A model generated the notes under the pieces. That model was not told where the DNA came from, did not search any database, and saw only the letters and a list, made by a program, of their open reading frames with translations. A stretch of DNA of 64,000 nt from Mesostigma viride (Eukaryota; Streptophyta; Mesostigmatophyceae; Mesostigmatales; Mesostigmataceae): assembly GCA_009746045.1 (NCBI GenBank), contig RPFO01001873.1, positions 58,537 through 122,536 on the forward strand, written 5' to 3'. This document shows, one piece after another, positions 1 through 64,000 of this stretch. Numbering within the stretch: position 1 is the first letter of the stretch; the number at the start of each line of letters is the position of its first letter. Made by a program: the position numbers and the translations under genes.

Positions 1-3000
1 GGGGTCAATGGGGGAAAACCGGAGAAAGTCGCAGCAGACGGGATGTAAATAGCAGAAAGACAGTTTACGGCTTTCAACAACAAAGAAGCCTTATGAAAAA
101 ATGCAACGCATGTGTGTTTAAATGTAGGCGGAGCATGATTGCAAAAATGCCAAGTAATTGGAGTTAGAAACAGGAAGAACTGGATGCATTCTAGCAATGC
201 CACATACAGCACGTCGATAACAAAGTACAGACTCCAGGTATGCGATGGTACCCACTACTCACCACAAGTCTCGACCAGGAGCTAGCCTGCCATTCGCGGG
301 TAGGCCGCAGGTGAGGCCAGCCCAACGGTATCAGTCACCCGCAGGTACACGCGCAATTGAAGAGGAAAACGGCAATTCGAAGGCACACATAAGATGCCGA
401 GCGCAGAAAGCACCATGGTATTGAAAGCCTTCAGAGAATACATATTCAAAGCTCTCAAAGACATGGCCAGCTTTACCCGGCCGCCATGAAATGGCCTCAT
501 ACACATGAGCACGGCATGCTAACCGCTGTAAAAGAAGCTGGCAGAATTTTGCTAACCTTAGCGGCTAAGGAGCTTGGCGGCAGGTTCCGGAGATCTTGCT
601 TGCGCTGTGTTTCAGCGTAAAGAACGGCTTGATTCAGAACTGGATATGATGTGTCTCAGTCCCTCATTGCTACCTCCATGCTTAATTAAACTCGACATAC
701 ATCCTAAGTGCACCTACATCATGATCCAAACTGCTACGCCGCAATTGCTAGAGAAATCACGTCGTTTCGTGGACCTGCAGCCCCGTTTGTTATTGCACAC
801 TCTGTGGTTACATAAAACTAGGTGGCCCCTTCGCTCGAGCGTACCCTCAGCCCCTCACTGCCTTAGCCATTGCGTGCACCTAGTCGTTTGCCATCGGTTT
901 CGGCGTAATATTTGAATTTTGCGCAAGGATCCTGACGGGTTGATTCCAGACTTGCGCATGTTGCGAAAGATTTTTGTCCATTCATTCCAGACTCCCAAGC
1001 TAGGGGCTGCTGTGGACTGTAGTCTGAACGGTACGGCTAACAGTTACGATGCCAGGCCAGCGGTCCCAACCAAGCGATACTAGAGAGTCATGTCAGTCGT
1101 CTTTTTACTAGTTTCGTCAGTCAGTTATTCCTAATGTATGGCAAAATGCAAACTTCTACTTGGGGCGAGATGTAGTAGCGGCGAAATCGGAAGGGGACGT
1201 GGGCAGGGGGGGGGGCGGGAAGTACGACTGATGCCATCTACCGTACGTTATTATCGTCACAAAGCGAGTGACTGACGATAGTAAAGGCCTAAAGGGCCTC
1301 TAATGACGACAGTAATGACGATAGTATTTGGCACTAATGATTGATGACAGGAAGAGCGACGACACCAGACTTTGCGACGTTGATGGGACTTGGCGAATTG
1401 CGAGCCCTAATTCCAGTGGTTGCGCGGGTGTTACCGTTGAAGTTGAAGTTAAGACGACGCGAAAAAAAAAAGACCTTAGAGTTGCACATCTATCCACGCT
1501 GCACAGGTGGGAAAGGTGGAAGGGAGCTGCGATCGGCTCGCAGCCAAGGCGGGATTATGTGCCTTTTGATTTCCAGCAATGTCGCTTCTGTATGAACGCA
1601 CGTGGTGGTTGGAATAGGAGCATAGGCTCACTGATGACCGTCGTGATTTATGTAGCCATTAGGGCGTCGTCTCAAATGAATTCAGGAGCGAGCTCGGACA
1701 AGGCTACAAGCAGCCATCGGGGGAGAAACATAGGCATGGTCTAGAATAAAGCTTTAATCGATCTGTTCGCTCAGTGGTACGCACAGCACATTCGGACATC
1801 CAGAAGCTGCCCACTCTTTACCAGTTGAGGTGAGCAAGGAATTCCTCGCCTGAAATACTAATAAGTTTGCATCGACTTTAACATGCATGCCGTACGCACG
1901 TGGCATTCTCACGTATCGCCCTAGGGCCAAGGCTGCTATGGGCCGCTCGGTTTCATGCCAAGTTAGCCGTGCTTGCCATGAATGCTGCAGCAGTTTCACT
2001 ATCTCATTCGTACAAGGTCAATAGACTATGCAAACGACATCTGATTTAGTTTTCATGAAGGGCATAACCTTGTTCAGATTGAGAGTTGCATGACATGGGC
2101 TGCTCTTGCGCCACTTTCCTTGTCTTAACCAACTGATTCTCTGTTTATGCTTTCGGTCGTTATACATTCGTATGTGTGCATCTGTGTTGCCATTGTGGTG
2201 TCAATTTTGCGCGTGTACTTGTGATGCCTAATACCGTTGGGCTTGCACGCGGCCCCTCGCATGTGGCAGCGACAAGCTCTTGGTCGCCTGTCCAGCGCGG
2301 CGAATTCTTGATGGTGAGCAACGGTGATCATTCTTTATGTAGTGCTCATTCCTCAAATTATCAACGTGCTGTGCGCGTCAGCCACCATTGGCCTTGTTCT
2401 TCCAGCTTCCGTGCATGATTTTTTTGTAGCCCGCTGGTGATGCTCTCAGCTACAAATAGTTGGCATTATTCGTACCAATTCCTTCGCTGTCGGTAGAACC
2501 TTCTTTGCAATCCAGTAGCCTCGGCTGACATTCGTGGCATTGCTGGACTATGTCTCGCTTCCTTGCATGGGTAGCATCTTTGCATATTTATCCTTTTTGC
2601 TCAGATCACAGCTTTTTGTCATTCCCTCCCCCCACACCCCACCCTGAACGACTCCTGCTAGTGTCAATTGCAGACGTAGAGCCTTCAGCCTCGTTAGAGT
2701 TCATCCTACCTGTAACGGGGCATATTGTTGGTTGATTGGCCTTGCTTTTTCTTGGCACTAATCAGGCGTTTCTTTCTTATTGCCGTATTAACCATACAGA
2801 GATTGCAATGAAGTAGATTGTGAGGCCTCTTGGCATGTTAGGGAACCTTTGCGACTCCAGGATTCCTGGGTGTGCAGTTCCCTACAACTTGTGAGGCATG
2901 TAGATACAATTTAGGTGAACATCCATGGCCAATTTTTTTCTCGAGCACCCCTGTCTCTCTCTTGGCCCAGTATCTCACCTTCTTTGTCCTAAAACTAGGC

Positions 3001-3182
3001 CGGTACTCATAGATAGCCACGCAACTGCTGCGATCTCCCCCGCATCCTTACATACAAGTGAACTGAAGTCATGCAAAGTTGACAGTTGTTGGCGCGTCCA
3101 GCGCGTGGTTCATCTCACTAACAAATTTTTGTGTGTACCGATGCGTGCTTTGCCGGATGATGTATTTTTGTCTTGCATGCAG
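1..3182. other. Host DNA, no confident gene
   Basis: This stretch has balanced base composition and only short open frames with no recognisable domain. A G-rich run lies near 1207-1218 and an A9 run near 1464. No RNA gene, transposon end or tandem repeat was seen. Introns could hide a split gene, and the terminal-exon candidate that follows suggests one may run through on the plus strand, but no upstream exon could be assigned. Confidence 0.4.
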
Positions 3183-3419
3183 GCAATATACCTAACACAG
3201 TCGGGCTGGGCACATCCGTCAGTCCAACATGGCGAGAGGCCACATGCGGATGCAGATTTTGTAGGCTCTGAGCCTTGGTCACATTGCCGTAGCACTCGAC
3301 AGTGTCCTGTGATTGTTTCTAGAGAGTCATCCAGATATTTCAGCAATGGTGGCTGGGACAGCCCTCGTAATGGTTTCAGTGATGATGAGGATGATGACTT
3401 TGATGACGAGGACTGTTGA
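3183..3419 (+). CDS. Possible terminal exon of an unidentified host gene
   Basis: A plausible 3' splice site (pyrimidine-rich stretch ending in GCATGCAG) precedes an open frame of 78 codons ending in TGA at 3417-3419. The last residues are strongly acidic (SDDEDDDFDDEDC), a tail common in nuclear or RNA-associated proteins but not diagnostic. The frame is also open upstream of the proposed acceptor to 2925, so the exon start is uncertain. The rest of the translation matched no family I recognise. The exon lies 244 bp before the satellite array, so an insertion may have landed just downstream of a gene. It could also be a chance open frame. Confidence 0.25.
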   Translation, partial: AIYLTQSGWAHPSVQHGERPHADADFVGSEPWSHCRSTRQCPVIVSRESSRYFSNGGWDSPRNGFSDDEDDDFDDEDC

Positions 3420-3662
3420 GCCCCGTTGTGCTTGTCGGTCAACAGATTTTATATTGCATTTGTGAGATGATTGTGGGTGTCCATTTTGCACACCACCCAC
3501 AGCCATGCTTGAGTGCACCGTTCCTTGTGTGTGTATCAATACAGTTGGTGTTCGTATTTGATCAGTTGTGCCATTTCATCGGGTTGTTGCATGCCATCTG
3601 AACATGTTCACTCCCCGTTGCCATTTTTCATACCAGTGTTGTGAGCTCAGAGCAATGGATGC

Positions 3663-6600
3663 TGGATTGAGACACGTTTTTTTCTCCATGCACAGCTGAA
3701 AAAACCTGCGCCGAGGTGCGGCACCGCGGCCAGTAGTGATTACTGTCTGCGACAGCGATGGGCGGGCTGCATCTACCTGTCGGCCAATTGTGACCCGTGG
3801 GCTAGGCGAATTTGAATGCGGCTTTCCCGTTAGTTGTGGCTCCACCGCTCCAGTTTTCTATGACATGATGAACCGACGGGGGTTCCTGGATTGAGACACG
3901 TTTTTTTCTCCATGCACAGCTGAAAAAACCTGCGCCGAGGTGCGGCACCGCGGCCTACGTAGTGATTACTGTCTGCGACACGCCCGGGGCTGGCTGCATC
4001 AATTGTCACCCAATTGTGACCTTTCTCTAGGCGAGTTTGGTGCGGCTTTGAAAGTTGTGGCCCACCGCTCCACGTTTTCTCTCCTGACATGATGAACCGC
4101 CGGGGTTCCACCTTGGCCTTTTTTTCTCCATGCACTGCTGCGGCATGCCGCACTCCTGCTCTATGTGCATTGTGCCCGTGGGCTAGGCGATTTATCGGCT
4201 TCCCCTTAGTGGTGGTGATTTTCGGCTTTCACATTTTGTGGCTCCTGGGTTTGTGACATTTTTTGACTCCATGACATTTTGAAAAAATGCGCCGAACAAA
4301 ACCTGCGCCGGTTGCGGCACTGTCTGCCACGTAGTGATTACTGTCATGACATGTCGGCCAATTGTCACCCGTTGTAGGCGAATTTTGAATGCGGCTTTCC
4401 CGTTAGTTGTGGCTCCACCGCTCCAGTTTTCTAGGCTGACATGATGAACCGACGGGGGTTCCTGGATTGAGACACGTTTTTTTCTCCATGCACAGCTGAA
4501 AAAACCTGCGCCGAGGTGCGGCACCGCGGCCTACGTAGTGATTACTGTCTGCGACACGCCCGGGGCTGGCTGCATCTACCTGTCGGCCAATTGTGACCCG
4601 TGGGCTAGGCGAATTTGAATGCGGCTTTCCCGTTAGTTGTGGCTCCACCGCTCCAGTTTTCTAGGCTGACATGATGAACCGACGGGGGTTCCTGGATTGA
4701 GACACGTTTTTTTCTCCATGCACAGCTGAAAAAACCTGCGCCGAGGTGCGGCACCGCGGCCTACGTAGTGATTACTGTCTGCGACACGCCCGGGGCTGGC
4801 TGCATCTACCTGTCGGCCAATTGTGACCCGTGGGCTAGGCGAATTTGAATGCGGCTTTCCCGTTAGTTGTGGCTCCACCGCTCCAGTTTTCTAGGCTGAC
4901 ATGATGAACCGACGGGGGTTCCTGGATTGAGACACGTTTTTTTCTCCATGCACAGCTGAAAAAACCTGCGCCGAGGTGCGGCACCGCGGCCTACGTAGTG
5001 ATTACTGTCTGCGACACGCCCGGGGCTGGCTGCATCTACCTGTCGGCCAATTGTGACCCGTGGGCTAGGCGAATTTGAATGCGGCTTTCCCGTTAGTTGT
5101 GGCTCCACCGCTCCAGTTTTCTAGGCTGACATGATGAACCGACGGGGGTTCCTGGATTGAGACACGTTTTTTTCTCCATGCACAGCTGAAAAAACCTGCG
5201 CCGAGGTGCGGCACCGCGGCCTACGTAGTGATTACTGTCTGCGACACGCCCGGGGCTGGCTGCATCTACCTGTCGGCCAATTGTGACCCGTGGGCTAGGC
5301 GAATTTGAATGCGGCTTTCCCGTTAGTTGTGGCTCCACCGCTCCAGTTTTCTAGGCTGACATGATGAACCGACGGGGGTTCCTGGATTGAGACACGTTTT
5401 TTTCTCCATGCACAGCTGAAAAAACCTGCGCCGAGGTGCGGCACCGCGGCCTACGTAGTGATTACTGTCTGCGACACGCCCGGGGCTGGCTGCATCTACC
5501 TGTCGGCCAATTGTGACCCGTGGGCTAGGCGAATTTGAATGCGGCTTTCCCGTTAGTTGTGGCTCCACCGCTCCAGTTTTCTAGGCTGACATGATGAACC
5601 GACGGGGGTTCCTGGATTGAGACACGTTTTTTTCTCCATGCACAGCTGAAAAAACCTGCGCCGAGGTGCGGCACCGCGGCCTACGTAGTGATTACTGTCT
5701 GCGACACGCCCGGGGCTGGCTGCATCTACCTGTCGGCCAATTGTGACCCGTGGGCTAGGCGAATTTGAATGCGGCTTTCCCGTTAGTTGTGGCTCCACCG
5801 CTCCAGTTTTCTAGGCTGACATGATGAACCGACGGGGGTTCCTGGATTGAGACACGTTTTTTTCTCCATGCACAGCTGAAAAAACCTGCGCCGAGGTGCG
5901 GCACCGCGGCCTACGTAGTGATTACTGTCTGCGACACGCCCGGGGCTGGCTGCATCTACCTGTCGGCCAATTGTGACCCGTGGGCTAGGCGAATTTGAAT
6001 GCGGCTTTCCCGTTAGTTGTGGCTCCACCGCTCCAGTTTTCTAGGCTGACATGATGAACCGACGGGGGTTCCTGGATTGAGACACGTTTTTTTCTCCATG
6101 CACAGCTGAAAAAACCTGCGCCGAGGTGCGGCACCGCGGCCTACGTAGTGATTACTGTCTGCGACACGCCCGGGGCTGGCTGCATCTACCTGTCGGCCAA
6201 TTGTGACCCGTGGGCTAGGCGAATTTGAATGCGGCTTTCCCGTTAGTTGTGGCTCCACCGCTCCAGTTTTCTAGGCTGACATGATGAACCGACGGGGGTT
6301 CCTGGATTGAGACACGTTTTTTTCTCCATGCACAGCTGAAAAAACCTGCGCCGAGGTGCGGCACCGCGGCCTACGTAGTGATTACTGTCTGCGACACGCC
6401 CGGGGCTGGCTGCATCTACCTGTCGGCCAATTGTGACCCGTGGGCTAGGCGAATTTGAATGCGGCTTTCCCGTTAGTTGTGGCTCCACCGCTCCAGTTTT
6501 CTAGGCTGACATGATGAACCGACGGGGGTTCCTGGATTGAGACACGTTTTTTTCTCCATGCACAGCTGAAAAAACCTGCGCCGAGGTGCGGCACCGCGGC

Positions 6601-9600
6601 CTACGTAGTGATTACTGTCTGCGACACGCCCGGGGCTGGCTGCATCTACCTGTCGGCCAATTGTGACCCGTGGGCTAGGCGAATTTGAATGCGGCTTTCC
6701 CGTTAGTTGTGGCTCCACCGCTCCAGTTTTCTAGGCTGACATGATGAACCGACGGGGGTTCCTGGATTGAGACACGTTTTTTTCTCCATGCACAGCTGAA
6801 AAAACCTGCGCCGAGGTGCGGCACCGCGGCCTACGTAGTGATTACTGTCTGCGACACGCCCGGGGCTGGCTGCATCTACCTGTCGGCCAATTGTGACCCG
6901 TGGGCTAGGCGAATTTGAATGCGGCTTTCCCGTTAGTTGTGGCTCCACCGCTCCAGTTTTCTAGGCTGACATGATGAACCGACGGGGGTTCCTGGATTGA
7001 GACACGTTTTTTTCTCCATGCACAGCTGAAAAAACCTGCGCCGAGGTGCGGCACCGCGGCCTACGTAGTGATTACTGTCTGCGACACGCCCGGGGCTGGC
7101 TGCATCTACCTGTCGGCCAATTGTGACCCGTGGGCTAGGCGAATTTGAATGCGGCTTTCCCGTTAGTTGTGGCTCCACCGCTCCAGTTTTCTAGGCTGAC
7201 ATGATGAACCGACGGGGGTTCCTGGATTGAGACACGTTTTTTTCTCCATGCACAGCTGAAAAAACCTGCGCCGAGGTGCGGCACCGCGGCCTACGTAGTG
7301 ATTACTGTCTGCGACACGCCCGGGGCTGGCTGCATCTACCTGTCGGCCAATTGTGACCCGTGGGCTAGGCGAATTTGAATGCGGCTTTCCCGTTAGTTGT
7401 GGCTCCACCGCTCCAGTTTTCTAGGCTGACATGATGAACCGACGGGGGTTCCTGGATTGAGACACGTTTTTTTCTCCATGCACAGCTGAAAAAACCTGCG
7501 CCGAGGTGCGGCACCGCGGCCTACGTAGTGATTACTGTCTGCGACACGCCCGGGGCTGGCTGCATCTACCTGTCGGCCAATTGTGACCCGTGGGCTAGGC
7601 GAATTTGAATGCGGCTTTCCCGTTAGTTGTGGCTCCACCGCTCCAGTTTTCTAGGCTGACATGATGAACCGACGGGGGTTCCTGGATTGAGACACGTTTT
7701 TTTCTCCATGCACAGCTGAAAAAACCTGCGCCGAGGTGCGGCACCGCGGCCTACGTAGTGATTACTGTCTGCGACACGCCCGGGGCTGGCTGCATCTACC
7801 TGTCGGCCAATTGTGACCCGTGGGCTAGGCGAATTTGAATGCGGCTTTCCCGTTAGTTGTGGCTCCACCGCTCCAGTTTTCTAGGCTGACATGATGAACC
7901 GACGGGGGTTCCTGGATTGAGACACGTTTTTTTCTCCATGCACAGCTGAAAAAACCTGCGCCGAGGTGCGGCACCGCGGCCTACGTAGTGATTACTGTCT
8001 GCGACACGCCCGGGGCTGGCTGCATCTACCTGTCGGCCAATTGTGACCCGTGGGCTAGGCGAATTTGAATGCGGCTTTCCCGTTAGTTGTGGCTCCACCG
8101 CTCCAGTTTTCTAGGCTGACATGATGAACCGACGGGGGTTCCTGGATTGAGACACGTTTTTTTCTCCATGCACAGCTGAAAAAACCTGCGCCGAGGTGCG
8201 GCACCGCGGCCTACGTAGTGATTACTGTCTGCGACACGCCCGGGGCTGGCTGCATCTACCTGTCGGCCAATTGTGACCCGTGGGCTAGGCGAATTTGAAT
8301 GCGGCTTTCCCGTTAGTTGTGGCTCCACCGCTCCAGTTTTCTAGGCTGACATGATGAACCGACGGGGGTTCCTGGATTGAGACACGTTTTTTTCTCCATG
8401 CACAGCTGAAAAAACCTGCGCCGAGGTGCGGCACCGCGGCCTACGTAGTGATTACTGTCTGCGACACGCCCGGGGCTGGCTGCATCTACCTGTCGGCCAA
8501 TTGTGACCCGTGGGCTAGGCGAATTTGAATGCGGCTTTCCCGTTAGTTGTGGCTCCACCGCTCCAGTTTTCTAGGCTGACATGATGAACCGACGGGGGTT
8601 CCTGGATTGAGACACGTTTTTTTCTCCATGCACAGCTGAAAAAACCTGCGCCGAGGTGCGGCACCGCGGCCTACGTAGTGATTACTGTCTGCGACACGCC
8701 CGGGGCTGGCTGCATCTACCTGTCGGCCAATTGTGACCCGTGGGCTAGGCGAATTTGAATGCGGCTTTCCCGTTAGTTGTGGCTCCACCGCTCCAGTTTT
8801 CTAGGCTGACATGATGAACCGACGGGGGTTCCTGGATTGAGACACGTTTTTTTCTCCATGCACAGCTGAAAAAACCTGCGCCGAGGTGCGGCACCGCGGC
8901 CTACGTAGTGATTACTGTCTGCGACACGCCCGGGGCTGGCTGCATCTACCTGTCGGCCAATTGTGACCCGTGGGCTAGGCGAATTTGAATGCGGCTTTCC
9001 CGTTAGTTGTGGCTCCACCGCTCCAGTTTTCTAGGCTGACATGATGAACCGACGGGGGTTCCTGGATTGAGACACGTTTTTTTCTCCATGCACAGCTGAA
9101 AAAACCTGCGCCGAGGTGCGGCACCGCGGCCTACGTAGTGATTACTGTCTGCGACACGCCCGGGGCTGGCTGCATCTACCTGTCGGCCAATTGTGACCCG
9201 TGGGCTAGGCGAATTTGAATGCGGCTTTCCCGTTAGTTGTGGCTCCACCGCTCCAGTTTTCTAGGCTGACATGATGAACCGACGGGGGTTCCTGGATTGA
9301 GACACGTTTTTTTCTCCATGCACAGCTGAAAAAACCTGCGCCGAGGTGCGGCACCGCGGCCTACGTAGTGATTACTGTCTGCGACACGCCCGGGGCTGGC
9401 TGCATCTACCTGTCGGCCAATTGTGACCCGTGGGCTAGGCGAATTTGAATGCGGCTTTCCCGTTAGTTGTGGCTCCACCGCTCCAGTTTTCTAGGCTGAC
9501 ATGATGAACCGACGGGGGTTCCTGGATTGAGACACGTTTTTTTCTCCATGCACAGCTGAAAAAACCTGCGCCGAGGTGCGGCACCGCGGCCTACGTAGTG

Positions 9601-12600
9601 ATTACTGTCTGCGACACGCCTGGGGCTGGCTGCATCTACCTGTCGGCCAATTGTGACCCGTGGGCTAGGCGAATTTGAATGCGGCTTTCCCGTTAGTTGT
9701 GGCTCCACCGCTCCAGTTTTCTAGGCTGACATGATGAACCGACGGGGGTTCCTGGATTGAGACACGTTTTTTTCTCCATGCACAGCTGAAAAAACCTGCG
9801 CCGAGGTGCGGCACCGCGGCCTACGTAGTGATTACTGTCTGCGACACGCCTGGGGCTGGCTGCATCTACCTGTCGGCCAATTGTGACCCGTGGGCTAGGC
9901 GAATTTGAATGCGGCTTTCCCGTTAGTTGTGGCTCCATCGCTCCAGTTTTCTAGGCTGACATGATGAACCGACGGGGGTTCCTGGATTGAGACACGTTTT
10001 TTTCTCCATGCACAGCTGAAAAAACCTGCGCCGAGGTGCGGCACCGCGGCCTACGGTAGTGATTACTGTCTGCGACACGCCTGGGGCTGGCTGCATCTAC
10101 CTGTCGGCCAATTGTGACCCGTGGGCTAGGCGAATTTGAATGCGGCTTTCCCGTTAGTTGTGGCTCCATCGCTCCAGTTTTCTAGGCTGCATGATGAACC
10201 GACGGGGGTTCCTGGATTGAGACACGTTTTTTTCTCCATGCACAGCTGAAAAAACCTGCGCCGAGGTGCGGCACCGCGGCCTACGGTAGTGATTACTGTC
10301 TGCGACACGCCTGGGGCTGGCTGCATCTACCTGTCGGCCAATTGTGACCCGTGGGCTAGGCGAATTTGAATGCGGCTTTCCCGTTAGTTGTGGCTCCATC
10401 GCTCCAGTTTTCTAGGCTGCATGACATGAACCGACGGGGGTTCCTGGATTGAGACACGTTTTTTTCTCCATGCACAGCTGAAAAAACCTGCGCCGAGGTG
10501 CGGCACCGCGGCCTACGTAGTGATTACTGTCTGCGACACGCCTGGGGCTGGCTGCATCTACCTGTCGGCCAATTGTGACCCGTGGGCTAGGCGAATTTGA
10601 ATGCGGCTTTCCCGTTAGTTGTGGCTCCATCGCTCCAGTTTTCTAGGCTGCATGATGAACCGACGGGGGTTCCTGGATTGAGACACGTTTTTTTCTCCAT
10701 GCACAGCTGAAAAAACCTGCGCCGAGGTGCGGCACCGCGGCCTACGGTAGTGATTACTGTCTGCGACACGCCTGGGGCTGGCTGCATCTACCTGTCGGCC
10801 AATTGTGACCCGTGGGCTAGGCGAATTTGAATGCGGCTTTCCCGTTAGTTGTGGCTCCACCGCTCCAGTTTTCTAGGCTGCATGACATGAACCGACGGGG
10901 GTTCCTGGATTGAGACACGTTTTTTTCTCCATGCACAGCTGAAAAAACCTGCGCCGAGGTGCGGCACCGCGGCCTACGGTAGTGATTACTGTCTGCGACA
11001 CGCCTGGGGCTGGCTGCATCTACCTGTCGGCCAATTGTGACCCGTGGGCTAGGCGAATTTGAATGCGGCTTTCCCGTTAGTTGTGGCTCCATCGCTCCAG
11101 TTTTCTAGGCTGCATGACATGAACCGACGGGGGTTCCTGGATTGAGACACGTTTTTTTCTCCATGCACAGCTGAAAAAACCTGCGCCGAGGTGCGGCACC
11201 GCGGCCTACGGTAGTGATTACTGTCTGCGACACGCCTGGGGCTGGCTGCATCTACCTGTCGGCCAATTGTGACCCGTGGGCTAGGCGAATTTGAATGCGG
11301 CTTTCCCGTTAGTTGTGGCTCCATCGCTCCAGTTTTCTAGGCTGCATGACATGAACCGACGGGGGTTCCTGGATTGAGACACGTTTTTTTCTCCATGCAC
11401 AGCTGAAAAAACCTGCGCCGAGGTGCGGCACCGCGGCCTACGGTAGTGATTACTGTCTGCGACACGCCTGGGGCTGGCTGCATCTACCTGTCGGCCAATT
11501 GTGACCCGTGGGCTAGGCGAATTTGAATGCGGCTTTCCCGTTAGTTGTGGCTCCATCGCTCCAGTTTTCTAGGCTGCATGACATGAACCGACGGGGGTTC
11601 CTGGATTGAGACACGTTTTTTTCTCCATGCACAGCTGAAAAAACCTGCGCCGAGGTGCGGCACCGCGGCCTACGGTAGTGATTACTGTCTGCGACACGCC
11701 TGGGGCTGGCTGCATCTACCTGTCGGCCAATTGTGACCCGTGGGCTAGGCGAATTTGAATGCGGCTTTCCCGTTAGTTGTGGCTCCATCGCTCCAGTTTT
11801 CTAGGCTGCATGACATGAACCGACGGGGGTTCCTGGATTGAGACACGTTTTTTTCTCCATGCACAGCTGAAAAAACCTGCGCCGAGGTGCGGCACCGCGG
11901 CCTACGGTAGTGATTACTGTCTGCGACACGCCTGGGGCTGGCTGCATCTACCTGTCGGCCAATTGTGACCCGTGGGCTAGGCGAATTTGAATGCGGCTTT
12001 CCCGTTAGTTGTGGCTCCATCGCTCCAGTTTTCTAGGCTGCATGACATGAACCGACGGGGGTTCCTGGATTGAGACACGTTTTTTTCTCCATGCACAGCT
12101 GAAAAAACCTGCGCCGAGGTGCGGCACCGCGGCCTACGGTAGTGATTACTGTCTGCGACACGCCTGGGGCTGGCTGCATCTACCTGTCGGCCAATTGTGA
12201 CCCGTGGGCTAGGCGAATTTGAATGCGGCTTTCCCGTTAGTTGTGGCTCCATCGCTCCAGTTTTCTAGGCTGCATGACATGAACCGACGGGGGTTCCTGG
12301 ATTGAGACACGTTTTTTTCTCCATGCACAGCTGAAAAAACCTGCGCCGAGGTGCGGCACCGCGGCCTACGGTAGTGATTACTGTCTGCGACACGCCTGGG
12401 GCTGGCTGCATCTACCTGTCGGCCAATTGTGACCCGTGGGCTAGGCGAATTTGAATGCGGCTTTCCCGTTAGTTGTGGCTCCATCGCTCCAGTTTTCTAG
12501 GCTGCATGACATGAACCGACGGGGGTTCCTGGATTGAGACACGTTTTTTTCTCCATGCACAGCTGAAAAAACCTGCGCCGAGGTGCGGCACCGCGGCCTA

Positions 12601-15600
12601 CGGTAGTGATTACTGTCTGCGACACGCCTGGGGCTGGCTGCATCTACCTGTCGGCCAATTGTGACCCGTGGGCTAGGCGAATTTGAATGCGGCTTTCCCG
12701 TTAGTTGTGGCTCCATCGCTCCAGTTTTCTAGGCTGCATGACATGAACCGACGGGGGTTCCTGGATTGAGACACGTTTTTTTCTCCATGCACAGCTGAAA
12801 AAACCTGCGCCGAGGTGCGGCACCGCGGCCTACGGTAGTGATTACTGTCTGCGACACGCCTGGGGCTGGCTGCATCTACCTGTCGGCCAATTGTGACCCG
12901 TGGGCTAGGCGAATTTGAATGCGGCTTTCCCGTTAGTTGTGGCTCCATCGCTCCAGTTTTCTAGGCTGCATGACATGAACCGACGGGGGTTCCTGGATTG
13001 AGACACGTTTTTTTCTCCATGCACAGCTGAAAAAACCTGCGCCGAGGTGCGGCACCGCGGCCTACGGTAGTGATTACTGTCTGCGACACGCCTGGGGCTG
13101 GCTGCATCTACCTGTCGGCCAATTGTGACCCGTGGGCTAGGCGAATTTGAATGCGGCTTTCCCGTTAGTTGTGGCTCCATCGCTCCAGTTTTCTAGGCTG
13201 CATGACATGAACCGACGGGGGTTCCTGGATTGAGACACGTTTTTTTCTCCATGCACAGCTGAAAAAACCTGCGCCGAGGTGCGGCACCGCGGCCTACGGT
13301 AGTGATTACTGTCTGCGACACGCCTGGGGCTGGCTGCATCTACCTGTCGGCCAATTGTGACCCGTGGGCTAGGCGAATTTGAATGCGGCTTTCCCGTTAG
13401 TTGTGGCTCCATCGCTCCAGTTTTCTAGGCTGCATGACATGAACCGACGGGGGTTCCTGGATTGAGACACGTTTTTTTCTCCATGCACAGCTGAAAAAAC
13501 CTGCGCCGAGGTGCGGCACCGCGGCCTACGGTAGTGATTACTGTCTGCGACACGCCTGGGGCTGGCTGCATCTACCTGTCGGCCAATTGTGACCCGTGGG
13601 CTAGGCGAATTTGAATGCGGCTTTCCCGTTAGTTGTGGCTCCATCGCTCCAGTTTTCTAGGCTGCATGACATGAACCGACGGGGGTTCCTGGATTGAGAC
13701 ACGTTTTTTTCTCCATGCACAGCTGAAAAAACCTGCGCCGAGGTGCGGCACCGCGGCCTACGGTAGTGATTACTGTCTGCGACACGCCTGGGGCTGGCTG
13801 CATCTACCTGTCGGCCAATTGTGACCCGTGGGCTAGGCGAATTTGAATGCGGCTTTCCCGTTAGTTGTGGCTCCATCGCTCCAGTTTTCTAGGCTGCATG
13901 ACATGAACCGACGGGGGTTCCTGGATTGAGACACGTTTTTTTCTCCATGCACAGCTGAAAAAACCTGCGCCGAGGTGCGGCACCGCGGCCTACGGTAGTG
14001 ATTACTGTCTGCGACACGCCTGGGGCTGGCTGCATCTACCTGTCGGCCAATTGTGACCCGTGGGCTAGGCGAATTTGAATGCGGCTTTCCCGTTAGTTGT
14101 GGCTCCATCGCTCCAGTTTTCTAGGCTGCATGACATGAACCGACGGGGGTTCCTGGATTGAGACACGTTTTTTTCTCCATGCACAGCTGAAAAAACCTGC
14201 GCCGAGGTGCGGCACCGCGGCCTACGGTAGTGATTACTGTCTGCGACACGCCTGGGGCTGGCTGCATCTACCTGTCGGCCAATTGTGACCCGTGGGCTAG
14301 GCGAATTTGAATGCGGCTTTCCCGTTAGTTGTGGCTCCATCGCTCCAGTTTTCTAGGCTGCATGACATGAACCGACGGGGGTTCCTGGATTGAGACACGT
14401 TTTTTTCTCCATGCACAGCTGAAAAAACCTGCGCCGAGGTGCGGCACCGCGGCCTACGGTAGTGATTACTGTCTGCGACACGCCTGGGGCTGGCTGCATC
14501 TACCTGTCGGCCAATTGTGACCCGTGGGCTAGGCGAATTTGAATGCGGCTTTCCCGTTAGTTGTGGCTCCATCGCTCCAGTTTTCTAGGCTGCATGACAT
14601 GAACCGACGGGGGTTCCTGGATTGAGACACGTTTTTTTCTCCATGCACAGCTGAAAAAACCTGCGCCGAGGTGCGGCACCGCGGCCTACGGTAGTGATTA
14701 CTGTCTGCGACACGCCTGGGGCTGGCTGCATCTACCTGTCGGCCAATTGTGACCCGTGGGCTAGGCGAATTTGAATGCGGCTTTCCCGTTAGTTGTGGCT
14801 CCATCGCTCCAGTTTTCTAGGCTGCATGACATGAACCGACGGGGGTTCCTGGATTGAGACACGTTTTTTTCTCCATGCACAGCTGAAAAAACCTGCGCCG
14901 AGGTGCGGCACCGCGGCCTACGGTAGTGATTACTGTCTGCGACACGCCTGGGGCTGGCTGCATCTACCTGTCGGCCAATTGTGACCCGTGGGCTAGGCGA
15001 ATTTGAATGCGGCTTTCCCGTTAGTTGTGGCTCCATCGCTCCAGTTTTCTAGGCTGCATGACATGAACCGACGGGGGTTCCTGGATTGAGACACGTTTTT
15101 TTCTCCATGCACAGCTGAAAAAACCTGCGCCGAGGTGCGGCACCGCGGCCTACGGTAGTGATTACTGTCTGCGACACGCCTGGGGCTGGCTGCATCTACC
15201 TGTCGGCCAATTGTGACCCGTGGGCTAGGCGAATTTGAATGCGGCTTTCCCGTTAGTTGTGGCTCCATCGCTCCAGTTTTCTAGGCTGCATGACATGAAC
15301 CGACGGGGGTTCCTGGATTGAGACACGTTTTTTTCTCCATGCACAGCTGAAAAAACCTGCGCCGAGGTGCGGCACCGCGGCCTACGGTAGTGATTACTGT
15401 CTGCGACACGCCTGGGGCTGGCTGCATCTACCTGTCGGCCAATTGTGACCCGTGGGCTAGGCGAATTTGAATGCGGCTTTCCCGTTAGTTGTGGCTCCAT
15501 CGCTCCAGTTTTCTAGGCTGCATGACATGAACCGACGGGGGTTCCTGGATTGAGACACGTTTTTTTCTCCATGCACAGCTGAAAAAACCTGCGCCGAGGT

Positions 15601-18600
15601 GCGGCACCGCGGCCTACGGTAGTGATTACTGTCTGCGACACGCCTGGGGCTGGCTGCATCTACCTGTCGGCCAATTGTGACCCGTGGGCTAGGCGAATTT
15701 GAATGCGGCTTTCCCGTTAGTTGTGGCTCCATCGCTCCAGTTTTCTAGGCTGCATGACATGAACCGACGGGGGTTCCTGGATTGAGACACGTTTTTTTCT
15801 CCATGCACAGCTGAAAAAACCTGCGCCGAGGTGCGGCACCGCGGCCTACGGTAGTGATTACTGTCTGCGACACGCCTGGGGCTGGCTGCATCTACCTGTC
15901 GGCCAATTGTGACCCGTGGGCTAGGCGAATTTGAATGCGGCTTTCCCGTTAGTTGTGGCTCCATCGCTCCAGTTTTCTAGGCTGCATGACATGAACCGAC
16001 GGGGGTTCCTGGATTGAGACACGTTTTTTTCTCCATGCACAGCTGAAAAAACCTGCGCCGAGGTGCGGCACCGCGGCCTACGGTAGTGATTACTGTCTGC
16101 GACACGCCTGGGGCTGGCTGCATCTACCTGTCGGCCAATTGTGACCCGTGGGCTAGGCGAATTTGAATGCGGCTTTCCCGTTAGTTGTGGCTCCATCGCT
16201 CCAGTTTTCTAGGCTGCATGACATGAACCGACGGGGGTTCCTGGATTGAGACACGTTTTTTTCTCCATGCACAGCTGAAAAAACCTGCGCCGAGGTGCGG
16301 CACCGCGGCCTACGGTAGTGATTACTGTCTGCGACACGCCTGGGGCTGGCTGCATCTACCTGTCGGCCAATTGTGACCCGTGGGCTAGGCGAATTTGAAT
16401 GCGGCTTTCCCGTTAGTTGTGGCTCCATCGCTCCAGTTTTCTAGGCTGCATGACATGAACCGACGGGGGTTCCTGGATTGAGACACGTTTTTTTCTCCAT
16501 GCACAGCTGAAAAAACCTGCGCCGAGGTGCGGCACCGCGGCCTACGGTAGTGATTACTGTCTGCGACACGCCTGGGGCTGGCTGCATCTACCTGTCGGCC
16601 AATTGTGACCCGTGGGCTAGGCGAATTTGAATGCGGCTTTCCCGTTAGTTGTGGCTCCATCGCTCCAGTTTTCTAGGCTGCATGACATGAACCGACGGGG
16701 GTTCCTGGATTGAGACACGTTTTTTTCTCCATGCACAGCTGAAAAAACCTGCGCCGAGGTGCGGCACCGCGGCCTACGGTAGTGATTACTGTCTGCGACA
16801 CGCCTGGGGCTGGCTGCATCTACCTGTCGGCCAATTGTGACCCGTGGGCTAGGCGAATTTGAATGCGGCTTTCCCGTTAGTTGTGGCTCCATCGCTCCAG
16901 TTTTCTAGGCTGCATGACATGAACCGACGGGGGTTCCTGGATTGAGACACGTTTTTTTCTCCATGCACAGCTGAAAAAACCTGCGCCGAGGTGCGGCACC
17001 GCGGCCTACGGTAGTGATTACTGTCTGCGACACGCCTGGGGCTGGCTGCATCTACCTGTCGGCCAATTGTGACCCGTGGGCTAGGCGAATTTGAATGCGG
17101 CTTTCCCGTTAGTTGTGGCTCCATCGCTCCAGTTTTCTAGGCTGCATGACATGAACCGACGGGGGTTCCTGGATTGAGACACGTTTTTTTCTCCATGCAC
17201 AGCTGAAAAAACCTGCGCCGAGGTGCGGCACCGCGGCCTACGGTAGTGATTACTGTCTGCGACACGCCTGGGGCTGGCTGCATCTACCTGTCGGCCAATT
17301 GTGACCCGTGGGCTAGGCGAATTTGAATGCGGCTTTCCCGTTAGTTGTGGCTCCATCGCTCCAGTTTTCTAGGCTGCATGACATGAACCGACGGGGGTTC
17401 CTGGATTGAGACACGTTTTTTTCTCCATGCACAGCTGAAAAAACCTGCGCCGAGGTGCGGCACCGCGGCCTACGGTAGTGATTACTGTCTGCGACACGCC
17501 TGGGGCTGGCTGCATCTACCTGTCGGCCAATTGTGACCCGTGGGCTAGGCGAATTTGAATGCGGCTTTCCCGTTAGTTGTGGCTCCATCGCTCCAGTTTT
17601 CTAGGCTGCATGACATGAACCGACGGGGGTTCCTGGATTGAGACACGTTTTTTTCTCCATGCACAGCTGAAAAAACCTGCGCCGAGGTGCGGCACCGCGG
17701 CCTACGGTAGTGATTACTGTCTGCGACACGCCTGGGGCTGGCTGCATCTACCTGTCGGCCAATTGTGACCCGTGGGCTAGGCGAATTTGAATGCGGCTTT
17801 CCCGTTAGTTGTGGCTCCATCGCTCCAGTTTTCTAGGCTGCATGACATGAACCGACGGGGGTTCCTGGATTGAGACACGTTTTTTTCTCCATGCACAGCT
17901 GAAAAAACCTGCGCCGAGGTGCGGCACCGCGGCCTACGGTAGTGATTACTGTCTGCGACACGCCTGGGGCTGGCTGCATCTACCTGTCGGCCAATTGTGA
18001 CCCGTGGGCTAGGCGAATTTGAATGCGGCTTTCCCGTTAGTTGTGGCTCCATCGCTCCAGTTTTCTAGGCTGCATGACATGAACCGACGGGGGTTCCTGG
18101 ATTGAGACACGTTTTTTTCTCCATGCACAGCTGAAAAAACCTGCGCCGAGGTGCGGCACCGCGGCCTACGGTAGTGATTACTGTCTGCGACACGCCTGGG
18201 GCTGGCTGCATCTACCTGTCGGCCAATTGTGACCCGTGGGCTAGGCGAATTTGAATGCGGCTTTCCCGTTAGTTGTGGCTCCATCGCTCCAGTTTTCTAG
18301 GCTGCATGACATGAACCGACGGGGGTTCCTGGATTGAGACACGTTTTTTTCTCCATGCACAGCTGAAAAAACCTGCGCCGAGGTGCGGCACCGCGGCCTA
18401 CGGTAGTGATTACTGTCTGCGACACGCCTGGGGCTGGCTGCATCTACCTGTCGGCCAATTGTGACCCGTGGGCTAGGCGAATTTGAATGCGGCTTTCCCG
18501 TTAGTTGTGGCTCCATCGCTCCAGTTTTCTAGGCTGCATGACATGAACCGACGGGGGTTCCTGGATTGAGACACGTTTTTTTCTCCATGCACAGCTGAAA

Positions 18601-21600
18601 AAACCTGCGCCGAGGTGCGGCACCGCGGCCTACGGTAGTGATTACTGTCTGCGACACGCCTGGGGCTGGCTGCATCTACCTGTCGGCCAATTGTGACCCG
18701 TGGGCTAGGCGAATTTGAATGCGGCTTTCCCGTTAGTTGTGGCTCCATCGCTCCAGTTTTCTAGGCTGCATGACATGAACCGACGGGGGTTCCTGGATTG
18801 AGACACGTTTTTTTCTCCATGCACAGCTGAAAAAACCTGCGCCGAGGTGCGGCACCGCGGCCTACGGTAGTGATTACTGTCTGCGACACGCCTGGGGCTG
18901 GCTGCATCTACCTGTCGGCCAATTGTGACCCGTGGGCTAGGCGAATTTGAATGCGGCTTTCCCGTTAGTTGTGGCTCCATCGCTCCAGTTTTCTAGGCTG
19001 CATGACATGAACCGACGGGGGTTCCTGGATTGAGACACGTTTTTTTCTCCATGCACAGCTGAAAAAACCTGCGCCGAGGTGCGGCACCGCGGCCTACGGT
19101 AGTGATTACTGTCTGCGACACGCCTGGGGCTGGCTGCATCTACCTGTCGGCCAATTGTGACCCGTGGGCTAGGCGAATTTGAATGCGGCTTTCCCGTTAG
19201 TTGTGGCTCCATCGCTCCAGTTTTCTAGGCTGCATGACATGAACCGACGGGGGTTCCTGGATTGAGACACGTTTTTTTCTCCATGCACAGCTGAAAAAAC
19301 CTGCGCCGAGGTGCGGCACCGCGGCCTACGGTAGTGATTACTGTCTGCGACACGCCTGGGGCTGGCTGCATCTACCTGTCGGCCAATTGTGACCCGTGGG
19401 CTAGGCGAATTTGAATGCGGCTTTCCCGTTAGTTGTGGCTCCATCGCTCCAGTTTTCTAGGCTGCATGACATGAACCGACGGGGGTTCCTGGATTGAGAC
19501 ACGTTTTTTTCTCCATGCACAGCTGAAAAAACCTGCGCCGAGGTGCGGCACCGCGGCCTACGGTAGTGATTACTGTCTGCGACACGCCTGGGGCTGGCTG
19601 CATCTACCTGTCGGCCAATTGTGACCCGTGGGCTAGGCGAATTTGAATGCGGCTTTCCCGTTAGTTGTGGCTCCATCGCTCCAGTTTTCTAGGCTGCATG
19701 ACATGAACCGACGGGGGTTCCTGGATTGAGACACGTTTTTTTCTCCATGCACAGCTGAAAAAACCTGCGCCGAGGTGCGGCACCGCGGCCTACGGTAGTG
19801 ATTACTGTCTGCGACACGCCTGGGGCTGGCTGCATCTACCTGTCGGCCAATTGTGACCCGTGGGCTAGGCGAATTTGAATGCGGCTTTCCCGTTAGTTGT
19901 GGCTCCATCGCTCCAGTTTTCTAGGCTGCATGACATGAACCGACGGGGGTTCCTGGATTGAGACACGTTTTTTTCTCCATGCACAGCTGAAAAAACCTGC
20001 GCCGAGGTGCGGCACCGCGGCCTACGGTAGTGATTACTGTCTGCGACACGCCTGGGGCTGGCTGCATCTACCTGTCGGCCAATTGTGACCCGTGGGCTAG
20101 GCGAATTTGAATGCGGCTTTCCCGTTAGTTGTGGCTCCATCGCTCCAGTTTTCTAGGCTGCATGACATGAACCGACGGGGGTTCCTGGATTGAGACACGT
20201 TTTTTTCTCCATGCACAGCTGAAAAAACCTGCGCCGAGGTGCGGCACCGCGGCCTACGGTAGTGATTACTGTCTGCGACACGCCTGGGGCTGGCTGCATC
20301 TACCTGTCGGCCAATTGTGACCCGTGGGCTAGGCGAATTTGAATGCGGCTTTCCCGTTAGTTGTGGCTCCATCGCTCCAGTTTTCTAGGCTGCATGACAT
20401 GAACCGACGGGGGTTCCTGGATTGAGACACGTTTTTTTCTCCATGCACAGCTGAAAAAACCTGCGCCGAGGTGCGGCACCGCGGCCTACGGTAGTGATTA
20501 CTGTCTGCGACACGCCTGGGGCTGGCTGCATCTACCTGTCGGCCAATTGTGACCCGTGGGCTAGGCGAATTTGAATGCGGCTTTCCCGTTAGTTGTGGCT
20601 CCATCGCTCCAGTTTTCTAGGCTGCATGACATGAACCGACGGGGGTTCCTGGATTGAGACACGTTTTTTTCTCCATGCACAGCTGAAAAAACCTGCGCCG
20701 AGGTGCGGCACCGCGGCCTACGGTAGTGATTACTGTCTGCGACACGCCTGGGGCTGGCTGCATCTACCTGTCGGCCAATTGTGACCCGTGGGCTAGGCGA
20801 ATTTGAATGCGGCTTTCCCGTTAGTTGTGGCTCCATCGCTCCAGTTTTCTAGGCTGCATGACATGAACCGACGGGGGTTCCTGGATTGAGACACGTTTTT
20901 TTCTCCATGCACAGCTGAAAAAACCTGCGCCGAGGTGCGGCACCGCGGCCTACGGTAGTGATTACTGTCTGCGACACGCCTGGGGCTGGCTGCATCTACC
21001 TGTCGGCCAATTGTGACCCGTGGGCTAGGCGAATTTGAATGCGGCTTTCCCGTTAGTTGTGGCTCCATCGCTCCAGTTTTCTAGGCTGCATGACATGAAC
21101 CGACGGGGGTTCCTGGATTGAGACACGTTTTTTTCTCCATGCACAGCTGAAAAAACCTGCGCCGAGGTGCGGCACCGCGGCCTACGGTAGTGATTACTGT
21201 CTGCGACACGCCTGGGGCTGGCTGCATCTACCTGTCGGCCAATTGTGACCCGTGGGCTAGGCGAATTTGAATGCGGCTTTCCCGTTAGTTGTGGCTCCAT
21301 CGCTCCAGTTTTCTAGGCTGCATGACATGAACCGACGGGGGTTCCTGGATTGAGACACGTTTTTTTCTCCATGCACAGCTGAAAAAACCTGCGCCGAGGT
21401 GCGGCACCGCGGCCTACGGTAGTGATTACTGTCTGCGACACGCCTGGGGCTGGCTGCATCTACCTGTCGGCCAATTGTGACCCGTGGGCTAGGCGAATTT
21501 GAATGCGGCTTTCCCGTTAGTTGTGGCTCCATCGCTCCAGTTTTCTAGGCTGCATGACATGAACCGACGGGGGTTCCTGGATTGAGACACGTTTTTTTCT

Positions 21601-24600
21601 CCATGCACAGCTGAAAAAACCTGCGCCGAGGTGCGGCACCGCGGCCTACGGTAGTGATTACTGTCTGCGACACGCCTGGGGCTGGCTGCATCTACCTGTC
21701 GGCCAATTGTGACCCGTGGGCTAGGCGAATTTGAATGCGGCTTTCCCGTTAGTTGTGGCTCCATCGCTCCAGTTTTCTAGGCTGCATGACATGAACCGAC
21801 GGGGGTTCCTGGATTGAGACACGTTTTTTTCTCCATGCACAGCTGAAAAAACCTGCGCCGAGGTGCGGCACCGCGGCCTACGGTAGTGATTACTGTCTGC
21901 GACACGCCTGGGGCTGGCTGCATCTACCTGTCGGCCAATTGTGACCCGTGGGCTAGGCGAATTTGAATGCGGCTTTCCCGTTAGTTGTGGCTCCATCGCT
22001 CCAGTTTTCTAGGCTGCATGACATGAACCGACGGGGGTTCCTGGATTGAGACACGTTTTTTTCTCCATGCACAGCTGAAAAAACCTGCGCCGAGGTGCGG
22101 CACCGCGGCCTACGGTAGTGATTACTGTCTGCGACACGCCTGGGGCTGGCTGCATCTACCTGTCGGCCAATTGTGACCCGTGGGCTAGGCGAATTTGAAT
22201 GCGGCTTTCCCGTTAGTTGTGGCTCCATCGCTCCAGTTTTCTAGGCTGCATGACATGAACCGACGGGGGTTCCTGGATTGAGACACGTTTTTTTCTCCAT
22301 GCACAGCTGAAAAAACCTGCGCCGAGGTGCGGCACCGCGGCCTACGGTAGTGATTACTGTCTGCGACACGCCTGGGGCTGGCTGCATCTACCTGTCGGCC
22401 AATTGTGACCCGTGGGCTAGGCGAATTTGAATGCGGCTTTCCCGTTAGTTGTGGCTCCATCGCTCCAGTTTTCTAGGCTGCATGACATGAACCGACGGGG
22501 GTTCCTGGATTGAGACACGTTTTTTTCTCCATGCACAGCTGAAAAAACCTGCGCCGAGGTGCGGCACCGCGGCCTACGGTAGTGATTACTGTCTGCGACA
22601 CGCCTGGGGCTGGCTGCATCTACCTGTCGGCCAATTGTGACCCGTGGGCTAGGCGAATTTGAATGCGGCTTTCCCGTTAGTTGTGGCTCCATCGCTCCAG
22701 TTTTCTAGGCTGCATGACATGAACCGACGGGGGTTCCTGGATTGAGACACGTTTTTTTCTCCATGCACAGCTGAAAAAACCTGCGCCGAGGTGCGGCACC
22801 GCGGCCTACGGTAGTGATTACTGTCTGCGACACGCCTGGGGCTGGCTGCATCTACCTGTCGGCCAATTGTGACCCGTGGGCTAGGCGAATTTGAATGCGG
22901 CTTTCCCGTTAGTTGTGGCTCCATCGCTCCAGTTTTCTAGGCTGCATGACATGAACCGACGGGGGTTCCTGGATTGAGACACGTTTTTTTCTCCATGCAC
23001 AGCTGAAAAAACCTGCGCCGAGGTGCGGCACCGCGGCCTACGGTAGTGATTACTGTCTGCGACACGCCTGGGGCTGGCTGCATCTACCTGTCGGCCAATT
23101 GTGACCCGTGGGCTAGGCGAATTTGAATGCGGCTTTCCCGTTAGTTGTGGCTCCATCGCTCCAGTTTTCTAGGCTGCATGACATGAACCGACGGGGGTTC
23201 CTGGATTGAGACACGTTTTTTTCTCCATGCACAGCTGAAAAAACCTGCGCCGAGGTGCGGCACCGCGGCCTACGGTAGTGATTACTGTCTGCGACACGCC
23301 TGGGGCTGGCTGCATCTACCTGTCGGCCAATTGTGACCCGTGGGCTAGGCGAATTTGAATGCGGCTTTCCCGTTAGTTGTGGCTCCATCGCTCCAGTTTT
23401 CTAGGCTGCATGACATGAACCGACGGGGGTTCCTGGATTGAGACACGTTTTTTTCTCCATGCACAGCTGAAAAAACCTGCGCCGAGGTGCGGCACCGCGG
23501 CCTACGGTAGTGATTACTGTCTGCGACACGCCTGGGGCTGGCTGCATCTACCTGTCGGCCAATTGTGACCCGTGGGCTAGGCGAATTTGAATGCGGCTTT
23601 CCCGTTAGTTGTGGCTCCATCGCTCCAGTTTTCTAGGCTGCATGACATGAACCGACGGGGGTTCCTGGATTGAGACACGTTTTTTTCTCCATGCACAGCT
23701 GAAAAAACCTGCGCCGAGGTGCGGCACCGCGGCCTACGGTAGTGATTACTGTCTGCGACACGCCTGGGGCTGGCTGCATCTACCTGTCGGCCAATTGTGA
23801 CCCGTGGGCTAGGCGAATTTGAATGCGGCTTTCCCGTTAGTTGTGGCTCCATCGCTCCAGTTTTCTAGGCTGCATGACATGAACCGACGGGGGTTCCTGG
23901 ATTGAGACACGTTTTTTTCTCCATGCACAGCTGAAAAAACCTGCGCCGAGGTGCGGCACCGCGGCCTACGGTAGTGATTACTGTCTGCGACACGCCTGGG
24001 GCTGGCTGCATCTACCTGTCGGCCAATTGTGACCCGTGGGCTAGGCGAATTTGAATGCGGCTTTCCCGTTAGTTGTGGCTCCATCGCTCCAGTTTTCTAG
24101 GCTGCATGACATGAACCGACGGGGGTTCCTGGATTGAGACACGTTTTTTTCTCCATGCACAGCTGAAAAAACCTGCGCCGAGGTGCGGCACCGCGGCCTA
24201 CGGTAGTGATTACTGTCTGCGACACGCCTGGGGCTGGCTGCATCTACCTGTCGGCCAATTGTGACCCGTGGGCTAGGCGAATTTGAATGCGGCTTTCCCG
24301 TTAGTTGTGGCTCCATCGCTCCAGTTTTCTAGGCTGCATGACATGAACCGACGGGGGTTCCTGGATTGAGACACGTTTTTTTCTCCATGCACAGCTGAAA
24401 AAACCTGCGCCGAGGTGCGGCACCGCGGCCTACGGTAGTGATTACTGTCTGCGACACGCCTGGGGCTGGCTGCATCTACCTGTCGGCCAATTGTGACCCG
24501 TGGGCTAGGCGAATTTGAATGCGGCTTTCCCGTTAGTTGTGGCTCCATCGCTCCAGTTTTCTAGGCTGCATGACATGAACCGACGGGGGTTCCTGGATTG

Positions 24601-27600
24601 AGACACGTTTTTTTCTCCATGCACAGCTGAAAAAACCTGCGCCGAGGTGCGGCACCGCGGCCTACGGTAGTGATTACTGTCTGCGACACGCCTGGGGCTG
24701 GCTGCATCTACCTGTCGGCCAATTGTGACCCGTGGGCTAGGCGAATTTGAATGCGGCTTTCCCGTTAGTTGTGGCTCCATCGCTCCAGTTTTCTAGGCTG
24801 CATGACATGAACCGACGGGGGTTCCTGGATTGAGACACGTTTTTTTCTCCATGCACAGCTGAAAAAACCTGCGCCGAGGTGCGGCACCGCGGCCTACGGT
24901 AGTGATTACTGTCTGCGACACGCCTGGGGCTGGCTGCATCTACCTGTCGGCCAATTGTGACCCGTGGGCTAGGCGAATTTGAATGCGGCTTTCCCGTTAG
25001 TTGTGGCTCCATCGCTCCAGTTTTCTAGGCTGCATGACATGAACCGACGGGGGTTCCTGGATTGAGACACGTTTTTTTCTCCATGCACAGCTGAAAAAAC
25101 CTGCGCCGAGGTGCGGCACCGCGGCCTACGTAGTGATTACTGTCTGCGACACGCCTGGGGCTGGCTGCATCTACCTGTCGGCCAATTGTGACCCGTGGGC
25201 TAGGCGAATTTGAATGCGGCTTTCCCGTTAGTTGTGGCTCCATCGCTCCAGTTTTCTAGGCTGCATGACATGAACCGACGGGGGTTCCTGGATTGAGACA
25301 CGTTTTTTTCTCCATGCACAGCTGAAAAAACCTGCGCCGAGGTGCGGCACCGCGGCCTACGGTAGTGATTACTGTCTGCGACACGCCTGGGGCTGGCTGC
25401 ATCTACCTGTCGGCCAATTGTGACCCGTGGGCTAGGCGAATTTGAATGCGGCTTTCCCGTTAGTTGTGGCTCCATCGCTCCAGTTTTCTAGGCTGCATGA
25501 TGAACCGACGGGGGTTCCTGGATTGAGACACGTTTTTTTCTCCATGCACAGCTGAAAAAACCTGCGCCGAGGTGCGGCACCGCGGCCTACGTAGTGATTA
25601 CTGTCTGCGACACGCCTGGGGCTGGCTGCATCTACCTGTCGGCCAATTGTGACCCGTGGGCTAGGCGAATTTGAATGCGGCTTTCCCGTTAGTTGTGGCT
25701 CCATCGCTCCAGTTTTCTAGGCTGCATGATGAACCGACGGGGGTTCCTGGATTGAGACACGTTTTTTTCTCCATGCACAGCTGAAAAAACCTGCGCCGAG
25801 GTGCGGCACCGCGGCCTACGTAGTGATTACTGTCTGCGACACGCCTGGGGCTGGCTGCATCTACCTGTCGGCCAATTGTGACCCGTGGGCTAGGCGAATT
25901 TGAATGCGGCTTTCCCGTTAGTTGTGGCTCCATCGCTCCAGTTTTCTAGGCTGCATGATGAACCGACGGGGGTTCCTGGATTGAGACACGTTTTTTTCTC
26001 CATGCACAGCTGAAAAAACCTGCGCCGAGGTGCGGCACCGCGGCCTACGTAGTGATTACTGTCTGCGACACGCCTGGGGCTGGCTGCATCTACCTGTCGG
26101 CCAATTGTGACCCGTGGGCTAGGCGAATTTGAATGCGGCTTTCCCGTTAGTTGTGGCTCCATCGCTCCAGTTTTCTAGGCTGCATGATGAACCGACGGGG
26201 GTTCCTGGATTGAGACACGTTTTTTTCTCCATGCACAGCTGAAAAAACCTGCGCCGAGGTGCGGCACCGCGGCCTACGTAGTGATTACTGTCTGCGACAC
26301 GCCTGGGGCTGGCTGCATCTACCTGTCGGCCAATTGTGACCCGTGGGCTAGGCGAATTTGAATGCGGCTTTCCCGTTAGTTGTGGCTCCATCGCTCCAGT
26401 TTTCTAGGCTGCATGATGAACCGACGGGGGTTCCTGGATTGAGACACGTTTTTTTCTCCATGCACAGCTGAAAAAACCTGCGCCGAGGTGCGGCACCGCG
26501 GCCTACGTAGTGATTACTGTCTGCGACACGCCTGGGGCTGGCTGCATCTACCTGTCGGCCAATTGTGACCCGTGGGCTAGGCGAATTTGAATGCGGCTTT
26601 CCCGTTAGTTGTGGCTCCATCGCTCCAGTTTTCTAGGCTGCATGATGAACCGACGGGGGTTCCTGGATTGAGACACGTTTTTTTCTCCATGCACAGCTGA
26701 AAAAACCTGCGCCGAGGTGCGGCACCGCGGCCTACGTAGTGATTACTGTCTGCGACACGCCTGGGGCTGGCTGCATCTACCTGTCGGCCAATTGTGACCC
26801 GTGGGCTAGGCGAATTTGAATGCGGCTTTCCCGTTAGTTGTGGCTCCATCGCTCCAGTTTTCTAGGCTGCATGATGAACCGACGGGGGTTCCTGGATTGA
26901 GACACGTTTTTTTCTCCATGCACAGCTGAAAAAACCTGCGCCGAGGTGCGGCACCGCGGCCTACGTAGTGATTACTGTCTGCGACACGCCTGGGGCTGGC
27001 TGCATCTACCTGTCGGCCAATTGTGACCCGTGGGCTAGGCGAATTTGAATGCGGCTTTCCCGTTAGTTGTGGCTCCATCGCTCCAGTTTTCTAGGCTGCA
27101 TGATGAACCGACGGGGGTTCCTGGATTGAGACACGTTTTTTTCTCCATGCACAGCTGAAAAAACCTGCGCCGAGGTGCGGCACCGCGGCCTACGTAGTGA
27201 TTACTGTCTGCGACACGCCTGGGGCTGGCTGCATCTACCTGTCGGCCAATTGTGACCCGTGGGCTAGGCGAATTTGAATGCGGCTTTCCCGTTAGTTGTG
27301 GCTCCATCGCTCCAGTTTTCTAGGCTGACATGATGAACCGACGGGGGTTCCTGGATTGAGACACGTTTTTTTCTCCATGCACAGCTGAAAAAACCTGCGC
27401 CGAGGTGCGGCACCGCGGCCTACGTAGTGATTACTGTCTGCGACACGCCTGGGGCTGGCTGCATCTACCTGTCGGCCAATTGTGACCCGTGGGCTAGGCG
27501 AATTTGAATGCGGCTTTCCCGTTAGTTGTGGCTCCACCGCTCCAGTTTTCTAGGCTGACATGATGAACCGACGGGGGTTCCTGGATTGAGACACGTTTTT

Positions 27601-30600
27601 TTCTCCATGCACAGCTGAAAAAACCTGCGCCGAGGTGCGGCACCGCGGCCTACGTAGTGATTACTGTCTGCGACACGCCTGGGGCTGGCTGCATCTACCT
27701 GTCGGCCAATTGTGACCCGTGGGCTAGGCGAATTTGAATGCGGCTTTCCCGTTAGTTGTGGCTCCACCGCTCCAGTTTTCTAGGCTGACATGATGAACCG
27801 ACGGGGGTTCCTGGATTGAGACACGTTTTTTTCTCCATGCACAGCTGAAAAAACCTGCGCCGAGGTGCGGCACCGCGGCCTACGTAGTGATTACTGTCTG
27901 CGACACGCCTGGGGCTGGCTGCATCTACCTGTCGGCCAATTGTGACCCGTGGGCTAGGCGAATTTGAATGCGGCTTTCCCGTTAGTTGTGGCTCCACCGC
28001 TCCAGTTTTCTAGGCTGACATGATGAACCGACGGGGGTTCCTGGATTGAGACACGTTTTTTTCTCCATGCACAGCTGAAAAAACCTGCGCCGAGGTGCGG
28101 CACCGCGGCCTACGTAGTGATTACTGTCTGCGACACGCCTGGGGCTGGCTGCATCTACCTGTCGGCCAATTGTGACCCGTGGGCTAGGCGAATTTGAATG
28201 CGGCTTTCCCGTTAGTTGTGGCTCCACCGCTCCAGTTTTCTAGGCTGACATGATGAACCGACGGGGGTTCCTGGATTGAGACACGTTTTTTTCTCCATGC
28301 ACAGCTGAAAAAACCTGCGCCGAGGTGCGGCACCGCGGCCTACGTAGTGATTACTGTCTGCGACACGCCCGGGGCTGGCTGCATCTACCTGTCGGCCAAT
28401 TGTGACCCGTGGGCTAGGCGAATTTGAATGCGGCTTTCCCGTTAGTTGTGGCTCCACCGCTCCAGTTTTCTAGGCTGACATGATGAACCGACGGGGGTTC
28501 CTGGATTGAGACACGTTTTTTTCTCCATGCACAGCTGAAAAAACCTGCGCCGAGGTGCGGCACCGCGGCCTACGTAGTGATTACTGTCTGCGACACGCCC
28601 GGGGCTGGCTGCATCTACCTGTCGGCCAATTGTGACCCGTGGGCTAGGCGAATTTGAATGCGGCTTTCCCGTTAGTTGTGGCTCCACCGCTCCAGTTTTC
28701 TAGGCTGACATGATGAACCGACGGGGGTTCCTGGATTGAGACACGTTTTTTTCTCCATGCACAGCTGAAAAAACCTGCGCCGAGGTGCGGCACCGCGGCC
28801 TACGTAGTGATTACTGTCTGCGACACGCCCGGGGCTGGCTGCATCTACCTGTCGGCCAATTGTGACCCGTGGGCTAGGCGAATTTGAATGCGGCTTTCCC
28901 GTTAGTTGTGGCTCCACCGCTCCAGTTTTCTAGGCTGACATGATGAACCGACGGGGGTTCCTGGATTGAGACACGTTTTTTTCTCCATGCACAGCTGAAA
29001 AAACCTGCGCCGAGGTGCGGCACCGCGGCCTACGTAGTGATTACTGTCTGCGACACGCCCGGGGCTGGCTGCATCTACCTGTCGGCCAATTGTGACCCGT
29101 GGGCTAGGCGAATTTGAATGCGGCTTTCCCGTTAGTTGTGGCTCCACCGCTCCAGTTTTCTAGGCTGACATGATGAACCGACGGGGGTTCCTGGATTGAG
29201 ACACGTTTTTTTCTCCATGCACAGCTGAAAAAACCTGCGCCGAGGTGCGGCACCGCGGCCTACGTAGTGATTACTGTCTGCGACACGCCCGGGGCTGGCT
29301 GCATCTACCTGTCGGCCAATTGTGACCCGTGGGCTAGGCGAATTTGAATGCGGCTTTCCCGTTAGTTGTGGCTCCACCGCTCCAGTTTTCTAGGCTGACA
29401 TGATGAACCGACGGGGGTTCCTGGATTGAGACACGTTTTTTTCTCCATGCACAGCTGAAAAAACCTGCGCCGAGGTGCGGCACCGCGGCCTACGTAGTGA
29501 TTACTGTCTGCGACACGCCTGGGGCTGGCTGCATCTACCTGTCGGCCAATTGTGACCCGTGGGCTAGGCGAATTTGAATGCGGCTTTCCCGTTAGTTGTG
29601 GCTCCACCGCTCCAGTTTTCTAGGCTGACATGATGAACCGACGGGGGTTCCTGGATTGAGACACGTTTTTTTCTCCATGCACAGCTGAAAAAACCTGCGC
29701 CGAGGTGCGGCACCGCGGCCTACGTAGTGATTACTGTCTGCGACACGCCCGGGGCTGGCTGCATCTACCTGTCGGCCAATTGTGACCCGTGGGCTAGGCG
29801 AATTTGAATGCGGCTTTCCCGTTAGTTGTGGCTCCACCGCTCCAGTTTTCTAGGCTGACATGATGAACCGACGGGGGTTCCTGGATTGAGACACGTTTTT
29901 TTCTCCATGCACAGCTGAAAAAACCTGCGCCGAGGTGCGGCACCGCGGCCTACGTAGTGATTACTGTCTGCGACACGCCCGGGGCTGGCTGCATCTACCT
30001 GTCGGCCAATTGTGACCCGTGGGCTAGGCGAATTTGAATGCGGCTTTCCCGTTAGTTGTGGCTCCACCGCTCCAGTTTTCTAGGCTGACATGATGAACCG
30101 ACGGGGGTTCCTGGATTGAGACACGTTTTTTTCTCCATGCACAGCTGAAAAAACCTGCGCCGAGGTGCGGCACCGCGGCCTACGTAGTGATTACTGTCTG
30201 CGACACGCCCGGGGCTGGCTGCATCTACCTGTCGGCCAATTGTGACCCGTGGGCTAGGCGAATTTGAATGCGGCTTTCCCGTTAGTTGTGGCTCCACCGC
30301 TCCAGTTTTCTAGGCTGACATGATGAACCGACGGGGGTTCCTGGATTGAGACACGTTTTTTTCTCCATGCACAGCTGAAAAAACCTGCGCCGAGGTGCGG
30401 CACCGCGGCCTACGTAGTGATTACTGTCTGCGACACGCCCGGGGCTGGCTGCATCTACCTGTCGGCCAATTGTGACCCGTGGGCTAGGCGAATTTGAATG
30501 CGGCTTTCCCGTTAGTTGTGGCTCCACCGCTCCAGTTTTCTAGGCTGACATGATGAACCGACGGGGGTTCCTGGATTGAGACACGTTTTTTTCTCCATGC

Positions 30601-32252
30601 ACAGCTGAAAAAACCTGCGCCGAGGTGCGGCACCGCGGCCTACGGTAGTGATTACTGTCTGCGACACGCCCGGGGCTGGCTGCATCTACCTGTCGGCCAA
30701 TTGTGACCCGTGGGCTAGGCGAATTTGAATGCGGCTTTCCCGTTAGTTGTGGCTCCACCGCTCCAGTTTTCTAGGCTGACATGATGAACCGACGGGGGTT
30801 CCTGGATTGAGACACGTTTTTTTCTCCATGCACAGCTGAAAAAACCTGCGCCGAGGTGCGGCACCGCGGCCTACGTAGTGATTACTGTCTGCGACACGCC
30901 CGGGGCTGGCTGCATCTACCTGTCGGCCAATTGTGACCCGTGGGCTAGGCGAATTTGAATGCGGCTTTCCCGTTAGTTGTGGCTCCACCGCTCCAGTTTT
31001 CTAGGCTGACATGATGAACCGACGGGGGTTCCTGGATTGAGACACGTTTTTTTCTCCATGCACAGCTGAAAAAACCTGCGCCGAGGTGCGGCACCGCGGC
31101 CTACGTAGTGATTACTGTCTGCGACACGCCCGGGGCTGGCTGCATCTACCTGTCGGCCAATTGTGACCCGTGGGCTAGGCGAATTTGAATGCGGCTTTCC
31201 CGTTAGTTGTGGCTCCACCGCTCCAGTTTTCTAGGCTGACATGATGAACCGACGGGGGTTCCTGGATTGAGACACGTTTTTTTCTCCATGCACAGCTGAA
31301 AAAACCTGCGCCGAGGTGCGGCACCGCGGCCTACGTAGTGATTACTGTCTGCGACACGCCCGGGGCTGGCTGCATCTACCTGTCGGCCAATTGTGACCCG
31401 TGGGCTAGGCGAATTTGAATGCGGCTTTCCCGTTAGTTGTGGCTCCACCGCTCCAGTTTTCTAGGCTGACATGATGAACCGACGGGGGTTCCTGGATTGA
31501 GACACGTTTTTTTCTCCATGCACAGCTGAAAAAACCTGCGCCGAGGTGCGGCACCGCGGCCTACGTAGTGATTACTGTCTGCGACACGCCCGGGGCTGGC
31601 TGCATCTACCTGTCGGCCAATTGTGACCCGTGGGCTAGGCGAATTTGAATGCGGCTTTCCCGTTAGTTGTGGCTCCACCGCTCCAGTTTTCTAGGCTGAC
31701 ATGATGAACCGACGGGGGTTCCTGGATTGAGACACGTTTTTTTCTCCATGCACAGCTGAAAAAACCTGCGCCGAGGTGCGGCACCGCGGCCTACGTAGTG
31801 ATTACTGTCTGCGACACGCCCGGGGCTGGCTGCATCTACCTGTCGGCCAATTGTGACCCGTGGGCTAGGCGAATTTGAATGCGGCTTTCCCGTTAGTTGT
31901 GGCTCCACCGCTCCAGTTTTCTAGGCTGACATGATGAACCGACGGGGGTTCCTGGATTGAGACACGTTTTTTTCTCCATGCACAGCTGAAAAAACCTGCG
32001 CCGAGGTGCGGCACCGCGGCCTACGGTAGTGATTACTGTCTGCGACACGCCCGGGGCTGGCTGCATCTACCTGTCGGCCAATTGTGACCCGTGGGCTAGG
32101 CGAATTTGAATGCGGCTTTCCCGTTAGTTGTGGCTCCACCGCTCCAGTTTTCTAGGCTGACATGATGAACCGACGGGGGTTCCTGGATTGAGACACGTTT
32201 TTTTCTCCATGCACAGCTGAAAAAACCTGCGCCGAGGTGCGGCACCGCGGCC
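3663..32252 (+). repeat. Satellite array 1: ~124 tandem monomers of 229-232 bp
   Basis: Head-to-tail copies of one monomer fill 28.6 kb. Landmarks in each unit are GGATTGAGACACG followed by T7, GCTGAAAAAACCTGCGCC, GGTGCGGCACCGCGGCC and ATTGTGACCCGTGGGC. The first ~740 bp (3663-4400) hold scrambled, diverged monomers. From about 4400 to 9600 the unit is 230 bp (CTGACATGATG, TACGTAG, CGCCCGGGG). Variants change stepwise from 9.6 to 10.9 kb. About 60 seemingly uniform 232-bp units (CTGCATGACATG, TACGGTAG, CGCCTGGGG) follow to ~25.1 kb, then ~8 units of 229 bp, then 230-bp units again to the end. The array stops at the base where LINE copy 1 begins. It is probably the 5' part of that element. The repeated minus-strand frames of 72-92 codons are by-products of periodicity. 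Confidence 0.97.
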
Positions 32253-32447
32253 GCCCCGCGTTGGGGGGCTGCCGCCCCCCAAACCCCCCGCTTGGGGGCA
32301 CGGCGTCCGCATCTCCTCTCGCGCCGTTCGTCTCCCCCCGCGCTTCCGGCCTCCTTCACGACGCCGCCTTCCCGGGCGCGGGATGCGCTGCCTAGTGGCG
32401 CCCCTGCGCCGCGTCGGTCCTTACGCATCGCGGCGCACCTGCAGGAG
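32253..32447 (+). promoter_or_regulatory. GC-rich LINE leader with G/C hairpin
   Basis: Between the last monomer and the first in-frame ATG lies a G- and C-run leader. Positions 32263-32269 (GGGGGGC) and 32274-32280 (GCCCCCC) form a 7-bp stem with a 4-base loop. Copy 2 has an extra CCCCCCAAACCCCCC block and about 28 bases containing an ATG that are missing here. The leader could be 5' UTR or structured RNA; no function is shown. Confidence 0.5.
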
Positions 32448-33617
32448 ATGGGCGACCTGGACGACGGCGGTCGTGGCGCCCCTGTGCCACTCTCGCTTGT
32501 GTGCGAGGTCTGCCACAGTGGTGAGGATGCCCCCCGTCTCCTTGTGTGTGATTCGTGCCAATGCGGCTGGCACACGCGCTGCTTGGTCCCGCCCCTCTTC
32601 CGGCTGCCTCCCCCGGGTCCTTGGGCGTGCCCTCATTGCGTGGCCCCGCCTCGGCCGTCCCTAGGCTCCCGACGCGCGGCCGTGTCGACCCCGGGATCCC
32701 ATTCGGCCCGCGCCCCCTCCCGCAGCCCCTCGCTGGACCCTCTCCTGGGCCTTGCGGCCCTCGTGGAGGGTTCCACACCGTGCTCCCGCTCTCCCCGCGC
32801 CGTCACGTCCGGCCCCTCCGCGGGGTCCCCTGGCCCTGCCCCGCCTAGCTCTGGGGATCCACCTCCGGCCAGCACGGCGGTGGCCACTGACCTGCGTCCT
32901 CCTGTGCTTGAGGGGTCCCTGGCGGCTCTCCTCCCTGAGGCTGTGGGACACCCTGCGGCGACTCCTGTGGTGGGCCCCTGGTCGGCCGCGCTTGGGTCCC
33001 ACGACTTCTCCGTTTGGCCCCCCACCAACATTGCGGGCGTCAGCGCGCTCCGGCACGCCACGTTCTCTTGGCTGTATTGCCCCTTGCTGTTGGACGCTGT
33101 CGGCTTGCACGCGGCGTTTCCTACGCTCCCACGGCCCCCTGAATTTAGTGCCCTTGTGGTTCGTGTCCGGCACATGCTGCAGGCAGCCTCCCCCCCTGTC
33201 CTTGCCTCCACGCTTTGGGGGTTTGTCCTCGAGGACTACCATGCCGGCGGCCGCCTGCCTTGGCACCTGCCCGCGGTGCGCCAAGAATGGCTCCTGAATC
33301 TGGACGCTCAAGTGGCGCAGGCGGTGGTGCTCTTTGCTACAGGGCTTGCCGTGCAGGCCCAGCAGGCCGCCCGTGCGACATATCTCGCTGGGGGGGCCAC
33401 CGACCACGCCTTGCTCGATCGCCCTCAGCTGCACACGTTTCTTGCCTCTGCCGGGCCCGGCTCGGCCGGCCTTGTTGCGCAGGCCCACGGGCGCTTGACT
33501 ACGGCGGTCACCCCAGCGCAAGCCGCCCGCCTGCGCGTTGACTTCGGGGCTCCTGTCACCGTGCACGCCGGCGACCTGGTTCTGTACGATGCGGGGGGGG
33601 GCGTGTTCTTGAGCTGA
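32448..33617 (+). CDS. LINE copy 1 ORF1: PHD-finger protein
   Basis: The frame is open from 32292, but the first in-frame ATG is at 32448, because the ATG used in copy 2 (58093) is deleted here. A Cys4-His-Cys3 PHD finger lies at about 32502-32639: CEVC, then CDSC, GWHTRC and CPHC. Chromatin-binding PHD fingers read histone tails, and PHD modules are also known in ORF1 proteins of some CR1/L2-type LINEs. A Pro/Ser/Ala-rich linker follows, then an Ala-rich, probably helical region (about 33050-33560). The frame ends in TGA just after a G9 run (33592-33600). ORF2 follows in the -1 frame, so ORF1 may be a separate protein or the N-terminus of a frameshift fusion. A role in chromatin targeting or RNA binding is inference. 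Confidence 0.7.
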   Translation: MGDLDDGGRGAPVPLSLVCEVCHSGEDAPRLLVCDSCQCGWHTRCLVPPLFRLPPPGPWACPHCVAPPRPSLGSRRAAVSTPGSHSARAPSRSPSLDPLLGLAALVEGSTPCSRSPRAVTSGPSAGSPGPAPPSSGDPPPASTAVATDLRPPVLEGSLAALLPEAVGHPAATPVVGPWSAALGSHDFSVWPPTNIAGVSALRHATFSWLYCPLLLDAVGLHAAFPTLPRPPEFSALVVRVRHMLQAASPPVLASTLWGFVLEDYHAGGRLPWHLPAVRQEWLLNLDAQVAQAVVLFATGLAVQAQQAARATYLAGGATDHALLDRPQLHTFLASAGPGSAGLVAQAHGRLTTAVTPAQAARLRVDFGAPVTVHAGDLVLYDAGGGVFLS

Positions 33618-33631
33618 GCGCGGGTGCGGCC

Positions 33632-36600
33632 GTGCCCGCCATCTTGCACGATGTGCTCGAGCTTGCGGGCATCCCCCATGTCTGGCACCCTGCTGGTCCG
33701 CGCCGCCGTCTTCTCTCCGCCGATGAGATCGCCCGACTGCCGAGCTGGGAGCTGGGGTGGGACGCGGCGCCCGCCCACTACGGGCCGGCCCACTTGGTGG
33801 ATGTCACTGCCAGCGGCCCCTCCTGCCCCATCTGCTTGGACCTGCCTCGCCCTGGTGACGGTCTCTGCCGCCTCCCTGCTTGCGGCCACGTCTTCCATCA
33901 AGCTTGCATCGCCACGAGCTTGCACACGACCTCCGCCACCTGCCCCCTTTGCCGGGCCGCGGTCCTTTCCCCCTTGCCTCCTGGCGTTCTCCCGCTGGGG
34001 CCCTCGCCCGTGTCCGTGCGCCGCCAGTCCCACGCGCCTGCCCCGACACCTGCCTCCCCTGTGCGTGGTCGTGGGTCGCGCGCCGGCTTGGCTGCCTCCT
34101 CCAGCGCCCCCCTCCCGGCCGTGGGGGCCGTCCCCGCGCCGGTCTTGTCCTCGGCTGCCACGAGCCCTGCTGACCGCCCGGCGGCCGGCCCCGCCCTGGG
34201 TTCCGCTGCAGCTGTAGTTCCTCTGGCTGAGGGTGCTCCCGACCCCTCCCCCTCTCGACCCGGGCCGGCCCAACCGGGTGGGCGCACCCCCTCAGATGGC
34301 TTCCATTATTGCCAAGTCGATGGTCCCCTTGGTGACCCGTGTGGCGCGCGCCTGCCCAACCGGAATTCGTTGCTGGTGCACATTCGGGCTTCCCACCCCC
34401 ACATCACGGAGGCCGCCATGCGCGCCATGGACTGCTACCGCTGCCCGGCAGCCCATTGCCAGCGGATTTTTTCGATCCACGGGCGGTACCAGCATGAGCG
34501 GCAGTGCCGCCGCCAAACCCCCCAGAACGGCCTGCCCGGCGGCCCGGCGGCCGCACCGGCCTCCCGGTCCGGGGCGGCCCCTCGGTCGGCCCCTGCCCCT
34601 CCACCGGCATCGCAGGGTACGAGCGATCCGGGGGACCTCTCGGCAGGCTGGGCATTCCTGGCCACGCTCCCTTTTGCCGCCTGTGCGCGCAACCCTTGCA
34701 TGACGCTCCCGGACGTCCCTCACCGCGCCCGGAGCTTGTTTACGCGCTGCGCCCTGCTTTCCCTGGCCCGGATGCATAGTCACCCTCTCGACGAACTCGG
34801 CCACAAGCTGTTTCTCGTCACCCCCCGGCTCCTCTTAGCGCCGTTGGAGCGGGGCGTGCGTGGCGTACAGGGTGCGGTCATCGCTCGCTGCCGGCGGTTC
34901 CTCCTCGGGGATTGGGAAGGGCTGTGGGCGCTGCAGCCTCCGGCCTCCACCCGGGTGTCGGGGGCCGCCTCCTTTGCCCGGGTGGAAGCTGACGTCATGC
35001 GGTTGGTGAAGGTAGGTGAATTGAGCCGGGCCATGCAAAAGCTTGAACTGACCGCGTTGGCTCCCTCCACTCCCCCGACCCTGCAGGCTTTGCGCGACCT
35101 TCACCCCGACGAACCGGCCTTTGCGGTGCCCGCCCCGGCCACCCCCCGCCCCCGCCTATTGTCCTGGACCTGGACATCTTCACGGCTGTGCTGAAGGATC
35201 TGCCGAACGCCTCCTCCACCGGCCCCTCAGGCTGGCGCTACGAGCACCTCTCCGTGATGGCGGGCCATGGCGGGGCGACCGCACTCTTTGAGGCTGCCGC
35301 CGACTTGGCCGCGGGGTCCCTGGCCCCCGCGGCGCGCCCTTGGCTGGCTGGGGCACGCCTCATTGCCCTCCTGAAAGACGACGTCCCCCCGCCTGCTGGC
35401 CGCGTTCGTCCCATTGCTTGCGGCGAGGTCCTACGCAAGCTGGTGAGTAAGGTCATTTGTCGCCAAAAGGCCCCCGAGTTTCGCGCCTACTTCTGCCCCA
35501 ACCGGAGTGATACTGAGGAGTCCGTCGCGGCCCAGCTTGGCGTCGCCACCAAAGGGGGCAGCGACATCATCGTGCACACAGTTCAGGCCTACCTCGAGAC
35601 GCATCCGACCCATGTGGCGCTGAAGGTGGATTGCCACAATGCGTTCAATGCTGTCACCAAGGCTAGCATCTTTGAGGCCGTCGGCGAGGCGTTCCCTGAC
35701 CTTCTTGCGTGGACAGCAGCCTGCTACGGCGAACCCACTCAACTCTCCTTCCTCATGGAGGATGGGACGTTCGCCGACATCGCTTCCCGCACGGGAACCC
35801 AGCAAGGTGACCCCCTCGGCCCCTTTTACCTGTCTGCCCCGCTGCACAAGGCTCTCCAAGGTGTCCACGCTGCGCACCCGGATGTCGTGCTCCTCGCCTA
35901 CATGGACGATATCCATGCCCTTGGCCCGGCCGACGCTGTGGTTGCCGCCCTGGCTGCCCTTGAAGTGGCCATGGCGGCCATCAACCTTCGGCTCACCCTC
36001 CCCAAGTGTGCAGTCTTTTCGCCCCAGGGGGACTGCTCTGGCTTCCCCGCGGCTATCCCGGGGGCATTGGCGCGGGCGCGTGGTTTCTCGTGCCTGGGCG
36101 TCCCTGTGGGTGACCCTGACTACGTCGAAGAGGAGCTCCGGGCCACCGTGGAACAGCGCACCCATGTCCTTGAGACTTGGGCGCGCCTCAAGGACCCCCA
36201 GACCAAAGGGCTCCTCCTGTGGTTTTGCGCCCACCCGCGGGTGGTTCACTGGCTCCGTGGCGCTCCCCCCACTTGGTGCGGCTTGCCGCGGAAGGCCATG
36301 ACGAGCGCATTCAGGCCGCCTTGCAGGTGCTCCTCCCCGGCCCTAGCCTGCCAGCTCACTCCATGCGCTTGGCCACCCTCCCCTGCCGCATGGGCGGGTG
36401 TGGGCTCACCCGCGCCGCCCGCCTCGCCCCCGCCGCCTTCCTTGGCTCTGTTGCTCAGGCCTGGGCGGAGATCCGCCGGTTGGTCCCCAGCGCCGTCAGC
36501 GCCATTCCCGACTTGGTCACCCCATCCCCCTTCCCCTTTGTGCAGGCTGTGCAGGATTCTTACCTCGGGATCCAGCAGGCTTGCGACCTCGTCCGCCCCG

Positions 36601-37550
36601 CTCAGGCCGTCCACCGTCGCCTGCCCCGGGGCACGCCCGGCGTGTCCACTGTCGTCAGTCCTAGTGTCTTCCCTGCCTGCGTTCATGAAAAACAACAAAA
36701 GACCTACGCGGGTATACTACACTGTGCCGACTGGATGGGTCTGCATGCGAGCTTGAACGATCAGGGGAAGGCTTGGCTTCACTCCGTTTCCCTTGAGGGG
36801 AGCGTGGGGTCCGCATTCCTGCGCGCCCTCCCCATGAGCCCTTTGTTCACACTGGTTCCGGCCCTTTACGCCATCGCTCTCCGCCACCAGCTCTTTGCCC
36901 CGCAACCTCTCATCACGGCGGGTGCGTCCTGCGGCAGCTGCGGGCTTGCTCTGGATACTACTGGGACGCACTACATCGCGTGCATGGGTGGCCAGCAGAA
37001 CCAGAACTGGTTCCTCTATCTCCATACCGCTCTCCTCCGGGTGGTGTGTGCCATGGTTCGGTCGGTCTTTCCCCACTCCACCATTAAGTGCGAGGACGCG
37101 GATGGGGCCGCCCTCTACTCACCCAACCACCGCCCCGACATTACCGTGCTTGACTACGACGGGCAGGGTTGCCACCTGCTCATCGATGTCTCCGTGGCTC
37201 GGCCGCTTTCCGGTCGCCACATCCTCCGGGCGGCTGTGGATGCCGGCGCTGCTGCCGCTGTGGCTGAGCGCGACAAGTTTGCCTCCTACGGCAATGTGGG
37301 GCCCCACCGGGTCATCCCCTTTGTCCTTGAGGAGTTCGGGGCCATGGGCCCCAAGACAGCGGAGTTTTTCCACGAGTGCTGCCAGCGCCGTGAAGACCGC
37401 CTCGACCTCGAGGGTCAGACCGCCCCGTGGTCGGCCCGCACGTGGTCCTCGTATTGGCGGCAGCGTCTGTCACTCGCCCTCACTCGCACCGTGGCTGATG
37501 TGTTATTCCGCCGCACCCGGGCCGACTTTGTCGCGACCCATGCGGTCTAG
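33632..37550 (+). pseudogene. LINE copy 1 ORF2: RING / zinc finger / reverse transcriptase / endonuclease (two frameshifts)
   Basis: Domains in order: a RING finger at 33823-33953 (CPICL...CGHVFHQAC...CPLC); paired Cys/His fingers at about 34308-34510; reverse transcriptase at about 35190-36130 with motif A (VDCHNAFN, ~35626), motif B (GTQQGDPLGP, ~35800) and the catalytic YMDD at 35899-35910; a CCHC knuckle at 36929-36983 (C-x2-C-x9-H-x3-C); and a restriction-like endonuclease with RPD at 37131-37139, DVSV near 37185 and a downstream lysine. Together these would nick target DNA and prime cDNA synthesis. The frame breaks at a C6 run (35142-35147) and another C6 run (36265-36270); copy 2 has C7 at both. 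There is no ATG at the 5' end (33632 is GTG), consistent with translation from ORF1 by frameshifting or reinitiation. Either this copy is inactive or the two runs are miscalled. Confidence 0.85.
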
Positions 37551-37759
37551 ATTCCTTCCAGGCCTGCATGGTGGGCCGGCAGCGCTGTTGCTGCGTGTAG
37601 TTTTGTGATGTATAGTTAGTTGTACCTTGTGCCGCTGGCGTGATCCTTGGATGTCTGTGTCAGATTACTATTAATTTCTTCAGGGTTATTCTCCCAGTTC
37701 TCGGGTTTTTCCTTATGTTGCATGCCTATCTCACCTCCGTAATCTATCATTCTCAATGA
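37551..37759 (+). other. LINE copy 1 3' UTR
   Basis: About 210 bp lie between the ORF2 stop codon and the last clearly element-derived bases (CAATGA). The segment is nearly identical to 63299-63506 in copy 2. In R2-like elements this region is bound by the reverse transcriptase to start target-primed reverse transcription; that role here is by analogy. There is no poly(A) tail. Confidence 0.7.
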
Positions 37760-38936
37760 ATATAAATCACATGCGCGCAGGTCACTTAGCATAAATCAGG
37801 TCGGACAGGCGTCGATAATTACCAGGGCCACCGCCGCCGTGTTCGCGATCGTCAAGGATGTAGATGCATGTCCAAGCCAGCTAGGCTCGAAACCCTGAAT
37901 TAAGCTCTAGCGGTAAAGCGCGCAAGTGCCTGGCGCATGACGTGATCAACAACAATAATGAACATATACATGGAGACAGGACAAAACCTTGCCACATGAC
38001 CCCGTGTTGAAGGGGAATGGTGGGGTGGTGCGTTCCGCAGTCCGCACTATATACTGCCTGTGATCCCTCGATCATTTTATGTGTAGCCTGCAAATGGCAG
38101 CAATAAATGCTGGCGGCACGCGATCCAGAGCGAGGATTAATTAATTAATTAATAAGCACGTGACTGCGTCACGTGGGTGCCAATACAGAGTAAACGAACC
38201 TTCAACCCTATATACACAGCGAGAAGGAGGGAGGGCGCCCTAGCTTCTCTCACTGCCGCAGGTGGGCAGGCCACAGAGCGCTCTCTCCACGGCATGGTGC
38301 CGGGGCGCAACACTGTGGGTGCAATACAACCAGTGCAATACCATAGGTAGGCTGACGCATAGCTTATGCTACAAATGTGAGGTGGGCTCAAGACGTCGGC
38401 TAATTAAGGCGCAAGCTGATGGCCACAAGGTGCCAGAGCTAATTGAAGGTACTATAACGCTGTGCGCTAATATCGTTTCAAGTGCTGTAATGCCTAAGCT
38501 ATCCCATAATCGATTGCCCCCATCTAGACAACTAGCTAGAGTGCTCTATCCCGGGGAGGCCCGGGGGGCTTCCACAGTTTCTTGTTGACATGCATAGAGG
38601 TCCCCCACATCACCTAAAATCGGTCCGTCCGGTTAGGCGGTTACATGAGATCCTGGGAATTTTGGCGCGAACGCGTCGCGTTGAGGACGACGGGACCAGA
38701 AAAATTCCACCTCGCATGGCTGTCGACCCTATGTCCGCCGAAATATCAGTCATAAGTCAATTATGCATGTTAAGTCGCTGCGATGGATGCAAACGACACG
38801 TAAACTCTCCTGCTTTGCGATGATGCATGGTAGATATTATTCGCGTATGTTCATGCGTCAAAATAATTCGCAAACTGAGACGCTGTTTTTTTGTGTCGGC
38901 CAGATCTGGAATTGGCAGCGAAAATGCATGTTTATT
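37760..38936. other. Host spacer, no gene seen
   Basis: The frames are short and have no recognisable product. The segment holds a TTAA-type microsatellite at about 38136-38154 and an adjacent 19-bp inverted repeat at 38157-38175 (CACGTGAC-TGC-GTCACGTG), which contains two E-box/G-box CACGTG cores. It ends at the LTR element's target duplication. Confidence 0.5.
38157..38175. promoter_or_regulatory. Paired G-box inverted repeat
   Basis: CACGTGACTGCGTCACGTG is a perfect 8-bp inverted repeat around a 3-base spacer, with a CACGTG core at each end. Such cores bind bHLH or bZIP factors in plants and algae. No adjacent gene could be assigned, so a regulatory role is conjecture. Confidence 0.25.
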
Positions 38937-38941
38937 AATTG
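38937..38941. repeat. LTR element target-site duplication, left (AATTG)
   Basis: AATTG directly precedes the left LTR and is repeated at 50988-50992 directly after the right LTR. Five bases is the usual duplication length for copia- and gypsy-type integrases. The match confirms that 38942-50987 is one insertion despite the nested element. Confidence 0.85.
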
Positions 38942-39620
38942 TGTCAAAAAAAATAGACCTAGGAGTAGTCTCGAAATTATATATTGCATGTGTAACTCAT
39001 CTCAACTTTGTTACCATAGCCAGTTTTTATTGCGGAGCCTGAGGCATAATTGTTAAGGAGACAACCCAAAGGTTAAATGCTACGTTGCCTGCCTGAAAGC
39101 TGGCAAGTCACAAAACCACGCAGTATTGGCCGTCCAGTTAGGAGCGGCGCATTCGTGGGCGTTGGATGCATTTGGCCCATACATGGGTGAAGGGCGCGGC
39201 GCCCAGCACTTGGTACTCTACCTAGTATATCAGATTTCTTTCCACAAGTGCATACGGCTCAACTTAAACATTTTGTCACGCCTTGGTTGGGCGTCCGCTA
39301 GTATCATTTATGGACACAGCCACGCAAGCCATGATCCAAGTAATTCTGACACCGTAGGTACAAAAAGTACTGTGCCGGCATTACAACTTCGGCACTCTGT
39401 AACTTTTGCTATACGGTACTATTTTCAGTGCTACAAACTGTGCCGGAAATATCACGGCAAGCCCTACTTAGCCTATTAATTATATCAGCCAAATATACGG
39501 CAGGCGGGTGCGATTATTAGGGACGCAAACCCTAATACCTCCTGTACATCAGGATGGCCACAAACACAATTATCTCACATAGGCAGTTGGGCACATGATC
39601 ATAGGGTCAAAACCCTGACA
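38942..39620 (-). repeat. Left (3') LTR of gag-only element
   Basis: 679 bp with TGTCA...TGACA termini. It is intact, unlike the right LTR. A 117-codon open frame at 39126-39479 is duplicated in the right LTR and is a by-product of LTR sequence, not a supported gene. Confidence 0.9.
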
Positions 39621-39632
39621 CCCCCCTTGCTC
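39621..39632 (-). other. Polypurine tract
   Basis: On the minus strand GAGCAAGGGGGG lies directly upstream of the 3' LTR (TGTCAGGG). This is where the plus-strand primer is expected in an LTR retrotransposon. Confidence 0.7.
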
Positions 39633-39998
39633 AACTAGCCGGGTAGCCGGGTATACAACAGGTTCCCTGACACCCCCTTGCACGGCTATCCTGATGTGGG
39701 ACAGACAGGGACCAAAAGACGGTTGGGACAAACACAAAGATGACTGGAGCCCCCAAGTGTCCCTGGGAGTGCGCTGCAGCCGGTGATTTCTGGTACTGGT
39801 TGCTGGTGACTGGTACTTGTCACTGATGAGGCAGATATGCTGGCAGTTACTCCTGCTCCTGCCCGCCACGTCTGGTCGGGGTGGGTGACTGCGGCAATGC
39901 CTAGAGACAGGGGTGCTCAGGTGCTGCTGCAGCTCTCAAGTCTGACGCCACGTCTGGTCGCTGGGTGCAGCTGGCAGCTGAAGCTACTGCGTGCTGTC
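39633..39998 (-). other. Noncoding interior of the gag-only LTR element
   Basis: This is the region between the gag stop and the polypurine tract. An open frame partly overlaps it on the minus strand (39570-39869) but shows no protease, integrase or RT motif and runs into the LTR, so it is not called as a gene. Confidence 0.5.
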
Positions 39999-40902
39999 TC
40001 AGGTGTGGAACCCATAGGGGATGTCCATGGTGTTGCCAGGGGGAGTGGTGTCCGTGCTGCCGGTGAAGGTAAGATGGGCTGCTGGCTGTCCCCCGTCGGT
40101 GTGATTGGCACGGGTGGGACGCAGGTGAGGGTACTTGTGCCAGCAGGTATCCGCCTCGTGAGAGAAGCGGCCACAGTGGGTGCACTTGACAGATGCATCA
40201 CGAGTAGGTCCCCCGCGGTTGCCCCCGCCCCCGCGTCCGCGGCCACGGTGGGTGTGGTAGGCGGTGCCTGAGTGCGCCTCCTCGGCAGACTTGGTGCCGT
40301 GAACAATATCCCAGGCCTTGAGAAGAGCGGCCTTGGTTTCTTGAAGCGTCACTTTGTCAGCCAGGTTAAGAGAAGCAAGTGCAGGCATGCAGTAAATCAT
40401 CAGGCACGCCAGCAATAAAGTTTTCAGCCAGGTCTTCTTCGGCCATGTGGCCACCGGCAGCTTGTAGGTCAGCGTGGTCCATCTCGCCCTGCGTGAGAAA
40501 TTGGCGCATGGTCTGTCCCCGTTCCAGTTTCATTCTGTTAATCTTGCGTCTAAGGGCACGACGATTGCTCATTAAAAGCTTTGGCTGTTCGTATTCCTCG
40601 CATAGACGTTTATAGGCAATGCTCCCAACTTTCTGGGGGACATTATTCACGAGCTTAAGAGCCGGGCCCACTAGGCACTGCGTCAGAGCAGCAAAAAGAA
40701 TAAAGTCACGCTGCTCATCATCTTCCACGCCCAACAGGATATTTAGCATGCCAAAAGCGGCCACAATTGCTACAAGCGGAATTTTCGTGTCCTCCCATTT
40801 GCTGGGGTCGGAGCCATTGAAAGGAGTGATGCTCTTGCAGGCGGTAATCAGGTTGAGGTCCTTGGTAGCCTTGGTGGTAGCTGCCACAGTTGCAGTTGCC
40901 AT
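39999..40902 (-). pseudogene. gag: Copia-type Gag polyprotein, one frameshift
   Basis: The start ATG is at 40902-40900, after an A/T-rich leader. The N-terminal part (to about 40380) has the look of the UBN2/copia-type Gag domain: an early FNGSDPSKWED stretch, then a helical region ending FIAGVPDDLL. The frame shifts by one base near 40375-40395 and continues as LNLADKV, then a Gly/Arg-rich segment and a CCHC zinc knuckle at about 40150-40200 (CTHCGRFSHEADTC, C-x2-C-x4-H-x4-C), which in retroelements packages RNA. It ends about 50 residues later with no protease DSG motif. Gag would assemble cytoplasmic particles; enzymes must come from elsewhere. The frameshift may be real or a base-call error. 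Confidence 0.8.
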
Positions 40903-41120
40903 TCTTGAAAAAAAAAGAGAAAGTTCAGGACAATAAGATGGCGATGAGGTAGCAACGATGGTCAACGACTACAAAGACGAAATACAGGCTGTCGTCAAGG
41001 AGCCGGAACTCTTGGATTAAAAACTGACTGGCTGCAGCACAGGGAGTTGATTCCAGGTTTGTTGAGTTCAGGTTTGGACGAATTTGCAATTTTTGAAAAT
41101 TTCGAAGATGTTCTCCCCCC

Positions 41121-41134
41121 TCAGACCGATACCA
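41121..41134 (-). other. Primer-binding site (initiator tRNA-Met type)
   Basis: Directly inside the 5' LTR the minus strand reads TGGTATCGGTCTGA. It starts like the TGGTATCAGAGC site used by many Ty1/copia elements, which pairs with the 3' end of initiator tRNA-Met. The match weakens after eight bases. Confidence 0.65.
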
Positions 41135-41186
41135 TGTCAAAAAAAATAGACCTAGGAGTAGTCTCGAAATTATATATTGCATGTGT
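41135..41186 (-). repeat. Right (5') LTR, inner 52-bp segment
   Basis: Identical to 38942-38993 of the left LTR. The LTR is interrupted here by the nested transposon and resumes at 50352. Confidence 0.9.
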
Positions 41187-41215
41187 GGGTGGTTTTACCG
41201 GATTAGGATACATTT
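41187..41215 (+). repeat. Left terminal inverted repeat, 29 bp
   Basis: Begins GGGTGGTTTTACCGG and is the exact reverse complement of 50323-50351. A further AGGATACATTT motif follows at about 41223-41234 and recurs near the other end, suggesting subterminal transposase-binding repeats. Confidence 0.9.
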
Positions 41216-41900
41216 TTTTGTCTAGGATACATTTGATGCACTGTGCAGTTTTCAGATGTGTTTGTGGGGGTTGATTGCGCCTAGCATGCATTTTATTGAA
41301 GCAATGAGTTTCCCAAGATATACATTATATAAACTAAGACAATTGACCCATTAACGCAATGAGACAACATCAATGAGACAACATATGCCAATTGAAGGCT
41401 GCCCGCAACTTTATTCCAAGTTCATTATTATATGATTCCAAGACCATAACTCTTCCAAGACCGTACATCTTCAAGATATAGCACTACAGACACCCACGCG
41501 GCTTCCGCGGTCATCACGCTCCTCCTCCAAGACAACTCAACCTTACAGGACGTTGGGCCATCATACGTCCGGAATAATTGTGTCACTTATTACATAACCA
41601 AACTTTTTGAGGGATCGCCATGGTTGCATGGTTTCAACACATGCGCCCTGCACTCATGTGCATCAAAGGTGTTGCGTAGTGCCAACTCAGTGTCAAAGAA
41701 CTGATTCAATAATATTTCCCGTATGGCCATGAAGGCCCACATGAGTTAAACATGGCCGAGAGTGATTGCATCATCCTTCTTGGCGACATCGGTCTTGACG
41801 ACGTCGATGGGGAAGACGGCAGCACCTGCATGTGAACAAAAGAATCCATGAACTGTGGCATCCAAAGGCAACAACATATTAGCATCCCATTGAACACGAA
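41216..41900. other. Left subterminal region of the TIR element, no gene
   Basis: AT-rich noncoding DNA. Positions 41494-41535 pair in inverted orientation with 49748-49789. Short direct repeats (AATGAGACAACAT) occur at about 41358-41385. No coding frame could be supported. Confidence 0.5.
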
Positions 41901-42017
41901 GCCACGCTGACCCGGCCATCCAGCCGCCCACGCAGCCACAGAGCCAGCCAGCCACGCAGTGACGCACCCACCCAGCCACACATCCACGCATCCACGCACC
42001 CGGCACCCCCCCCCCCC

Positions 42018-42905
42018 CCAGCCAGCCACGCAGCCACGCAGCCACGCAGCCACGCAGCAGCGCAGCCACGCAGCCACACAGCCACGCACCCTCCTTTCCA
42101 GCCACGCAGCCACGCAGCCACGCAGCCACGCAGCCACGCAGCCACGCAGCCACGCAGCAGCGCAGCTACACGCAGCCACACAGCCACGCACCCTCCTTTC
42201 CAGCCAAGCAGCCACGCAGCCACGCAGCCACGCAGCCACGCAGCAGCGCAGCCACGCAGCCACACAGCCACGCACCCTCCTTTCCAGCCACGCAGCCACG
42301 CAGCCACGCAGCAGCGCAGCCACGCAGCCACACAGCCACGCACCCTCCTTTCCAGCCAAGCAGCCACGCAGCCACGCAGCCACGCAGCCACGCAGCAGCG
42401 CAGCCACGCAGCCACACAGCCACGCAGCCACGCAGCCACGCAGCAGCGCAGCCACGCAGCCACGCAGCCACGCAGCAGCGCAGCCACGCAGCCACACAGC
42501 CACGCACCCTCCTTTCCAGCCACGCAGCCACGCAGCCACGCAGCCACGCAGCCACGCAGCCACGCAGCCACGCAGCCACGCAGCCACGCAGCCACGCAGC
42601 AGCGCAGCCACGCAGCCACACAGCCACGCACCCTCCTTTCCAGCCAAGCAGCCACGCAGCCACGCAGCAGCGCAGCCACGCAGCCACACAGCCACGCACC
42701 CTCCTTTCCAGCCACGCAGCCACGCAGCAGCGCAGCCACGCAGCCACGCAGCAGCGCAGCCACGCAGCCACACAGCCACGCAGCCACGCAGCCACGCAGC
42801 AGCGCAGCCACGCAGCCACGCAGCCACGCAGCCACGCAGCCACGCAGCAGCGCAGCCACGCAGCCACACAGCCACGCACCCTCCTTTCCAGCCAAGCAGC
42901 CACGC
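42018..42905. repeat. 9-bp minisatellite with punctuating spacer
   Basis: About 0.9 kb of the 9-bp unit CAGCCACGC with variants CAGCAGCGC and CAGCCACAC, interrupted eight times by a spacer containing ACCCTCCTTTCCAGCC. Because the unit is a multiple of three, long open frames occur on both strands (minus: Trp/Leu/Arg/Gly/Cys-rich; plus: His/Ala/Thr/Gln/Pro-rich). These carry no domain and are not called as genes. Confidence 0.9.
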
Positions 42906-42982
42906 AGTCACACAGTCAAACCCCCCTACACCCCCCCCCCACACACACACCCACCCCACCCACTCAACACTACACGAATGAC

Positions 42983-43118
42983 TCACAAAGAACTGCTGCA
43001 CCACCGATGATCCCTGCGGGAACTGCTCTGCTGCCGACGGTCCCTGCGAAAACTGCTGCAGTGCCGACAATGCCTGTGGAAACTGCGACATTGCCGACGC
43101 TGCCTGCGGGAACTGAAG

Positions 43119-43187
<69 letters not shown>

Positions 43188-43248
43188 AGTTGTTGCTGCA
43201 GTTGTTGCTGCAGTTGCTGCTGCAGTTGCTGCTGCAGTTGCTGCTGCA

Positions 43249-43287
<39 letters not shown>

Positions 43288-43635
43288 GCTGGACCACTTG
43301 TTTCTGCACCTCTTGACGCAGCTGCAAACCAAGCTCTTCAACCTTCTTGCTTTGGTTCTCCATAGCTCGTTGCATCTCTCTCATCGTCTGTTCCACGCCC
43401 ACCAGTACGGGGGTCGGCGGCGGCAGCGGCTGGGTACGCTCTGGCTGGGTGCGCTCTGGCTGCCGTGCAGGACCTTGCCACATCGGCCGGCGCATTGGTG
43501 GTTTGCACCGGCCAAAAAATCTACTTTCATGGCACCAGATTTCTTTCCTAGCACCCATTTTCTACAATCGTCCCCGGCATAACACAAATCAATCAATTCG
43601 TCCATGTCATCGCTTCGGCTATCAGCATCGGGCAT
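42983..43635 (-). pseudogene. Unidentified coiled-coil / polyglutamine protein gene, one frameshift
   Basis: From an ATG at 43635 the minus strand encodes an acidic start (MPDADSRSDDMDELIDLCYAG), then a Lys/Gly-rich stretch. At the T6 run (A6 at 43514-43519 on plus) the frame breaks by one base. The continuation is Pro/Arg-rich, then a likely amphipathic coiled coil (VGVEQTMREMQRAMEN...QLRQEVQKQ), and then a long glutamine run encoded by CAG repeats with interspersed leucines. The C-terminus after the run is low-complexity and frame-ambiguous. I recognise no family. It may be an accessory gene of the surrounding transposon or a captured host fragment. Confidence 0.4.
43113..43284. repeat. CTG/CAG trinucleotide repeat
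   Basis: Nearly pure CTG units on the plus strand, broken by CAGTTGTTG and CAGTTGCTG variants in the middle third. Read on the minus strand it is the polyglutamine tract of the gene above. Such tracts are length-unstable. Confidence 0.95.
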
Positions 43636-43803
43636 AGTTCCCGTGGCTAGTGCCCATCATTCTTTCCACCTTGAGCGGGGCGAAGTCACGAATTCAAGCG
43701 CGAAGTGCATTTGAATCAAGCGGGAACTGGGTGACACTGCTTGAAGACGTGCAGCTCCAAGGCATGCAAATGATGCAATGTATGAAAGATACGATACGCA
43801 AAG

Positions 43804-45054
43804 TTCAGGTGTTCAGGTGAAGCCGTGAAGACGTGGTGAAGACAGGTGAAGACGCGGTGAAGACGTGAAGACGTGAAGACGTGAAGACGTGAAGACGTGA
43901 AGACACGATACGGCAAGTTCAGGTGAAGTTCAGGTGTTCAGGTGAAGCCGTGAAGACGTGAAGCCGTGAAGCCGTGAAGACGTGGTGAAGACAGGTGAAG
44001 ACGCGGTGAAGACGTGAAGACGTGAAGACGTGAAGACGTGAAGACGTGAAGACACGATACGGCAAGTTCAGGTGAAGTTCAGGTGTTCAGGTGAAGCCGT
44101 GAAGACGTGAAGCCGTGAAGCCGTGAAGACGTGGTGAAGACAGGTGAAGACGCGGTGAAGACGTGAAGACGTGAAGACGTGAAGACGTGAAGACGTGAAG
44201 ACACGATACGGCAAGTTCAGGTGAAGTTCAGGTGTTCAGGTGAAGCCGTGAAGCCGTGAAGACGCGAAGACGTGAAGACGTGGTGAAGACAGGTGAAGAC
44301 GCGGTGAAGACGTGAAGACGTGAAGACGTGAAGACGTGAAGACGTGAAGACACGATACGGCAAGTTCAGGTGAAGTTCAGGTGTTCAGGTGAAGCCGTGA
44401 AGACGTGAAGCCGTGAAGCCGTGAAGACGTGGTGAAGACAGGTGAAGACGCGGTGAAGACGTGAAGACGTGAAGACGTGAAGACGTGAAGACACGATACG
44501 GCAAGTTCAGGTGAAGTTCAGGTGTTCAGGTGAAGCCGTGAAGACGTGAAGACGCGAAGACGTGAAGACGTGGTGAAGACAGGTGAAGACGCGGTGAAGA
44601 CGTGAAGACGTGAAGACGTGAAGACGTGAAGACGTGAAGACACGATACGGCAAGTTCAGGTGAAGTTCAGGTGTTCAGGTGAAGCCGTGAAGACGTGAAG
44701 CCGTGAAGCCGTGAAGACGTGGTGAAGACAGGTGAAGACGCGGTGAAGACGTGAAGACGTGAAGACGTGAAGACGTGAAGACACGATACGGCAAGTTCAG
44801 GTGAAGTTCAGGTGTTCAGGTGAAGCCGTGAAGACGTGAAGACGCGAAGACGTGAAGACGTGGTGAAGACAGGTGAAGACGCGGTGAAGACGTGAAGACG
44901 TGAAGACGTGCATGCAAGGTATCAAAGATACGATACGCCGCAAGTTCAGGTGAAGTCGTGAAGACGTGAAGACGTGAAGACGTGAAGACGTGAAGACGTG
45001 AAGACGTGAAGACGTGAAGACCAGGACTGACACGTGAAGACTGGGACGTGAAGG
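43804..45054. repeat. 8-bp minisatellite (GTGAAGAC) with 149/141-bp higher-order unit
   Basis: The basic unit is 8 bp. Larger repeats are marked by ACACGATACGGCAAG at about 43903, 44052, 44201, 44350, 44491, 44640 and 44781, giving spacings of 149, 149, 149, 141, 149 and 141 bp. The short form lacks exactly one 8-bp unit. The end (44910-45054) is a degenerate copy. Open frames across it on the minus strand are by-products. Confidence 0.92.
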
Positions 45055-45125
45055 CAAGTTGCAGCACTCGGCCGCTGCAGTCGCACGCAGGTAGAAACGA
45101 GTATTGCTGCTTGAATCTGTCAAGA

Positions 45126-45416
45126 CCCCATCGAATGTAAAACAGGTTTTTCGTAAAGAAATCCGATTTGTGGGCGGGCTTTACATATTGCTTCTGTCCA
45201 AGCACTACCGGATGTAAAACAGTATACTTCTTGAAGAAATAAGTTGGGGCTTTGTTGGGCGTCACATTTGACCGGTGGGCGGAGTTTCCTGCTTCTGTGA
45301 AGGCGCCATCGAATGTAGATCAGTAGATTTTCTAAAGAAATCTGAGTTGTGGGCGGGGCCTTTATTGCTTGTGTCCATCCACCACCGGATGTAGAACAGT
45401 AGACTTATTGAAGGTG
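45126..45416. repeat. Four diverged ~80-95-bp tandem units with GGGCGG motifs
   Basis: Units begin near 45126, 45202, 45299 and 45378. They alternate between an ATCGAATGTA form and an ACCGGATGTA form, followed by a CAGTAGA/CAGTATA-like stretch, AAAGAAAT, TGGGCGG and TTGCTTCTGT. This suggests an older dimer of ~170 bp duplicated once. GGGCGG resembles a GC box, so promoter function is possible but unproven. Confidence 0.65.
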
Positions 45417-45554
45417 AATCACGATACAACAGCTGTAGTTGACAACATCATGACCGGCACATCTTTCCCCCACCGCTGCTCAACCCGGTCCCCCCCAAAC
45501 TCCTCCACACTTGCCCACCTTTCCACCCTCCTCCACGGCCCGTTGTGTTTGCAG

Positions 45555-46330
45555 GCGTCGGCACAAAGGGAGGAGGCCGTGCGAGCCGGGAAACTCACGG
45601 TATGGTTTGATTTCTAGTTTTGTATTAGGACCCTAGGGTAGCTATGTTATATAGGCATGTCTGACAGCATAGCTCACCATTTCATTACCATGGGATGCTG
45701 AGCATACCATTTCCAGAGAGGTAAGTCAGTCACTCTTCGCAGTTGACAAGTCAGAGAAAGCAATCAAGTGCAGCGTTCACAACTCTTGCCGCTCGTAACC
45801 TTTTGTCTGCCCTGTTTGGCAGCTCCCTGTCTTTGCTTTCTCTCGTATTTCTTTCTTTTGTCTCTTTTCTACATCTTTCTTTGCTAATTCTTGAATATAT
45901 GATGCTATTGTAGCATCCTTCTAGCGCGGATCGCTCTTAATATCCTTCTCGCGCACGTTTCCTCGCTTTTTCTCATGTAAGAGCGTCTTCCCTGCCCATG
46001 CAGCGTGTACCTGGTGTGTGTGGCTCTGCCTTGCCAATCACAACTGACCGACATGCTGGTCAGGCACTGCAGGTCGTTGCCCTTGCGTGTGTGAACCTGC
46101 TGTTTTGGCTGTTCCCATGGCCGCTGCGTGTGTCCGTGAATGATACCATGGGAGGGAGACTTCTCCCATGGGTCCCCTTCGCTGACACTCGTGATGTAGG
46201 TTCGCGTCGACTTGTTTCTCTCACTGTGCCCATATTGGCCTCGCACGGCTTTGTCTCTCATTCCTTGTTTGCATGCGGCGGCGTGTAGACCATCATCTTC
46301 ATCCGAGACCGCAACAGCAAGGGCCAGGAG
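45555..46330 (+). pseudogene. CFAP299: Captured two-exon fragment of CFAP299 (flagellar protein)
   Basis: Exon A (45555-45599) follows the acceptor GTGTTTGCAG and ends before the donor GTATGG. It encodes ASAQREEAVRAGKLT. Exon B (46289-46330) follows GCGTGTAG and precedes the strong donor GTGAGT. It encodes TIIFIRDRNSKGQE. Joined in phase 0 they match the conserved core of cilia- and flagella-associated protein 299 (DUF4464; human C4orf22), where REE...SGKL is followed by IIFIRDRNS-GQE. The next conserved segment, a Gly-Tyr-Ile-Asp motif, was not found downstream, and no upstream exon was seen. The intron is 689 bp. Because the fragment lies inside a TIR-bounded insertion it is read as captured host DNA, not the functional gene. 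Identification is from memory of the family. Confidence 0.65.
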
Positions 46331-46501
46331 GTGAGTAATTGCTGAGGGCATGGCTCCTATCCCTTGATGAGTCTAGCGCCATGTACCACCCTCTATGCCT
46401 GCATATAGGTGACGCATTGAAAATGCAAGCATCTTACTAGAAGTAGCACGGGCCTCCGAGGTGAGATTCTGCGCAGGCCTCATGATCCCAATGGACCTGC
46501 G

Positions 46502-47500
46502 AAGCGCATGCGCGCATGGGCGGCCGGCCGGCGCAGCTGGCATGCGGCGGGGCGGGGCTGTCGACGGGCGGCGGGGCAGGGCCGTCGGCGCGCGGGGGGC
46601 CAGCGGCGCTGCCGGTGCGCGCGGGCGGCGGGCCGGCGCACCTGGCATGCGGCGGGGCAGGGCTGTCGACGGGCGGCGGGGCGGGGCAGTCGACGGGCGG
46701 CGGGGCAGGGCCAGCGGCGCTGCCGGCGCGCGTGGGCAGCGGGCCGGCGCAGCTGGCATGCGGCGGGGCGGGGCTGTCGACGGGCGTCGGGGCAGGGCTG
46801 TTGACGGGCGGCGGGGCAGGGCCGTCGGCGCGCGGGGGGCCAGCGGCGCTGCCGGCGCGCGCGGGCGGCGGGCCGGCGCACCTGGCATGCGGTGGGTCGG
46901 GGCTGTCGACGGGCGGCGGGGCGGGGCAGTCGACGGGCGGCGGGGCAGGGCCGTCAGCGCGCGGGGGGCCAGCGGCGCTGCCGGCGCGCGTGGGCGGCGG
47001 GCCGGCGCAGCTGGCATGCGGCGGGGCGGGGCAGTCGACAGGCGGCGGGGCGGGGCAGCCGGTGCGCGGCGGGGCGGCGCCGTCGGCGGGCGGCGAGGTG
47101 GCGCAGCCAGCGCGCAGCGAGGTGGCAGCGGCGGCGCAGCCTGCATGCGGCGGGGCAGGGCTGTCGACGGGCGGCGGGGCGGGGCAGTCGACGGGCGGCG
47201 GGGCAGGGCCGTCGGCGCGCGGGGGCCAGCGGCGCTGCCGGCGCGCATGGGCGGCGGGCCGGCGCAGCTGGCATGCGGCGGGGCGGGGCTGTCAACGGGC
47301 GGCGGGGCAGGGCCGTCGGCGCGCGGGGGGCCAACGGCGCTGCCGGCGCGCGTGGGCGGCGGGCCGGCGCAGCTGGCATGCGGCGGGGCGGGGCAGCCTG
47401 TCGACGGGCTACGGGGCGGGGCAGCCGGCGCGCGGCGGGCCGGCGGCGCAGCCGGCGGGCGGCGGAGCGGCGGAGCGGCGGAGCGGCACAGCCGGTGCCT
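46502..47500. repeat. GC-rich minisatellite, ~105-130-bp units
   Basis: Blocks rich in GGCGGGGC, CTGTCGACGGGC, GGCCAGCGGCGC and TGGCATGCGG recur about every 105-130 bp (marker TGGCATGCGG near 46538, 46642, 46752, 46883, 47012, 47270 and 47378). Lack of stops gives long open frames in several frames on both strands, Gly/Ala/Arg- or Pro/Ala/Arg-rich, with no domain; they are not called. One plus frame runs without a stop into the gene starting at 47519, so the repeat could encode an N-terminal extension. Confidence 0.85.
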
Positions 47501-47518
47501 GAAAAACGCGGTCGCTCA

Positions 47519-49049
47519 ATGAAGGTGCACCACGCCGTCTTCTTCCAGGTACAGGGCAACACAGAGACCTGGTTGTCCTACCGGACCACGGAGTCCCAAA
47601 AGACGCCGTGGCAGCCCGCGGGGACTCGACAGGAAGGCGCGCCACGGTGCGGGAAGGCGATGACACAGCCATACAGGTTTGATGCGGAGGGGCGGCCGCT
47701 GTTTGGCGTCCGACTTGTGGATCCAGACCGCATTCCGATGTTGCAGGACACCCCAGCCTTCGCACCATTGAACATGGAGTTTCTGGGGAAGGAGCTGGAG
47801 TCGATCAAAACAAGGGTCGAGAAGTTGCCCCATGGCATCTGGCAGTGGTACTTTCCGCCCGACACCATCAAGCCAAACAAGGCCTTTTTTCGCAAGTCAA
47901 GTCCCACATGCCCCTGAGGAGGTGCCTGAGGAGTGGCGCCCTTTGCCGTGGCCATCTCGCGCGGACATCTCCGCCCTGCGTGAGCACGATGCAGCGCCTG
48001 AACCACCACCGACGCAAGAAGAGCACTTCATGGCGTTGGTCGACGCAGAGGCGGTGCGCGTCACCCCGCTGGTAGACCGAGTTCGTCATGATGGCCACAC
48101 ACAGCAGGAATGGGCGGCAGAAGACAGGGCCATGGCAGCCAAGGTCGCTTACTTGAAGCGCATGCAAGGCGTTGAGAAAGGCTCCGCTGTTCTATACTGG
48201 CACCCTTCAGCTGGTATTCTCTGCAACTCGAAGCTCACGTGGACTCCAGTCCTCGTTGGCATCATCAAGGAGGTGGTTGCGAAGGAGGATGGCGGCCAAC
48301 CTTCTATTGAGCTCTTTGTATACCGCGCTAAGCATTTGCATGACACGTGGCACCCGTGGAATACAGACATTGCGCAATGGCCCCATCCGCCAACCACTGC
48401 GGCGCACACGGTGATCATCACCGCCTCAGACCTCGTCTTGACACAAGTGGTGGGCAAGCGAGGTCAGCCGCCCCATGGAGTCTCCTTGGGTGCGAACGAA
48501 AAGCTCACCAAGGAGTGCCTAAAGGCGCTGAAGGAGGTGCCCTATGACGCGGAACACCCGGTCGTGAAGTGGCAAGATGCTGAATGCTCGAAGGGCATCG
48601 TCGGCATGGCGAAGGCATGCTGGGAAGGCGTAACGCTGCAGGTCAAGAGTGGCAGCCGCAACCTCGTAGGGCAAGTCGTGTGTCATTGGGCGTCGGAGCG
48701 TGTGACATCCGCGGACGGTCGCACCGAAAGCCGGGACGGCAGGTACCATGGTCGTGTCGCTGTTGTCGACACGCAAAACGACATGGTAGCCATGTACTGG
48801 GGTGCCCGTTGGGAGGAGGACGCGGTTTCTTGCGTGCCTCTCCACGAGCTGGAGGCACAGATCTGCGGGTGCCCCGGTGTGGTCGTCCCTGCGTTGCAAG
48901 CGCCGGATATCACCCTGGCCGAGGCTCGATTGCGCGAGATGGTTCCACCCAGCGACGTTGTGGCGGAGAACAACAACGCAGGCGCCTCCCGGCGTCGGAA
49001 GCGAGCGCTCATCCTTGCCGATGACGATGACGACGACGACGACTGCTGA
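47519..49049 (+). pseudogene. Unidentified ~510-codon gene of the TIR element, one frameshift
   Basis: The chosen ATG (MKVHHAVFFQVQ) directly follows the GC minisatellite. The first frame runs to about 47890, where a T6 run (47885-47890) shifts the frame by one; removing one T would keep it open. The second frame ends at TGA 49047-49049. The middle (about 48180-48400) has the rhythm of a Tudor/BAH-like beta module (WTPVLVGIIKEV...IELFVYRA...DTWHPW), and a similar segment (RYHGRVAVVD...MYWGARW) comes later. The C-terminus has a basic RRRKR stretch and eight aspartates before a final Cys, suggesting nuclear location. Composition is ordinary protein-like, unlike the surrounding repeats, so the gene is likely real. 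No transposase signature was recognised; an accessory or captured gene is possible. Confidence 0.5.
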
Positions 49050-49059
49050 AGCGCAAGCA

Positions 49060-49490
49060 GCGTTGTTGTCATTGAGCTGCTCATGTGCTGCTGCTGCTGC
49101 TGTGCTGCCATGCTATTGCTGCTGCATTGCTGCCGTACTGCTGCTGTGCTATTGTGCTGATGTGTTGCTGCATTGCTGCCGTGCCGCTGATGTATTGCTG
49201 TCGTGCTGCTGTGTTGATGCACTGCTGCATTGCTGCCGTGCTGCTGAGCTAGTACTGCCTATTAGTGAATTTCCTATCAATGGACTATAGTCCACTGATA
49301 GGAAATTCAGGAATCGGCATACTAAGTTGCTGCTGCGCTGACTTGTGCTCCTGCTATGCGGCCGTGTTGATGTGCTACAGTTGTGCTGCTGCTGTGCTAC
49401 GGTCATGCTGCTGCTGTGTTGCTGGGCTGATGTGTTGTTGCATTGATGTAGTGGCTATTGTTCCGCTACTACAATTTGCTACTGATGCCG
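49060..49490. repeat. Cryptic CTG-rich simple sequence
   Basis: Degenerate GCTGCTGTG / GTGCTGATGT / GCATTGCTGCC units follow the unknown gene and are interrupted by the palindrome at 49267-49308. Open frames across it are Cys/Leu/Ala-rich by-products. Confidence 0.75.
49267..49308. repeat. 42-bp near-perfect palindrome
   Basis: The arms GAATTTCCTATCA and TGATAGGAAATTC enclose TGGACTATAGTCCA; 20 of 21 base pairs match with no loop. Weaker pairing extends about 11 bp on each side. It stands out from the CTG-rich surroundings and may be a small hairpin insertion or a protein-binding site. Confidence 0.85.
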
Positions 49491-50322
49491 CTGCTGGTGC
49501 TTTTTTGCATGTCAGTGCCCGCTATGTTCACACCACTGTTGCCGCGGTTGGTATCGCGTGATTTCCACCGGTTGTGCGTTGACATGTGTTACTCATGCAT
49601 TTGCCCCTATATTTGGTAGCACGCGGTTTCGCGTTAGTTAGGTGCAGACAGCTGCATGTAGACAAACATCTTGTTTAAGTCGGTCAATTAACTGTTCTTG
49701 ACGCATCATGGTCCAAGTCGACCGACCTGTAGGGACCAGTAGAGCAATTGTCTAGGAGAAAGAGCGTGATCGCTGCAGAAGCCGCGTGGCAGCCGTGGCT
49801 GTACCTGTAGTACGACCTGCATATATATGGATACTGTATTTGGATACTGGGTTGTTTATCAATTCTGGTTTTAATTTATTTAGTGTACCTGGTGTTGGCA
49901 TGCCAACTCAGTGCTAAACTACTTTATGCACAATGATGCAACTTGATGCTATAGTGACGTGCCACGATGTAACTTTATTAACTTCACCATTAGTCATGGG
50001 GTCAATAGGATTGCTCATTATGCCATGTTAACATGAACCATGGGTTACGTAATAGTGAAAACAGTAATCATGATGCTCCACTTGAAGTCTCCAACATGGT
50101 CATGTTTGGAATTTTATTGATCATATTCACAATATATGAAAAGAGACAACAAACGTGGAAGCATGGCACGCCGAGGCCGATAATATATGTGTGAAATATG
50201 AAAAGAGACAACATCTTTGGCAAGCATGATCATATTATGCTTGCCAAACATATTAATGATATCGACCATGTCCAGAAACCATGTTTGCCAATGGTGCATT
50301 TAGGATACATTTGAAGCCGTGC
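49491..50322. other. Right subterminal region of the TIR element, no gene
   Basis: AT-rich noncoding DNA. It contains the inverted partner (49748-49789) of 41494-41535 and a 12-bp-arm hairpin near 50217-50249 (TTTGGCAAGCAT / ATGCTTGCCAAA). A second hairpin at about 50302-50333 has arms AGGATACATTTG / CAAATGTATCCT and overlaps the terminal repeat. No coding frame is supported. Confidence 0.55.
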
Positions 50323-50351
50323 AAATGTATCCTAATCCGGTAAAACCACCC
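50323..50351 (-). repeat. Right terminal inverted repeat, 29 bp
   Basis: Exact reverse complement of 41187-41215, ending in ACCACCC. The LTR resumes at 50352 with TGTATGTAACTC. Confidence 0.9.
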
Positions 50352-50987
50352 TGTATGTAACTCATCTCAACTTTGTTACCATAGCCAGTTTTTATTGCGG
50401 AGCCTGAGGCATAATTGTTAACCGGAGACAACCCAAAGGTTAAATGCTACGTTGCCTGCCTGAAAGCTGGCAAGTCACAAAACCACGCAGTATTGGCCGT
50501 CCAGTTAGGAGCGGCGCATTCGTGGGCGTTGGATGCATTTGGCCCATACATGGGTGAAGGGCGCGGCGCCCAGCACTTGGTACTCTACCTAGTATATCAG
50601 ATTTCTTTCCACAAGTGCATACGGCTCAACTTAAACATTTTGTCACGCCTTGGTTGGGCGTCCGCTAGTATCATTTATGGACACAGCCACGCAAGCCATG
50701 ATCCAAGTAATTCTGACACCGTAGGTACAAAAAGTACTGTGCCGGCATTACAACTTCGGCACTCTGTAACTTTTGCTATACGGTACTATTTTCAGTGCTA
50801 CAAACTGTGCCGGAAATATCACGGCAAGCCCTACTTAGCCTATTAATTATATCAGCCAAATATACGGCAGGCGGGTGCGATTATTAGGGACGCAAACCCT
50901 AATACCTCCTGTACATCAGGATGGCCACAAACACAATTATCTCACATAGGCAGTTGGGCACATGATCATAGGGTCAAAACCCTGACA
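50352..50987 (-). repeat. Right (5') LTR, outer segment
   Basis: From 50359 this matches 38994-39620 of the left LTR apart from two extra C bases near 50421. The first seven bases (TGTATGT) are the remnant target duplication of the nested element. It ends TGACA and is followed by the AATTG duplication. Confidence 0.9.
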
Positions 50988-50992
50988 AATTG
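50988..50992. repeat. LTR element target-site duplication, right (AATTG)
   Basis: Perfect copy of 38937-38941 placed directly after the LTR terminus. Confidence 0.85.
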
Positions 50993-51530
50993 TGGGGGAA
51001 ACTTTTTTGTTGGAAGCTCACAATTCCCAAAAGGTCGAATCCGAATGGGCTTCAAGTCTACTTTCACGAGCGCCAATCAGTTTTTCGAGAAACGAATCAC
51101 ATTTTCCAGGCTGTCGCATTACCTGCCGGCATGTCAGATTTTGCTGTTTTCAGTGACGTTTACGACCGTCCTTGCTTGATGCGTTTCTTCCTTTTTTTCG
51201 GCTCACGGCATGGCGGGGCTTGTTCCAACATGCCTGCGGAGGTGTAAGCTGTGTAGCCATGATTTAAAAGTCACATATTGCTCTCGCGCCACCATCTGTT
51301 ACTGCTCGACACTGCAAGAAACACTGGTTGCCTGCTCGCAACGCAAGCACAAGCACGACAACGGTGCCCTTATCCACATCCAGGCGTGTATTTCCGAGAA
51401 AAACTTAAGGCTTTTGTCGCGGCATACCTTCGGTGTTCCAAGCCGTTCACCGCTCCCGAAATAGTCTTATGACTCGCTTTTAAAGCATTGTGGGTTCGCG
51501 TCCGCCATCTCCGCCGGGTGCTGACACGAG
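50993..51530. other. Host spacer, no gene seen
   Basis: This is the host sequence that resumes after the LTR insertion. Short frames only, with no recognisable domain. The final ~50 bp may be the 5' UTR of the gene candidate that follows. Confidence 0.4.
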
Positions 51531-51974
51531 ATGTTCGCGCTGAACCTGGACTGCAAGGTCGCCCGCTACCGGTTAGCTGTACGTATTTAGCATGCTCTGG
51601 ATGATATTGTCATGGTTTTGGTGCAGGAAGGTACTGTGGGGGGTCTATCTCACCTCTTTACCTAGCTTTCCTCCTCCTAGCTTGACAGCTAAGTTTGCAT
51701 CAGGAAGTCATGCTTGTTGACAAAGCTCGATGGATGTCAACCTTGGGATGTGCTGTGAAGGTGTTAGCATGCTTGCTTGAAGAATTGAATGCGTATGTGT
51801 GCAAGCAATTATCAACATTTTTTTTTAAGGGCAGTAGGTAGCAGCCACGTTCTTATTCAATTGTGTCAGGACGTCTATGTTGCCTTTACTGCACTCTGTC
51901 CTACAGGAGTTTGATGCCACTGTAGATGACTATGACCAGTGGGGTGGTGAGGATGCCCAGGCCGGTGTGCTGGG
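51531..51974 (+). CDS. Possible 5' end of an unidentified host gene (two exons)
   Basis: ATG at 51531 opens a 16-codon exon (MFALNLDCKVARYRLA) ending at a strong donor, GCT|GTACGT (51578/51579). A plausible acceptor (CTGTCCTACAG) at 51906 leads in the same phase to GAG..., encoding EFDATVDDYDQWGGEDAQAG, followed by a consensus donor GTGAGC at 51975. The two short exons join in frame and give a protein-like sequence, but no family is recognised and no further exon could be assigned before the LINE insertion at 53177. An alternative first donor at 51573 would lead to a stop. If real, the gene may be interrupted by the insertion. Confidence 0.3.
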
Positions 51975-53168
51975 GTGAGCCTGAAGGGCATCTTGGATCA
52001 CGTGACCCTTAGGCAGTCATGCCAGGCTGTGCAGTTTATGGCTTGTGATGTATGGATGCAGCGGGTGAAGCAGGTTGTCGTTGCCATTGCCTGTGTTAGT
52101 GAATTCTATCATCTTTTAACTTACCCAAAGCCCCCCTAGACCTAAACTGCCTCGCCTTCTTTGAGGGGTTGCCTTCTTTGAGGAGTGCCATGTCTTGAAA
52201 GGTTTGTTGGGGCCCTGGCCTTTCAGAGTAGGTTGAGGTGGAGAGGGGTGGCACACTGCTAGTAGGTGATGGCAGGGCCATCAATGTCATGCACCTTACG
52301 TTGGGATGGGGACCATGCATTTGTTCTTGTTGCTAGCATGGGCACGGTGAGCGGCTGGGAGTAAGGTGTAAGTGCTACTTGTGCCACTGTCCGAAAGGGG
52401 AGCTCCATGCGGTGGGCAAACAGCGTTGCAAGCGTACACTTAACACAAATGTGGTCTGATGCACTCAGCTGACCTGCCATGTCTCTTGATGCACCAAACC
52501 ACACTAAAGGCTTGATATAGCCGGTAGGAAATGCATGTGCATGCAGTGTCAAAAGCAGAGAGGGACATTGTTAGCACATGAGTGTGATTGTAAAGCGATG
52601 AGTGTGAGCCTCCCCGTGCCATCCCATGCATTTTACAACTATTTTTGGCAATCCCCCATCACGCCGCAATTATGCACCGCCTATGCAAGGAGGATGAATA
52701 GACAGTTCTAGGTGTGTTGAGGGATGAGATAATAAGGATAAACATGAGGAGCCATGCAGGCTAAAAAGGACGGGGCGATGTCAACAGTGTGTTTGCCCAG
52801 ATTTTGATGTCAGGATCGAGGGGCTGAAAGATCAGCGGTCACGATAAACCTAGGTGGATTACATGAGAGATGACACGACCATGAGAGGGTGGTAGATGAG
52901 TTCAACTGAGAAGAGCTAGCATTACATGCACAGATTCTTAATGACCTATGGACTGTCCAAGGGTTGGAGTTGGTGAAGTGCACGTTCCAAAGACTATGAT
53001 GAGCATGACGATGATGGCAAGGGGGCGGGGGGGCGCAATTAGGACAGGCACTGATGCAGAATCATGTTGCACAGCAGCTAGGTGCTGAGCTCAATCGAAT
53101 AGCGGCCCAAGCCACTACTGTCCTTGATTGCGCTTTGTATTTCCATGTAGCAGAGAGGCACCTGGCAG
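51975..53168. other. Host DNA, no gene assigned
   Basis: The frames are short and lack domains. This stretch may hold introns or later exons of the candidate gene starting at 51531. A G-run lies near 53020-53032. The segment ends at the AT-rich insertion site of LINE copy 2. Confidence 0.4.
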
Positions 53169-53176
53169 ATATATAT
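53169..53176. repeat. LINE copy 2 target-site duplication, left (ATATATAT)
   Basis: ATATATAT directly precedes the first, truncated monomer and recurs at 63507-63514 directly after the LINE 3' end. It is low-complexity, so chance cannot be excluded, but its position at both edges supports array plus LINE inserting as one unit. Confidence 0.6.
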
Positions 53177-56100
53177 TCCACCGCTCCAGTTTTCTAGGCT
53201 GACATGATGAACCGACGGGGGTTCCTGGATTAATTGAGACACGTTTTTTTCTCCATGCACAGCTGAAAAAACCTGCGCCGAGGTGCGGCACCGCGGCCTA
53301 CCGTAGTGATTACTGTCTGCGACACGCCCGGGGCTGGCTGCATCTACCTGTCGGCCAATTGTGACCCGTGGGCTAGGCGAATTTGAATGCGGCTTTCCCG
53401 TTAGTTGTGGCTCCACCGCTCCAGTTTTCTAGGCTGACATGATGAACCGACGGGGGTTCCTGGATTGAGACACGTTTTTTTCTCCATGCACAGCTGAAAA
53501 AACCTGCGCCGAGGTGCGGCACCGCGGCCTACCGTAGTGATTACTGTCTGCGACACGCCCGGGGCTGGCTGCATCTACCTGTCGGCCAATTGTGACCCGT
53601 GGGCTAGGCGAATTTGAATGCGGCTTTCCCGTTAGTTGTGGCTCCACCGCTCCAGTTTTCTAGGCTGACATGATGAACCGACGGGGGTTCCTGGATTAAT
53701 TGAGACACGTTTTTTTCTCCATGCACAGCTGAAAAAACCTGCGCCGAGGTGCGGCACCGCGGCCTACCGTAGTGATTACTGTCTGCGACACGCCCGGGGC
53801 TGGCTGCATCTACCTGTCGGCCAATTGTGACCCGTGGGCTAGGCGAATTTGAATGCGGCTTTCCCGTTAGTTGTGGCTCCACCGCTCCAGTTTTCTAGGC
53901 TGACATGATGAACCGACGGGGGTTCCTGGATTGAGACACGTTTTTTTCTCCATGCACAGCTGAAAAAACCTGCGCCGAGGTGCGGCACCGCGGCCTACCG
54001 TAGTGATTACTGTCTGCGACACGCCCGGGGCTGGCTGCATCTACCTGTCGGCCAATTGTGACCCGTGGGCTAGGCGAATTTGAATGCGGCTTTCCCGTTA
54101 GTTGTGGCTCCACCGCTCCAGTTTTCTAGGCTGACATGATGAACCGACGGGGGTTCCTGGATTAATTGAGACACGTTTTTTTCTCCATGCACAGCTGAAA
54201 AAACCTGCGCCGAGGTGCGGCACCGCGGCCTACCGTAGTGATTACTGTCTGCGACACGCCCGGGGCTGGCTGCATCTACCTGTCGGCCAATTGTGACCCG
54301 TGGGCTAGGCGAATTTGAATGCGGCTTTCCCGTTAGTTGTGGCTCCACCGCTCCAGTTTTCTAGGCTGACATGATGAACCGACGGGGGTTCCTGGATTAA
54401 TTGAGACACGTTTTTTTCTCCATGCACAGCTGAAAAAACCTGCGCCGAGGTGCGGCACCGCGGCCTACCGTAGTGATTACTGTCTGCGACACGCCCGGGG
54501 CTGGCTGCATCTACCTGTCGGCCAATTGTGACCCGTGGGCTAGGCGAATTTGAATGCGGCTTTCCCGTTAGTTGTGGCTCCACCGCTCCAGTTTTCTAGG
54601 CTGACATGATGAACCGACGGGGGTTCCTGGATTAATTGAGACACGTTTTTTTCTCCATGCACAGCTGAAAAAACCTGCGCCGAGGTGCGGCACCGCGGCC
54701 TACCGTAGTGATTACTGTCTGCGACACGCCCGGGGCTGGCTGCATCTACCTGTCGGCCAATTGTGACCCGTGGGCTAGGCGAATTTGAATGCGGCTTTCC
54801 CGTTAGTTGTGGCTCCACCGCTCCAGTTTTCTAGGCTGACATGATGAACCGACGGGGGTTCCTGGATTAATTGAGACACGTTTTTTTCTCCATGCACAGC
54901 TGAAAAAACCTGCGCCGAGGTGCGGCACCGCGGCCTACCGTAGTGATTACTGTCTGCGACACGCCCGGGGCTGGCTGCATCTACCTGTCGGCCAATTGTG
55001 ACCCGTGGGCTAGGCGAATTTGAATGCGGCTTTCCCGTTAGTTGTGGCTCCACCGCTCCAGTTTTCTAGGCTGACATGATGAACCGACGGGGGTTCCTGG
55101 ATTAATTGAGACACGTTTTTTTCTCCATGCACAGCTGAAAAAACCTGCGCCGAGGTGCGGCACCGCGGCCTACCGTAGTGATTACTGTCTGCGACACGCC
55201 CGGGGCTGGCTGCATCTACCTGTCGGCCAATTGTGACCCGTGGGCTAGGCGAATTTGAATGCGGCTTTCCCGTTAGTTGTGGCTCCACCGCTCCAGTTTT
55301 CTAGGCTGACATGATGAACCGACGGGGGTTCCTGGATTAATTGAGACACGTTTTTTTCTCCATGCACAGCTGAAAAAACCTGCGCCGAGGTGCGGCACCG
55401 CGGCCTACCGTAGTGATTACTGTCTGCGACACGCCCGGGGCTGGCTGCATCTACCTGTCGGCCAATTGTGACCCGTGGGCTAGGCGAATTTGAATGCGGC
55501 TTTCCCGTTAGTTGTGGCTCCACCGCTCCAGTTTTCTAGGCTGACATGATGAACCGACGGGGGTTCCTGGATTAATTGAGACACGTTTTTTTCTCCATGC
55601 ACAGCTGAAAAAACCTGCGCCGAGGTGCGGCACCGCGGCCTACCGTAGTGATTACTGTCTGCGACACGCCCGGGGCTGGCTGCATCTACCTGTCGGCCAA
55701 TTGTGACCCGTGGGCTAGGCGAATTTGAATGCGGCTTTCCCGTTAGTTGTGGCTCCACCGCTCCAGTTTTCTAGGCTGACATGATGAACCGACGGGGGTT
55801 CCTGGATTAATTGATCGAGACACGTTTTTTTCTCCATGCACAGCTGAAAAAACCTGCGCCGAGGTGCGGCACCGCGGCCTACCGTAGTGATTACTGTCTG
55901 CGACACGCCCGGGCTGGCTGCATCTACCTGTCGGCCAATTGTGACCCGTGGGCTAGGCGAATTTGAATGCGGCTTTCCCGTTAGTTGTGGCTCCACCGCT
56001 CCAGTTTTCTAGGCTGACATGATGAACCGACGGGGGTTCCTGGATTAATTGAGACACGTTTTTTTCTCCATGCACAGCTGAAAAAACCTGCGCCGAGGTG

Positions 56101-57967
56101 CGGCACCGCGGCCTACTGTAGTGATTACTGTCTGCGACACGCCCGGGGCTGGCTGCATCTACCTGTCGGCCAATTGTGACCCGTGGGCTAGGCGAATTTG
56201 AATGCGGCTTTCCCGTTAGTTGTGGCTCCACCGCTCCAGTTTTCTAGGCTGACATGATGAACCGACGGGGGTTCCTGGATTAATTGATCGAGACACGTTT
56301 TTTTCTCCATGCACAGCTGAAAAAACCTGCGCCGAGGTGCGGCACCGCGGCCTACTGTAGTGATTACTGTCTGCGACACGCCCGGGGCTGGCTGCATCTA
56401 CCTGTCGGCCAATTGTGACCCGTGGGCTAGGCGAATTTGAATGCGGCTTTCCCGTTAGTTGTGGCTCCACCGCTCCAGTTTTCTAGGCTGACATGATGAA
56501 CCGACGGGGGTTCCTGGATTAATTGAGACACGTTTTTTTCTCCATGCACAGCTGAAAAAACCTGCGCCGAGGTGCGGCACCGCGGCCTACCGTAGTGATT
56601 ACTGTCTGCGACACGCCCGGGGCTGGCTGCATCTACCTGTCGGCCAATTGTGACCCGTGGGCTAGGCGAATTTGAATGCGGCTTTCCCGTTAGTTGTGGC
56701 TCCACCGCTCCAGTTTTCTAGGCTGACATGATGAACCGACGGGGGTTCCTGGATTGAGACACGTTTTTTTCTCCATGCACAGCTGAAAAAACCTGCGCCG
56801 AGGTGCGGCACCGCGGCCTACGTAGTGATTACTGTCTGCGACACGCCCGGGGCTGGCTGCATCTACCTGTCGGCCAATTGTGACCCGTGGGCTAGGCGAA
56901 TTTGAATGCGGCTTTCCCGTTAGTTGTGGCTCCACCGCTCCAGTTTTCTAGGCTGACATGATGAACCGACGGGGGTTCCTGGATTGAGACACGTTTTTTT
57001 CTCCATGCACAGCTGAAAAAACCTGCGCCGAGGTGCGGCACCGCGGCCTACGTAGTGATTACTGTCTGCGACACGCCCGGGCTGGCTGCATCTACCTGTC
57101 GGCCAATTGTGACCCGTGGGCTAGGCGAATTTGAATGCGGCTTTCCCGTTAGTTGTGGCTCCACCGCTCCAGTTTTCTAGGCTGACATGATGAACCGACG
57201 GGGGTTCCTGGATTGAGACACGTTTTTTTCTCCATGCACAGCTGAAAAAACCTGCGCCGAGGTGCGGCACCGCGGCCTACGTAGTGATTACTGTCTGCGA
57301 CACGCCCGGGGCTGGCTGCATCTACCTGTCGGCCAATTGTGACCCGTGGGCTAGGCGAATTTGAATGCGGCTTTCCCGTTAGTTGTGGCTCCACCGCTCC
57401 AGTTTTCTAGGCTGACATGATGAACCGACGGGGGTTCCTGGATTGAGACACGTTTTTTTCTCCATGCACAGCTGAAAAAACCTGCGCCGAGGTGCGGCAC
57501 CGCGGCCTACGTAGTGATTACTGTCTGCGACACGCCCGGGGCTGGCTGCATCTACCTGTCGGCCAATTGTGACCCGTGGGCTAGGCGAATTTGAATGCGG
57601 CTTTCCCGTTAGTTGTGGCTCCACCGCTCCAGTTTTCTAGGCTGACATGATGAACCGACGGGGGTTCCTGGATTGAGACACGTTTTTTTCTCCATGCACA
57701 GCTGAAAAAACCTGCGCCGAGGTGCGGCACCGCGGCCTACGTAGTGATTACTGTCTGCGACACGCCCGGGGCTGGCTGCATCTACCTGTCGGCCAATTGT
57801 GACCCGTGGGCTAGGCGAATTTGAATGCGGCTTTCCCGTTAGTTGTGGCTCCACCGCTCCAGTTTTCTAGGCTGACATGATGAACCGACGGGGGTTCCTG
57901 GATTGAGACACGTTTTTTTCTCCATGCACAGCTGAAAAAACCTGCGCCGAGGTGCGGCACCGCGGCC
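53177..57967 (+). repeat. Satellite array 2: ~20 tandem monomers of 230-239 bp
   Basis: Same monomer and orientation as array 1, starting mid-unit at TCCACCGCTCC and stopping at the same base (GGTGCGGCACCGCGGCC) before the LINE leader. Most distal units are 235 bp, with AATT inserted in GGATTAATTGAGACACG and TACCGTAGTG. Two (near 55810 and 56285) carry a further TCGA insertion. Two early units lack the AATT. The five or so units next to the LINE are the plain 230-bp type, matching those next to copy 1. Confidence 0.97.
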
Positions 57968-58092
57968 GCCCCGCGTTGGGGGGCTGCCGCCCCCCAAACC
58001 CCCCGCTTGGGGGGCACGCCCCCCAAACCCCCCGCGTCCGCATCTCGCTCTCCCCCCGCGCTTCCGGTTCCGTTGTTTTACGCACCTCCCCC
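57968..58092 (+). promoter_or_regulatory. LINE copy 2 GC-rich leader
   Basis: This leader has two C6-AAA-C6-type blocks separated by GCTTGGGGGGCACG, against one such block in copy 1, so the leader has changed by a small tandem duplication. The G6 and C6 runs can form stable hairpins. The segment ends at the ATG at 58093. Confidence 0.5.
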
Positions 58093-59365
58093 ATGCCTCC
58101 TTCACGACGCCGCACCTCCCGGGCGCGGGATGCGCTGCCTAGTGGCGCCCCTGCGCCGCGTCGGTCCTTACGCATCGCGGCGCACCTGCAGGAGATGGGC
58201 GACCTGGACGACGGCGGTCGTGGCGCCCCTGTGCCACTCTCGCTTGTGTGCGAGGTCTGCCACAGTGGTGAGGATGCCCCCCGTCTCCTTGTGTGTGATT
58301 CGTGCCAATGCGGCTGGCACACGCGCTGCTTGGTCCCGCCCCTCTTCCGGCTGCCTCCCCCGGGTCCTTGGGCGTGCCCTCATTGCGTGGCCCCGCCTCG
58401 GCCGTCCCTAGGCTCCCGACGCGCGGCCGTGTCGACCCCGGGATCCCATTCGGCCCGCGCCCCCTCCCGCAGCCCCTCGCTGGACCCTCTCCTGGGCCTT
58501 GCGGACCTCGTGGAGGGTTCCACACCGTGCTCCCGCTCTCCCCGCGCCGTCACGTCCGGCCCCTCCGCGGGGTCCCCTGGCCCTGCCCCGCCTAGCTCTG
58601 GGGATCCACCTCCGGCCAGCACGGCGGTGGCCACTGACCTGCGTCCTCCTGTGCTTGAGGGGTCCCTGGCGGCTCTCCTCCCTGAGGCTGTGGGACACCC
58701 TGCGGCGACTCCTGTGGTGGGCCCCTGGTCGGGCCGCGCTTGGGTCCCACGACTTCTCCGTTTGGCCCCCCACCAACATTGCGGGCGTCAGCGCGCTCCG
58801 GCACGCCACGTTCTCTTGGCTGTATTGCCCCTTGCTGTTGGACGCTGTCGGCTTGCACGCGGCGTTTCCTACGCTCCCACGGCCCCCTGAATTTAGTGCC
58901 CTTGTGGTTCGTGTCCGGCACATGCTGCAGGCAGCCTCCCCCCCTGTCCTTGCCTCCACGCTTTGGGGGTTTGTCCTCGAGGACTACCATGCCGGCGGCC
59001 GCCTGCCTTGGCACCTGCCCGCGGTGCGCCAAGAATGGCTCCTGAATCTGGACGCTCAAGTGGCGCAGGCGGTGGTGCTCTTTGCTACAGGGCTTGCCGT
59101 GCAGGCCCAGCAGGCCGCCCGTGCGACATATCTCGCTGGGGGGGCCACCGACCACGCCTTGCTCGATCGCCCTCAGCTGCACACGTTTCTTGCCTCTGCC
59201 GGGCCCGGCTCGGCCGGCCTTGTTGCGCAGGCCCACGGGCGCTTGACTACGGCGGTCACCCCAGCGCAAGCCGCCCGCCTGCGCGTTGACTTCGGGGCTC
59301 CTGTCACCGTGCACGCCGGCGACCTGGTTCTGTACGATGCGGGGGGGGGCGTGTTCTTGAGCTGA
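58093..59365 (+). pseudogene. LINE copy 2 ORF1: PHD-finger protein, one frameshift
   Basis: Starts at ATG 58093 (MPPSRRRTSRARD), an Arg-rich N-terminus that copy 1 has lost. The PHD finger at about 58249-58386 is the same as in copy 1 (CEVC...CDSC...GWHTRC...CPHC). One extra G at about 58731-58733 (GGTCGGGCC against GGTCGGCC) shifts the frame; the rest of ORF1 continues in another frame to the same stop at 59363-59365, again just after a G9 run. The presence of the ATG here makes 58093 the best estimate of the family's start codon. The break could be a base-call error. Confidence 0.7.
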
Positions 59366-59379
59366 GCGCGGGTGCGGCC

Positions 59380-62300
59380 GTGCCCGCCATCTTGCACGAT
59401 GTGCTCGAGCTTGCGGGCATCCCCCATGTCTGGCACCCTGCTGGTCCGCGCCGCCGTCTTCTCTCCGCCGATGAGATCGCCCGACTGCCGAGCTGGGAGC
59501 TGGGGTGGGACGCGGCGCCCGCCCACTACGGGCCGGCCCACTTGGTGGATGTCACTGCCAGCGGCCCCTCCTGCCCCATCTGCTTGGACCTGCCTCGCCC
59601 TGGTGACGGTCTCTGCCGCCTCCCTGCTTGCGGCCACGTCTTCCATCAAGCTTGCATCGCCACGAGCTTGCACGCGACCTCCGCCACCTGCCCCCTTTGC
59701 CGGGCCGCGGTCCTTTCCCCCTTGCCTCCTGGCGTTCTCCCGCTGGGGCCCTCGCCCGTGTCCGTGCGCCGCCAGTCCCACGCGCCTGCCCCGACACCTG
59801 CCTCCCCTGTGCGTGGTCGTGGGTCGCGCGCCGGCTTGGCTGCCTCCTCCAGCGCCCCCCTCCCGGCCGTGGGGGCCGTCCCCGCGCCGGTCTTGTCCTC
59901 GGCTGCCACGAGCCCTGCTGACCGCCCGGCGGCCGGCCCGCCCTGGGTTCCGCTGCAGCTGTAGTTCCTCTGGCTGAGGGTGCTCCCGACCCCTCCCCCT
60001 CTCGACCCGGGCCGGCCCAACCGGGTGGGCGCACCCCCTCAGATGGCTTCCATTATTGCCAAGTCGATGGTCCCCTTGGTGACCCGTGTGGCGCGCGCCT
60101 GCCCAACCGGAATTCGTTGCTGGTGCACATTCGGGCTTCCCACCCCCACATCACGGAGGCCGCCATGCGCGCCATGGACTGCTACCGCTGCCCGGCAGCC
60201 CATTGCCAGCGGATTTTTTCGATCCACGGGCGGTACCAGCATGAGCGGCAGTGCCGCCGCCAAACCCCCCAGAACGGCCTGCCCGGCGGCCCGGCGGCCG
60301 CACCGGCCTCCCGGTCCGGGGCGGCCCCTCGGTCGGCCCCTGCCCCTCCACCGGCATCGCAGGGTACGAGCGATCCGGGGGACCTCTCGGCAGGCTGGGC
60401 ATTCCTGGCCACGCTCCCTTTTGCCGCCTGTGCGCGCAACCCTTGCATGACGCTCCCGGACGTCCCTCACCGCGCCCGGAGCTTGTTTACGCGCTGCGCC
60501 CTGCTTTCCCTGGCCCGGATGCATAGTCACCCTCTCGACGAACTCGGCCACAAGCTGTTTCTCGTCACCCCCCGGCTCCTCTTAGCGCCGTTGGAGCGGG
60601 GCGTGCGTGGCGTACAGGGTGCGGTCATCGCTCGCTGCCGGCGGTTCCTCCTCGGGGATTGGGAAGGGCTGTGGGCGCTGCAGCCTCCGGCCTCCACCCG
60701 GGTGTCGGGGGCCGCCTCCTTTGCCCGGGTGGAAGCTGACGTCATGCGGTTGGTGAAGGTAGGTGAATTGAGCCGGGCCATGCAAAAGCTTGAACTGACC
60801 GCGTTGGCTCCCTCCACTCCCCCGACCCTGCAGGCTTTGCGCGACCTTCACCCCGACGAACCGGCCTTTGCGGTGCCCGCCCCGGCCACCCCCCCGCCCC
60901 CGCCTATTGTCCTGGACCTGGACATCTTCACGGCTGTGCTGAAGGATCTGCCGAACGCCTCCTCCACCGGCCCCTCAGGCTGGCGCTACGAGCACCTCTC
61001 CGTGATGGCGGGCCATGGCGGGGCGACCGCACTCTTTGAGGCTGCCGCCGACTTGGCCGCGGGGTCCCTGGCCCCCGCGGCGCGCCCTTGGCTGGCTGGG
61101 GCACGCCTCATTGCCCTCCTGAAAGACGACGTCCCCCCGCCTGCTGGCCGCGTTCGTCCCATTGCTTGCGGCGAGGTCCTACGCAAGCTGGTGAGTAAGG
61201 TCATTTGTCGCCAAAAGGCCCCCGAGTTTCGCGCCTACTTCTGCCCCAACCGGAGTGATACTGAGGAGTCCGTCGCGGCCCAGCTTGGCGTCGCCACCAA
61301 AGGGGGCAGCGACATCATCGTGCACACAGTTCAGGCCTACCTCGAGACGCATCCGACCCATGTGGCGCTGAAGGTGGATTGCCACAATGCGTTCAATGCT
61401 GTCACCAAGGCTAGCATCTTTGAGGCCGTCGGCGAGGCGTTCCCTGACCTTCTTGCGTGGACAGCAGCCTGCTACGGCGAACCCACTCAACTCTCCTTCC
61501 TCATGGAGGATGGGACGTTCGCCGACATCGCTTCCCGCACGGGAACCCAGCAAGGTGACCCCCTCGGCCCCTTTTACCTGTCTGCCCCGCTGCACAAGGC
61601 TCTCCAAGGTGTCCACGCTGCGCACCCGGATGTCGTGCTCCTCGCCTATATGGACGATATCCATGCCCTTGGCCCGGCCGACGCTGTGGTTGCCGCCCTG
61701 GCTGCCCTTGAAGTGGCCATGGCGGCCATCAACCTTCGGCTCACCCTCCCCAAGTGTGCAGTCTTTTCGCCCCAGGGGGACTGCTCTGGCTTCCCCGCGG
61801 CTATCCCGGGGGCATTGGCGCGGGCGCGTGGTTTCTCGTGCCTGGGCGTCCCTGTGGGTGACCCTGACTACGTCGAAGAGGAGCTCCGGGCCACCGTGGA
61901 ACAGCGCACCCATGTCCTGAGACTTGGGCGCGCCTCAAGGACCCCCAGACCAAAGGGCTCCTCCTGTGGTTTTGCGCCCACCCGCGGGTGGTTCACTGGC
62001 TCCGTGGCGCTCCCCCCCACTTGGTGCGGCTTGCCGCGGAAGGCCATGACGAGCGCATTCAGGCCGCCTTGCAGGTGCTCCTCCCCGGCCCTAGCCTGCC
62101 AGCTCACTCCATGCGCTTGGCCACCCTCCCCTGCCGCATGGGCGGGTGTGGGCTCACCCGCGCCGCCCGCCTCGCCCCCGCCGCCTTCCTTGGCTCTGTT
62201 GCTCAGGCCTGGGCGGAGATCCGCCGGTTGGTCCCCAGCGCCGTCAGCGCCATTCCCGACTTGGTCACCCCATCCCCCTTCCCCTTTGTGCAGGCTGTGC

Positions 62301-63298
62301 AGGATTCTTACCTCGGGATCCAGCAGGCTTGCGACCTCGTCCGCCCCGCTCAGGCCGTCCACCGTCGCCTGCCCCGGGGCACGCCCGGCGTGTCCACTGT
62401 CGTCAGTCCTAGTGTCTTCCCTGCCTGCGTTCATGAAAAACAACAAAAGACCTACGCGGGTATACTACACTGTGCCGACTGGATGGGTCTGCATGCGAGC
62501 TTGAACGATCAGGGGAAGGCTTGGCTTCACTCCGTTTCCCTTGAGGGGAGCGTGGGGTCCGCATTCCTGCGCGCCCTCCCCATGAGCCCTTTGTTCACAC
62601 TGGTTCCGGCCCTTTACGCCATCGCTCTCCGCCACCAGCTCTTTGCCCCGCAACCTCTCATCACGGCGGGTGCGTCCTGCGGCAGCTGCGGGCTTGCTCT
62701 GGATACTACTGGGACGCACTACATCGCGTGCATGGGTGGCCAGCAGAACCAGAACTGGTTCCTCTATCTCCATACCGCTCTCCTCCGGGTGGTGTGTGCC
62801 ATGGTTCGGTCGGTCTTTCCCCACTCCACCATCAAGTGCGAGGACGCGGATGGGGCCGCCCTCTACTCACCCAACCACCGCCCCGACATTACCGTGCTTG
62901 ACTACGACGGGCAGGGTTGCCACCTGCTCATCGATGTCTCCGTGGCTCGGCCGCTTTCCGGTCGCCACATCCTCCGGGCGGCTGTGGATGCCGGCGCTGC
63001 TGCCGCTGTGGCTGAGCGCGACAAGTTTGCCTCCTACGGCAATGTGGGGCCCCACCGGGTCATCCCCTTTGTCCTTGAGGAGTTCGGGGCCATGGGCCCC
63101 AAGACAGCGGAGTTTTTCCACGAGTGCTGCCAGCGCCGTGAAGACCGCCTCGACCTCGAGGGTCAGACCGCCCCGTGGTCGGCCCGCACGTGGTCCTCGT
63201 ATTGGCGGCAGCGTCTGTCACTCGCCCTCACTCGCACCGTGGCTGATGTGTTATTCCGCCGCACCCGGGCCGACTTTGTCGCGACCCATGCGGTCTAG
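59380..63298 (+). pseudogene. LINE copy 2 ORF2: RING / zinc finger / reverse transcriptase / endonuclease (two frameshifts)
   Basis: Same domain order as copy 1. The RING finger is at about 59571-59701, zinc fingers at about 60055-60258, RT at about 60935-61880 with YMDD at 61647-61658, the CCHC knuckle at about 62677-62731 and the endonuclease RPD near 62879. Here the frame is continuous from the zinc fingers through the RT because the C run at about 60888-60894 has seven bases. Breaks are a lost C at about 59937-59939 (stop at 59964) and a lost T near 61917 (GTCCTGAG against GTCCTTGAG). The second C run (62012-62018) is C7, matching the frame that leads into the endonuclease. Each copy is thus intact where the other is broken, so the family was recently coding-competent. 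Confidence 0.85.
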
Positions 63299-63506
63299 AT
63301 CCTTCCAGGCCTGCATGGTGGGCCGGCAGCGCTGTTGCTGCGTGTAGTTTTGTGATGTATAGTTAGTTGTACCTTGTGCCGCTGGCGTGATCCTTGGATG
63401 TCTGTGTCAGATTACTATTAATTTCTTCAGGGTTATTCTCCCAGTTATCGGGTTTTTCCTTATGTTGCATGCCTATCTCACCTCCGTAATCTATCATTCT
63501 CAATGA
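63299..63506 (+). other. LINE copy 2 3' UTR
   Basis: Matches 37551-37759 with few differences (for example CAGTTATCGGG for CAGTTCTCGGG) and ends CAATGA before the AT-repeat duplication. Confidence 0.7.
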
Positions 63507-63514
63507 ATATATAT
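63507..63514. repeat. LINE copy 2 target-site duplication, right (ATATATAT)
   Basis: Second copy of the 8-bp duplication. The first bases (ATATA) are also found after CAATGA in copy 1, so the exact boundary between element end and target is ambiguous by up to five bases. Confidence 0.55.
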
Positions 63515-64000
63515 GTTGGATTAGCTGCTATAAGACACGCACAGCAGGGGTGCCCAGCAGAGTGGGCCAAGTACTGCAAAGGAGATTGTGTGTGTGCTGC
63601 CGAGCGGGGCCCGTTTAGAAAAGAGACTGGTCAGCCGACAGGCACGACTGGTCAGCCAAGCTCCCCTTCTTGAGGCTTGTAGTAGGCACTACGGTGCTTG
63701 TTTCCGAATGCCAGCATCTACTGTGATTGATGGTGATTTTGTCCCTTGATGATCGCTTTTTTAGTCTGTGTTGGTTAATGTATCCAGCCCCAGTGGCATG
63801 TATATGAATCCCATGACAGCCATGACGATAATTGAGTGAAGAATGCAAAGTTTTACGAGACAATGGCGCAGAATATGGAGTATTTTGGCAAAAATCGCTC
63901 TATTTCTGCTTGCATATCCGTCACTTTCAGTGGGCCGGCAGTGGTCCTAATATGTCCAACTTGTGTTCTAGTGTAAATTCAAGTATTGTGCTATTAATGT
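63515..64000. other. Host flank, no gene seen
   Basis: The frames are short and lack domains. It shares no sequence with the flank of copy 1 and contains no satellite monomer. Confidence 0.45.

Follow-up and report, generated by a model that had tools for sequence, protein, structure and literature searches.

Tandem monomers very probably form the 5' part of a young non-LTR retrotransposon in Mesostigma viride

The window, a stretch of 64,000 nucleotides of Mesostigma viride DNA, contains two copies of a LINE that each follow an array of tandem monomers, which raises the question of whether these monomers are a satellite of the genome or a part of the LINE itself. The features concerned are the following:

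3662..32252, + strand, monomer array of copy 1, ~124 units
32253..37761, + strand, LINE copy 1 (leader, ORF1, ORF2, 3' UTR)
33542..37550, + strand, ORF2 of copy 1, broken frame
53169..53176, + strand, 5' ATATATAT target duplication of copy 2
53177..57967, + strand, monomer array of copy 2, 20.8 units
57968..63508, + strand, LINE copy 2
57968..58092, + strand, G/C-rich leader of copy 2, from the array to the first ATG of ORF1, in the position of the mouse L1 'tether'
58093..59365, + strand, ORF1 of copy 2 with PHD finger; one extra base relative to copy 1 shifts the frame
59290..63298, + strand, ORF2 of copy 2, approximate start, broken frame
63299..63506, + strand, 3' UTR of copy 2, ending in CTCAATGA before the AT target
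63507..63514, + strand, 3' ATATATAT target duplication of copy 2

As a preliminary description of this DNA had reported, each copy is preceded by an array in its own orientation; both arrays end with GCGGCC and the LINE resumes with GCCCCGCGTTGGGG at the identical base. The units measure 232/230 bp in the array of copy 1, whose first ~690 bp are irregular, and 235/230 bp in that of copy 2. The arrays do begin at different points of the monomer, at position ~161 in copy 1 (by eye) and 113 in copy 2, and the 3' flanks are indeed monomer-free, with monomers nowhere else in the window, which continues for just 486 bp 3' of copy 2. The two copies are ~99.8% identical, with about a dozen differences outside the variable 5' leader. 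That they represent one segmental duplication, which would render the shared junction trivial, is in line with this near identity of the coding part and is virtually impossible, because 5' and 3' flanks, array starts and array types all differ and because the same junction recurs in 94 of 98 genomic copies, many with different flanks. Furthermore, the 5' flank of copy 2, without a difference over at least 1,499 bp, and its array start are found on contig C1457 as well, and because of this identity the contig probably carries copy 2 on a second haplotype.

The junction was then considered in the whole 440 Mb host genome, in which the first 27 LINE bases gave 98 exact matches, and the sequence upstream of every match was inspected. 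Monomer sequence of the ~230-bp type lay directly upstream of all 98 exact LINE starts, none of them being without any monomer sequence. The alignment of junctions that the preliminary description had proposed placed the switch from monomer to LINE at one common base in 94 of the 98, and the other four (L079, L104, L107 and L123) share a single alternative switch, 22 bp shorter. Six of the 98 starts (L079, L080, L114, L122, L123 and L124) retain only part of the last monomer, 9-59 bp by alignment, and in five of these six a target-type AT run is found within ~10 bp upstream. In addition, monomer words occurred within 1.5 kb upstream of all six LINE bodies of contig C1 (14.3 Mb). On the other side of the LINE, the 3' end is visible in 28 copies, and none of their 3' flanks (138-492 bp seen in each) contained monomers. 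On contig C1579 monomers do come after a LINE, and they run into the next LINE copy. Among the 21 further arrays listed, 15 lead into a LINE start, five could not be decided and one has no LINE (C1471:52800-55413), so that arrays are not commonly LINE-free in this set. The outcomes that had been named as contradicting a 5' region, namely full-length copies lacking upstream monomers and LINEs with monomers on both sides, were therefore not seen as a rule.

The 8-bp ATATATAT duplication does bracket the array plus LINE of copy 2, as had been described; taken alone it is weak evidence, because ATAT continues 3' of 27 of the 28 copies whose 3' end could be seen, and it is other copies that provide the proof. 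No target duplication is present at copy 1, whose two flanks share no string longer than 4 bp. We examined 32 copies closely and, leaving out 11 in which the array start or the 3' end was not reached, compared in 21 the longest string shared by a copy's own pair of flanks with that shared by mismatched pairs. Own pairs shared 9.6 bp on average and mismatched pairs 7.6 bp, a value as high as the former being obtained in none of 20,000 permutations. Mismatched pairs shared at least 9 bp in 109 of 420 cases, because the targets are alike. This search for duplications outside the arrays, also suggested at the outset, yielded nine of the 21 copies in which the duplication flanking array and LINE extends past the AT run, for example ATATATGTAAGGTTGTG in L009 and ATATATATTTTTCA in L019; the other 12 have a duplication of the AT run only, or none that is convincing. 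Between duplication and array there are 3 extra bases in L025, 12 in L027 and 10 in L029. Additionally, the target of L009, L020 and L029 is present as 446 uninterrupted (empty) copies in the genome, while for the palindromic target no empty form was found among the fetched loci. The array and its LINE thus show the variable-length target duplications and the 5' truncation, here inside the monomers, that characterize LINE insertion, and the duplications outside the array together with the 446 empty targets show that they were inserted as one unit.

In this regard, the monomers could instead be an ordinary genomic satellite into which the LINE inserts at one monomer position, as R2 does in rDNA, since fixed insertion sites in repeats are frequent for RLE LINEs in the cited section of PMC4640811 and the junction base is nearly constant here. 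The 28 monomer-free 3' flanks, the duplications and, at L009, L020 and L029, the empty sites lying outside the array and the six copies that keep just part of one monomer rule out such an insertion into a pre-existing satellite to the extent that we regard it as extremely improbable. The claim that the monomers constitute the 5' region of the LINE is strongly supported by the 98 starts, the outside duplications and the empty targets, and we hold with high confidence that they belong to a young non-LTR retrotransposon and moved with it as one unit.

With respect to the class of this LINE, ORF2 encodes a RING-H2 finger, a C2H2-like pair, a reverse transcriptase, a CCHC knuckle and an RPD..D endonuclease-like motif, and among 20 aligned bodies 10 have at least 1,336 of its codons open. 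The reverse transcriptase (PF00078) was matched in ORF2 of L013 with E = 1.4e-12, which places the element among LINEs, and the PHD finger match in ORF1 was obtained from copy 1 and L013. The knuckle C-x2-C-x9-H-x3-C, for which the published spacing in RLE LINEs is CX2-3CX7-8HX4C, and the motif RPD-x15-D point to a putative RLE, and no Pfam match to an APE domain was found in ORF1 or ORF2. The HERO families and Togen (near NeSL) have the same order of reverse transcriptase, CCHC knuckle and RPD..D motif and, as here with the AT run, a target resembling a simple repeat, in the relevant section of PMC4640811, whereas the PHD and RING-H2 fingers, the two ORFs and the tandem 5' monomers set the present family apart. 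Dualen/RandI of green algae is likewise a large LINE with an RLE-like C-terminus, but Dualen possesses both APE and RLE in that same section, which distinguishes it from the LINE described here. Comparison with PDB sequences matched the RING fingers and, weakly, the reverse transcriptase, the C-terminal half giving one chance match and nothing else. AlphaFold2 models of the reverse transcriptase and C-terminus, with no relatives in the input, had a mean pLDDT of 38 and were unusable, and a search of viral contigs found no relatives.

L1 is an APE LINE and differs in this from our family with its RLE-like C-terminus; mouse L1 is the analogue, both having tandem monomers retrotransposed as their 5' end. 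Mouse L1 (A, Tf and Gf) carries tandem ~200-bp monomers in variable number followed by a non-repeated leader, its copies begin inside monomers at preferred start positions, and 5' tandem promoter monomers are described for several mammalian L1s, according to the cited portion of PMC9022269. The family studied here shares the monomers 5' of the leader, their variable number and the preferred starts within them. More than 10 intact monomers occurred at only seven loci of the mouse L1 set covered by that portion, compared with at least six of the 32 copies examined here, one of which has ~124. The occurrence of this design in an RLE-like LINE as well as in mammalian L1s suggests that tandem monomers may be a general answer to the loss of the promoter at each imperfect LINE copy.

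The array starts were analyzed in 22 of the 32 closely examined copies (10 were left out), and 15 of them cluster at two positions of the monomer, 8 inside a 7-bp stretch (108-114; a count that none of 20,000 random sets reached) and 7 more inside a 12-bp stretch (156-167). This clustering fits transcription starts and would indirectly argue that the monomers carry the promoter. The clusters could also mark sites at which a self-cleaving ribozyme or a nuclease cuts the RNA, or positions where second-strand joining preferentially ends; a 5' ribozyme processes the RNA of R2, and clustering alone cannot separate a start from a cut. We consider this explanation rather unlikely, since no ribozyme family matched positions 56900-58400 up to E = 2, leaving a ribozyme in the monomers without support, and since a cut in each monomer would leave no tandem array in the RNA. 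The only Rfam matches in that interval were two weak ones to frameshift elements in the leader, far below the cut-off, and no Rfam family reached the gathering score in the window.

Array size ranges from 0.9 to ~124 units. After its irregular start, the array of copy 1 has 230-bp units toward either edge and, at its center, an uninterrupted series of 61 identical 232-bp units; the monomer types follow the order 0-6-8-9/5-1 and then the reverse, so that mutations accumulate from the edges to the middle. This layering is a sign of growth in place, and a separate growth step would be needed because the copying of an entire array of ~124 units and 28 kb from RNA is improbable. Monomers could also be added mainly during reverse transcription by template jumping, as a single monomer type in 15 of the 30 arrays in which two or more complete units were visible would allow (9 of 9 units in L012, 12 of 12 in L018); the edge-to-middle pattern of copy 1, as expected for growth in place, speaks against this, and we think it doubtful as a replacement for unequal exchange on the chromosome. 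Type 1 monomers are present in two distinct insertions with differing leaders (copy 1 and L022), which a simple model does not explain.

Taken together, these data favor a process in which an RNA would start inside one tandem monomer, mostly at one of the two preferred points, and would contain the remaining monomers, the leader, ORF1, ORF2 and the 3' UTR. Reverse transcription of this RNA would take place at AT-rich targets, where array and LINE would be inserted in one piece and flanked by a short duplication of the target, some copies being truncated within the monomers. After insertion, arrays may lengthen through unequal exchange or some comparable mechanism, reaching satellite size in extreme cases, and at least one array appears to have remained without its LINE. 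That the family generates its own satellite, as had been proposed, is thus borne out in part, by the layered ~124-unit array and by one LINE-free array. In the corresponding parts of PMC9659126 and PMC12628747, TE-derived satellites (Ogre 3' UTR, HeT-A 3' end, Helitron central repeats) similarly arise from short internal arrays that expand to satellite size, whereas the source here would be the 5' end of a LINE, a type of source absent from the corresponding part of the review's table. Whether an RLE-type LINE independently evolved tandem promoter monomers, each insertion seeding a new satellite whose array grows in place to tens of kilobases, becomes uniform, trades monomer types with other loci and may persist longer than its LINE, is a proposal that we see as evenly balanced. 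Lastly, 20 LINE bodies differ by a mean of 0.09% substitutions, so that the insertion structures are fresh. The family is very young and its copies carry from less than one to ~124 monomers; how monomers are gained and lost, and how a satellite arises, can therefore be studied in one genome.

The host assembly (G000; 439.9 Mb, 2,243 contigs) places the window at C1471:58537-122536, where it forms the last part of a contig of 122,536 bp, and the two LINE copies that it holds are ~99.8% identical, leader indels apart:

32253-37761, LINE copy 1
57968-63508, LINE copy 2

Upstream of each copy lies a tandem array of one ~230-bp monomer in the orientation of the LINE, and the switch from monomer to LINE occurs at the identical base (..GGCACCGCGGCC then GCCCCGCGTTGGGG), as the preliminary description had reported. 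Its observation that the 3' flanks are free of monomers was also borne out, no monomers being found in the whole window outside these two arrays. Three minisatellites (41928-42878, 43817-45021 and 46510-47488), with periods of 8 bp, 149 bp and about 105/129 bp, respectively, separate the LINE copies.

This junction proved to be a genome-wide property of the family. The first 27 bases of the LINE have 98 exact genomic occurrences and the reversed control word has none. The sequence upstream of these starts was inspected in 32 longer flanks (30 genomic loci, 20 + 10, and the two window copies), 13 loci of an array survey and 53 copies with 75 bases each. Monomer sequence stood directly upstream in 98 of 98, with no exact LINE start lacking it, a count that leaves out copies with mutated first 27 bases; a 27-base word from the PHD region has 116 genomic occurrences. 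The ..GGCC|G junction was present in 94 of these starts and an alternative, 22 bp shorter, in four (L079, L104, L107 and L123). The last monomer was reduced to 9-59 aligned bp in six copies (L079, L123, L080, L114, L122 and L124), five of them with a target-type AT run no more than about 10 bp further upstream. The weakest case is L114, with nine aligned bases (16 with a variant monomer tail) and an ambiguous flank, and L079 and L123, whose flanks are nearly equal, are probably two haplotypes of a single site.

The 3' end was visible in 28 of the 32 longer-flank copies, and no monomers were found in any of these 3' flanks (138-492 bp available each), so that none of these LINEs is seen with monomers on both sides; the flank opens with ATAT in 27. 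The 3' end was absent from its expected place in L011, L016, L036 and L038, the last being followed by another LINE copy in the same orientation with its own monomers. Both outer flanks were available for 21 copies, in which the longest string common to the 5' and 3' flanks averaged 9.6 bp within a copy vs 7.6 bp between copies, with sharing as high in 0 of 20,000 permutations. Most targets contain ATATAT, so only duplications extending past it are convincing:

Target duplications extending past the AT run
L009, 17 bp
L035, 16 bp, some four bp of which are the tail of an older LINE copy ahead
L019 and L029, 14 bp each
L027, 12 bp
L025, 11 bp
L020 and L021, 10 bp each
L010, 9 bp

Target duplication outside array plus LINE, described earlier for copy 2, was thus convincing in 9 of 21 copies; copy 2, like copy 1, is among the other 12, with an AT-only duplication or none. 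L009, L010, L020 and L029 are hosted by a common dispersed repeat, which occurs uninterrupted, with the duplicated stretch of L009, L020 and L029 in single copy, 446 times (exact 49-bp word). This empty target shows that array and LINE were inserted as one unit at these three loci. Overall, the analysis shows the monomers to be this LINE's mobile 5' end.

Several insertions also fall within a palindromic repeat, at its AT-rich centre; its inverted arms lie on either side of the LINE in L014, L026 and L031 (>100 bp in L014 and L026) and on one side in others. The LINE at L035 sits in the AT tail of an older copy, and LINE copies are arranged head to tail at C1579:2518796-2531031; both arrangements may lead to LINE clusters in tandem.

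In the 22 copies whose array start was reached, the shortest array had 0.9 monomers and the longest about 124 (median 4.3), and the remaining 10 of 32 arrays have at least six monomers each, three of them at least 17. Among the 30 arrays with at least two complete units seen, 15 contain a single monomer type and 15 several. The copy 1 array has 230-bp units towards both edges, intermediate types inward and, at its centre, an unbroken run of 61 identical 232-bp units, the layering expected of expansion in place, and its growth in place is well supported. The 232-bp type 1 monomer is found in two insertions with different leaders, copy 1 (array at window 4352-32252) and L022, which suggests that monomers may be exchanged between loci.

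Among 21 further arrays drawn from the monomer matches listed, 15 reach the LINE 5' end (C1793 with a small junction deletion) and five run into contig ends (C1205, C672, C834), an assembly gap (C2) or degenerate or badly assembled monomers (C1457). One, L070 (C1471:52800-55413), breaks off inside a monomer and gives way to other sequence without a LINE. Arrays lacking the LINE are therefore not common among the matches listed (1 of 21), and the earlier proposal that the family makes its own satellite stands as far as growth in place at copy 1 is concerned, with a LINE-free array seen once. A 36-base monomer word has 1,847 exact genome-wide matches. On contig C1, for which the exact matches are listed in full, monomer words lie within 1.5 kb upstream of 6 of 6 LINE bodies, and 6 of 8 monomer-word groups are so placed; the other two are a lone word at 279524, 2.4 kb ahead of a LINE-linked group, and a group at 1895146-1897037 followed by a LINE-sized gap. 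The L070 array is joined to TGTGACATTTTGTGA-rich sequence, and the irregular start of the copy 1 array (window 4110-4351) contains words that resemble it. L072 (C1457:1826400-1827400), likely the second haplotype of copy 2, has an array running into monomers riddled with small insertions, by assembly error or decay.

The array start was reached in 22 of the 32 longer-flank copies, and falls at monomer positions 108-114 in eight and 156-167 in seven; these positions are BLAST ends, with a possible error of a base or two, the copy 1 start was set by eye and that of L014 is irregular. None of 20,000 random sets placed eight starts within a 7-bp stretch, and none of 5,000 placed 15 in two stretches. 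Random 5' truncation would not give this clustering, whose simplest reading would be two putative transcription starts per monomer. The monomers are likely the promoter of the LINE, to judge from the clustered array starts; the stretch tested (window 56900-58400) gave no match to ribozyme families.

The leader is rich in G/C and precedes ORF1, in which a PHD finger was matched (E = 2e-7). ORF1 shares about 75 bases with ORF2, read in another frame (window 59290-59365), which suggests frameshifting or reinitiation. The 1,336-codon ORF2 encodes a RING-H2 finger (PF13639, E = 1e-9; window 33542-35191; L013:5420-9427), a C2H2-like pair, a reverse transcriptase (PF00078, E = 1.4e-12) and a CCHC knuckle followed by RPD-x15-D and, further on, a lysine. 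The finger is E3-ligase-like, its nearest solved chain being Arkadia (E = 5.5e-7). The knuckle differs by one residue from the spacing CX2-3CX7-8HX4C given for RLE LINEs in PMC5678591. With this knuckle one residue off, RPD-x15-D and no APE domain found in ORF1 or ORF2, the LINE is likely of RLE type. The ORF2 frame spans at least 1,336 codons in 10 of 20 bodies, which show a mean pairwise substitution difference of 0.09%. The combination of RING-H2 in ORF2 and PHD in ORF1 was not found in a literature search. Mouse L1 is an APE LINE. A tandem-monomer 5' end on an RLE LINE was likewise not found in our literature searches, which used partly restrictive terms, left most subscription journals uncovered and drew for comparison on parts of PMC4640811, PMC8226300, PMC5678591, PMC9659126 and PMC12628747. 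According to PMC9022269, mouse L1 has the same tandem-monomer 5' design, but, unlike in this LINE, its long monomer arrays are rare.
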